From positions 1-42,927 of the forward strand of contig JAIBEY010000057.1 in assembly GCA_019459525.1 (NCBI GenBank): a stretch of DNA of 42,927 nt. Direction: 5' to 3'. The position numbers were made by a program, and so were the translations under genes. The notes under the pieces are model-generated. The model made no database searches. It was not told the DNA's origin and saw only the letters and a program-made list of their open reading frames with translations. Shown piece by piece: positions 1 through 42,927 of this stretch. Within the stretch, counting starts at the first letter, position 1. Each line of letters begins with the position of its first letter. This DNA is from Prolixibacteraceae bacterium. Lineage in GTDB: Bacteria > Bacteroidota > Bacteroidia > Bacteroidales > Prolixibacteraceae.

Positions 1-2097
1 CAAACCCTGAACAATAGACAATCCCAGTCCGGTGCCACCATACAACCGAGAGGTTCCGTGGCTCGCCTGCATAAACCGATTAAATATTTCAGCGTGTTTT
101 TCTTTGGGGATCCCAATACCGGTATCTGATACATAAAACTCCAACTCGCTGCTATTCTTTATATTACAACCAACTACTATTTTCCCCGAGAAAGTGAATT
201 TAAAGGCGTTGCCAACCAGATTAATAAGTACTTGCTTCAATTTAACCTGATCAATCATCACCTCAAGCGCTCTCGTATCAGCAGGAACCCTCAATTGAAA
301 TTGTACATTCTTTTTATTTATGCGCGTACGATATTCCTGAAAAAGCGTATCCATTTCAGTAAAAAGTACACTCATCCGGCAATCTTCAGGAGCATGAACG
401 ATTTGCCCCGATTCGATATGGGCAATATTCAAAATATCATCGATTATCTCAAGCAGGTCGTTTCCTCGTTGCTTTATAATATTGGTGAACTTATTAAGGC
501 TTTCCTGATCGTTGAAATATTCAGGCATCAGGTCGGCGAAACCGATTATGGCATTCATGGGAGTACGAATCTCATGGCTCATATTTTGGAGGAAAGCTGT
601 CTTTAGACGGTCGTTTTCTTCTGCTTTTTCTTTAGCACGAACCAGTTCCTGCTCAATTTTTTTGCGTTCGGTTATATTGCGGACGATGCCCTGAGTCCGA
701 CCATCGGCAAGCTTTCTCCCACTGATTTCTACCGGAAGTTTACTCCCATCTTTTCGGATCAGTATTCGTTCTGCCAAAACAACTTTTTCAGAAATAATAT
801 CTGATTTCTTCAACCGGCCACGCTTATCTTTGAAAATAAGGTCATCCAGACTAAACTTCAGCATTTCTTCTTTCGTATAGCCAAGCATTTCGCAAGCACT
901 TTCATTCACATCCAAATAGTTTCCATTCCCATCGAGAATAAAAATTCCATCGGAGGCCTGTTCGAATAAACTTCTGAATTTCGTTTCGCTTTCTTCAGCT
1001 TTTAGCCGCTCTTTAATTAGTTCGTTTTGCGTATTTTTAAGTTGGGAGATATCAATACAAACAGCCAGCACATCAATCAACCGGTCATCCTCATCATATA
1101 ATGGGTAGAAAGTCAGAATGGCAGAGAAAGCCTCGCCCGATTTCCGTGTCAGAATAATTTCTTCACGATGACTCAGCCCGGTTGTATCGAAATCGCCTTT
1201 CACGTGAGGAAAAAGATCGGCATGATTGGGTAATTCAAATAATTCCAAAGATTTTCCCAACACTTCACAGGCCATAATTCCAAACATTTTTTCGGCTCCG
1301 GGACTAAAACTCCTGACAATAAATTTTCTGGACAAATCAACTGTTATAAAAGCCACATCAATGGCGGCATTATAGACCGAACGAACCATCTGTTCATTAT
1401 TCGTCAATGCCCGCTCGATGATTTTCCGCTCATAAATTTCCCGTTTCAGATCCCTGTTGGATTTTATCAATTCAACGGTTCTTTCGTTAACTCGTTGGTC
1501 GAGTTCGTGGTTAAGCTGAATTAATTCGCCAAACATGAATATATTTTCGAGTCGTTCGGTAGCTAACTGTACCATTTGCTGTAAAAGCATCAGCAACCGG
1601 GGAAACGGACTTTCTGCTGGCGTGTTATCCAGAAAAACAAAATACAGGTTTGGAATTTTATTTGAATTGCAAGCGATTAATAAAGCGGTTTCAGCAGAAA
1701 AGTCATGTTCAGAAAACGAGCAGGAGAAACCATACCAATCAAACTGGGGTTTATCCATCATCAGGAATCCTTTATTAAAATTTGCTTCGTTAAAAATTCC
1801 CGGAAAAGAAATCTGGATATCCGTTTTTTTTATATCGGCAAAAGAGGCATGAAAACCTTTCAGCTCCATCCCATTCGGTGTTTGCTCTAAACAGGCACAA
1901 AACGGGATATGTTTCAGCATCGAGATACGTTCAAGTATTTGGTCAATAAGACTGGCTGAATCTTCGGTTTGATAGATAATTTCAGCCACTAATCCGTACA
2001 ACAAGGTATCTCCAACCCGTTCAGTTAAGACTGCATTTTCAGCTTCAAGTGTCCTAATTTTCGAGATCAGATCGTTATGTTCGCGCTGCATATTCAT
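1..2097 (-). CDS. PAS-domain sensor histidine kinase (C-terminus cut by window edge)
   Basis: Reading the minus strand from the ATG at 2097 gives about 699 uninterrupted codons running off the left edge. Residues 1-190 resemble a GAF-like sensor region, followed by a coiled coil (about 195-235) and two PAS domains (about 235-345 and 360-480). The HisKA H-box reads HEIRTPMN, with the phospho-accepting histidine near residue 508. The HATPase domain shows the N box (NLVGNAFKFT), the G1 box (DTGIGIPKE) and the G2 box (GGTGLGLSIV); the missing part is only the extreme C-terminus or any fused receiver. No transmembrane segment or signal peptide is visible, so it is probably a cytoplasmic sensor. 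No response regulator is adjacent in the window. Stimulus unknown. Confidence 0.93.
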   Translation of the reverse strand, partial: MNMQREHNDLISKIRTLEAENAVLTERVGDTLLYGLVAEIIYQTEDSASLIDQILERISMLKHIPFCACLEQTPNGMELKGFHASFADIKKTDIQISFPGIFNEANFNKGFLMMDKPQFDWYGFSCSFSEHDFSAETALLIACNSNKIPNLYFVFLDNTPAESPFPRLLMLLQQMVQLATERLENIFMFGELIQLNHELDQRVNERTVELIKSNRDLKREIYERKIIERALTNNEQMVRSVYNAAIDVAFITVDLSRKFIVRSFSPGAEKMFGIMACEVLGKSLELFELPNHADLFPHVKGDFDTTGLSHREEIILTRKSGEAFSAILTFYPLYDEDDRLIDVLAVCIDISQLKNTQNELIKERLKAEESETKFRSLFEQASDGIFILDGNGNYLDVNESACEMLGYTKEEMLKFSLDDLIFKDKRGRLKKSDIISEKVVLAERILIRKDGSKLPVEISGRKLADGRTQGIVRNITERKKIEQELVRAKEKAEENDRLKTAFLQNMSHEIRTPMNAIIGFADLMPEYFNDQESLNKFTNIIKQRGNDLLEIIDDILNIAHIESGQIVHAPEDCRMSVLFTEMDTLFQEYRTRINKKNVQFQLRVPADTRALEVMIDQVKLKQVLINLVGNAFKFTFSGKIVVGCNIKNSSELEFYVSDTGIGIPKEKHAEIFNRFMQASHGTSRLYGGTGLGLSIVQGL

Positions 2098-2307
2098 ATA
2101 AAATCGGGAAGATTTAAATCGATTTTAGCTTTTTTGAAAAGAAATAACTGGTTCATACCTGATTAAGCCAGCTACTGAACAAATCATTGGCGCTAAAGCT
2201 ATAAAAAAGAATCGAAATTATCAGCTAATCAGGGAAAAGGAATTTTATTGGCGGCTCAGATTATTTGCCATTAAATGCCATCTGATATTCTCATAAAAGA
2301 AGTTTGT

Positions 2308-2907
2308 TTACTTACCAACCGGGGTCTTACGAAGGAGTCCGGAAAATCGGGTAACCAAAAAGACAACTAAGGCAAAAGCAAGAACAACAAAAAAAATGGT
2401 TGAAAGTAAACTTTTGAGTACGGTAAAAAAACTGGTAATATGCACCAACAACCCTGAAATATGAGGATAACCGAACAGCATACCGATAACTCCAAAGTTT
2501 TCGAAATAATCGAATAACGCTGCTAAAAGCGGCAAAGTGCATAAATAGATGTATGGTGTTTTTAAGCTATTGAGTTTATTCAATACAAAGGACAAAACCA
2601 GACAATTTGCGATCCCTGACAGGAATGGGAATATCAAATCAAGGGAAATCTGCTGATAAAGATAGCTATTCCTTCCTTCTACCCCTAAATTGTCTAGTAA
2701 GGTTTTAGCATAATCGACAGTATAACCGAATGGAATACTATCAAAAATCTCCATTCCTCCAGTAAATCCCATGACTTTTGGAATGGTTAGTAACAGCATC
2801 AATAAGTAAATCGTATAGGCTGGAATAAAAAAAGCGATTGCCGTTTTGCCATCAACATTCCGGTACAGGTATTCTTTGAAATAAAATTTATACTTAAGTA
2901 ATCGCAT
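2308..2907 (-). CDS. Hypothetical polytopic membrane protein, 199 aa
   Basis: A 199-residue protein I cannot assign to a named family. It has a basic N-terminus (MRLLKYKFYFKEYLYR) and about four hydrophobic segments: roughly residues 24-46, 88-112, 118-135 and 160-188. The stretch LLAALFDYFENFGVIG, with acidic residues at the end of a membrane helix, resembles a motif in uncharacterised small membrane proteins. It stands alone: the histidine kinase start is 210 bp downstream and the GH3 gene ends 180 bp upstream behind a terminator. The start at 2907 is an ATG directly before the basic segment; no clear promoter was found in the AT-rich upstream 120 bp. Confidence 0.8.
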   Translation of the reverse strand: MRLLKYKFYFKEYLYRNVDGKTAIAFFIPAYTIYLLMLLLTIPKVMGFTGGMEIFDSIPFGYTVDYAKTLLDNLGVEGRNSYLYQQISLDLIFPFLSGIANCLVLSFVLNKLNSLKTPYIYLCTLPLLAALFDYFENFGVIGMLFGYPHISGLLVHITSFFTVLKSLLSTIFFVVLAFALVVFLVTRFSGLLRKTPVGK

Positions 2908-3088
2908 TTCTAATTTTACTGAATTGAATATAATACGCTTAAATCTTATTTTTTCTAATTATACAGCATTTTTATTAGAAAACAGCGCAATTTAATAATT
3001 CTATTCAATATAACTATAACCGGCAAAAATAAAAAAGAAGGAGGCAATGAGCAACTCAGCCTCCTTCTCCTGAAATTTTTCGAAAAGC
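2908..3088. other. AT-rich spacer with terminator of the GH3 gene
   Basis: Non-coding spacer between two minus-strand genes. The only feature visible is the terminator at 3030-3068; the remainder is AT-rich leader for the membrane-protein gene. Confidence 0.6.
3030..3068 (-). terminator. Intrinsic terminator of the GH3 gene
   Basis: On the minus strand a perfect 10-bp stem AGAAGGAGGC/GCCTCCTTCT (arms at 3036-3045 and 3059-3068), with an extra TGAG/CTCA pairing inside the loop, runs into a T-rich tract (TTTTTTATTTTT). It lies 20 bp after the stop codon of the beta-glucosidase gene. Confidence 0.88.
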
Positions 3089-5374
3089 TTATTTCAATTT
3101 AAATGTAGTTTTTAACCCTTCAACCGAATTGGGTCCTACCCAAAGTTGAAAATCTCCGGGTTCGGCTTGAAACTGGTTGCTGGCTCCCCAAAATGCAAGA
3201 TCATTCTCTGTAAGTTCAAAACTCACCACTTTCGATTCACCGGGATTCAGCCATATTTTGTCAAATGCTTTCAATTCTTTTACTGGCCGTGTTATGCTTC
3301 CAACCAAATCGCGGATATAAAGCTGAACAACCTCCTGCCCTTTCACCTTTCCGGTATTTTTCACGGTGACTGATACATTAAGCTTACCACCTTTTGACAT
3401 CTCAGAAGAACTGATTTTCAGGTCGGAGTATGTAAAAGTAGTATAGCTCAGGCCATAGCCAAAAGGAAATAAAGCGCTGTTTGGAGCGTCGGTATAATGC
3501 GACCAAAATACATTTCCTTCACCATCAGAAGGACGGCCTGTACTTTTATGATTATAATAAATTGGAACCTGCCCGACAGTCTGCGGAAATGAAACCGGCA
3601 ATTTTCCGGCCGGATTATAATCACCAAAAAGCACGTCAGCAATACCATTTCCGGCTTCCGAACCCAAATGCCAGGCTTCAACAATTGAAGGCACATTTCC
3701 GGCCATCCAACTGATATCCATTGGGCGGCCATTCATAAGTACTACCACCACATTTTTATTTACTGCATAAACGGCTTCAAGCAATTCCTGCTGAAGTCCC
3801 TTCATCCGGATATCGGTCTGGCTACGGCCCTCGCCGGTCTGGAAACAGTTTTCACCCAAAGCCAATACTACCACGTCAGCAGTTTTTGCAACTTTTACAG
3901 CCTCTTCAATTCCAGATTTATCGGTTGTATTAAATTTCAAATGAACCGTGAATTTACTTTCGCCAACTACGAAGGCCGGACCTTTGGCATAAACAAGATT
4001 AGCAGGAGAAGAAACCGCATTTTGCATTCCTTCAAGCAATGAAACGGCAGAACCGGTGATGGCTTTCGCCCTCCAGCTACCAAGTGGAACGTCTTTATCA
4101 GCAGCAAGTTCCCCGATCAGTGCTATTTTCTGGCCTTCTTTTTTCAGGGGCAACAATTGTTTTTCATTTTTCAGCAAAACAATGCTCTTCCGGGCAGCTT
4201 CCCGCGCTACCTGAAGGTTCTCACGACTTAGGATCAAGGTCTTTTCCTTATTTTCATCGCAATATTTGTATGGATCGTCAAACAAACCCAACTGAAATTT
4301 CACCCGCAATACCCGGCGAACTGCATCATCAACCAGCTTGATATCAACGATTCCTTCTTCAACAAGCGTTTTCAGGTTCGGAACGTAACAATTACCTTCC
4401 ATATCCATGTCGGAACCTGCTGTAATAGCCAGTCTTGCTGCATCTTTTCGGTCGGCGGCCACACCGTGAACCAACAATTCACCAACCGAATTCCAATCGG
4501 AAACAACAAAACCATTAAAACCCCACTCCCCTTTCAGTATATCGCGTAGCAAATGTGCATTTGCAGTGGCGGGAGTACCGCCTATCTCGTTGAAGGCATT
4601 CATAAAAGTTACGGCGCCCGCATCGGCAGCAGCTTTAAATGGAGGCAAAACGACATTCCGAAGCGTACTTTCACTGATATCAACAGTATTGTAATCGCGA
4701 CCGGATTCAATAAAACCATAAGCAGCAAAATGTTTCACACAGGCCGCTATGGTGTTATTGGCACTCAAATCGTCGCCCTGAAATCCCTTTACCCTGGCAG
4801 CAGCAAACAAGGATCCGAGATAGGGATCTTCTCCTGAGCCCTCCATGATTCTTCCCCAGCGGGCATCACGGGCAATATCAACCATCGGGGCAAACGTCCA
4901 GTGCAGGCCGGCCGCCGCTGATTCAACTGCAGCAACACGCGAAGATTGACGCGCCAGTTCGGGTTCCCAACTGGCAGCCTCGGCCAAAGGAATCGGGAAC
5001 ATGGTTTGATAACCATGAATAACATCGTACCCAAATATCATCGGAATTTTTAAACGGCTGTTTTCAACCGCCAGCGTTTGAGCTTTCCTGGTAGCCTCAG
5101 CTCCCGTTACATTTAAAATGGAACCAACCAGGCCACTTTTAATCATTTCGAGCATTTGCTGCTCATTATTTCCCTGAGGCGCCGGGCCTGTCATTTCCCA
5201 GCGGCTGGTAAACTGATTTAACTGCCCCATCTTTTCATCGATGGTCATTTCTGTGAGTAGTTTGGTAATCTTTGTTTCAATCTCAACATCCAGTTTACCC
5301 GTTGATTTCGGTTCGGATTTAAAAGAAAAAAGGGCACAGCCCATCATCATAAACAGTAATAATTTTTTTCTCAT
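3089..5374 (-). CDS. bglX: Glycoside hydrolase family 3 beta-glucosidase (BglX-like), exported
   Basis: A 761-residue GH3 enzyme that removes terminal beta-linked glucose (or xylose) from oligosaccharides in the periplasm. The N-terminal barrel carries the GH3 signatures KHFAAYG (about residue 214) and FVVSDWNS, whose Asp (about 293) is the expected nucleophile. The alpha/beta sandwich domain (about 380-600) and a C-terminal fibronectin-III-like domain (about 660-760) follow in usual order, and the length matches BglX. The start at 5374 (MRKKLLLFMMMGC) gives a signal peptide, perhaps a lipoprotein with Cys13; an in-frame ATG at 5395 would bury that signal and lies only about 7 nt from the predicted transcription start. 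It is monocistronic, with its own promoter and terminator, away from the uronate locus. Exact substrate unknown. Confidence 0.93.
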   Translation of the reverse strand: MRKKLLLFMMMGCALFSFKSEPKSTGKLDVEIETKITKLLTEMTIDEKMGQLNQFTSRWEMTGPAPQGNNEQQMLEMIKSGLVGSILNVTGAEATRKAQTLAVENSRLKIPMIFGYDVIHGYQTMFPIPLAEAASWEPELARQSSRVAAVESAAAGLHWTFAPMVDIARDARWGRIMEGSGEDPYLGSLFAAARVKGFQGDDLSANNTIAACVKHFAAYGFIESGRDYNTVDISESTLRNVVLPPFKAAADAGAVTFMNAFNEIGGTPATANAHLLRDILKGEWGFNGFVVSDWNSVGELLVHGVAADRKDAARLAITAGSDMDMEGNCYVPNLKTLVEEGIVDIKLVDDAVRRVLRVKFQLGLFDDPYKYCDENKEKTLILSRENLQVAREAARKSIVLLKNEKQLLPLKKEGQKIALIGELAADKDVPLGSWRAKAITGSAVSLLEGMQNAVSSPANLVYAKGPAFVVGESKFTVHLKFNTTDKSGIEEAVKVAKTADVVVLALGENCFQTGEGRSQTDIRMKGLQQELLEAVYAVNKNVVVVLMNGRPMDISWMAGNVPSIVEAWHLGSEAGNGIADVLFGDYNPAGKLPVSFPQTVGQVPIYYNHKSTGRPSDGEGNVFWSHYTDAPNSALFPFGYGLSYTTFTYSDLKISSSEMSKGGKLNVSVTVKNTGKVKGQEVVQLYIRDLVGSITRPVKELKAFDKIWLNPGESKVVSFELTENDLAFWGASNQFQAEPGDFQLWVGPNSVEGLKTTFKLK

Positions 5375-5408
5375 TTTATGAAAGTTTAAATACATAGCGT
5401 GATATTGT

Positions 5409-5416
5409 CAAAAATA
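5409..5416 (-). promoter_or_regulatory. Predicted -7 box for the GH3 gene
   Basis: On the minus strand the sequence is TATTTTTG, a perfect match to the Bacteroidetes -7 consensus TAnnTTTG, 35 bp before the chosen ATG at 5374. I see no convincing TTG at the usual -33 distance. It places transcription start near 5402, which argues against the alternative start at 5395. Confidence 0.5.
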
Positions 5417-5625
5417 CACATTAATTGTAATCCGATTGGCCATCTGAAACCCTACAACAAAACAAACAACACACAAAAAACTAATAACAAACAACTTAGA
5501 ATACAAACAATGAAATATTTGTGTATTTTTTTCAGGATGTTTGGCATCAAATATTCGATCAAAGTCGCTTATTTCTATGAATTCTTAATGTTACAGCATA
5601 CATTATTTAAGAATAGCTTAACACC

Positions 5626-5651
5626 TTTTCGTCAGGTACACTCTATCTTTG
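5626..5651 (+). promoter_or_regulatory. Predicted promoter of a short RNA
   Basis: TATCTTTG at 5644-5651 is a perfect TAnnTTTG -7 box. The upstream -33 element is weak (TTTTCG at 5626). Transcription would begin near 5656-5660 and meet the terminator at 5723-5763, with no start codon and reading frame of use between them. Confidence 0.55.
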
Positions 5652-5655
5652 TAAC

Positions 5656-5763
5656 GTTATCACATTTCATAAGTTAGGTTTGATTAGTTTTATTGGTTTA
5701 GTTAGTTTAGTTAGGTTTAGAGAAAGGGTAGATTAGAGAATCTATCCTTTTTTCTTTTTTTGT
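5656..5763 (+). ncRNA. Candidate ~100-nt small RNA or attenuated leader with cytosine-free tract
   Basis: Between the -7 box at 5644-5651 and the terminator ending near 5763 lies a short unit that encodes no protein I can see. From 5669 to 5741 there are 73 nt without a single cytosine, rich in GTTTAG/GTTAG-like repeats, so the transcript body would be largely unstructured apart from the 3' hairpin. It could be a stand-alone small RNA, or a leader whose terminator must be read through to reach the sugar-transferase gene about 500 bp downstream. I do not recognise a known RNA family. The promoter and terminator are seen; the RNA itself is inferred. Confidence 0.5.
5723..5763 (+). terminator. 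Strong intrinsic terminator
   Basis: A 12-bp stem (5723-5734 with 5739-5750; one G-U pair) closed by an AGAG tetraloop is followed by TTTCTTTTTTTG. No coding gene on the plus strand ends here, so it must terminate or attenuate a non-coding transcript. Confidence 0.85.
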
Positions 5764-5988
5764 ATATCTTAAACCTAATGGGACTTTTGTTCTTAAAATC
5801 TAGTGATTTGTTGTCATTTGAACTACAATAAATGAATACCACTGATACTTTAATGACTCTTTTGAAAATTAGGTATCTTATCGGGTACACATATTCTTTT
5901 TACACTTTCGTGATTTGCTTCCCCAAATCTTTTTTTGTCAGAATTTCCTGAATCGTTGACAATACCAGAAATAATTGCATTTTTTATA

Positions 5989-5996
5989 TAAATTTG
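5989..5996 (+). promoter_or_regulatory. Predicted -7 box upstream of the sugar-transferase region
   Basis: TAAATTTG matches TAnnTTTG exactly. It lies 37 bp before the small degenerate reading frame at 6033 and 272 bp before the sugar transferase. No clear -33 TTG at 19-20 bp. It may have served the small gene and now drive the transferase. Confidence 0.4.
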
Positions 5997-6032
5997 GTCA
6001 ACGGTAAATAAACACGATACTGCACTCTCACT

Positions 6033-6254
6033 ATGAGAAAAACATTTATTGTGAACGACAATTCTTCAGCCCAAAATTTACTTGTTCAGTTTTTAAGCCA
6101 TCTGTTGAAACGAAAAATAGTCTCATAATTGTTTTGAGTTATGGAAACAGGTCTATCGGACTCAATACCTGAACCCTGGTGCTGAAGATTAAATCGTAAA
6201 ACTGTTTATTCCTGAAGAGTTGTTCAACCGTGTCGAGAAAATTTCACTTAGCTA
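6033..6254 (+). pseudogene. Possible remnant of a small protein gene
   Basis: An ATG at 6033 opens a 31-codon frame (MRKTFIVNDNSSAQ... ending KRKIVS) behind a consensus -7 box. About 80 bp further on, a second open segment ends KLFIPEELFNRVEKISLS before a stop at about 6254, shortly before the sugar transferase. Together the pieces look like the two ends of a roughly 70-residue protein whose middle has been broken by stops and frame changes. I do not recognise a family; the call rests only on composition and position and may be chance. Confidence 0.25.
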
Positions 6255-6267
6255 AACTATTATTCTT

Positions 6268-7440
6268 ATGGAAACTATCAATCTGGCCAAATTAAAGATT
6301 CTACATGTTGGGGTTGATCCAGAATTTATTTCTCCGGTAACTTTCGAAGGCTACAAAGTTGAAATTCATACCACCGACAATCCGTTTTCTGCAAGTCAGT
6401 GGATTGCGGAAAACGGACTGCCGGATGGAGTACTCTGCGAAAGCAAACTTACGGGCGACAATGGATTTGATTTTTTTGATTTCTGGGTAGATCAATTTGA
6501 TGCGGAGAAAAAAGTCCCCTTTTTCATCCTTGACGATGAAAAGAATCAGGAAACACTCATAAAAGCGCAGGAAAAGGGAATCAATGAGGTTTATATCAAA
6601 CCAACCCCAATAGAAACAATTATCAGTCGTATCCTGACTCTGAAAAAAAATGATCCCGGAACAAATGTAGCCGGGATTTCAAGATCAATTTCATATACTT
6701 CGTATGAAACACCATTTTTCAAACGAACATTTGATATTGTTTCTGCTTCCATTGGGCTGTTGTTGCTTTCTCCGTTGCTTCTTATTTTTATCATTGCAAT
6801 CAGGCTCGAATCAAAGGGAAAAGCATTCTATATCACAAAACGAGTAGGTTCGGGATACAACGTATTCGACTTTTACAAATTACGATCGATGTACACCAAC
6901 GCTGACAAGCGTTTACAAGAACTCTCCCATCTGAACCAATACCTGAAAGAAGCCCACCCTTCAACTTCGGGAAAACATTCGTTGCACGAAAAACCGGGTT
7001 GGCATCAATCGCAGGGAGAAGCAACGGAGGAGGCCGGAACCCTGAAAATGAATTCAGAAAACGCATCAGTAAGATTCGAAAACGATCCGCGTCACACCAA
7101 AATTGGTCATATCATTTGGAAATCAGGAATTGACCGCTGGCCGCAACTAATAAACGTACTGAAGGGAGACATGTCGTTTGTTGGGAACCGCCCTCTTCCG
7201 GTGTATGAAGCGGAATTGCTTACAACCAGTGATTGGAAAAAACGATTATATGCCCCGGCTGGAATGACCGGACTTTGGAAAATCGAAGTTCGCAGAAAGT
7301 ATAAAGCCATGTCGTCTGAAGCACGTAAAGACCTCGATAATAAATATGCTGAGATTGCGAAAAAAAACCATTCGTTTTGGGACGATATGTGGATCATTTT
7401 CAGAACCATTCCGGCAATATTTCAGAAGAAAAATGTGTAA
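6268..7440 (+). CDS. Sugar-1-phosphate transferase with N-terminal pseudo-receiver domain
   Basis: A 390-residue member of the bacterial sugar transferase family (PF02397 type), which moves a sugar-1-phosphate onto undecaprenyl phosphate to start exopolysaccharide or O-antigen units. The transferase half begins with a basic/hydrophobic membrane segment (about 150-178), then KLRSMYTNADKR and the conserved core GDMSFVGNRPLP (about 303-314). A low-complexity insertion of about 50 residues (about 222-272) interrupts the usual spacing. Residues 10-130 have a response-regulator receiver layout, but the phospho-acceptor Asp position is Glu58 (GVLCESKLTG) and the beta-1 acidic pair is missing, while the beta-5 Lys111-Pro is kept. 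The domain is therefore probably a non-phosphorylatable regulator. No glycosyltransferases or Wzx/Wzy genes lie beside it. Substrate unknown. Confidence 0.9.
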   Translation: METINLAKLKILHVGVDPEFISPVTFEGYKVEIHTTDNPFSASQWIAENGLPDGVLCESKLTGDNGFDFFDFWVDQFDAEKKVPFFILDDEKNQETLIKAQEKGINEVYIKPTPIETIISRILTLKKNDPGTNVAGISRSISYTSYETPFFKRTFDIVSASIGLLLLSPLLLIFIIAIRLESKGKAFYITKRVGSGYNVFDFYKLRSMYTNADKRLQELSHLNQYLKEAHPSTSGKHSLHEKPGWHQSQGEATEEAGTLKMNSENASVRFENDPRHTKIGHIIWKSGIDRWPQLINVLKGDMSFVGNRPLPVYEAELLTTSDWKKRLYAPAGMTGLWKIEVRRKYKAMSSEARKDLDNKYAEIAKKNHSFWDDMWIIFRTIPAIFQKKNV

Positions 7441-7489
7441 TTCCGAAGTATTTTAAAAGGATATAAAATACCGAAACGAAAATGAACCC

Positions 7490-8161
7490 ATGAATTGGCA
7501 GAAATCCGGCAATATTGACGAAATAACCTGCGAAGATCATTTGCTGATTGTCTATGGAACCAACTCGTTAGCCCGCGACTTCCCCCTTTCCGGGATACTC
7601 GAACCGGAAGAACTGATCTATTCGGAACGACTTAAAGGTCCGGGGCAAAAAGACACCTGGTTATCATGCCGGGCAGCATTACGGTTAATACTGGCTTCGT
7701 TCCTGTCCACAAATCCGCAAATCATTAAATTAAAAAAAGGGCGATTTGGAAAACTACACATACCGGGCAGCAACCTGTTTTTTAATGTCAGCCACTCGAA
7801 TAGCTCCTTTATGCTAGGATTTAATCACCTCGGACGAATTGGGGTTGATATAGAAAAGCTTAGCGGAAGAGAAGAATTACCCTCACTAATTAGCTACGCT
7901 TTTTCGGCCGAAGAAGCAGATTATTGCAGCAGGGGCATTTTACCCGAACGATTTACTGAAGTCTGGACACTGAAAGAAGCTTTCCTGAAAGCAGTTGGTG
8001 TTGGTTTGGTAGATGAGTTACCTGCAATTACAGCAAAGGGGAACAACAACTACATCAATAGGTTAGCATTAAATCAAGAATCATTTCTGTGCCCCAATGG
8101 AGAAACCGGAAGTATTGTTTATAAAAAGAATCAGCCAATTAAGCGTATTTGGCTGACCTAA
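7490..8161 (+). CDS. 4'-phosphopantetheinyl transferase (Sfp-type)
   Basis: A 223-residue Sfp/AcpT-type enzyme that transfers the phosphopantetheine arm of CoA to a conserved serine of acyl- or peptidyl-carrier proteins. The Mg-binding motif reads GVDIEKL (Asp120, Glu122) and the second signature reads WTLKEAFLKAVG (Trp159, Lys162, Glu163, Lys167); NVSHS at 99-103 is also typical. It starts at the ATG 49 bp after the sugar transferase on the same strand, so co-transcription is likely but a functional link is not obvious. No carrier protein or polyketide/peptide synthase is in the window; it may serve fatty-acid carrier protein or a distant cluster. Confidence 0.9.
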   Translation: MNWQKSGNIDEITCEDHLLIVYGTNSLARDFPLSGILEPEELIYSERLKGPGQKDTWLSCRAALRLILASFLSTNPQIIKLKKGRFGKLHIPGSNLFFNVSHSNSSFMLGFNHLGRIGVDIEKLSGREELPSLISYAFSAEEADYCSRGILPERFTEVWTLKEAFLKAVGVGLVDELPAITAKGNNNYINRLALNQESFLCPNGETGSIVYKKNQPIKRIWLT

Positions 8162-8209
8162 AATCCATCGATGAAACTTTGGATAATCTTTTTCAAACGA
8201 TACTATCGC

Positions 8210-8773
8210 CTATTTACATTCCTGGTAACAAAAACAATGGGTTAAATGATCGTTAACCATGCCGGTTGCCTGCATGTGTGCATACACAATTGTTGAACCC
8301 ACAAATTTAAACCCACGCCGCCGTAAATCATCGCTTATTAAATCAGAAAGTTCTGTTTTTGCTGGTAAATCAGAAGGTTTCGTCCAACAGTTCTGTATGG
8401 GTTTGTAATTCACAAACGACCAAATATATCGGTCAAAGCTACCAAATTCGGCAACAACGTTCAGGAAACATTTGGCATTGTTAATACTGGCTTCAATCTT
8501 TTGCCTGTTGCGGATAATAGCCGGATTCGACATCAGTTCCAGCACTTTTTGCTGATCGTAAGCCGCAACTTTCTGTACATCGAAATGGTCAAAAGCCAAA
8601 CGGAAAGCTTCCCGTTTTTTCAAAATGGTCAGCCAACTTAATCCAGCCTGCATTCCTTCCATAATCAGGAACTCAAATAATTTCTGATCATCATGCAAAG
8701 GCTTCCCCCATTCTTCATCGTGATATTTCGCCATTAGCTCATTTTTCTGAGCCCATTCACACCGGTTTTCCAT
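8210..8773 (-). CDS. tag: DNA-3-methyladenine glycosylase I
   Basis: A 187-residue Tag-family glycosylase that excises 3-methyladenine from alkylated DNA, starting base-excision repair. The N-terminus CEWAQKNELMAKYHDEEWG is diagnostic. The structural zinc site of the family is complete: Cys5, His18, and near the C-terminus His176 and Cys180 in NDHLTHCFC. GLSWLTILKKR forms part of the helix-hairpin core. Length equals that of the E. coli enzyme. Convergent with the phosphopantetheinyl transferase and divergent from the TPR gene; no operon partner and no Ada-type regulator nearby. Confidence 0.96.
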   Translation of the reverse strand: MENRCEWAQKNELMAKYHDEEWGKPLHDDQKLFEFLIMEGMQAGLSWLTILKKREAFRLAFDHFDVQKVAAYDQQKVLELMSNPAIIRNRQKIEASINNAKCFLNVVAEFGSFDRYIWSFVNYKPIQNCWTKPSDLPAKTELSDLISDDLRRRGFKFVGSTIVYAHMQATGMVNDHLTHCFCYQECK

Positions 8774-8849
8774 ACTGAAAGCGTTATTCTGTTAAGAATT
8801 CAAAAAATATTAAAAATAAACGAAATATAAGGCAATCCGCCTAAAATAT

Positions 8850-8857
8850 TATTTTTG
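8850..8857 (+). promoter_or_regulatory. Predicted -7 box of the TPR gene (decides its start)
   Basis: TATTTTTG matches TAnnTTTG exactly. An in-frame TTG at 8855 falls inside this box and so cannot be the translation start; the ATG at 8879, directly before the signal peptide, is preferred and leaves a leader of about 15 nt. Confidence 0.5.
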
Positions 8858-8878
8858 CTCTGTGTAAATTGCGCCAAC

Positions 8879-10846
8879 ATGAAGAAGATCCTATTTTTCC
8901 TTTTAGTTTTCACCACCAACCAACTGTACAGCCAGTTGAACATTGATCATTTTATCCGTGTAGGTGAAACCCGTATCCAAATCGGGAATTATGTTGGCGC
9001 CATCGAAAACTTTAATATTGTCATTCGGTTTAAGCCTCATTTACCTGAACCATATTATTTTAGGGGCGTTGCCAAACATCAGCTCGACGATTATCGGGGT
9101 GCCATTCAGGATTACAATAAGGCTATTGAAATAAAACCTTTTTATCCTGATGCTTTTATGCACCGGGGATTGGCTCATCTGGAACTAAACGATTTTCCGA
9201 AAGCCATTGCCGATTACAACCGGGCCATTGAACTTGATCCCAACAACGAAAACATATACAACAACCGGGGCATTGCCAGGGTATCGATGAAAGATATTGA
9301 CGGCGCAATTGCCGATTATGACAAGGCTATTGAAATTAACCCTAAAGTTACCAATAGCTATATCAACAGAAGTAACGCCCGACTGATGAAAAATGACATC
9401 CGCGGGGCAATTAAGGATCTTAACCAAGCCATTATTATACGACCACACTTTGCAAATGCCTATTTACTGAGGGGGTTTGCCCGTCTGGAACTGAATGATT
9501 ATGCTTCGGCTTTACGCGATTTCGACCAATGTATAAAACTTGATCCGGCTAATGCAAATGCCTTTAACAACAGGGGAATCATCAAGCAAAAGCTGGAAGA
9601 CTTCCGGGGGGCAATTACGGATTACAATATGGCCCTGCAGATTGATCCCACACAAGCGAATGCCTATATGAATCGTGGGATAGCCAAGGAAATGCTCAAA
9701 CTGCCCGGCTACGAAGAAGATTATGCGCTGGCTGCAAAGCTGGATCCAAAGTTTGCATTTAACGCAAAAGATGTGGATTACAATTCGTTGGCACAGGCCA
9801 AACAAAAAGCGAATCAGGCCACACAGCAGGCTCAAAATCAGTCAGCCGCAGCGCAACAAGCCACTCAAAATCAATCGGCAACGGCACAAAATCAGGGTAA
9901 TCCAACCCAGACAACCAATTCGGCCCAAACACAAGCCGGACAGGAAGAAAATAACGAGCCCAAGAAAGAAACAAAAGAAGAACGCGATAGAAGAAGATTA
10001 AGGCTTGCTTTGGCTGATGCCGGAAATGTACCCACGCCAAAAACCGAAATTATTGACGATGGCCGCATCCAAAACAAGAATATCGTGATTGACCTGCAAC
10101 CCATTTTTATGCTGGCCTCATTTGCTAAATATTCTTCTGACCGTGAAAGCCCCCAGTATTACAACCTGGAACTGGAAGCCATCAACAACTTTAACAATTA
10201 CAATCCGGTAATTAATATTTCGAACAAGCCGGTTAACGAACTCTATGAGATTTATAAAAATCAGATTCTTTTTTTCAACGAAAAAATTAAAACAAACGCC
10301 AAAGAGAGCAAAAACTATTTGAACAGGGGAATTTTTTATTGCCTGACTGAAGACTATACCAATTCGATGAATGACTTAAAGAAGGCCATTGAATTGAACG
10401 ACAAAAACATACTGGCTTACTTTGCCAGAGCCAATTGCCGCCTGAAAATAACAGACGCTATAGAACAATTAAAACAGGAATCCAGCCTGATAAACGTTCC
10501 GTTAAAAAATGAAACTAAAAAGAGTACCCAAACTACCATTGAAACAATTACAGATTACACCGATGTTTTAAACGATTATTCGGTTTGCCTGAAATTGAAT
10601 CCTAAATTTCCGTTCGCCTACTTTAATCAGGCTTTTGTGAAGTGTAAAATCCGCGACTACCAGGGTGCACTTGAAGATTTGAACAAAGCCATTGAAATTG
10701 AAAAAGATTTTGCCGAAGCCTATTTTAACCGTGGCCTGACCAAAATTTACCTCGACGATATTGAAGGTGGTGCAATGGATTTAAGTAAAGCAGGCGAACT
10801 CGGAATTCAGGATGCTTACAACATTATAAAACGGTATTGCAATTAA
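8879..10846 (+). CDS. Exported tetratricopeptide-repeat protein with Gln/Ala-rich linker
   Basis: A 655-residue protein with signal peptide MKKILFFLLVFTTNQLYSQ. About eight consecutive 34-residue TPR units fill roughly residues 20-300; they are of the AIxDYNKAIEIDPxxxxAYxNRG type. A low-complexity linker rich in Gln, Ala, Asn and Thr (about 305-365) leads into a charged segment and an unassigned region, then further TPRs (about 420-460 and 560-650). TPR arrays are protein-binding scaffolds; the signal peptide places it in the periplasm or at the membrane. The gene has its own promoter and is followed 39 bp later by rarA, with no terminator between. Specific partner and function unknown. Confidence 0.88.
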   Translation: MKKILFFLLVFTTNQLYSQLNIDHFIRVGETRIQIGNYVGAIENFNIVIRFKPHLPEPYYFRGVAKHQLDDYRGAIQDYNKAIEIKPFYPDAFMHRGLAHLELNDFPKAIADYNRAIELDPNNENIYNNRGIARVSMKDIDGAIADYDKAIEINPKVTNSYINRSNARLMKNDIRGAIKDLNQAIIIRPHFANAYLLRGFARLELNDYASALRDFDQCIKLDPANANAFNNRGIIKQKLEDFRGAITDYNMALQIDPTQANAYMNRGIAKEMLKLPGYEEDYALAAKLDPKFAFNAKDVDYNSLAQAKQKANQATQQAQNQSAAAQQATQNQSATAQNQGNPTQTTNSAQTQAGQEENNEPKKETKEERDRRRLRLALADAGNVPTPKTEIIDDGRIQNKNIVIDLQPIFMLASFAKYSSDRESPQYYNLELEAINNFNNYNPVINISNKPVNELYEIYKNQILFFNEKIKTNAKESKNYLNRGIFYCLTEDYTNSMNDLKKAIELNDKNILAYFARANCRLKITDAIEQLKQESSLINVPLKNETKKSTQTTIETITDYTDVLNDYSVCLKLNPKFPFAYFNQAFVKCKIRDYQGALEDLNKAIEIEKDFAEAYFNRGLTKIYLDDIEGGAMDLSKAGELGIQDAYNIIKRYCN

Positions 10847-10885
10847 GCGTATCTTCGTAGCTGTTTTAAATTATTGACTGACTCC

Positions 10886-12169
10886 ATGCCATTTGCCAAC
10901 CAACCACTTGCAGAACGTTTACGCCCAGCCACTTTAGACGATTATATCGGGCAGGAACACCTGATTGGTGAAGGAGCCGTATTGCGTAAAATGATTGAGT
11001 CAGGGAAAATTTCATCCTTTTTACTTTGGGGACCTCCCGGTGTGGGAAAAACAACACTGGCAAAAATCATAGCCAATACACTTAACCGACCGTTTTATAC
11101 CTTAAGTGCAGTCAATTCAGGAGTTAAAGATGTGCGCGATGTTATTGAAAAATCACAGCGAAACCAATTTTTCAACCAGCCCAATCCCATCCTTTTTATC
11201 GATGAAATTCACCGTTTCAGCAAATCGCAGCAAGATTCGTTGCTGGGCGCTGTTGAGCAGGGAACAGTTACTTTGATTGGAGCCACCACCGAAAACCCTT
11301 CGTTTGAAGTCATTTCCCCACTTTTATCGCGATGCCAGGTTTATGTACTGAAACATCTGGATAAAGACGACCTGCTAAAAATTGTAAACCTTGCGCTGAC
11401 AAAAGATCCGTACCTGAAAACCAAAGATATTAAGGTTGAAGAACACGAAGCCTTGCTCCGCTTTTCGGGTGGCGATGCCCGAAAATTGCTTAATGTGCTC
11501 GAACTGGTCGTTAATGCCGAAGAAGATGACACCGTTATCATTACCAACGACAAAGTATTAGACCGGTTACAGAACAACATGGCCATGTACGATAAAACCG
11601 GCGAAATGCACTACGACATCATTTCGGCTTTCATCAAAAGTATGCGGGGAAGCGATCCTGATGCGTCGGTTTACTGGCTAGCCCGAATGATTGAAGGCGG
11701 TGAAGATGTTAAATTCATTGCCCGGAGAATGCTGATTCTGGCCGCTGAAGATATCGGATTAGCCAATCCGAATGCCTTACTTCTGGCGCAAAGCACCTTC
11801 GAGGCGGTTCATAAAATCGGGAACCCTGAGGCCCGGATCATTCTTTCGCAATGCGCCATCTACCTGGCAACCTCGGCAAAAAGCAACTCTGCTTATTCGG
11901 CCATCGACGAGGCACTGGCACTGGTTAAAGCTACCGGCGATCTGCCCGTTCCGTTACACATCCGGAATGCCCCAACCAAACTCATGAAGCAATTAGGTTA
12001 CGGTAAAGATTATAAATACGCGCACTCTTACGAAAATAATTTTGCTGAACAGGATTTCCTTCCCAAGAAAATAAAAAACAAACGCTTTTATACTCCGCAA
12101 AACAATCCACTCGAATTAAAAATTCTGGAACGTTTAAAAAGCCTTTGGGGAAAACGCTACGACAAATAA
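10886..12169 (+). CDS. rarA: Replication-associated recombination protein A (AAA+ ATPase)
   Basis: A 428-residue clamp-loader-like AAA+ ATPase of the RarA/MgsA (WRNIP1) family, acting at stalled replication forks. Walker A is GPPGVGKT, Walker B is ILFIDEIHR and sensor 1 is GATTENPSF; the N-terminal PLAERLRPATLDDYIGQEHL and the C-terminal tetramerisation region (YWLARMIEGGED, PLHIRNAPTKLMK) are typical. The ATG at 10886 (MPFANQPLAERLRP) is chosen over an in-frame TTG at 10874 because family members begin just before PLAxRxRP. It follows the TPR gene by 39 bp and is followed by a weak AT-rich hairpin. Confidence 0.96.
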   Translation: MPFANQPLAERLRPATLDDYIGQEHLIGEGAVLRKMIESGKISSFLLWGPPGVGKTTLAKIIANTLNRPFYTLSAVNSGVKDVRDVIEKSQRNQFFNQPNPILFIDEIHRFSKSQQDSLLGAVEQGTVTLIGATTENPSFEVISPLLSRCQVYVLKHLDKDDLLKIVNLALTKDPYLKTKDIKVEEHEALLRFSGGDARKLLNVLELVVNAEEDDTVIITNDKVLDRLQNNMAMYDKTGEMHYDIISAFIKSMRGSDPDASVYWLARMIEGGEDVKFIARRMLILAAEDIGLANPNALLLAQSTFEAVHKIGNPEARIILSQCAIYLATSAKSNSAYSAIDEALALVKATGDLPVPLHIRNAPTKLMKQLGYGKDYKYAHSYENNFAEQDFLPKKIKNKRFYTPQNNPLELKILERLKSLWGKRYDK

Positions 12170-12222
12170 TTTTTCCGTTTCAGGAATTATTACAAATCCA
12201 TTAACAATCAAAACTTTCCAAC

Positions 12223-12245
12223 AAAAAAAGCTTAATGCTTTTTTA
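12223..12245 (+). terminator. Weak AT-rich terminator after rarA
   Basis: AAAAAAAGC (12223-12231), loop TTAAT, then GCTTTTTT (12237-12244): a short stem with only two G-C pairs ending in T residues, 54 bp past the rarA stop. Likely modest efficiency. Confidence 0.45.
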
Positions 12246-12377
12246 ACCGTCCTAAAAAAATTGCATGACGAAAAGTAGGGTAACATCCTGTAGTTACGGA
12301 TATAAGTTAAACAATCAGTTACTCACTTTTCAGCCACTCACCGATGAAAGAAATGTTACAGCTTCATTACAATAAAA

Positions 12378-12410
12378 TTGCAACTTACAACCGAAAAAAG
12401 AGTAGTTTCG
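12378..12410 (+). promoter_or_regulatory. Predicted promoter of the VTC operon
   Basis: TTG at 12378-12380 and TAGTTTCG at 12403-12410 (one mismatch to TAnnTTTG), spacing 22 bp, slightly long. The same TTG is an in-frame possible start codon, but the ATG at 12429 is favoured because it follows this promoter and begins the conserved part of the protein. Confidence 0.4.
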
Positions 12411-12428
12411 CACAAACCAGATAAAACT

Positions 12429-13181
12429 ATGAACTTCATAAAAGATACACTAATACCTTTCAATAAAGTTACTTTATCGGATCTGGATAAAGTAAAACTG
12501 ATGAACAGGACAGATCAGAAATTTTGTCTCCACATCAGCAAATTACCTCTTGTTTTACATGCAATTAGTGCCGATTATTCCCTGTTGGAAATCCAGGATG
12601 AAATATTATTTCAATACGACAATACTTATTTCGATACACTTGATAACCAAATGTACCTTTCGCATCAAAACGGGAAAAGGAACAGATACAAAATCAGAGT
12701 TCGGAAATACGTGCAGACCGACGACAACTTTCTGGAGGTCAAATTCAAAAACAACAAAGGAAGAACGATTAAAGAACGAATGGAAAGACCCGGCTTCGAA
12801 ACCGAGTTTTCGAGCACAGAATTGCAGTTTATTGAGCAGTCATCAGCATTCTCCGGAATTCAACTGGAGCCAAAAATCAGGAGCTTTTTCAATCGTTTTA
12901 CTTTGGTCGATAATGAATTTACAGAACGGGTAACTGTCGATATTTTTCCGGGGTTCAGAAACCACGAAAAAGAAATTACCCTGAATAACCTGGTCATTAT
13001 TGAGGTAAAACAGAGTAAAACAGCAAAACCGGCACTAATAACCCAGGTTCTGAGAGAAAACAAAATAAGCAACCAGAGATTTAGCAAATACTGCATTGGC
13101 CGGTCGCTTCTCGAAGAAAAAATCAAAAGAAATAATTTTAAACCGCTCCTGCTTAAACTCAGGAAAGAATTCGACAATTAA
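12429..13181 (+). CDS. VTC-domain polyphosphate polymerase-like protein
   Basis: A 250-residue protein with the triphosphate-tunnel fold of the VTC family (PF09359); yeast Vtc4 uses this fold to make polyphosphate from ATP. Tunnel-lining charged residues are present: Arg27 and Lys31 (MNRTDQKF), the basic run KRNRYKIRVRK (83-93), ExK pairs in LEVKFK (102-107) and VIIEVKQ (189-195). YFDT at 67-70 and RFSKYCIG near the C-terminus are also typical. There is no membrane segment, so it should act in the cytoplasm, probably at the membrane with the DUF4956 protein whose start follows after 10 bp. Not a PPK1/PPK2 kinase. Product (polyphosphate or another polymer) is inferred from family only. Confidence 0.88.
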   Translation: MNFIKDTLIPFNKVTLSDLDKVKLMNRTDQKFCLHISKLPLVLHAISADYSLLEIQDEILFQYDNTYFDTLDNQMYLSHQNGKRNRYKIRVRKYVQTDDNFLEVKFKNNKGRTIKERMERPGFETEFSSTELQFIEQSSAFSGIQLEPKIRSFFNRFTLVDNEFTERVTVDIFPGFRNHEKEITLNNLVIIEVKQSKTAKPALITQVLRENKISNQRFSKYCIGRSLLEEKIKRNNFKPLLLKLRKEFDN

Positions 13182-13191
13182 ACCATTCACC

Positions 13192-13851
13192 ATGCAACTT
13201 TTAAATTTTTTGTTACAGATTACGCCATCAGCCGAAGACATCAAATTCCTGGGAATCAAACTTATCAATGCCGAAGATTACATCGAACTTCTGACCCGAT
13301 TTAGTTTGAACATGATTGTAATCGCTGTTATTGTTATTGGCTTATATGCCAAACGAAGCAAACGCAAGGATTTCTATTTCACTTTTATTGCCATTAGCAT
13401 TGTCATTTTTCTGCTGTGTTTCCTGCTCGAAAGTGTTAAGATAGAACTTGGTTTTGCCCTCGGGTTGTTTGCCATTTTCGGTATTATCAGGTACCGGACC
13501 GATGCCATTCCGATTAAAGAAATGACCTATTTGTTTGTTGTTATCGCCGTTTCGGTTATCAATGCGTTGGCCAATAAAAAAATCAGCTATGCCGAATTAA
13601 TAACCACCAACCTTTTAATTATTGCCAGTATTTATATTTTAGAACGGATTCTGAATCTAAGGCAGGAAATCTCGTACCGGGTTATTTACGAAAAGATCGA
13701 GAATGTTCAGGCTGGAAAAGAAGATTTACTGCTTGCCGATCTAAAAGAGCGCACCGGCATTAACATCAAACATTTTCAGATTGAACGCATTGATTTTCTG
13801 AGAGATGTGGCATACATCTTTATTTTCTTCGACGTTAATGGCAAAAAATAA
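13192..13851 (+). CDS. DUF4956 integral membrane protein
   Basis: A 219-residue protein with about five membrane segments (roughly residues 37-54, 62-80, 86-100, 111-127, 138-152) and a soluble C-terminal domain (about 160-219). The signature FGIIRYRTDAIPIKEMTYLF (95-114), with conserved arginines at a membrane border, identifies DUF4956. Family members are frequently found beside VTC-domain genes, and here the ATG lies 10 bp after the VTC stop and the next gene begins 3-9 bp downstream, so the three genes form one operon. The ATG at 13192 is chosen because upstream in-frame codons overlap the VTC gene. A role as membrane channel or anchor for the polymer made by the VTC protein is inference. 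Confidence 0.88.
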   Translation: MQLLNFLLQITPSAEDIKFLGIKLINAEDYIELLTRFSLNMIVIAVIVIGLYAKRSKRKDFYFTFIAISIVIFLLCFLLESVKIELGFALGLFAIFGIIRYRTDAIPIKEMTYLFVVIAVSVINALANKKISYAELITTNLLIIASIYILERILNLRQEISYRVIYEKIENVQAGKEDLLLADLKERTGINIKHFQIERIDFLRDVAYIFIFFDVNGKK

Positions 13852-13860
13852 AAAATGGAT

Positions 13861-14520
13861 ATGAAATTTCGAATTTATCTACTTGTATTAGCTCTCTTTT
13901 TTACTTTCTCCGGTTTTTCACAAAGCCAGCCATCAACCTGGGTTGAACTTGAATTCAGTAAAAAAATTATCCGGAATCTAAAAGTCGAATTTAATCCTGA
14001 ATTAAGGATGTTTGGCGGATTTGAGATGGATTCTTATATCCTGGAAGGAGGTCTTTCGTACAAGTTGCACAAATATTTAACACTTGCAGGCTATTACCGG
14101 TTCGAAAACGAATACAATTACCGAGAAAAAAGGCAGATTTACGAATGGGAACCCGCCGGCCGGATTGCGTTCGATGCCAAATCGGGCTTCGAACTCAAAC
14201 GCTTCGACTTTCAGTTTCGGCTACGTTACACCAATGGATCTGATTTTGATGACACCACCGACGATAAAGCTTCTTTTTTCAGGTACCGGGCTAAGGTTGA
14301 CTACGACATAAAAAATAGTAAACTCATTCCGTTCGCATCGGTCGAAGCATTTCACGACCTGATTGCAAAAGATGTTGACAAAATGAGGTACACCGGTGGA
14401 TTAGCCTACTCCATCAACAAAAAAAATGAACTTAGTCTGTTTTATCGCCTGCAGGATTATTCCGAAACCGGTAAAGAAAGTATGAATATACTGGGTATTG
14501 GCTACAGTTTAAAATTCTGA
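13861..14520 (+). CDS. DUF2490-type outer-membrane beta-barrel protein
   Basis: A 219-residue exported protein: signal peptide MKFRIYLLVLALFFTFSGFSQ, then alternating amphipathic beta-strands rich in aromatic residues ending in LGIGYSLKF, the terminal aromatic expected for an outer-membrane barrel. The pattern (STWVELEFSKKI, Y..RFENEYNYREKRQ, LFYRLQDYSETGK) fits DUF2490. ATGs at 13855 and 13861 are both possible; 13861 starts directly at the signal peptide. The gene follows the DUF4956 gene within 10 bp, completing a cytoplasm-inner membrane-outer membrane set. Function of DUF2490 is not known to me. Confidence 0.85.
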   Translation: MKFRIYLLVLALFFTFSGFSQSQPSTWVELEFSKKIIRNLKVEFNPELRMFGGFEMDSYILEGGLSYKLHKYLTLAGYYRFENEYNYREKRQIYEWEPAGRIAFDAKSGFELKRFDFQFRLRYTNGSDFDDTTDDKASFFRYRAKVDYDIKNSKLIPFASVEAFHDLIAKDVDKMRYTGGLAYSINKKNELSLFYRLQDYSETGKESMNILGIGYSLKF

Positions 14521-14582
14521 ACTATAAGCCCGCTTGACGTCCTCTAATTTAAAGGCAGGACAGGTAAATTATAGAGCCATCG

Positions 14583-14613
14583 GTTGAATTAATAAACAGA
14601 TGGATTATCTTCG
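14583..14613 (+). promoter_or_regulatory. Predicted promoter of kdsA (decides its start)
   Basis: TTG at 14583-14585, 20 bp spacer, TATCTTCG at 14606-14613 (one mismatch to TAnnTTTG). Transcription would start near 14620, downstream of the ATG at 14600, so the ATG at 14633 is preferred. Confidence 0.5.
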
Positions 14614-14632
14614 TAAAAAATATAAAACAGCA

Positions 14633-15439
14633 ATGATTCCCAAACTCAAACATAACCACTCCAATTTTCTTCTTTTGGCTGGTCCGTGTGCCATCGAAGG
14701 AGAACAAATGGCCATGGAAATCGCCGAAAAAATTGTTTCAATCAGTGAGAAACTTCAGATTCCATACATTTTTAAAGGCTCGTACCGGAAAGCAAACCGT
14801 TCCAGACTAGACTCATTTGCCGGAATTGGCGATGAGAAAGCGCTGAAAATACTCCGGAAAGTGAGTGAAACATTCGACATCCCAACGGTGACCGATATTC
14901 ATACAGCACAAGAAGCAGCTATGGCAGCCGAATATGTGGATATGCTGCAAATCCCGGCATTCCTTTGCCGGCAAACCGACATTCTGGTTGCCGCAGCCGA
15001 AACCGGAAAAGCGGTAAACATTAAAAAGGGGCAGTTCCTTTCGGCCGAAGCCATGAAATTTGCGGTAACCAAAGTGCGCGAAAGTGGCAACAACAATGTA
15101 TTTTTAACCGAGCGCGGATCAACCTTTGGCTATCACGATTTAATTGTTGATTACAGGGGAATTCCTGAAATGCAGAAAAACAACTGCCCGGTTATCCTCG
15201 ATATTACCCACTCGTTGCAACAACCCAACCAATCAAGCGGTGTTACCGGTGGTCAACCACAGTTGATTGAAACCATTGCCCGCGCCGGCATTGCAGTTGG
15301 GGTTGATGGAATCTTCATCGAAACACATCCCGATCCGGCAAATGCCAAATCCGACGGAGCCAATATGCTTCAGCTTGATTTACTCGAAGGACTTTTAACC
15401 AGGCTTGTACAACTCAGGCAAGTCGTAAAATCTTTTTAA
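14633..15439 (+). CDS. kdsA: 3-deoxy-8-phosphooctulonate synthase (KDO-8-phosphate synthase)
   Basis: A 268-residue DAHP/KDO8P synthase that condenses phosphoenolpyruvate with arabinose-5-phosphate, the first committed step to the Kdo of lipopolysaccharide inner core. Diagnostic stretches: LAGPCAIEGE at the N-terminus, FKGSYRKANRSR, DIHTAQEAAMAAEYVD, IPAFLCRQTD, and the KDO8P-type C-terminal FIETHPDPANAKSDGANML. The start at 14633 follows the predicted promoter and gives the usual length; the ATG at 14600 would add 11 residues. The Dabb-protein gene starts 1 bp after its stop, so the two are probably co-transcribed. Confidence 0.96.
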   Translation: MIPKLKHNHSNFLLLAGPCAIEGEQMAMEIAEKIVSISEKLQIPYIFKGSYRKANRSRLDSFAGIGDEKALKILRKVSETFDIPTVTDIHTAQEAAMAAEYVDMLQIPAFLCRQTDILVAAAETGKAVNIKKGQFLSAEAMKFAVTKVRESGNNNVFLTERGSTFGYHDLIVDYRGIPEMQKNNCPVILDITHSLQQPNQSSGVTGGQPQLIETIARAGIAVGVDGIFIETHPDPANAKSDGANMLQLDLLEGLLTRLVQLRQVVKSF

Positions 15440-15440
15440 T

Positions 15441-15848
15441 ATGGAAAACAGACGTAATTTTGTGCGGAAAATAACTACCGGACTTGCTGCAGCCGGTTTA
15501 GCTTCAGTATCAAACCCACTTAATGCCCAGGAAGCGCCTATGAAAAAAGTATTCGTACACCATGTATTTTTCTGGTTAAAAGAACCCAAAAATGCCGAAG
15601 CCCGGAAAGCGTTTGAGAAAGGTTTGCAGGCTTTGGTAAAAGTTCCGCAAATACAATCGCACCACATTGGCACGCCGGTTGAATCATCCCGCGATGTGGT
15701 TGACGATTCATTCACCTATTCGTATATGGCATTTTTTAAGAACAATGCCGATCAGGAAATCTATCAAACACACCCCATTCATCTGAAATTTATAGCCGAT
15801 TGCCAACACCTTTGGGAAAAAGTAATCGTTTACGATGCTATGGATTAA
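15441..15848 (+). CDS. Tat-exported Dabb (stress-responsive alpha/beta barrel) domain protein
   Basis: A 135-residue protein with a twin-arginine signal (MENRRNFVRKITTG, hydrophobic run LAAAGLASV, cleavage near LNAQ) followed by a single Dabb domain, a ferredoxin-like fold that dimerises into a barrel. Typical Dabb stretches are VHHVFFWLKEP at the start and AFFKNNADQEIYQTHPIHLKFI near the end. Tat export suggests that it folds, possibly with a ligand, before reaching the periplasm. It begins directly after kdsA, and its last 4 bases overlap the end of the convergent SpmAB-like gene. Enzymatic role unknown. Confidence 0.9.
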   Translation: MENRRNFVRKITTGLAAAGLASVSNPLNAQEAPMKKVFVHHVFFWLKEPKNAEARKAFEKGLQALVKVPQIQSHHIGTPVESSRDVVDDSFTYSYMAFFKNNADQEIYQTHPIHLKFIADCQHLWEKVIVYDAMD

Positions 15849-17077
15849 TGAAAAAATAAGTAAGCCATCAGAATGGCGGCTACTGCACCTACAAAATCAG
15901 CAATCAACCCGCATGTTAACGCATAGCGGGTATTTTTTATTCCAACCGAGCCAAAATAAACAGCCAGAATGTAGAACGTAGTATCCGACGAACCTTGCAC
16001 GGTACAAGCTACCCTACCGGCAAACGAATCAGCGCCATAATTGGTCATCACGTCAACCATCATTCCACGCGAACCGCTTCCGCTTAACGACTTCATTAGT
16101 GCAGTAGGCAAAGCCGGAATAAAATCGGTATTAATCCCCATTTGCTGAAAACCCCAGCCAATACCTGAAATAAACCACTCCAAAGCACCTGAAGTACGGA
16201 AAATTCCGATAGCTACCAAGATCGCAATCAAATAAGGAATGATCATGACGGCCGTTTTAAAACCGTCTTTTGCTCCTTCAATAAAGGCATCATAGACATT
16301 CACCTTCTTCCGAAACGCCATACCTATAAATGCAATAATGATGGAGAAAATAATTACATTACTTGCAACGCTGGAAATGATTTGAATCTGCCCCTTTTCC
16401 AAGCCTGAAAAATACCAGATGATTCCAGCAATAAAAGCAGTTAATCCACCCAAATAAGTCAGTATCGTTCTATCAAAAAGATTTATTTTCTGCTTCCAGG
16501 CCACAGACATCAATCCAGCCAAAGTTGAGAAAAAGGTTGCCAGTAGAACCGGAATAAATATATCCGAAGGATTAACGGCGCCCAACTGTGCTCGGTAAAC
16601 CATAATACTGATCGGAATAATTGTCAAACCCGACGCATTCAATACCAGAAACATGATTTGGGCATCCGAAGCCGTATCTTTTGATGGATTAGACTCCTGC
16701 ATCTCTTTCATCGCTTTTAAACCCATGGGAGTTGCTGCATTATCGAGATTCAGCATATTTGCAGCAATATTCATAATAATTGATCCATAAGCCGGATGTT
16801 CCTTCCCGAGTGATGGAAAAAGTTTATTTAAAAATGGACCGACCAGTTTCGTAAATACCTTCACAACCCCACCCTTTTCCCCTATTTTCATAATCCCCAT
16901 CCAAAGCGTCAAAACGCCGGTAAGGCCCAGCGAAATCTCGAACCCGGTTTTAGCCATGTCGAACGTTGAGTTCATCATCAAAGGGAAGATGTCCATGTCG
17001 CCTAAAAAAATAAGCTTGATCAGCCCAATGATAAAAGCTACAACAAAGAAGAAAATCCAGATATAATTTAGTGCCAT
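15845..17077 (-). CDS. SpmA-SpmB-like fusion, nucleoside-recognition (Gate) domain membrane protein
   Basis: A 410-residue polytopic membrane protein containing two Gate/nucleoside-recognition halves. The N-terminal half matches spore maturation protein A (MALNYIWIFFFVVAFIIG; NMLNLDNAATPMGLKAM) and the C-terminal half matches SpmB (VMIIPYLIAILVAIGIFR; ALPTALMKSLSGSGSRGMM; VACTVQGSSDTTFYILAVY). In Firmicutes these are separate sporulation genes; in non-sporulating Bacteroidetes the fused form has no established role, though transport is plausible. The ATG at 17077 is chosen over one at 17131 because the latter lies inside the loop of the SusD terminator and adds non-family residues. Confidence 0.9.
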   Translation of the reverse strand: MALNYIWIFFFVVAFIIGLIKLIFLGDMDIFPLMMNSTFDMAKTGFEISLGLTGVLTLWMGIMKIGEKGGVVKVFTKLVGPFLNKLFPSLGKEHPAYGSIIMNIAANMLNLDNAATPMGLKAMKEMQESNPSKDTASDAQIMFLVLNASGLTIIPISIMVYRAQLGAVNPSDIFIPVLLATFFSTLAGLMSVAWKQKINLFDRTILTYLGGLTAFIAGIIWYFSGLEKGQIQIISSVASNVIIFSIIIAFIGMAFRKKVNVYDAFIEGAKDGFKTAVMIIPYLIAILVAIGIFRTSGALEWFISGIGWGFQQMGINTDFIPALPTALMKSLSGSGSRGMMVDVMTNYGADSFAGRVACTVQGSSDTTFYILAVYFGSVGIKNTRYALTCGLIADFVGAVAAILMAYLFFH

Positions 17078-17112
17078 TGAAGTCGGATAGATATTTCGGA
17101 CTAAATATAAAT

Positions 17113-17150
17113 AAAAAAGCGGCTGCTCCATAATTAAACGAAACAGCCGC
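17113..17150 (-). terminator. Intrinsic terminator of the SusC-SusD unit
   Basis: Minus-strand stem GCGGCTG/CAGCCGC (arms 17144-17150 and 17119-17125) with an 18-nt loop, followed by TTTTTT (17118-17113). It sits 23 bp after the SusD stop and isolates the polysaccharide locus from the SpmAB-like gene. Confidence 0.8.
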
Positions 17151-17172
17151 CACTATCCAAAATTATACGCGA

Positions 17173-18864
17173 CTAATAACCTGAATTTTGTGTTAATGAA
17201 GAAACACCATCAACTTTTGATAAGTCAATCTGATTTTGTGGAATAGGCCATATTTCATTCTTACCTGCAGTGAATTTTTTACCTCCCAGGTATGATTGAC
17301 GCGGAGCCTCTGTTGTTAAGTAATTATTCATCGTTTCTGCAATAATTCCCCAACGTACCAAGTCAAAATAACGACTACCTTCCATTCCAAATTCCAATCT
17401 TTCTTCCAATCTGATTGCTTTGGTTGCTTCATCTTTGCTTGCAAAAGAAGTGTAAGGTTCTACTTTATATTTAGCTGCCGGAGTCCCATCGTCGAATTTA
17501 ACGACTTCACTACCTTTAGCTCTGTTACGAACCATATTCACATACTTCAACGCATTGGTCATATCATTTTCTTCAGCAGCACATTCGGCACGCCACAAAT
17601 AAATATGAGCCAAACGAATAAACCTGAAATTGTTGGCGTTAACACCAGTAGCCCAGCCAGTCTGAGTGGCTTTTGACTTTTCAGATTTTTTATACAGGCT
17701 CTTCTTGAACAGGAATGGACCACCATTTCCCGGGTCACGAATCCAGGAATTGTCGGTTGGCTGAACTCCCCAATCCAGAAATGGAATTCCGGGACGACCA
17801 ATGCTGTGATCTAACCTGGGGTCAACGGCTCCGGTGTATTCAACACCACCAACTTCCTGACCAGCAGTATTCCAATTTGTAAAATCTGGCAATCCGGTAG
17901 CCTCTACAACTTTAAATGCGTTGGCAAAGTTACGTGACGCCTGGTAAAATCCGCAACAAGTAGATGGCCCTGCTGAAGGGAAATTAAGAGCATCTCCCCA
18001 GCCTCCATTTAATGAACCGTCGGTACCATCGTTAACTGCATATTGAACTTCAAGAATCGATTCAGAATTATTCTGCGAAGCAATCATATAATTATCCTGA
18101 TAGTTAGGCATAAGTGTATATCCTCCATTATCAATAATATCCTGCAGCAGTGGTTTGGCCTCAGCATATTTCTTTTGGAACAGATAAACTTTAGCCAGAT
18201 AGGCTTTGGCGGCCCAAGCTGTAATTCTGGCTTTATCAGTTTCACGACTCTTCAAACTTGGAATGGCTGCTTTTAAATCGGCTTCAATTTCGGCATACAA
18301 TAATTTGTCGTTTTTCACAGTTTCGGGAGCTTCAGTATTCTCGTCGATATAAGGTACTTTGCCAAAAACACGTGTTAACTCAAAATAAAAATGTGCACGA
18401 AGTACTTTAGTCTGAGCTTCGTACCATGCTTTTTTATCAGCATCTAACTGCTCTTCGGTAACAGCTCCTGTTACTTTCAGAATTTCGTTGCAACGAGAAA
18501 TTCCTTCATACATATAGCGCCATTTCGAATCGCAATACTCATTCGTTGGAGTTACAGTAAACTGTTCAATATCATTGATGGTCTGTTGATCCGAGCTGAT
18601 TGATCCTTTGTATGCATCGTCAGATGCTACCGAACCCCATACCCAGTTAGTAATAGATCCGCCCCATTGATTAAAGGCCCAATCGTTGTTATAGTGGCCA
18701 TCAAGCATGGAATAAGCACCTGTCAACAAGGCATTTACTCCTGTTTCACTATAAAATGTATTTATCGAGTTTGATGCTTTTGGTTTAAGGTCCAGCCACT
18801 CATCACTGCATGAGTACAGGAAACCCGCTAGTACCACCAAGCTGAATATCAATATTCTTTTCAT
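17173..18864 (-). CDS. SusD/RagB-family nutrient-binding outer-membrane lipoprotein
   Basis: A 563-residue surface lipoprotein that caps the SusC transporter and binds the oligosaccharide. The signal MKRILIFSLVVLAGFLYSC ends in a lipobox with Cys19, followed by DEWLDLKPK, the common SusD start. An imin-SusD N-terminal domain (about 40-210) with TPR-like helices (AWAAKAYLAKVYLFQKKYAEAKPLL) and the C-terminal RagB/SusD region (about 270-563) ending WPIPQNQIDLSKVDGVSSLTQNSGY are present. The ATG at 18864 is chosen over an upstream in-frame codon at 18891 because it begins the signal peptide. It follows the SusC gene by about 30 bp and is the last gene of the unit. Confidence 0.96.
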   Translation of the reverse strand: MKRILIFSLVVLAGFLYSCSDEWLDLKPKASNSINTFYSETGVNALLTGAYSMLDGHYNNDWAFNQWGGSITNWVWGSVASDDAYKGSISSDQQTINDIEQFTVTPTNEYCDSKWRYMYEGISRCNEILKVTGAVTEEQLDADKKAWYEAQTKVLRAHFYFELTRVFGKVPYIDENTEAPETVKNDKLLYAEIEADLKAAIPSLKSRETDKARITAWAAKAYLAKVYLFQKKYAEAKPLLQDIIDNGGYTLMPNYQDNYMIASQNNSESILEVQYAVNDGTDGSLNGGWGDALNFPSAGPSTCCGFYQASRNFANAFKVVEATGLPDFTNWNTAGQEVGGVEYTGAVDPRLDHSIGRPGIPFLDWGVQPTDNSWIRDPGNGGPFLFKKSLYKKSEKSKATQTGWATGVNANNFRFIRLAHIYLWRAECAAEENDMTNALKYVNMVRNRAKGSEVVKFDDGTPAAKYKVEPYTSFASKDEATKAIRLEERLEFGMEGSRYFDLVRWGIIAETMNNYLTTEAPRQSYLGGKKFTAGKNEIWPIPQNQIDLSKVDGVSSLTQNSGY

Positions 18865-18893
18865 CTTAAATTGGTTTAAATGTTGAAACAAAA

Positions 18894-21800
18894 TTATAAT
18901 GACAGATTAAGACCAAACATGATGGTCTGAGAAGTAGGATAAATACCCTGATCCAAACCATTGTGGCGGTCATTGGTACTACGAATTTCAGGATCCAGGC
19001 CACTGTAAGGAGTAATAGTAAACAGGTTGGTGGCTTGCACATAAAGTCTCAAGTTGCTAACCTTCATTCTTGTAACTAACTCTTTAGGCAAGGAATACCC
19101 AATCTGCAAATTCTTTAATCTAAAGTACGAGCCACTTTCAACAAAACTACTGTTTGGTAACTGGCTGTTTGTATCGTGGGTTTCAGCTATTGGAAGCGTA
19201 ATTTTTGCTCCGCTTTTGTAGCGGGCTTCAGTCCACGATTCATATAAGCGTTCCGGGCTACGGTTACCATTAAACTGGAAGTAGTCGGTCCATCGGCTAA
19301 CATAGTTGATAAGCTCGTTGCCATATGATCCCTGGAAAAACATGGTGGCATCGAAATTTTTATATTGCAGGTCAATGTTTAAACCATAAACCAAATCAGG
19401 ATGTGGGCTACCAATAATTACACGGTCATCAGCATTAATCACACCATCCGCTTTATCCGGGACTCCGTCAGAATTGGTATCCACAGTAAGCTGGTCTTTA
19501 TATTTAAACCTACCTGGTGCATTATAGTCACCAAATTGGGGGTAAGCATTTGCTTCTTCCCAGGTATTAAAAAAGCCGAGTACTTCATAGCCATAAAAAG
19601 AGGAGATCGGTTCACCGGCTTTTGATATGGTATAAATGTTACCACGTTCTGTATCTCCCCAAAGCACTTCTTTTTCATTATCATTCAACTTAATAACATT
19701 GTTTTTGTAATGTGAGGCATTGGCTCTTACGGTGTATTTAAAATCTTTCCCAACTTCACCATGATAGGTCACCATCAGGTCAATACCTTTATTCTCCATT
19801 TCACCAATGTTTACTGAAGGACGTTGAGCATTACCATAAACATGTGGTAACTGAACCGCATAAAGCATATCTGACGTTTTACGATCGAATAAATCGAGGT
19901 TAACTTCCAGTTTATTATCAAGCATGGTAAGATCAACCCCAAGATTGAGCGCAGTTGTGGTTTCCCACTTTGCATTGACATTTCCTAACTTGTTGGTATA
20001 AAAACCCGAGGTCAAGGAATTATCATCACCAGTCATAGGATAATAAGATTGGCTTAAGCCGGTAGTTAAAGTTCCCCAATAGTTGTAGTTATCAACGCGG
20101 TCGTTCCCATTTTGGCCCCAACCTGCGCGTACTTTCAAATCATCAATCCAACTTACACCTTCCATGAATGACTCTTCTGACATTCTCCAACCCAACGAAA
20201 GTGCAGGGAATGTTCCCCAGCGGGTTTGAGATGCAAACCGGGATGAAGCATCACGCCGGACAACACCTTCGAAAAGATATTTACCCATGTAATTGTAATT
20301 TAACCTTCCAAAATAGGAGAAACTTCTCCAGGCAGTTGCATAACCGGCGTTGGCAAGACTTGCAGTACCTACATTCAGGTATCTGTAATCGAGGTCTTCA
20401 GAAAAATAGGAAGCTCTGCCGGCAGTAAATTCTTCATAAACATTGTCAATTGACTCAGAACCGATTATTGCATCAAATGTATGAACACCATTCAAAATGG
20501 TCTTATAATTTAATGTATTCGCCCAGTTCCATTGCAACGAATAACCATGGCCTTCATCTAATCGGTTTGTTGATTTTGCTTCGAAGAATTCAATATCGCG
20601 AATGGTAAAAGTTTTCCAGCGACCATTATTCATATCAACACCAAGTAACGATTTAAATGTCAAATCTTTAGTAAAATTCAGTTGTACGTAGGCATTTCCC
20701 AGAACGCGTAAATCTTTACCCCAATTGTCTTTATTACGGGTTGCATTGGCCACGGGATTAGCTCCGTTCCCCATTGATTCACCTTTAGTTCCGGCAAAAT
20801 TTCCGGCAATATCATAAACCGGGACAATTGGTTGCATACGATAAGCCTGTGACACCACATTACCCTCGTCATTATTGTCGCCAACACCACCTTTACGCTC
20901 AGTGAAGGCAACACTTAATGTCTGGCCTAATGATAACCAATTGGTTAATCTAGCATCAGAATTTGCACGCATCGTGTATCTATCAAATCCTGAATGAATG
21001 ACAACCCCTTCCTGATTAAGATATCCTAAACTAAATGCATAATTGCTATTCTCGTTTCCTCCTGAAATAGATGCATTGTACTCCTGAATGGGAGCCGGAT
21101 TTAAAATCTCGTCATACCAATCGGTACCTTGTTTGTTCGCTTTGGTAATTAAATTAAACGGAGAACCATCATCATCTCTGGCATCATATAACGCTGGATT
21201 TACAAGCGGATCGCCTTCAAATTTTGCTGTTGGAAGAATATAATCAGGAATGGTAACCTTACCATTTGCATCATAAATGTATTGCTTATTCCAGGGGGCA
21301 GTGGTAGGATATTTCAGGTATTTATCGTTCTGATATTCCTGCCAAACCAATTCGCCATATTGCTGGGTATTCAACAAATCGAGTGAGTTTGTGGTACGTT
21401 GTACTCCGTAACGGGCATCAAAAGTCAATTTAGCTGATCCTTTTTTACCACGATTGGTAGTAATAATAATAACACCGTTTGCTGCTCTTGCTCCATAAAT
21501 AGCAGAAGATGAAGCATCTTTCAGCACAGTCATAGACTCAATGTCATTAGGGTTCATTCTGCTCAAACCACCTTCGGTTGGAACCCCATCAACAATATAC
21601 AATGGTGAATTATTATTAATTGTACCAAAACCACGTACCCGAACAGTTGCATCGCCACCAGGAGAATTGTCGTTCACTACAGTTACACCGGCAACACGCC
21701 CCTGTAATCGGGATGCAGCATTGGCGGAAGGAATAGCCTTAATATCTTCCTGAGATACGGTAGATACAGCTCCCGTTACCGACTTCTTCTGCTGCGAACC

Positions 21801-22151
21801 GTAACCTACAACAACCACTTCATCAACACCAATTACATCAGAGAGTAAAGTAATTTTGAAATTTGTTTGATTTCCTATTTCAATTTCCTGTGTTCTCATA
21901 CCTATGTATGAAACACTTAATATTTTAGCACTAGCTGGCCCCGAAAAAGAAAATTTTCCGTCCATGTCAGTTATCGTCCCTGTGGTAGTGCCTTTAACAA
22001 CTACAGTTACTCCGGGAATCGGAGCTCCGTCTTCACCGAGAACAGTTCCAGACAGATCTTTTTGTTGCGCGAAAGTGGTAATCGCTAAAAAGCAGGAAAA
22101 AAACAGCAGTGCCGTCATTCGCCAAAGCCCTTTTGTTTTACTTTTTTTCAT
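18894..22151 (-). CDS. SusC/RagA-family TonB-linked outer-membrane transporter
   Basis: A 1085-residue TonB-dependent transporter that imports oligosaccharides captured by SusD. Order of parts: signal peptide (1-30, ending FAQQ), carboxypeptidase-D-like regulatory domain (about 33-110: LSGTVLGEDGAPIPGVTVVVKG), a TonB-box-like segment (GVDEVVVVGYGSQQKKSVTG), plug domain (about 120-235) and a 22-strand-type barrel ending SQTIMFGLNLSL. There is no extra N-terminal STN domain, so no anti-sigma relay is expected. The start is the ATG at 22151; an in-frame TTG at 22160 is less likely. SusD follows within 30 bp. It has a 510-bp upstream region with candidate control elements. Confidence 0.96.
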   Translation of the reverse strand: MKKSKTKGLWRMTALLFFSCFLAITTFAQQKDLSGTVLGEDGAPIPGVTVVVKGTTTGTITDMDGKFSFSGPASAKILSVSYIGMRTQEIEIGNQTNFKITLLSDVIGVDEVVVVGYGSQQKKSVTGAVSTVSQEDIKAIPSANAASRLQGRVAGVTVVNDNSPGGDATVRVRGFGTINNNSPLYIVDGVPTEGGLSRMNPNDIESMTVLKDASSSAIYGARAANGVIIITTNRGKKGSAKLTFDARYGVQRTTNSLDLLNTQQYGELVWQEYQNDKYLKYPTTAPWNKQYIYDANGKVTIPDYILPTAKFEGDPLVNPALYDARDDDGSPFNLITKANKQGTDWYDEILNPAPIQEYNASISGGNENSNYAFSLGYLNQEGVVIHSGFDRYTMRANSDARLTNWLSLGQTLSVAFTERKGGVGDNNDEGNVVSQAYRMQPIVPVYDIAGNFAGTKGESMGNGANPVANATRNKDNWGKDLRVLGNAYVQLNFTKDLTFKSLLGVDMNNGRWKTFTIRDIEFFEAKSTNRLDEGHGYSLQWNWANTLNYKTILNGVHTFDAIIGSESIDNVYEEFTAGRASYFSEDLDYRYLNVGTASLANAGYATAWRSFSYFGRLNYNYMGKYLFEGVVRRDASSRFASQTRWGTFPALSLGWRMSEESFMEGVSWIDDLKVRAGWGQNGNDRVDNYNYWGTLTTGLSQSYYPMTGDDNSLTSGFYTNKLGNVNAKWETTTALNLGVDLTMLDNKLEVNLDLFDRKTSDMLYAVQLPHVYGNAQRPSVNIGEMENKGIDLMVTYHGEVGKDFKYTVRANASHYKNNVIKLNDNEKEVLWGDTERGNIYTISKAGEPISSFYGYEVLGFFNTWEEANAYPQFGDYNAPGRFKYKDQLTVDTNSDGVPDKADGVINADDRVIIGSPHPDLVYGLNIDLQYKNFDATMFFQGSYGNELINYVSRWTDYFQFNGNRSPERLYESWTEARYKSGAKITLPIAETHDTNSQLPNSSFVESGSYFRLKNLQIGYSLPKELVTRMKVSNLRLYVQATNLFTITPYSGLDPEIRSTNDRHNGLDQGIYPTSQTIMFGLNLSL

Positions 22152-22466
22152 AAATTTCAATGTTTAGTTTGTGATAAATACTTGATTAGAAATAACTTGA
22201 TTAAAGAAAGTCGAATGCGTGACTTCTAAATTCCTTAATTGAAGAGATCTACATAGGCATCTAGTTTATGTGAATAATTAGGTTTTTCTTGTTTACGCAA
22301 ACTCCCTCTGGAATTTGCAGTTAACTAAATGCAAACATTAAAACATGAGACTATAGCCGAAAAGGCCTGAGAAATTTTGGAAAGGACGGATTTATCACAT
22401 AATCATAATATGAAAATATAAAAAATCCGGTCATTTGAAATAACCAGTTTTTCGATCTTGTTTGTG

Positions 22467-22504
22467 TTTGCGTGTGTTAATTAAATTTTGCGTGATTGAA
22501 TTAA
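22467..22504. promoter_or_regulatory. Direct-repeat candidate operator upstream of SusC
   Basis: TTTGCGTG occurs at 22467-22474 and again at 22487-22494, exactly 20 bp apart. The similarity extends to 18 bp (TTTGCGTGtgttAATTAA and TTTGCGTGattgAATTAA, three differences). A third TTTGCGT copy lies on the opposite strand near 22296-22302. Equal-face spacing of about two helical turns suits a dimeric activator; no such regulator is in the window. Confidence 0.4.
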
Positions 22505-22611
22505 CGATACTAAAGTAAAGTAAAATGTAAAGATTTGTTAATATTTAAGTGTGTTAAAGAATATTTTTTCCGGACTAGTAGATTTTAAACTGACTTTTGT
22601 TCAAAAAACAA

Positions 22612-22650
22612 GGGGTAAAAACCAGAACATTAATCTCTGGTTTTTACCCC
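22612..22650 (-). terminator. Intrinsic terminator of the uronate catabolic operon
   Basis: A perfect 15-bp stem (22612-22626 with 22636-22650; GGGGTAAAAACCAGA and its complement), 9-nt loop, and on the minus strand a TTGTTTTTTG tail. It lies 22 bp after the DUF4861 stop and separates the catabolic operon from SusC. Confidence 0.9.
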
Positions 22651-22672
22651 GTAAACAATTAAACTTACTATA

Positions 22673-23947
22673 TTATTCTATCCCAATCGGATGACTTAAA
22701 AGTTCTGCTTCCGAAGAAATGTAAGCTTTAAAATTATCGATATTCTTCCATTTTTCGTTTTCGAGCCCCCAAACGGCAAAGAAATAATGGCGCGCAGGAA
22801 CATCAGCATTGATTTTTTGCGCTACATAATAGGTCTGAGAAATCACGTTACTGAATTTTTTCTCGTCAACTGTTTTGAAGCCCAAACTGTAAAAATCGAT
22901 ATCGGTACTTCGGGCAACTTTGGTTGTTTCGTCCTTTTTCAAAAGGACTCCCATGCCCAGTTCATCGTTATTTAATGATTGTACGTCCAACGTAGCAATC
23001 GAACGATAATCGGCATTTGCCTCAAAATCAACAATCGCTCCGTTTTTAAATTGACTGGTAACAATACCGGTAACTAACTGTTTTTCTCCTGAAAAACCGG
23101 AAACAGTTACATCCGACTGAAACCAATATTTTCCGGGATAAATAGAGATGCGCTCAACTGCCGACAGATTTTGATCGCCCACATGCCAGCCTGTGTACTT
23201 CAGGTCGAAAACAGAGCGAACCGGACCTTCAATTACCTTCTGGTATTCGTAAACATCGGTAGAACCAAGGCGGTGCAGCGAATCATTTTCGAGCAATGCC
23301 AAACCACCAGAACCCACAGAACTCCCGCAATGCAGAATATCCATCCCCCAATCGTTGAGCTTATGGTAATCCGGAATCTCAGGAGTGTGAATCTTATCGA
23401 TGATTAAGCCAGGTTTCAGCTTACCAAATAAATCTTTTACGTTGCGGCAATCGAAATAATTGCGGAAACCCATTTTGTCGTTTTCCCAGCTCACACTTTC
23501 GCCTTGTGCAATAATTTTAAAACTATCCTTGCATGAAGGTGCAAAATACTGATCAACCTCCTGGTAACTATGATCGGGTTGCAAAATTCCCAAACGAACA
23601 TTAGTCCGCTTTTCAAATATTGGATATTCGGCTAAAGCCACATTCTCCACTTCCAGTTTTACTGTTTCCGAAGCTTTGAAATTGAGGCAAAAAACCAGTT
23701 CATCCCATTTACCATCCTTGTCCAGATCATCAACCTGCGATGGAATAGCTTGTCCATTCAGCTTCAGCGCAGGTGCAAAACCATCAGGAACTAAACTAAA
23801 TCGGGTTTCCACTTCGGCCCGTTTAAGGATAATAATTTCATCGGTACGATCAACAGCCACCGGATTCGTTAAAACCAGCGTATTCTTTTTGGTACAGCTA
23901 CCGAAAGCCATCAGCAGCACAGCACCCACGATGAATAACTTTTTCAT
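22673..23947 (-). CDS. DUF4861 family lipoprotein of the uronate locus
   Basis: A 424-residue exported lipoprotein: MKKLFIVGAVLLMAFGSC gives a lipobox with Cys18. The body matches DUF4861 by stretches such as QVDDLDKDGKWDELVF (about 71-86), ENDKMGFRNYFDCRNVKDLFGK and NDWGMDILHCGSSVGSGGLALLE. Family members are common in pectin/uronate utilisation loci, and a role in handling acidic oligosaccharides (carbohydrate-active enzyme or binding protein) is suspected but not established to my knowledge. Its ATG overlaps the KduD stop by 4 bp (ATGA), so the two are translationally coupled; it is the last gene before the terminator. Confidence 0.88.
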   Translation of the reverse strand: MKKLFIVGAVLLMAFGSCTKKNTLVLTNPVAVDRTDEIIILKRAEVETRFSLVPDGFAPALKLNGQAIPSQVDDLDKDGKWDELVFCLNFKASETVKLEVENVALAEYPIFEKRTNVRLGILQPDHSYQEVDQYFAPSCKDSFKIIAQGESVSWENDKMGFRNYFDCRNVKDLFGKLKPGLIIDKIHTPEIPDYHKLNDWGMDILHCGSSVGSGGLALLENDSLHRLGSTDVYEYQKVIEGPVRSVFDLKYTGWHVGDQNLSAVERISIYPGKYWFQSDVTVSGFSGEKQLVTGIVTSQFKNGAIVDFEANADYRSIATLDVQSLNNDELGMGVLLKKDETTKVARSTDIDFYSLGFKTVDEKKFSNVISQTYYVAQKINADVPARHYFFAVWGLENEKWKNIDNFKAYISSEAELLSHPIGIE

Positions 23948-24744
23948 TCAGGTAAATCGTTTTCGCCTTTCACATAACCAAAATTGGCCAGAATACCGCC
24001 GTCAACATAAAGTACATGTCCGTTTACAAAGTTGCTGGCTTTCGAGGCAAGGAACAATGCTGCATTGGCTACATCTTCGGGTTCTCCCCAACGACCGGCA
24101 GGCGTACGGGTCATCACCAAATCGTTGAACGGATGACCGTTTTCGCGGATAGGACCAGTTTGCGCAGTGACAATGTAACCGGGACCAATTCCATTAATCT
24201 GAAGATTGTATTTGGCCCATTCGCAACACATGTTGGCTGTCAAAAGTTTCAGTCCACCTTTTGCTGATGCATAAGCCGAAACGGAGTTGCGTCCGTAAAC
24301 GCTCATCATCGAACACATGTTGATGATTTTACCGCTGCGTTTGGCAATCATATTCGGGGCAACACGTTTCGAAACAATCAGAGGAGCCACCAGATCAACA
24401 TCAATAACCTGCTTGTAATCGGCAATTGCCATATCCAAAATCGGAATACGTTTAATGATGCCTGCATTGTTAACCAAAATATCCACGCTGCCCACTTCTT
24501 TTTCAATATGCGAAATTCCTTTGTCAACATCGGCTTCATTGGTTACATCAAAAACCAACGTAAAAACGTCAACTCCGTCAGCCAGATATTCTTTTTTGCA
24601 GTTAGCAAGTCTTTCTTCACTCAGATCGTTTACACAAATTTTAGCACCAGCTTTGCCCAGCACTTTACCAATGGCCATTCCAATGCCATGAGTTCCTCCG
24701 GTAATCAGGGCTACTTTACCGGTTAAATCAAATAATTCGTTCAT
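23944..24744 (-). CDS. kduD: 2-dehydro-3-deoxy-D-gluconate 5-dehydrogenase / gluconate 5-dehydrogenase (SDR)
   Basis: A 266-residue classical short-chain dehydrogenase. The NAD(P)-binding motif is TGGTHGIG, NNAGI is present, and the catalytic residues are Ser in CSMMS and Tyr/Lys in YASAKGG. The C-terminal segment INGIGPGYIVTAQTGPIREN is typical of gluconate-5-dehydrogenase/KduD proteins. With KduI immediately upstream in the same operon (19-bp gap), the likely reaction is interconversion of 2,5-diketo-3-deoxygluconate and 2-keto-3-deoxygluconate (KDG). Sequence alone does not fully separate KduD from gluconate 5-dehydrogenase; the context favours KduD. Confidence 0.9.
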   Translation of the reverse strand: MNELFDLTGKVALITGGTHGIGMAIGKVLGKAGAKICVNDLSEERLANCKKEYLADGVDVFTLVFDVTNEADVDKGISHIEKEVGSVDILVNNAGIIKRIPILDMAIADYKQVIDVDLVAPLIVSKRVAPNMIAKRSGKIINMCSMMSVYGRNSVSAYASAKGGLKLLTANMCCEWAKYNLQINGIGPGYIVTAQTGPIRENGHPFNDLVMTRTPAGRWGEPEDVANAALFLASKASNFVNGHVLYVDGGILANFGYVKGENDLPE

Positions 24745-24763
24745 ATTCGTTAAATTAAAGTTT

Positions 24764-25606
24764 TTATCGCAATTGGTTGGGTTGTACTACATCCATATCG
24801 GTATAGTCCATATTTTCGCCTGCCATACCCCAAATAAAAATGTAGTTGCTGGTTCCGGCAGCCGAGTGAATTGACCAGTTTGGTGAAATAACCGCCTGTT
24901 CGTTCCCCATCCAGATGTGGCGGGTTTCCTGTGGCTGACCCATAAAATGACATACAGCCTGACCTTCAGGAACATTGAAATAGAAGTAAACTTCCATCCG
25001 GCGACTGTGTGTATGCGCTGGCATGGTATTCCAGACACTCCCGGGACGCAATTCGGTCATTCCCATTTGCAACTGGCAAGTTTCAATCACTTTGCTGATT
25101 AAAAGTTGGTTGATCTGTCGTTCGTTGGATGTTTGTTGCGACCCCATTTGCAGCACATTGGCATCTTTCAGGGTGATGTGACGGGTTGGCAATTCTTTAT
25201 GTGCAGGAGTTGAATTCAGGTAGAAACGGGCTGAAGCAGTTGAACTTTCCGATTTGAAAATGATTTGTTTTGCGCCCTTTCCGATGTACAGAGCCTCTTT
25301 GAAATCGAGAACATACTCCGTTCCGTCAACAACGACCATTCCTTTGGCGCCTACATTGATGATTCCCAATTCGCGACGATCGCAAAAATACGGTGCTTTC
25401 AGCGGATCAATTGTAGTCAGTTCCAACGGGGCACTGGCTGGCACGGCGCCACCAGCAATATAACGGTCGTAGTGCGAATAAACCAGACGGATTTTATCGT
25501 CTTCCATCACTTTTTCGATCAGGAAATTCTCACGCAATTGTGCGGTATCATACTTTTTAACATCCCTTGGATGTGCGGCAAAACGTTCTTCAAAAATGAT
25601 TGACAT
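24764..25606 (-). CDS. kduI: 5-keto-4-deoxyuronate isomerase
   Basis: A 280-residue cupin-fold isomerase that turns 5-keto-4-deoxyuronate (4-deoxy-L-threo-5-hexosulose uronate) into 3-deoxy-D-glycero-2,5-hexodiulosonate. The four zinc ligands known for KduI can be read: His198 and His200 in [15 protein letters not shown], Glu205 in the same motif, and His247 in [22 protein letters not shown]. Length equals the E. coli enzyme (278 aa). It starts 6 bp after the GH88 gene, so one transcript carries the whole route from unsaturated oligouronide to KDG. KdgK and KdgA are not in the window. Confidence 0.96.
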
Positions 25607-25612
25607 GATGTT

Positions 25613-26773
25613 TTATTTTTGGGTGTATTTGTATTTTAATGCTTCCAGATAATAATAATCAGCATAGTTCAGCGGGGTATCCACTTCCGATTTTTTAGGC
25701 ATATTGCCCACACAATGTTTGATCAGGAACCCTCCATTATCGCCAATTTCGGCCAGGTACTCCGGAGAACTTAAACTTGCCATTATTTTCTCAGCCAAAG
25801 TGGCATACTCAGTTTTTCCTTCATCACTAAGTTCGGCCAACATATAAAGCGCCGAAGCGGTTACTGCAGCAGCCGAAGCATCGCGATACGTGTTTGGCTT
25901 GGCCGGATCGTTATAATCCCAGTAGGGCACCAAATCTTCAGGAAGGTTTTTCTGAATGAAGGCAGCAATTTTTTGAGCTGCATCCAGATATTTGGCATCA
26001 CCCGTTTCGCGGTAACATACGGTGTAACCGTACAATCCCCACGCCTGCCCTCTCGCCCACGACGAATCATCTTTCAATCCCTGGTGAGTTTGTTTGGCAA
26101 TAGCTTTACCGGTAATGGTATCGTAATCAATTACATGGTACGAACTCATATCATCGCGAAAATGATTGGCCAAAGTAGTGTTAGCATGAGCAATGGCCAC
26201 ATCGCGGTATTTGGAATCGCCGGTTTCTTTTGATGCCCAGAACAGCATTTCCAGATTCATCATATTATCGATGATAACCGGGAACTGCCATTGTTTCGCC
26301 CAATCCCATGATTTAATACTTCCGATGGTAGAATCGAATCTTGTAATCAGTGATTCCGATGCCTCAATGACAACCTTTTTATATTCTTCATTTTTAGTGA
26401 GGCGGTAAGCGTTTCCATAACTGCAAAACACCATGAAACCCAAGTCATGCGTATTTGTCCGATACTGCACGCCGTTTAGTTTTACGGTATTTTCGGTTGC
26501 TATCTTTTCCCATTTTTTATCGCCGGTCAGTTCATACAGGTACCAATAACTTCCGGCTGGGAAACCGCAACACCAGTCTTTTTTCGTGATCATGGCATAT
26601 TTATCAGCTTCGAAGGTTCGGGGAACCATACTATCATTGGCCGAATGAGTCACCAAATAATCAAGTTGCGAGGAAAGATGACTGACTAACTTGTCTTTCT
26701 GCTCAAAAAGGCTTTTGGTTGCGCAGGCACCGAAAAGAAGGGGAATTGCTAAATAAATGAATAGTTTCTTCAT
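25613..26773 (-). CDS. Glycoside hydrolase family 88 unsaturated glucuronyl hydrolase, lipoprotein
   Basis: A 386-residue (alpha/alpha)6-barrel enzyme that hydrates and releases the 4,5-unsaturated uronic acid left on oligosaccharides by polysaccharide lyases. The two catalytic Asp positions of the family are Asp110 (TNTHDLGF) and Asp169 (VIIDNMMNLEML); WCCGFPAGSYWYLYELTG and ARGQAWGLYGYT are further GH88 signatures. MKKLFIYLAIPLLFGAC gives a lipobox with Cys17, so it is anchored, probably facing the periplasm. The ATG at 26773 is chosen over 26785 because it starts the signal. It is the first gene of the operon directly behind the LacI-controlled promoter. Substrate could be pectin, ulvan, gellan or glycosaminoglycan fragments. 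Confidence 0.93.
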   Translation of the reverse strand: MKKLFIYLAIPLLFGACATKSLFEQKDKLVSHLSSQLDYLVTHSANDSMVPRTFEADKYAMITKKDWCCGFPAGSYWYLYELTGDKKWEKIATENTVKLNGVQYRTNTHDLGFMVFCSYGNAYRLTKNEEYKKVVIEASESLITRFDSTIGSIKSWDWAKQWQFPVIIDNMMNLEMLFWASKETGDSKYRDVAIAHANTTLANHFRDDMSSYHVIDYDTITGKAIAKQTHQGLKDDSSWARGQAWGLYGYTVCYRETGDAKYLDAAQKIAAFIQKNLPEDLVPYWDYNDPAKPNTYRDASAAAVTASALYMLAELSDEGKTEYATLAEKIMASLSSPEYLAEIGDNGGFLIKHCVGNMPKKSEVDTPLNYADYYYLEALKYKYTQK

Positions 26774-26828
26774 GTTGGATGTCATGTTTAGGTTTAACCG
26801 GTACTAAAACCATTACTAAAAGTTAAGA

Positions 26829-26858
26829 CAAAGATAATTGAAATTCAGAAATGCGCAA
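26829..26858 (-). promoter_or_regulatory. Promoter of the GH88-kduI-kduD-DUF4861 operon
   Basis: Minus-strand TTG (complement of 26856-26858), exactly 19 bp spacer, then TATCTTTG (complement of 26829-26836): a perfect Bacteroidetes promoter. Transcription would start near 26822, giving a leader of about 50 nt to the GH88 ATG. Confidence 0.8.
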
Positions 26859-26866
26859 TCGATTGC
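26855..26866. promoter_or_regulatory. LacI-family operator palindrome overlapping the -33 element
   Basis: GCAATCGATTGC is a perfect 12-bp palindrome with the central CG step typical of LacI-family operators. The TTG of the operon promoter lies within it, so bound regulator would block RNA polymerase; it is also 69 bp before the LacI-family gene and could give autoregulation. Confidence 0.75.
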
Positions 26867-26934
26867 ATTTTTATTTTATTCCTGATGGTAAAAAATAAAA
26901 TTATTAGCATATTTGCATAATATTCTGCATCCAT

Positions 26935-27957
26935 ATGAACAAGAATTCCGAACCTACCATTCATGATATTGCCAGGGAGCTCAAAATTTCGGCGTCAACA
27001 GTATCGAGGGCGTTAAACGATAATCCGAGAATTAGCCTCAAAACCAAAGAAAAAATTAAAGCAGTTGCCGATTCGTTAGGTTACCGGCCAAACACCCTTG
27101 CATCTAACCTGCGCAATAAAAAATCGAACACGATCGGGATTGTTGTTCCGCTCATTAACCGTCACTTCTTTTCGTCGGTTATTAGTGGCGCCGAAGATGT
27201 GGCTTATAAGGCCGGATACACGGTGGTTATTTCGCAATCGAACGACCTTGCAGCTAAAGAAATAAACATTGTGCAATCGATGTTTTCGAACCGCGTTGAC
27301 GGGCTGATTATTTCGATTGCCATGCAAACAGATACTTTCGAACACTTAAAATTGTTCCGGAAAAAGCATATTCCGCTGGTATTTTTCGACCGGGCTGTGC
27401 CTGAAATTGAAACCGACAAAATTGTAGTCGATGATTTTGCCGGAGGCTACCGGGTTACCCAGCATTTAATTGATCAGGGGTACAAAAGAATCGGGCATTT
27501 AGCCGGGCCTCAGAACCTGATGACCTACTACGATCGGAAAAACGGATATATGGAAGCCCTTAGGAAAAATAGCATTCCGTATGATGAATCCTTGGTTATT
27601 ATCAATACCCTGACCAGCGACGAGGGAGTCACGGCCATTCAGCAACTGATGGATTTGCCTCATCCTCCTGATGCTGTTTTTTGCGGCAACGATACCACAG
27701 CCCTCAGCGTGATGATTTACCTGCGCGATAAAGGTATCCGGATTCCCGAAGATATTGGAATTGTAGGGTTTAGTAACGAACCTTTCTCTAAAGTCGTTTC
27801 CCCATCTATTTCAACCATTGCACAACCCGGATTTATCATGGGGCAAAAAGCGGCCGAACTGATCATCAGGAAAATAGAAAATAAAGAAAGGACTTATCAA
27901 ACCATTACATTACCTACCGAACTGATAATCAGGGAATCTTCAAACAGAATAAACTAA
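26935..27957 (+). CDS. LacI-family transcriptional regulator of the uronate locus
   Basis: A 340-residue LacI/GalR-type repressor. The DNA-binding domain is at residues 7-60: TIHDIARELKISASTVSRALND followed by the hinge region YRPNTLASNLRNKKSNTIGIVVP. The periplasmic-binding-protein-like effector domain follows (about 65-335), with VDGLIIS, DAVFCGNDTTAL and IGIVGFSNEP as typical landmarks. It is divergent from the uronate operon, with a palindrome between them. Likely effector is KDG or a related uronate product, by analogy with LacI-type regulators of uronate loci; this is inference. A strong hairpin terminates it. Confidence 0.94.
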   Translation: MNKNSEPTIHDIARELKISASTVSRALNDNPRISLKTKEKIKAVADSLGYRPNTLASNLRNKKSNTIGIVVPLINRHFFSSVISGAEDVAYKAGYTVVISQSNDLAAKEINIVQSMFSNRVDGLIISIAMQTDTFEHLKLFRKKHIPLVFFDRAVPEIETDKIVVDDFAGGYRVTQHLIDQGYKRIGHLAGPQNLMTYYDRKNGYMEALRKNSIPYDESLVIINTLTSDEGVTAIQQLMDLPHPPDAVFCGNDTTALSVMIYLRDKGIRIPEDIGIVGFSNEPFSKVVSPSISTIAQPGFIMGQKAAELIIRKIENKERTYQTITLPTELIIRESSNRIN

Positions 27958-27974
27958 TTCAATATTATACTTAA

Positions 27975-28019
27975 AAAAAACAGAAAAGCCACTCCCAAAG
28001 AATGGCTTTCCTGTTTTTT
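27975..28019. terminator. Bidirectional terminator
   Basis: Stem of AAAAAACAG/CTGTTTTTT and AAAGCCA/TGGCTTT with one mismatch between (arms 27975-27991 and 28003-28019) and A/T runs on both flanks. It can end both the LacI-family gene (+) and the convergent DUF4293 gene (-). Confidence 0.88.
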
Positions 28020-28044
28020 TACAATTTGTGCGGGTAACCTGATT

Positions 28045-28488
28045 CTACCTGATTCGGTCAATCGACCGGATCAATGCCTCATCCTTACCAATCGACCGGA
28101 TAGCCAGGTAATCGAGAATGATAGAAACCAGAGGGAAAACCATGCTGATTTTAAAGCTGATTTGAGCGCCACTGAATGTATAATACGTAAAAAAGAAAAA
28201 CATTCCAAACAGCCCCAGCATAATCAGAATAGAAAAAACAATTACCCTTATCTGTCTGATCCGGTTCTTGTAACTCAGAATGGCAAAACCATGCAAGGCC
28301 AGGATAATGCCAATCAGCACAGAGATTGCCATACCATTTTCCTTCAACGTACCATCCAATAAAATACCTTTAAAATTGAACAGGTAGATGGAGCCATCTT
28401 TCACGATTTCAGCAAAAGGCAATGCGAATAAAAAAGCTACCACAATAGCCGAAATAAGTAAATATAAAGTTTGAATACGCTGTATCAT
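28045..28488 (-). CDS. DUF4293 small membrane protein
   Basis: A 147-residue protein starting MIQRIQTLYLLISAIVVAFLF, the characteristic opening of DUF4293, a family restricted largely to Bacteroidetes. Four hydrophobic segments (about residues 8-27, 52-70, 83-103, 110-130) are followed by a short basic/charged tail ending SIDRIR. Alone on the minus strand, ending at a shared bidirectional terminator. Function unknown. Confidence 0.88.
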   Translation of the reverse strand: MIQRIQTLYLLISAIVVAFLFALPFAEIVKDGSIYLFNFKGILLDGTLKENGMAISVLIGIILALHGFAILSYKNRIRQIRVIVFSILIMLGLFGMFFFFTYYTFSGAQISFKISMVFPLVSIILDYLAIRSIGKDEALIRSIDRIR

Positions 28489-28624
28489 AGTCTGAATTTT
28501 TGCACAAAAATAAACTTTTTTCGAGGGTTTGACGGGTTGCCACCAGTTTTTTTAAGTTCTCTTTCCGGCGCCAAAATTAACTTTAAATAACGCATTCATG
28601 CTTAAGTTCATCTATTAAATTTTA

Positions 28625-28632
28625 TACATTTG
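28625..28632 (+). promoter_or_regulatory. Predicted -7 box of the PorP/SprF gene
   Basis: TACATTTG matches TAnnTTTG exactly, 29 bp before the ATG at 28661. No clear -33 TTG at the expected distance. Confidence 0.5.
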
Positions 28633-28660
28633 GCTAATCAACTTCACCGCGACTTCCTGA

Positions 28661-29671
28661 ATGACGAGATCTATCTGCGCTACTACCAAAACCATCCTGA
28701 TTATCAGTTTCATTCTGGGATGGAGCAGTATCTTGCCAGCACAGGATGTTTATTTCTCTCAATTTTTCCTGAATCCGGTTTATTTGAACCCTGCCTATGC
28801 AGGGACCATGAAAGTTCCGCGTGCTGGTGTTCAGTATCGCAATCAGTGGCCCGGAATGAACAAGGCGTACACCACCTATTTTGCCTCCTTCGATACCTAC
28901 CTCCCCAAAATAACCAGTGGAATAGGAATTTTGCTGTTTAACGACGTGCAGGGTGACGGGATTTATACTGAAACCAGCTTTAAGGTTGCCTACTCCAAAG
29001 AGATACGGATAAACAGAACCTGGACCATGTACGGAAGTATTACTGCCGGGGCACAACTCAATTCGCTCAATTTTAACCAACTCCTGTTTGCAGATGGGTT
29101 GGATCCTATATTTGGCCAACACCAACCCACGGCAGAAACGGTACCCGATAACAACAATCGCCTGTTCCCCGACTTTGGAGCCGGAATCCTGATTTTCAAT
29201 GACAAGTATTTTTTCGGAATTGCAGGTGATCATCTGCACGAACCCGACCAATCCATTTATTCGGATTATTCGCAGATACTCCCGCGCAAATACACCTTGC
29301 ACTTTGAAGTGAACATGCCCTGGTACAGGCCGGGGCACCGCCGGAAATTCTGCACGCTCAACCCCAACTTCATCGCTCAGGCACAAGGCGATGAGCAAAA
29401 TATAACTTACGGATTATATGCCAATCGCAAAGGTATTTCGCTTGGAATCTGGAACCGGCTGACCACCACAAATAGTTCTGATGTCATTCTGATGGCTGGC
29501 TTTATCAGGAAGCAACTTAAAACGGCAATCACCTACGATGTTAACGTAAAAGGCATTGGCCTACGCTCTCACGGTTCGGTTGAAATTTCGATTTCTTATC
29601 TGCTGAAAGATCCGGGCAAAAAGAGCATTTTCCCGTTTTACGAAATCCCGGGAGAATGGGATATCCGATAG
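28661..29671 (+). CDS. PorP/SprF-family outer-membrane protein (type IX secretion associated)
   Basis: A 336-residue outer-membrane barrel of the PorP/SprF family. After a signal peptide (ILIISFILGWSSILPAQ) comes the family start DVYFSQFFLNPVYLNPAYAGT, then repeated beta-strands (GVQYRNQWPGM, GSITAGAQLNSLNFNQLLFADG). Family members bind and retain cargo with type B C-terminal domains at the cell surface after T9SS export, as SprF does for SprB. The neighbour in convergent orientation, 46 bp away, encodes exactly such a type B CTD protein, so the two are likely partners although not co-transcribed. The ATG at 28661 follows a consensus -7 box. Confidence 0.92.
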   Translation: MTRSICATTKTILIISFILGWSSILPAQDVYFSQFFLNPVYLNPAYAGTMKVPRAGVQYRNQWPGMNKAYTTYFASFDTYLPKITSGIGILLFNDVQGDGIYTETSFKVAYSKEIRINRTWTMYGSITAGAQLNSLNFNQLLFADGLDPIFGQHQPTAETVPDNNNRLFPDFGAGILIFNDKYFFGIAGDHLHEPDQSIYSDYSQILPRKYTLHFEVNMPWYRPGHRRKFCTLNPNFIAQAQGDEQNITYGLYANRKGISLGIWNRLTTTNSSDVILMAGFIRKQLKTAITYDVNVKGIGLRSHGSVEISISYLLKDPGKKSIFPFYEIPGEWDIR

Positions 29672-29716
29672 ACCATGAAAAGCACGGCCTCCATCTACTT
29701 CTGCAACATCCAGGTA

Positions 29717-32038
29717 TTACCTCACGAGCATAACTGTTCCTTTTTGCAAATGATCAATACCTTGAACATCTTTATACTTGACAATCCAGACATAAACTCC
29801 GGGTTCGGCTTTTCTTCCGCCAGATAAATTACCGTCCCAACCGGTGGCAATATCTCCGGATTCAAAAAGTGCAGAGCCAACCCGGTTGTATATGGTTAAC
29901 TTGTAATTTTCCTTATCAAGGCTGACAATGTAGGGCAAAAATGTACGGTTTTCAGAAATCTCACTGTCTGGACGAAATGCATTCGGGATGAAAAAAGTTG
30001 ACGGGACTATTTTCACATCCATCCCCAGAGTATCGGTACACCCAAATTCGTTGGACGCTGTCAGCACAACATGGTATATACCCAAATCGGTATAATGATG
30101 TTTGGGAGACACTTCGGCACTTTCCGGTGAATTATCGCCAAAATCCCAGGAAAAGTCAACAGCACCTGCTGTATGATTCGTAAAAGTTATATCCGGATGG
30201 TCAATAGTAGCTACAAGATAATCAGGCGTAAAACTAAGCATTGGCATCCGCACTTCAACATACGCCGTATCCGTTACCTGGCAACCATTTTTATTGGTTA
30301 CAGTCACCCAATAGTTACCGGTTGTTTCAACCCTGAATGTTTTTCCGGTAGAGCCATCCTGCCACAAATAATTCACAAAACCATCTTCGGCTACAATCGT
30401 GTACTCGCCAGACAAACAAACCGTTGTATCTTTCCCCAAACTGGTTTCAGTACGGTCAACAGCAACATAAACACTATCGGTGAGGCTACAACCTACAGTT
30501 GTCTTTCCGGTTACTTTATACCAACCCTCTTCCGAAACAGTAATGCCTGACGTTGTATCTTTAGTACTCCACAAATACCTGTCGAAATAAGAACCCGCAT
30601 CCAGTTCCGCTTCGTCGCCATGACAAATCAGGACTGTATCCGATAAATCTTCGCTTCTAAGGTCGAGCTGAATATCGAGGTTAAAACCTACTCCGTAACC
30701 GTAAGATTCGGTGTTTCCGCTGCTTCCGAAACCATAAATAAAAGCCAGAAACCCGCTATGTATATCGGTATTCCAAAGCCTGTGGGTCCCTTTTGTTGTT
30801 GGAACCTGCGCATAAGAATATTCGGTATTGGGAAAACGTGCAAAACGGGAACTGATGTTTACCCCATCCAGCATCATATTGGGCACTTCGGCTGTCTGGG
30901 TAATGATATTTACAAAAAATATACTGTTGATTTTGCCCGACTCGTAAGCTTCAAACGTTACGTCGTTTATTTTCTGCGATATGGGACTCAGGATGGTCAT
31001 AAACGGGTCGCCAACGCCCGAATTACCATCGGCCCTTTGCGACCGGCAATACTGAGCCAGCAACACTTTTTTAGAAGACATGATCCGGCTGGCCTGACTG
31101 CTTGAAAGTTCAAACTCGTGAAACTGACCACGTTTAAGCGTAACAGTTACATTATTCGCTTCAATCCTGACAACCGTACCATCTTCGGCAGCCAAAACGC
31201 GATACGTATCTTTTATTCTTGATTGCAGCGGGACTACATAAAATTCCTTTCCCCAGGTGCTGGTTGGAGGAATCTGCTCATAAATATGATCGTAAGAGGC
31301 ACTTACAAAACCAGAAACAGGTATGGTTACCGCTTTTGCGCCTGAAAAAAAGGCAATCGGTTTATTGGCAGTTACAAAACTTCCGGTAAGATCTTCTTTG
31401 CCCGAAGTATCGGTATTTCCGGCCTGAACCTGGTAAGACTGCCCTTTATTTAAGGTGACAGTAAAAGGTACATTCGCCGGTTTTCCCCGATCAGTATTCC
31501 GACTTGGAGTTATTTTTACCGTGGTATTATCTGCGCTGGCAACAACCAAAAATTCACTGTTCGACTCGTTACCGGTTGTATATCGAGGGGAATAGCACAT
31601 TGCAAAATATTCCTTACCCAACGATTCGGTTGGATAAATAACAGCAACGTCCGACGATTGTGTCCGGTAATTAAGGGCATAAACATTTACAGAATTGGTT
31701 GCTTTAAGGTGGATTCCTTTATTTTCAACACTTTCCGATCCGGTAGCCTCAACCAATTTATAGTCAATGGGGATGGGAATGGAGGAATTGGGACCAACAG
31801 TATAATTCCCTATCAACGTTTCGGTCGGGCCGTAGGTAACCGTAATCTGCGCCCCCAGCCTGGAGGTCACCGTAATTTCAAGATAATGCTCGGCCCCGCT
31901 ACTTCGGTTTTGCATCAGTCCCAGCCAAAAATCAGTTCCTTCTGTTGAATAGTGGCATGGATCCAAGATCTGACTTTCAGCCAAATAGGACATAAAAGAC
32001 AACAATAAAAATCCAATCGACACTATCCAATTTCGCAT
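29717..32038 (-). CDS. Secreted IgGFc-binding/PKD protein with type B T9SS sorting domain
   Basis: A 773-residue surface or secreted protein. Signal peptide (MRNWIVSIGFLLLSFMSYLAESQ), an IgGFc-binding-like N-terminal region (about 30-450: TDFWLGLMQN, VYALNYRTQSSDVAVIYP, YDHIYEQIPPTSTWGKEFYVVP), two short Ig-like segments with Cys (DTVLICHGDEAELDAG; DTTVCLSGEYTIVAEDG), a PKD domain (about 605-675: FSWDFGDNSPESAEVSPKHHY) and a C-terminal gliding-type/type B sorting domain (FIPNAFRPDSEISENRTFLP ... LTIYNRVGSALFESG ... GVYVWIVKYKD). Likely role is adhesion or a surface matrix. The ATG at 32038 is preferred to an in-frame TTG at 32047. Convergent with the PorP/SprF gene. Confidence 0.9.
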   Translation of the reverse strand: MRNWIVSIGFLLLSFMSYLAESQILDPCHYSTEGTDFWLGLMQNRSSGAEHYLEITVTSRLGAQITVTYGPTETLIGNYTVGPNSSIPIPIDYKLVEATGSESVENKGIHLKATNSVNVYALNYRTQSSDVAVIYPTESLGKEYFAMCYSPRYTTGNESNSEFLVVASADNTTVKITPSRNTDRGKPANVPFTVTLNKGQSYQVQAGNTDTSGKEDLTGSFVTANKPIAFFSGAKAVTIPVSGFVSASYDHIYEQIPPTSTWGKEFYVVPLQSRIKDTYRVLAAEDGTVVRIEANNVTVTLKRGQFHEFELSSSQASRIMSSKKVLLAQYCRSQRADGNSGVGDPFMTILSPISQKINDVTFEAYESGKINSIFFVNIITQTAEVPNMMLDGVNISSRFARFPNTEYSYAQVPTTKGTHRLWNTDIHSGFLAFIYGFGSSGNTESYGYGVGFNLDIQLDLRSEDLSDTVLICHGDEAELDAGSYFDRYLWSTKDTTSGITVSEEGWYKVTGKTTVGCSLTDSVYVAVDRTETSLGKDTTVCLSGEYTIVAEDGFVNYLWQDGSTGKTFRVETTGNYWVTVTNKNGCQVTDTAYVEVRMPMLSFTPDYLVATIDHPDITFTNHTAGAVDFSWDFGDNSPESAEVSPKHHYTDLGIYHVVLTASNEFGCTDTLGMDVKIVPSTFFIPNAFRPDSEISENRTFLPYIVSLDKENYKLTIYNRVGSALFESGDIATGWDGNLSGGRKAEPGVYVWIVKYKDVQGIDHLQKGTVMLVR

Positions 32039-32153
32039 AATTTTCAAAGCAATTCGTTTAAGAGAATGCCAGGCATTGGGGTTTCTTTATTTAAGGCGAA
32101 GCACTTGCAGTATCCGTTCTACGGTCTCCCCTACCATGCTCTCTGCCCATTCC

Positions 32154-35100
32154 CTACACTTTCACCCGCTTATTTGGCCTCGTGTACCAAATGTAACCGC
32201 TCACATTTTCGTAACCACAATTTTTCAGCTCACGAATATACGACCGCAATTGGTATTTATACTTATCCGACTCCACATCGCCTGATTTATAATCGACAAC
32301 CACTACCCCATTGGGTCCGATCATGATGCGGTCGGGTCGCTTAATTCCGTTTGATCCGGTCAGGATATTTCGTTCGTTCACTACCCTGTATGTTCCGTCG
32401 AACCACGATCTGACTTCCTCGTCCCTGAGTAATCCGCTCAGTTCAGGTAACATTTCAGCGGCTTCGTGCGCCCCGATTTTACCTTCGGTTACGATCCGTT
32501 TCACCGCTTTTTCTAAATCACGGGTGGTCTCTACCAGCGAAAGTATTTCGTGAATCAGCTTACCTTTATTAATTCCGCTTTGGCGCTTGTTCTCCCTGCT
32601 AAAAAAGTCTTCGCCACGCCTTTTTATCTTCAGGAATTTCCTGAAATCAGCAAATTCGAATTCCGAAAGGCGCACATCTTTCATCGCCGATCCTTCTTTT
32701 TTGCCCGACTCTGCTGAGATTATTAATTCGCCCCATTCGAGCAATAAGTTGTCAGGCTGGTAAACATCGGCAAACTGAACCGATTCGCCCGCTTTCAGGC
32801 CTACAGTACCCAAAAAAGTTTGCTTTTCAACGCTCTGTTTCAATAAATCGCCCACCGTTCTGAGCTTATCCGAAAACGATGCCCAAACCCACAAACCAGC
32901 TTTTGCACGGGTAAAAACTACGTACATCAGGTTCAGGTTATCAATGTATGTATTGAATTTCTCGGCAAAATATTCTCGGTAAAAAATGGAATTGGCCAGG
33001 TCGTTTTTGTACCGAACCGGCACCAGTTCCATTTCGCTAAACGGCGCCATATCGGGCACACACCAGAGTAATGGCGCGTATTCGGGCGAAGTTTGCGGCT
33101 GAACCGACCAATCGAAAAACGGCACAAAAACATGCGTAAATTCCAGTCCTTTCGACTTGTGAATGGTCAGCACATTGATGGCATCGATGCTGTCGGAAAT
33201 CGGGATCGTAAAGCGGTGCCCGTTTTCGTCCCACCAGTTCAGGAAGCTGGTGAGTTCCGAAGCATGGTTACGCTCGAACACCGAAATCTGATCGACAAAA
33301 GCCTGCAAATAAGCCAGTTCGTCGGACAGACTGAACAGATTAAATTTCTCGCAAATGCTGTAAATAATCTCCAAAATCGGTTTCCCTGAAATCAACTCCT
33401 GAAAATCTTTACTGCTGACAAACTGAATCAGCTCGTTTTCAGGATGATTCAGTTCCTCAAATTGGCCCTTATTTTCCGGTTCATAACTTGCTGTATTTTC
33501 TGCCGGTTCCGAAGCGCCAAAATCGATCGAAAACTGATCTGTACCCGTTTTTAAACTGGAACCTGGAACCTGGAACCTGGAACTTACCAGATTGGGAACT
33601 TTTGCCAACTCCCTCAGCCTCGGGTAAATCTTCCGGTAATACAGAAAATTCACTTCCGCTTTCACCACCTGATCATCCGGATTCAGGAAACCGGTGAGCA
33701 GCGAAATCAGGAAACCAATTACCTCTGAATTAGCAATGTATAGCGATTCGCCTGAAAGAATATCAAAATTATAATGACGGTTTTCGGGTAACGCTTTTTG
33801 TTCCAGAAACAGATCGGCAATTTGGCGGGCTTCCTTTTTCTCACGAACCAGAATCGCCATTTCAATCGCCTTAACTCCCTTATCCTGAAGCAATTTTATC
33901 GATTCAACCAACTCCGTCAGAACCGTTTCCTCGTTGGCAATTTTATTGTCTTTTTTATCTTCCAGAAACCGGACACGAACATAGCCCAAATCAGCCACTT
34001 TGGTATTCGAAATCTCCTGAACGCTGTCGGCATACACTTCCGGAATGGTAATATCTATCGGGTTCTCCGTAATTCCGGCATCCACCAACTCGGCTTCAAT
34101 GCTCTGCTGCAAGATTTCAGGAGCCAGCCGGAACAGCGTATTGTTGAACCGGATGACTTTGCCGTGACTGCGCCAATTGCTGTTCAGCACTTCATCCTGA
34201 AGGCCAAAAGCCGGGAAACTTTCGCCCAGCTTGCCAGCCAGCAAACGCCAGTCGCCACTGCGCCACCGGTAAATGGCCTGTTTCACATCGCCCACCACCA
34301 TCGCCAGGTTATCTTCAGAAAGCGAGTTACCGATCAAAGGCTTAAAATTATTCCACTGAATGCCCGAAGTGTCCTGAAATTCGTCGATCATAAAATGCGA
34401 ATACACCGAACCTGTTTTTTCATACACAAAAGGAGTTTCAGAATCGGCAATCACATTTTTGAGCAAATGCCCCGAATCGGAAATCAGCACCAGGCCCTTT
34501 TCGCGGCAAAGTTCTTTAACTGCCTTGCGCAAATCGACCAGAATACCCAAAGTATATAACTGATTGACAATTAATTTGGCGGTAATGTAATTGCGCGACT
34601 GGCTTTCGACCAGCCGTACCGCTTCCTGCATTTTGGGCATCAGCTTACTTTCGGCCACTCCGGTGAGCAGCGATTTTTGCGGTTCTTTAACGGAAGCCGT
34701 CACCCAGGCCGACAGTTCGGTGGTCGATTTTATAGTCGTTACATTCAATACGAATTTCAGGTCTTTCATCTTCTGAAAACCTCCCGCCGGACCGCTTCCC
34801 TTCGATTTAAAATCGTCAGCCGAAAGGTTTTCCATCGCCAAAATGTTCAGACCCTCCTGCCCCAGCGATTTCAATTTATTTTCGTATTGTGCTATTATTT
34901 TGCTGAGATTCGAGCGGTATTCGCGCAAAAAAGTACGGTTATTCAGTTTTTCGTACAGGCTTTCGTTCAGCGACTTAAAGGTTTCGTTATAAATTTCGCT
35001 GCCCAGCCGGATGATGTCTTTTTTCAGGTTCCAGCCTTTGCCGTCGCGCATTTTGTCGGATGCAAACGCGTCGAGCCATTCCAACAGCTTCGGGTCATCT

Positions 35101-35549
35101 TCAACCGACTGAATCAAACGATCGGCGGCCTCTTCCAAAATACTTTTTTCGTCGAGCTCCACGTTGTAGGCCGCGTTGATGCCCAGTTCGCGGTTGAAAG
35201 CCTTGATGACACGCTGGAAAAAACTGTCGATGGTGCTGATGGAAAAGCGCGAATAATCGTGCAAAATGCGTTTCAACACCAGTTGCGCCTGCCGTTCCAC
35301 CATCGTGGGCTGCCAGTTGAGTTCGCGGGTAAGCACTTCCATATATACCGAATGCTGACCTTTGGCCAGGTGGTACAACTCGCCAATGATGCGCGATTTC
35401 ATTTCGGCGGTGGCCTTGTTGGTGAACGTTACCGCCAGGATACGCCGGTAGTTCGACTCGTTGGTCAGCGCCAGTTTCATGTATTCGATGGCCAGCCGGA
35501 AGGTTTTCCCGGAGCCAGCCGAAGCTTTATATACTTTGAGTTGCGACAT
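32154..35549 (-). CDS. AddA/RecB-like UvrD-family helicase with C-terminal PD-(D/E)XK nuclease
   Basis: A 1131-residue helicase-nuclease for double-strand break processing. Helicase motifs in order: Walker A KASAGSGKT (about 6-14), LAVTFTNKATAEMKSRI (Ia), MIDEFQDTS (II), VVGDVKQAIYRWRSGD (III), NVLTIHKSKGLEF (V) and YVVFTRAKAGL (VI). The RecB-type nuclease is at the C-terminus (PDRIMIGPNGVVVVDYKSGD ... YQLRSYIREL). Start at 35549 (MSQLKVYKASAGSGKT) fits; 35567 adds six residues. The partner AddB is not adjacent, unusual for AddAB operons. A variable linker near the middle of the protein contains four copies of a 7-bp tandem repeat. Confidence 0.93.
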   Translation of the reverse strand: MSQLKVYKASAGSGKTFRLAIEYMKLALTNESNYRRILAVTFTNKATAEMKSRIIGELYHLAKGQHSVYMEVLTRELNWQPTMVERQAQLVLKRILHDYSRFSISTIDSFFQRVIKAFNRELGINAAYNVELDEKSILEEAADRLIQSVEDDPKLLEWLDAFASDKMRDGKGWNLKKDIIRLGSEIYNETFKSLNESLYEKLNNRTFLREYRSNLSKIIAQYENKLKSLGQEGLNILAMENLSADDFKSKGSGPAGGFQKMKDLKFVLNVTTIKSTTELSAWVTASVKEPQKSLLTGVAESKLMPKMQEAVRLVESQSRNYITAKLIVNQLYTLGILVDLRKAVKELCREKGLVLISDSGHLLKNVIADSETPFVYEKTGSVYSHFMIDEFQDTSGIQWNNFKPLIGNSLSEDNLAMVVGDVKQAIYRWRSGDWRLLAGKLGESFPAFGLQDEVLNSNWRSHGKVIRFNNTLFRLAPEILQQSIEAELVDAGITENPIDITIPEVYADSVQEISNTKVADLGYVRVRFLEDKKDNKIANEETVLTELVESIKLLQDKGVKAIEMAILVREKKEARQIADLFLEQKALPENRHYNFDILSGESLYIANSEVIGFLISLLTGFLNPDDQVVKAEVNFLYYRKIYPRLRELAKVPNLVSSRFQVPGSSLKTGTDQFSIDFGASEPAENTASYEPENKGQFEELNHPENELIQFVSSKDFQELISGKPILEIIYSICEKFNLFSLSDELAYLQAFVDQISVFERNHASELTSFLNWWDENGHRFTIPISDSIDAINVLTIHKSKGLEFTHVFVPFFDWSVQPQTSPEYAPLLWCVPDMAPFSEMELVPVRYKNDLANSIFYREYFAEKFNTYIDNLNLMYVVFTRAKAGLWVWASFSDKLRTVGDLLKQSVEKQTFLGTVGLKAGESVQFADVYQPDNLLLEWGELIISAESGKKEGSAMKDVRLSEFEFADFRKFLKIKRRGEDFFSRENKRQSGINKGKLIHEILSLVETTRDLEKAVKRIVTEGKIGAHEAAEMLPELSGLLRDEEVRSWFDGTYRVVNERNILTGSNGIKRPDRIMIGPNGVVVVDYKSGDVESDKYKYQLRSYIRELKNCGYENVSGYIWYTRPNKRVKV
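33556..33583. repeat. Heptanucleotide tandem repeat inside the AddA-like gene
   Basis: Four perfect copies of CTGGAAC (28 bp). A unit of 7 is not a multiple of 3, so gain or loss of one copy shifts the helicase-nuclease reading frame. It encodes part of a poorly conserved Ser/Gly/Pro-rich linker. Confidence 0.9.
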
Positions 35550-35562
35550 AGAATGCGAATTT

Positions 35563-35591
35563 ACCACAGATTACACAGAGAAACACAGATT
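35563..35591. repeat. Copy of a dispersed CACAGATT repeat
   Basis: ACCACAGATTACACAGAG... ending CACAGATT, just upstream of the AddA-like start. It closely resembles the left arm of the inverted repeat at 42828-42857, so both are copies of one dispersed family. Confidence 0.75.
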
Positions 35592-35845
35592 AAACCCCAA
35601 TTTGTCTTTTCCTTCGCGCCTTTGTGTCTTTGTATTTTAACAATTGTGCCTTTAGAATTTAAAAACTAAAAGTAAGCATATCTCCGATAGGCAAGCACGA
35701 TTGGCTTTGGATATTTAACAACTTGTTGAAAAGTATTGAGAAAGAATGGGTTTTGTGGTGGTGAACATATAGGAAAAAGGTTGTAGATTTATCAAGAGAA
35801 TAAACGGAAGTCCTTACTAACTAATTATAATTTAAAACTTACAAA
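35592..35845. other. Spacer before the AT-rich accessory gene
   Basis: About 250 bp between the divergent AddA-like gene and the gene at 35846. It begins with degenerate repeat-like sequence (TCTTTTCCTTCGCGCCTTTGTGTCTTTG). A weak TAGATTTA box at 35784-35791 is the only promoter-like sequence for the downstream gene. Confidence 0.4.
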
Positions 35846-36742
35846 ATGTACATAATCCATTTTAAATTATTTGCGAACAATTTAGAAATAGATAAAACTG
35901 GTGGGGACTATGTTCCACTAGACAGCCCCATTTTAATTCTTTTTACGTTAAAAAAAGAATATTCAAAACATGCCATTCTTAAAGAATTCTGTAAACACTT
36001 AAAATTAAATCAGATTGAATGGATTCAACCATATAATCAATTAAATGAAGAGTGGATTATAGATCTTACTTTATTAAGGAGCGAGTTTGAATTTCTACAA
36101 AAGGAACATTATTTAAATGGCAAAATTACTATCGAACCAAAGTTTGAACAAAGAGAAGAAATTGATGAGAAATCTGATGAATCAATAATTGTTGAAACAA
36201 AGCTAAAGTTTAAAATCGATCCAAAAGAATCCTTCATTTACTCCAGTGCTGATAGAATAGAATATATCTCGGACATAAAAGATTCATTATCAAAATTTAA
36301 GAGAGATTACCCTAATAATAAAAAATGTGCCTTTTTGATGATGAAATTTGAAGATTCCCTCATCCAATCAAATATTGTTCAAAAATTAAAGGAGGTATTT
36401 AAAAAACATGACTTGGTCTTGTTGCGTGCAGATGACAAGCATTATTCTGATGATTTACTAGCGAACATACGGACATATATGCACGGATGCTATTTTGGCG
36501 TTGCTATTTTTGAGAGAATTAATTCAGATTATTTTAATCCTAATGTTTCACTTGAAGTTGGATATATGATGGCATTAAGTAAGCCTTTAATGTTCTTAAA
36601 AGATAATACACTAAAGTCATTGCATACTGATTTAATTGGGAAACTATACGTTGAATTCGATTTTCAAAATTTAGATAAAACGTTAGCTTATTCTACTACA
36701 AAGTGGTTAGAAAATCACGAAATAATCAATACCTCAAATTGA
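35846..36742 (+). CDS. Unassigned protein with TIR/deoxyribosyltransferase-like C-terminal domain, possible immune effector
   Basis: A 298-residue AT-rich gene product. The N-terminal half (about 1-125) is not recognised. The C-terminal half (about 155-275) shows the pattern of TIR-like and nucleoside 2-deoxyribosyltransferase-like folds: a beta-strand CAFLMMKFED (161-170), a helix, DLVLLRADD (189-197), then FNPNVSLEVGYMMALSKPLMF (230-250), where Glu237 sits at the position of the catalytic glutamate of these glycosidases. Such domains cleave NAD or nucleosides in several antiphage systems. No partner such as a cyclase, SIR2, protease or nuclease is adjacent. No signal peptide or membrane segment. 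Base composition is visibly AT-richer than neighbours, suggesting transfer. Confidence 0.65.
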   Translation: MYIIHFKLFANNLEIDKTGGDYVPLDSPILILFTLKKEYSKHAILKEFCKHLKLNQIEWIQPYNQLNEEWIIDLTLLRSEFEFLQKEHYLNGKITIEPKFEQREEIDEKSDESIIVETKLKFKIDPKESFIYSSADRIEYISDIKDSLSKFKRDYPNNKKCAFLMMKFEDSLIQSNIVQKLKEVFKKHDLVLLRADDKHYSDDLLANIRTYMHGCYFGVAIFERINSDYFNPNVSLEVGYMMALSKPLMFLKDNTLKSLHTDLIGKLYVEFDFQNLDKTLAYSTTKWLENHEIINTSN

Positions 36743-36934
36743 ATAAGTTTCCAGCATCGGCCCCTAATTTGTAATGAGGGGTTGTTGGCTGAGAGTTTCG
36801 TAACTCTTTGTATGGCAACTCCCTTCGACAACCTTTGGCGTTCAGGGAGCTGAACATTGCGAAGTAAGTTGCTTTTTAAACGTTTATTTTTTGGCTTTGG
36901 CAAACACGATTGTGTAACAAAAAAAAGATATAAA
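36743..36934. other. Structured non-coding spacer with three hairpins
   Basis: Three small hairpins follow one another: CCCCT/AGGGG (36761-36765 with 36777-36781), AGAGTT/AACTCT (36792-36797 with 36802-36807) and CTCCCT/AGGGAG (36819-36824 with 36844-36849). The GC-richer spacer contrasts with the AT-rich gene before it. It may be a gene-cassette boundary or a transcript-processing element; I do not recognise it. Confidence 0.5.
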
Positions 36935-37525
36935 ATGACAAAATTTCTGAAACTTAAACATTGGCAAATATTTGGACTTCTTATTGGTATTCCGATGATT
37001 CTACAGTTTGTAATGATGGGCTCAGTTTTTTCGAGCAACGATCCTTCAATCATGCTTGCAGCATTTCCCTTCATTATGATCCTCTACATGGGACTGTTCT
37101 TCAGTTGGTTTTATACCCTTGGAACTCAACTCCACAAGAAGCTTCCTCAAACAGCAGCAATGAATCTGACAAAGTTTAAAATATTCCTATTCATTCCTGT
37201 CATTTACATATTTGCCATTTCGATTTTCATGGCAGGTCTGTTTTCTAATATCTCTGCTGGAGAAGAACCAAACTTCGGGACTTTTGCATTGATTGTTCCC
37301 TTACATTTATTATCCATGTTTTGCATTTTTTATTGTCTATATTTCATTGCAAAGGCATTAAAGGCAGTTGAATGGCAAAAATCTGTGACATTTAACGACT
37401 TTGCCGGGGAGTTCTTTTTGATTTGGTTTTTCCCAATTGGAATCTGGATAATACAACCAAGAATTAATAAGCTATTTGAAGCTTCCAACGAAAATAGCAA
37501 TAAAGAAACTGACTATACTATTTAA
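36935..37525 (+). CDS. Hypothetical membrane protein, 196 aa
   Basis: A 196-residue protein with four hydrophobic segments (about residues 12-30, 43-66, 83-108, 122-145) and a conserved-looking C-terminus IWFFPIGIWIIQPRINKLFEA. I have the impression of a Bacteroidetes-restricted family of uncharacterised membrane proteins but know no name. The ATG at 36935 is preferred to an upstream in-frame start at 36857, which lies in the structured spacer and adds a basic non-hydrophobic leader. Third element of the accessory patch with the possible effector upstream; a functional link is not shown. Confidence 0.8.
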   Translation: MTKFLKLKHWQIFGLLIGIPMILQFVMMGSVFSSNDPSIMLAAFPFIMILYMGLFFSWFYTLGTQLHKKLPQTAAMNLTKFKIFLFIPVIYIFAISIFMAGLFSNISAGEEPNFGTFALIVPLHLLSMFCIFYCLYFIAKALKAVEWQKSVTFNDFAGEFFLIWFFPIGIWIIQPRINKLFEASNENSNKETDYTI

Positions 37526-37587
37526 CCTTCACTTCGTTCATTTAAAATTAAGAATCATAAAAAATCAACCCTTTTAAAACCACCATC

Positions 37588-37764
37588 ATGGGCCTATTTG
37601 CAATCTTTCTGCTTTTAATAATGACCGTTTATTTAGCCGTACTGGCATGAATCATTTATCTGATTTATACCTGGGTAACTAAGTTTATTCAGTTAAAACA
37701 AGAGCAAAACGACTTGCTGCGCGAGATGATTAAAAAGATGGATCATAACCAGAGTTCCAAATAA
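37588..37764 (+). pseudogene. Small membrane-protein gene interrupted by an in-frame TGA
   Basis: From the ATG at 37588 the frame reads MGLFAIFLLLIMTVYLAVLA, then TGA at 37648-37650, then continues without further stops as IIYLIYTWVTKFIQLK... to TAA at 37762. The joined product would be a sensible 58-residue one-helix protein with a hydrophobic N-terminus and an amphipathic charged tail (KQEQNDLLREMIKKM). A single TGG-to-TGA change of a tryptophan codon explains it. Either a recent pseudogene or a read error; recoding is unlikely since no structure of that kind is visible. Confidence 0.6.
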
Positions 37765-37820
37765 ACAACAACCTAAAAAACAGTTCATTAATTTTGCCGG
37801 AGGCAATCAATATCAATAGA

Positions 37821-37852
37821 AAATGTTGTCCGTAAGCAAAATGTTGTCCGTA
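37821..37852. repeat. 18-bp-period direct repeat AAATGTTGTCCGTA
   Basis: AAATGTTGTCCGTA occurs at 37821-37834 and 37839-37852. The second copy continues into GGACATCAACAT, giving a small TGTCC/GGACA hairpin. Part of a cluster of short repeats between the broken gene and the rhodanese gene. Confidence 0.75.
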
Positions 37853-37880
37853 GGACATCAACATTGCTGTGGAATGTATA

Positions 37881-37945
37881 TCTCCTAACGGAGAACGCAT
37901 ATCCAAGATGATTGTATGCTATTGGCATTGAACTCCTAACGGAGT
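37881..37945. repeat. Two covarying small hairpins with TAAC loops
   Basis: TCTCC-TAAC-GGAGA at 37881-37894 and ACTCC-TAAC-GGAGT at 37932-37945. The core CTCCTAACGGAG is identical and the outermost pair changes from T-A to A-T, i.e. both sides change together. Confidence 0.75.
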
Positions 37946-37984
37946 AAAATGTACAACATTACAAAAGCAAAATGAAACTAAACA

Positions 37985-38431
37985 ATGATGAAATCAACCC
38001 AAACCCACCTGTCAAAATTCGTATTACTCACGCTGCTTTTATTTACAGGACTGGCTTTTACTGCCGCGGCTCAATCGGTTTATGTTGGGCAGGCCGGGAA
38101 AGAAGGCAACGCATTGAAGAAATACATTGAACCCTCGGATTTGAAGAAACTGGTTGACCATCCTACTGACTCCATCTGGATTATTGATGTTCGATCGGAA
38201 AAAGCATACCTGAACGGGCACATTCCTACAGCTCAATCATTTCCTGCCGGAACCATTGCCCAGCGGATCAATGAAATTCCCAAAAACCAGTATTTGATTA
38301 TCTATTGCACGGTGGGCGGCAACGCACAAATCGTATCGAAAAAGCTTAAAAAAGCCGGATACAAACGGTACATCAACTGGGGCAGCATTTCCAGGTGGGA
38401 AGGTGAACGGGAAACCGGCATGCGTCACTAA
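37985..38431 (+). CDS. Secreted rhodanese-like domain protein
   Basis: A 148-residue exported protein. The signal peptide (about residues 1-30, ending FTAAAQ) is followed by one rhodanese domain (about 45-145): WIIDVRSEKAYLNGHIPTAQSFP and the active-site loop YCTVGGNAQ, in which the catalytic Cys is kept but the usual CxxGxR arginine is replaced by Asn. YINWGSISRWEGE closes the fold. It may transfer sulfur or act as a periplasmic sulfur or redox protein; the loop change makes classical thiosulfate sulfurtransferase activity uncertain. Two adjacent ATGs (37985 and 37988) are equivalent. It stands alone after the repeat cluster. Confidence 0.9.
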   Translation: MMKSTQTHLSKFVLLTLLLFTGLAFTAAAQSVYVGQAGKEGNALKKYIEPSDLKKLVDHPTDSIWIIDVRSEKAYLNGHIPTAQSFPAGTIAQRINEIPKNQYLIIYCTVGGNAQIVSKKLKKAGYKRYINWGSISRWEGERETGMRH

Positions 38432-38502
38432 TTATACCGAAGACAATAATAGTGACGGGAAAGCAGGAAGAACAGCTTTCAAGCTGATTGTCAGAAAACC
38501 AG

Positions 38503-38802
38503 CTATAAAAACCCGATCTCAACCTCTTCTCCTTTTTGATTCAGGGTAAACGAGCCTTTAACTACCAGCGAACAATGCTGTTTTTTAAACGATTGACTTA
38601 AATTCGTACTGATTTCTGCTTTCGGTTCGGGCAAACAGTCGGTATGAAAATAACAGAAGTAGTTGTTTGCGTTGGTGTCGTCAAACTGAATCAAAAAAGC
38701 GGCATGTTCCGGAAATACCAGATCATCGTAAGCGTAGGCAATATCGAGATCGGTTGCCTCTTTGAGCATAACCCGAACTTTTTCCAAATCGCGAAATATC
38801 AT
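38503..38802 (-). CDS. Hypothetical protein, 99 aa
   Basis: A 99-residue soluble protein of unknown family, MIFRDLEKVRVMLKEATDLD at the N-terminus. It carries acidic and aromatic residues (YAYDDLVFPE, FDDTNANNYFCYFHTDC) with two cysteines close together and another at HCSLVV. It is the last of three closely spaced minus-strand genes; the next upstream (38837) is 34 bp away, so it is probably in an operon with the small protein and the NifX-like protein. Confidence 0.7.
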   Translation of the reverse strand: MIFRDLEKVRVMLKEATDLDIAYAYDDLVFPEHAAFLIQFDDTNANNYFCYFHTDCLPEPKAEISTNLSQSFKKQHCSLVVKGSFTLNQKGEEVEIGFL

Positions 38803-38836
38803 CGTATATTTTTGAATGGTTTGTAAAATCGTTCAC

Positions 38837-39055
38837 CTAAAGCAATTCGAACCAGTATTTGATCTGGTGAATCCGCTCGGCTTCTTCGTACGATTGGCAT
38901 TTTACGAGTTCCATGTTTATGGCGTCGTCAAATTCAGTCTCGTTAAAATCCTGATTTCTCATTAGCTCTTCTTTCGGGATGCGGTTGCATTCCCGCCTGA
39001 ATTCGTCGTCGAGAATAAACTGCTTGATAAACCGGATGGATTTTCCTAGTGCCAT
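38837..39055 (-). CDS. Small protein, 72 aa, distantly Nif11-like
   Basis: MALGKSIRFIKQFILDDEFR at the start, then CNRIPKEELM and FNETEFDDAINMEL. The order helix - Asp-x-x-x-Arg - Pro-x-x-x-Leu - Phe-x-x-x-Glu-Phe recalls Nif11-like domains, but the match is weak and made by eye. It sits 12 bp after the NifX-like gene and before the 99-residue gene, all on the minus strand. A link to metal or cofactor handling is only suggested by this neighbour. Confidence 0.6.
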   Translation of the reverse strand: MALGKSIRFIKQFILDDEFRRECNRIPKEELMRNQDFNETEFDDAINMELVKCQSYEEAERIHQIKYWFELL

Positions 39056-39067
39056 ATATCTGATTTT

Positions 39068-39460
39068 TTAAGAGTTACAAGTAGTTTTACATGCACTGCA
39101 TGAGCCCGAACAGGCTGACGAAACGCTGGCCAATGTGGTAGTCATGGGTTCAAGTTGATTGGCAGTAAATAACCGGATATTTTCTTCGATACTTTCGCTG
39201 GCCGCACGGTAAACCGACAACCCGCTTTCGACAAAAAATCCCAAAGCCATCAGTGGCATTTGTGTGCTGATTACCGCGCGAATCCCGATGCACCGAAGTT
39301 CCTCGGCCAGATCGCCCGATTTGGCACCGACATCTTTGGTCGAAACCCATTCAACAGTTTGATTGGTACAATTGTAAATACAGGCCAGTTCGGTATTGTG
39401 AAAGCTTCGGGCAACCTGCTTCTGAAAGCCATTTTCGATAACCGGTAATATGATCTTCAT
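39068..39460 (-). CDS. NifX/NafY-family (dinitrogenase Fe-Mo cofactor domain) protein with Cys-rich tail
   Basis: A 130-residue protein with the NifX/NifB C-terminal-like domain (PF02579): MKIILPVIENGFQKQVARSF, DVGAKSGDLAEELRCIGIRAVIST, GLSVYRAASESIEENIRLF. Proteins of this family bind Fe-S-Mo clusters or precursors. A tail of about 25 residues ends CSGSCSACKTTC, with four cysteines spaced for metal or Fe-S binding. No nif structural genes are in the window. First gene of a likely three-gene operon. Function outside nitrogen fixation is not established for most family members. Confidence 0.88.
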   Translation of the reverse strand: MKIILPVIENGFQKQVARSFHNTELACIYNCTNQTVEWVSTKDVGAKSGDLAEELRCIGIRAVISTQMPLMALGFFVESGLSVYRAASESIEENIRLFTANQLEPMTTTLASVSSACSGSCSACKTTCNS

Positions 39461-39681
39461 ACAGACTAAAGTTTAATTTGACATTCGATTTTCCCATCCA
39501 CCTCTCTCTGGATGGATTAGCCGACGTCAAACCTCGTACCGCGAAACTTACCCGACTGATAGTCTGTTGTTTTAATACTGAAGCGGAATGGATTTCCTAC
39601 CTTTTGGTAGGCTTGCACTGGCGAAGCTTACCAAAAGGTGGGAGAAATGAGAAGCGGCTGCACCACCAACCACAAGGCAAT
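39461..39681. other. Intergenic region with a long imperfect hairpin
   Basis: About 220 bp upstream of the NifX-like gene and after the FAD oxidoreductase. It contains the 21-bp-arm inverted repeat at 39596-39642; otherwise nothing recognisable, and no TAnnTTTG box was identified with confidence. Confidence 0.5.
39596..39642. repeat. Imperfect inverted repeat, REP-like
   Basis: CCTACCTTTTGGTAGGCTTGC (left arm from 39596) pairs with 39621-39642 over about 21 bp with few mismatches and a 4-bp loop. No T-tract follows on either strand, so it is not a standard terminator. Confidence 0.7.
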
Positions 39682-42507
39682 CTAAACTTTGGGCTGGCTT
39701 ACTTTGTCAACCAGATACACAATGGATTGATGCGAAACCCCGGTGTGTAGGCTCAACCCGATTTCGCAGGTGCGGCTGGTTGAATAACCTCTTTTCACCT
39801 CGGGCGGAAGCTGTATTTTTAACCCGCGAAGGCCATGTTCGTTCAGTTCTGGAAACGAAAATCCCCGATCGCCGGCAAAACCACAACAATTGGTTTCCGG
39901 AACAATGACCTTCGCTGCACATTTTTCGGCCAATTCGAGCAACTTCCCCTCCAGCCCCATCTTTTTCATGCTGCAAACCGGAAATACCGTAATCGTTTCA
40001 GGCAAAGGAGTTATGACCAGATTGGGTAATACATGATCGAGAATAAATTCAACCGGTTCGTACAATTTCAGAGCAGATCCCATGTTTTCTTTCATGGTAA
40101 ACAAACAGGGGCTCATGTCACAAAGCACCGGGTATTTGCCATTTTCACTGGCTTTCAGTAATGCGGCTTCCAACTCATTCGATTTTTTTCGCCCGGCTTC
40201 CACATAACCTTTACTCGAAAAAGCCATCCCACAGCATAAACTGTTCAGTTTTTCCGGATAAACAACCTCAAATCCGCCTTTATTCAAGAGTTCAAGTACT
40301 TTTTCTGAAAGCTGTTTTTCGTGGCGATGCTCTTTGGAAACACCCATTGCCCGATTGATACACGATGGAAAATACACCACTTTTTTATCCGTTTTCGTTG
40401 CCTGTACCGGAGTGGTATTTATTTTTTTTGCACCAAGCGGCATATACAAATTCCAGAGCGGAATCCGGTTTCCCGAAATGGTTCTCAGCCCACCCGAAAT
40501 GCCCTTCATAACCGGGGTTCCGAGCAAACGGTGAAAAAATCCGACCATTGAAAGTGCGGTACGCACAGAAGCTGTAACTCCACCCATCCGATCGGCAATC
40601 CACACGGCACGGTTTTGCGCCGCCCCGATTTCTTCGGTTCGCAGCGTTTTAATCAGTTTACCGGTATCAATTTTCACCGGACAACTGATGGCACACAAAC
40701 CGTCGGTAGCACAAGTTTCGTTCCCTTCGTACCGGAACGCGCTGGCCAGCGATGCTGCCACATGTGGTTCGTGGCCACTTCGGGTCAGATTCGCCATTTC
40801 GCGGTAAACCACAATACGCTGACGTGGTGTGAGCGTTAATTCAGCCGATACGCAACTCGGCTCGCAAAAACCACATTCAATACATTTATCGATTTTTTCG
40901 CTGGCTGCCGGAATCGGTTTCAGGTTTTTAAGGTGAGCCTCCGGATCATTATTCAGGATTACACCCGGATTGAGCAGGTTCTGAGGGTCGAAAATTTGCT
41001 TGATCTGTTTCATCAGTTCGTAAGCTTCGCGACCCCACTCCATCTCCACAAACGGAGCCATGTTGCGGCCCGTACCATGCTCTGCCTTTAGCGAACCATC
41101 GTATTTAGCCACCACCATTTCAGCTACATCGGCCATAAAACTTCGGTAACGGTCAATTTCGCTTGGCACACCAAAATCCTGGGTAAAAACGAAATGTAAG
41201 TTGCCCTCCAGCGCATGGCCAAAAATCACCGCTTCGTGGTAACCCCATTTGCTGAACAACTGCTGCAAATCGAGCGTTGCCTCAGCCAATCGGGCAACCG
41301 GGAAGGCCACATCTTCAATAATTACGGTTGTTCCGGTTTTACGCATGGCTCCTACCGACGGAAACATCCCTTTCCTGATTTTCCATAGTAAGGTATATGC
41401 TGATGGAACTGCTGTAAACTCGAGAGGTATTTCAGCCGGAATTGACTGAACCGTTTGCAGTATTCCTGTAATCTGTTTATCCAGTTCTTCTTTGCTGTGT
41501 GCGCGGGCTTCAACGAGTATAGCGCTCGCAGTGGCGCTCAATGTTTTTAAATATGCAGGGACTCCAGCCTCGTTTTCAACCGATCGTAATCCGGCACGGT
41601 CGATCAACTCCACGGCCGAAACGGGTGCCGATTTCAGCAGCGAAACGGCATTGCAGGCTTTTTCAATATCCGGAAAGATCATCAGCGAACTGGCACGAAA
41701 CGGATGTTCAACCACCGTTTTGTAAGTAATTTCGGCAATAAAACCAAGCGTTCCTTCTGAGCCAATCATCAGGTGCTGAATCACTTCAAATGGATCGGTA
41801 AAATCGACCAGTGCATTCAGGCTGTAGCCGGTCGTATTTTTCATCTTGAATTTCCGGCTAATGCGCTCAGCCAATTCACGATTGGCCTTTACCGAAACGG
41901 CCATTTCGGCAATCTCACGAACCAGTTGCCCGTGTGTTTTTCCGAATTGCGCCTTACTTTCCGCATCAGCAGTATCAAGCACTGATCCGTCGGCCAGAAT
42001 GATACGCATGCTATCGAGCGTTTTGTAAGAATTTTCGGCCGTCCCGCAGCACATTCCACTGGCATTGTTGGCTGCAATTCCGCCAATCATAGCCGCATTC
42101 ACCGAAGCCGGATCGGGCCCGATTTTACGGCCATATGGTGCAAGCAGTGCATTCACTTTTCCGCCAGTTAAACCGGGTTGTAGTTTTATTTTGAGGCCAT
42201 TTTCGTCAATCCTGAAATTTTTCCAGTGATTGCCTGCAATTACCAAAATCGAATCGGAAATGGCCTGGCCCGAAAGACTGGTTCCGGCTGCCCGAAAAGT
42301 TACCGGAATCGTTAATTTCGAGCTTTCTTTCAAAATAAAAGAAACCTCCTCTTCATTTTTTGCCTTGATGACCATTTTCGGGATGAGCCGGTAAAAACTG
42401 GCATCGGTACCAAATGCCAGTGTATGAAGCGGATCATGAAAAATACTTGTGGAATCAATAACCTGTACAAGTTGCTGATAAAGAAGCTTATAATTTCCGG
42501 AAAGCAT
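39682..42507 (-). CDS. FAD-binding/4Fe-4S/CCG-domain oxidoreductase (D-lactate dehydrogenase-like)
   Basis: A 941-residue fusion. Residues about 35-220 form an FAD-binding-4 domain (IPVTFRAAGTSLSGQAISD; NNASGMCCGTAENSYKTLDSMR), 225-500 an FAD-oxidase C-terminal domain (GSEGTLGFIAEITYKT; AEHGTGRNMAPFVE), 530-625 two 4Fe-4S sites (CIECGFCEPSC; CATDGLCAISCP) and about 690-915 two CCG halves (SLCCGMAFSSKGY; TNCCGFAGDRGF). Such GlcD-GlpC-type fusions oxidise D-lactate or another 2-hydroxy acid such as 2-hydroxyglutarate and pass electrons to the membrane chain. The ATG at 42507 is chosen over an in-frame GTG at 42534. Precise substrate unknown. Confidence 0.93.
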   Translation of the reverse strand: MLSGNYKLLYQQLVQVIDSTSIFHDPLHTLAFGTDASFYRLIPKMVIKAKNEEEVSFILKESSKLTIPVTFRAAGTSLSGQAISDSILVIAGNHWKNFRIDENGLKIKLQPGLTGGKVNALLAPYGRKIGPDPASVNAAMIGGIAANNASGMCCGTAENSYKTLDSMRIILADGSVLDTADAESKAQFGKTHGQLVREIAEMAVSVKANRELAERISRKFKMKNTTGYSLNALVDFTDPFEVIQHLMIGSEGTLGFIAEITYKTVVEHPFRASSLMIFPDIEKACNAVSLLKSAPVSAVELIDRAGLRSVENEAGVPAYLKTLSATASAILVEARAHSKEELDKQITGILQTVQSIPAEIPLEFTAVPSAYTLLWKIRKGMFPSVGAMRKTGTTVIIEDVAFPVARLAEATLDLQQLFSKWGYHEAVIFGHALEGNLHFVFTQDFGVPSEIDRYRSFMADVAEMVVAKYDGSLKAEHGTGRNMAPFVEMEWGREAYELMKQIKQIFDPQNLLNPGVILNNDPEAHLKNLKPIPAASEKIDKCIECGFCEPSCVSAELTLTPRQRIVVYREMANLTRSGHEPHVAASLASAFRYEGNETCATDGLCAISCPVKIDTGKLIKTLRTEEIGAAQNRAVWIADRMGGVTASVRTALSMVGFFHRLLGTPVMKGISGGLRTISGNRIPLWNLYMPLGAKKINTTPVQATKTDKKVVYFPSCINRAMGVSKEHRHEKQLSEKVLELLNKGGFEVVYPEKLNSLCCGMAFSSKGYVEAGRKKSNELEAALLKASENGKYPVLCDMSPCLFTMKENMGSALKLYEPVEFILDHVLPNLVITPLPETITVFPVCSMKKMGLEGKLLELAEKCAAKVIVPETNCCGFAGDRGFSFPELNEHGLRGLKIQLPPEVKRGYSTSRTCEIGLSLHTGVSHQSIVYLVDKVSQPKV

Positions 42508-42785
42508 AACGTTTAATCGATGGTTTATCGACACTAAAAATAGGGAAATAAAAGTTGTATGACCAATTCTGAAGCAATTTTATTTACGCGGAATTCGTCA
42601 TTACCTAAGTAATTAGGGATGAAATAGTCATAAAAGCTAAAGCTCATGCCAACTAGAAATGTTTAAATGGCTATTCCATGAGGTTGAGAATTGAATTGAA
42701 AATCTGAAGCTGATACCATATTACAGGAATCAAAATTGAAAATTTATATGAATGAAATAATGTCGTGTTTTTTCTGAGTCAAAAA

Positions 42786-42817
42786 AACTCGTTTTGCAGC
42801 TACGCTGCTTCAACGAG
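42786..42817. repeat. Nested hairpin
   Basis: ACTCGTT/AACGAGT (42786-42792 with 42811-42817) encloses GCAGC/GCTGC (42795-42799 with 42803-42807) around a TAC loop. An A-run precedes it, so read on the minus strand it could end a transcript entering from beyond the right edge. Confidence 0.7.
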
Positions 42818-42827
42818 TAAAAGTTAG

Positions 42828-42906
42828 CACCACAGATTACACAGATAAGCACAGATTCAAAAGCTACCTTATATTTTAATCGGTGTAAATCTGTGTAATC
42901 GGTGGT
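42828..42906. repeat. Dispersed inverted repeat of the CACAGATT family
   Basis: A left arm (about 42828-42857, ACCACAGATTACACAGAT...) and a right arm (about 42878-42906) are reverse complements over about 29 bp with five differences, around a 20-bp AT-rich centre. The left arm is also nearly identical to 35563-35591. Confidence 0.85.
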
Positions 42907-42927
42907 AGAATAAATTTTAGGTACCCA

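Follow-up and report, generated by a model that had tools for sequence, protein, structure and literature searches.

The VTC-domain, DUF4956 and DUF2490 genes described here are, we are close to certain, one functional module. They lie in a 42,927-nucleotide stretch of a Prolixibacteraceae genome (this whole stretch is referred to below as the window), and the module is apparent from their operon, its conservation, a dedicated subfamily of DUF2490 barrels and co-occurrence across genomes. We tentatively propose, at slightly less than even confidence, that they form the core of a module spanning the cell envelope, which would make a polyphosphate-type polyanion and move it outward; polymer synthesis and export are what we infer.

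How do the genes lie in the window? They run head to tail (Table 1), with 10 bases between VTC and DUF4956 and 3 bases between DUF4956 and DUF2490, in agreement with a sequence-only reading of this DNA that had put the gaps at about 10 bp or less; its coordinates and three family assignments hold as well, all Pfam matches being well above their cut-offs. Housekeeping genes flank the operon, a RarA/MgsA-type AAA gene upstream and the KDO-8-P synthase gene kdsA, which lies 79 bases 3' of DUF2490. The source genome (5.54 Mb; the window is its contig C40) contains one profile match to each of the three families. The same reading had assigned the genes a single shared promoter, which is unsupported because sigma-70-like sites are no more numerous than in shuffled sequence (6 found, 7.4 expected). 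The 258-base stretch upstream of VTC contains a single pattern match, TAGTTTCG, that resembles the consensus of the Bacteroidota −7 box. Elsewhere in the window, positions 17173–26785 resemble a polysaccharide utilisation region with a TonB receptor, a SusD-like protein (judged by eye), KduI, GH88, DUF4861 and a short-chain dehydrogenase, suggesting uronate breakdown, and positions 28661–32047 encode a PorP/SprF-type type IX secretion protein along with a large IgGFc-binding/PKD protein that carries a CHU_C sorting domain, on the opposite strand.

Table 1. Features of the operon, in window coordinates.
Feature	Position	Strand	Description
Possible −7 element (TAGTTTCG)	12403-12410	+	possible Bacteroidota −7 element 5' of the VTC start; weak
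VTC-domain gene	12429-13181	+	ATG 12429, stop 13181; 250 aa; PF09359 94.1 bits (cut-off 23); predicted cytoplasmic tunnel enzyme
DUF4956 gene	13192-13851	+	219 aa; PF16316 172 bits (cut-off 30.6)
DUF2490 gene	13855-14520	+	221 aa; PF10677 76.9 bits (cut-off 29.8)

The pairing of VTC with DUF4956 extends across the phylum. In a sample of 198 Bacteroidota genomes (completeness at least 90%), VTC was found in 37, DUF4956 in 59 and DUF2490 in 70, and all 37 VTC genomes also encode DUF4956. For 39 of the 42 VTC matches a same-strand DUF4956 is no more than 1 kb away, an adjacency far beyond chance, and for 41 there is one within 5 kb; the remaining match is a 54-position fragment. Two types can be told apart. 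The window's VTC is of the short type (17 copies in 16 genomes), whose partner DUF4956 scores above 150 bits; in the long type (24 copies in the sample) the partner scores below 75 bits. Within the window's genus, VTC was found in 20 of 22 genomes, and the 13 congeneric loci that we fetched all carry DUF4956; ten have a barrel match, one of them split over two frames, and three have none, one of these stopping at a contig edge. Named loci were found by DUF4956 similarity, the best 80 being kept, a set skewed towards the window's relatives; 78 were classified, L098 and L110 being excluded because no DUF4956 ORF was called in them. Among the matches listed, VTC lies near DUF4956 in 69 of the 78 and DUF2490 in 57, and for the 57 loci that extend 2.5 kb or more to each side, the counts, again among the matches listed, are 53 and 42.

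Several named loci depart from this layout or extend it. Window-type DUF4956 occurs without VTC in L048 and L049 (genomes G186 and G049), followed by a 341-aa protein with no Pfam match and then by a purple-acid-phosphatase-like metallophosphoesterase (Pfam was scanned for the L048 copies only). A histidine kinase and a LytTR response regulator adjoin the module at L057:9749-11612 and L064:4143-5944, and genes alike in size and order, the two features compared, occur in L058 and L061. Finally, records titled Candidatus Neomarinimicrobiota (L054) and Euryarchaeota (L079) contain DUF4956 proteins that share 63% and 59% identity with that of the window, possibly through misbinned contigs or transfer.

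What distinguishes the third partner? DUF2490 adjoins the pair in 13 of 17 short-type copies, following DUF4956 in some and preceding VTC in others, with a CotH gene between barrel and VTC in one genome (G158); outside the window this amounts to 12 of 16 copies, against about 0.01 expected. With the 57 of 78 named loci (among the matches listed), the triplet is conserved in the loci covered, which answers the concern that the three genes might rarely be adjacent elsewhere. DUF2490 has been described as a family of putative porins whose function is not established (PMC4827864). The proposed outer-membrane location is also supported: the protein is confidently modelled as an outer-membrane-type beta-barrel (pLDDT 91.9, 12 strand elements), and its PF10677 match, predicted barrel and N-terminal signal-like helix are those of the outer-membrane family TC 1.B.81.

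Judged by their sequences, the VTC-linked DUF2490 barrels are a subfamily of their own. All 67 linked barrels in the alignment match PF10677, and in a midpoint-rooted tree of 106 barrels they group with four others, opposite 35 unlinked barrels; two of the four belong to G041 and one each to G045 and G064, and it is in these three short-VTC genomes that the pair has no adjacent barrel. Arg82 is present in 66 of 67 linked and 0 of 20 unlinked barrels, and position 64 is acidic in 76% of the linked (n=67) and 0% of the unlinked (n=20); L178 (genome G182), one of 19 further unlinked barrels, combines R82 with E64 but groups with the other clade. To score the 139 DUF2490 barrels among the matches listed (13 adjacent and 126 elsewhere), we used a linked-barrel profile trained on 54 barrels from the named loci, with possible species overlap with the sample, and 20 unlinked training barrels that are among the strongest Pfam matches. 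With a 40-bit margin, picked after the scores were seen, each of the 16 short-VTC genomes has a VTC-type barrel, as does 1 of the 182 others (G178), among the DUF2490 matches listed, the independent part of this comparison being 3 of 3 against 1 of 182. By bare score sign, 23 genomes are positive among the matches listed, namely the 16 short-VTC genomes and seven others, whose margins are 0, 2, 4, 14, 21, 29 and 59.

The barrel is not always beside the pair. In G041 one VTC-type barrel is part of a CotH-lipoprotein-barrel run, and a second adjoins the lipoprotein gene, as does the VTC-type barrel of G045; these barrels lie apart from the pair, and thus the module can split into two co-occurring half-operons. 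L051 and L052 (DUF4956 74% identical) have no barrel ORF between DUF4956 and kdsA; in L051 this gap (7307-7700) is stop-interrupted and looks, by eye, like a decayed DUF2490 start. The best structural neighbours of the barrel model are VhGalP, NanC and KdgM, with a slight lead over other barrels. The resemblance to these acidic-oligosaccharide porins is one of fold, identity being 8–16%; the window barrel has no PF06178 (KdgM family) match at E 0.1, and 4 of the 67 linked barrels match KdgM in Pfam. Pore charge failed as proof of a polyphosphate channel: inward arginines are DUF2490 family-wide, unlinked barrels included, and mean net charge is higher in unlinked (+9.2, n=20) than in linked barrels (+6.8, n=67; Mann-Whitney P 0.010).

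These observations bear on an unlikely but credible alternative, in which polyphosphate made by VTC-DUF4956 would go no further than the inner membrane or the periplasm, while the barrel would do some other surface job with CotH and the lipoprotein, for example moving another anionic oligomer. Close relatives that have VTC-DUF4956 without an adjacent barrel are consistent with it, as are the barrels and lipoproteins (once with CotH) found away from the pair in G041 and G045, and a barrel charge pattern that is family-wide and not VTC-specific. It is opposed by the way the barrel subfamily tracks VTC-DUF4956 (16 of 16 against 1 of 182 genomes, among the matches listed).

What does the VTC protein make? 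The profile of the window's short type matches yeast Vtc4 at E 2e-4 and Vtc2 at E 5e-5, a short-type profile from 82 sequences matches Vtc4 at E 1e-4, and the long-type profile does so at E 8e-24. In a joint alignment, Vtc4 K200, R264, R266, K281 and K294 correspond to window K31, R90, R92, K105 and K115, and Vtc4 R361, R373, E426, K428 and K458 to window R156, R167, E192, K194 and K220; each of the ten is conserved in 81–82 of 82 short-type and 17–18 of 18 long-type sequences. These comprise the basic tunnel residues, the metal-binding glutamate and the catalytic lysine of Vtc4, and the alignment bears out the earlier statement that the tunnel residues are intact. One source identifies K458 as the catalytic lysine and describes four basic residues that in Vtc4 guide the outgoing chain and whose counterparts in a hydrolase with this fold are glutamates (PMC4641920). 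In our own mapping, the hydrolase acidic-patch positions in the window enzyme are R27, K115 and K194, which are basic, and D29, which is acidic; because three of the four are basic, the residue pattern favours a polymerase, short of proof.

The membrane partner was modelled with AlphaFold2 (pLDDT 81.7, pTM 0.65) as five long helices (27–55, 60–80, 86–102, 108–126 and 133–154) followed by a C-terminal beta-alpha-beta-beta domain (residues 159–214), and R100, R102 and T103 are invariant in 19 sequences. It is quite unlikely, in our judgement, that the VTC protein is instead a phosphohydrolase of the tunnel type or a signalling enzyme, with DUF4956 regulating phosphate physiology in an MgtC/ACT-like way. 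This reading draws on the many activities of tunnel enzymes, of which, among those compared, Vtc4 alone made polyphosphate (PMC4641920), on the acidic D29, and on SIR_1592, a DUF4956 protein described as an MgtC transmembrane domain plus an ACT domain (PMC12345266). It is countered by the basic R27, K115 and K194 at positions where hydrolases have acidic-patch glutamates (our mapping), and by the match of K220 to the catalytic K458; nor did profile comparison support it, hhalign giving a probability of 0.3% against a shallow five-sequence MgtC set. Window DUF4956 has no PF02308 (MgtC family) match at E 0.1.

The sequence-only reading had also pointed to the absence of a PPK gene nearby. This holds for the 20 window ORFs scanned but carries no weight, because PPK1 is present in 15 of the 16 short-VTC genomes, among them that of the window (the exception is G134), and in 180 of the 198 genomes overall; on the same count, we rejected the module as a replacement for PPK.

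Further partners recur around the pair. A CotH-like gene lies within 5 kb on the same strand for 5 of the 16 short-type pairs outside the window, against a chance expectation of about 0.08 (55 CotH matches in 15 genomes), and in 20 of the 78 named loci among the matches listed, PF08757 being confirmed in all 20. These counts rest on Pfam in the sample and on a Pfam-checked five-seed model in the named loci, because some of the 64 matches of an iterated model were doubtful (e.g., a 300-aa ORF in L039). Four CotH matches occur in the window's genome, all of them outside the flanks of the operon. A small lipoprotein-like protein of about 135 aa, with an invariant cysteine after a hydrophobic start, an EGxGGTS motif and weak, below cut-off Pfam matches to carboxypeptidase-regulatory/prealbumin-like domains, is encoded nearby in 28 of 78 named loci (among the matches listed); its profile, run without a positive control, has no match in the window's genome. 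Its gene is directly 5' of VTC in L046, L047, L068, L069, L078, L080, L082, L085, L086, L090, L096, L099, L101, L115, L118, L121 and L127. Likewise, a small secreted protein of about 137 aa, whose RHS/MORN-like repeats do not reach the Pfam cut-off, occurs in 15 of 78 named loci (among the matches listed), its gene being directly 5' of VTC in L071, L073, L077, L089, L106, L107, L114, L116, L117, L120, L123 and L129. For the long type, 19 of the 20 loci fetched (of 24 pairs) encode an HlyD-like adaptor homologue of about 355 aa (L135, L137, L147 and 16 others), split into two ORFs in L133; of 18 aligned adaptors, seven match HlyD_3 and five HlyD_D23. Thus, both types have an envelope component, a barrel in the short type and an adaptor in the long. 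The triplet stands as a conserved unit but not as the whole system, because CotH and the lipoprotein recur as partners and the long type has the adaptor, not the barrel.

Could the polymer serve CotH? It is improbable, though conceivable, that exported polyphosphate is the phosphoryl donor for a secreted CotH-like kinase modifying surface proteins. Such a kinase would have no obvious ATP outside the cytoplasm, CotH lies beside the pair at the frequencies given above, and Corynebacterium glutamicum and Methanosarcina acetivorans match all three families (CotH, VTC and DUF4956). Nevertheless, all four CotH genes of the window's genome are away from the operon, Bacteroides ihuae matches VTC, DUF4956 and DUF2490 but not CotH, and we know of no use of polyphosphate as a CotH phosphoryl donor. 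An equally long shot is a surface phosphorylation pathway in which VTC polyphosphate, passing through DUF4956 and the barrel or HlyD-like adaptor, would be phosphoryl donor or transferred group for CotH-like kinases and lipoproteins. That DUF2490 is a chance neighbour of the pair, being common (70 of 198 genomes, up to seven copies in one), is very improbable, and we reject it on the adjacency (12 of 16 against about 0.01), the distinct subfamily and the genome co-occurrence.

How does the module compare with known systems? The yeast VTC complex, described as coupling synthesis to translocation (PMC10657179), resembles it in having a VTC tunnel domain with matching catalytic residues and in pairing the enzyme with a membrane protein. 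It differs in that neither VTC nor DUF4956 of the window, the two proteins scanned, has an SPX or DUF202-type domain above the Pfam cut-off, the membrane partner is DUF4956, and an outer-membrane barrel is added. PelG and DUF3492 (PelF) have matches in 0 of 7 genomes searched, the window's included, and there is no pel contiguity in them. The enzyme family, membrane family and CotH partner are nonetheless common to this module and to Gram-positive pel clusters, in which a trio of CotH, polyphosphate polymerase and DUF4956 has been published (PMC7112168, PMC12345266), a union that also suits the donor reading (PMC7112168); the Bacteroidota module adds the barrel and the lipoprotein. One of these sources reports that the three-gene arrangement was not found outside pel, whereas here the trio occurs in genomes lacking a PelG or DUF3492 match (0 of 7 searched). 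It also reports that in S. intermedius deletion of DUF4956 or CotH brought aggregation to less than half in one medium and altered Pel levels; upon VTC deletion aggregation persisted, and no defect is reported (PMC12345266), a result that counts against synthesis and export. Neighbouring DUF4956 and DUF2490 genes occur in Bacteroides thetaiotaomicron as BT3498-BT3499, listed without function in an iron study and changed −7.6-fold under iron depletion, which was not significant (P = 0.175; PMC10434189). The open-access literature searched, which leaves aside preprints and most subscription papers, gave nothing joining the terms DUF4956 and VTC; within it, four features appear new, namely the barrel subfamily, the small lipoprotein, the splitting into half-operons and the exchange of barrel for adaptor.

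We propose that the VTC protein, given its intact Vtc4 residues, would polymerise phosphate from nucleotide triphosphate in the cytoplasm. DUF4956, to judge by the near-universal pairing, may anchor the enzyme at the inner membrane and pass or receive the chain, a role akin to that of the membrane helices of yeast VTC. The DUF2490 barrel, whose subfamily is dedicated and whose fold is suggestive, could let the chain or short pieces of it across the outer membrane; where the module has more parts, the small lipoprotein and a secreted CotH-like kinase would act at the cell surface, and in the long type the HlyD-like adaptor would serve the envelope step.

Finally, the exit of long polyphosphate from cells is described, in a passage on an amoeba, as uncharacterised (PMC10657179). 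If our proposal is true, PPK would not be the only bacterial route to polyphosphate: a second one, coupled to the membrane and built for outward transport, would exist beside it, and a single explanation would cover what DUF4956 and one DUF2490 subfamily do. The association of CotH, VTC and DUF4956 is widened beyond pel clusters, and the small operon allows polyphosphate export to be tested gene by gene.
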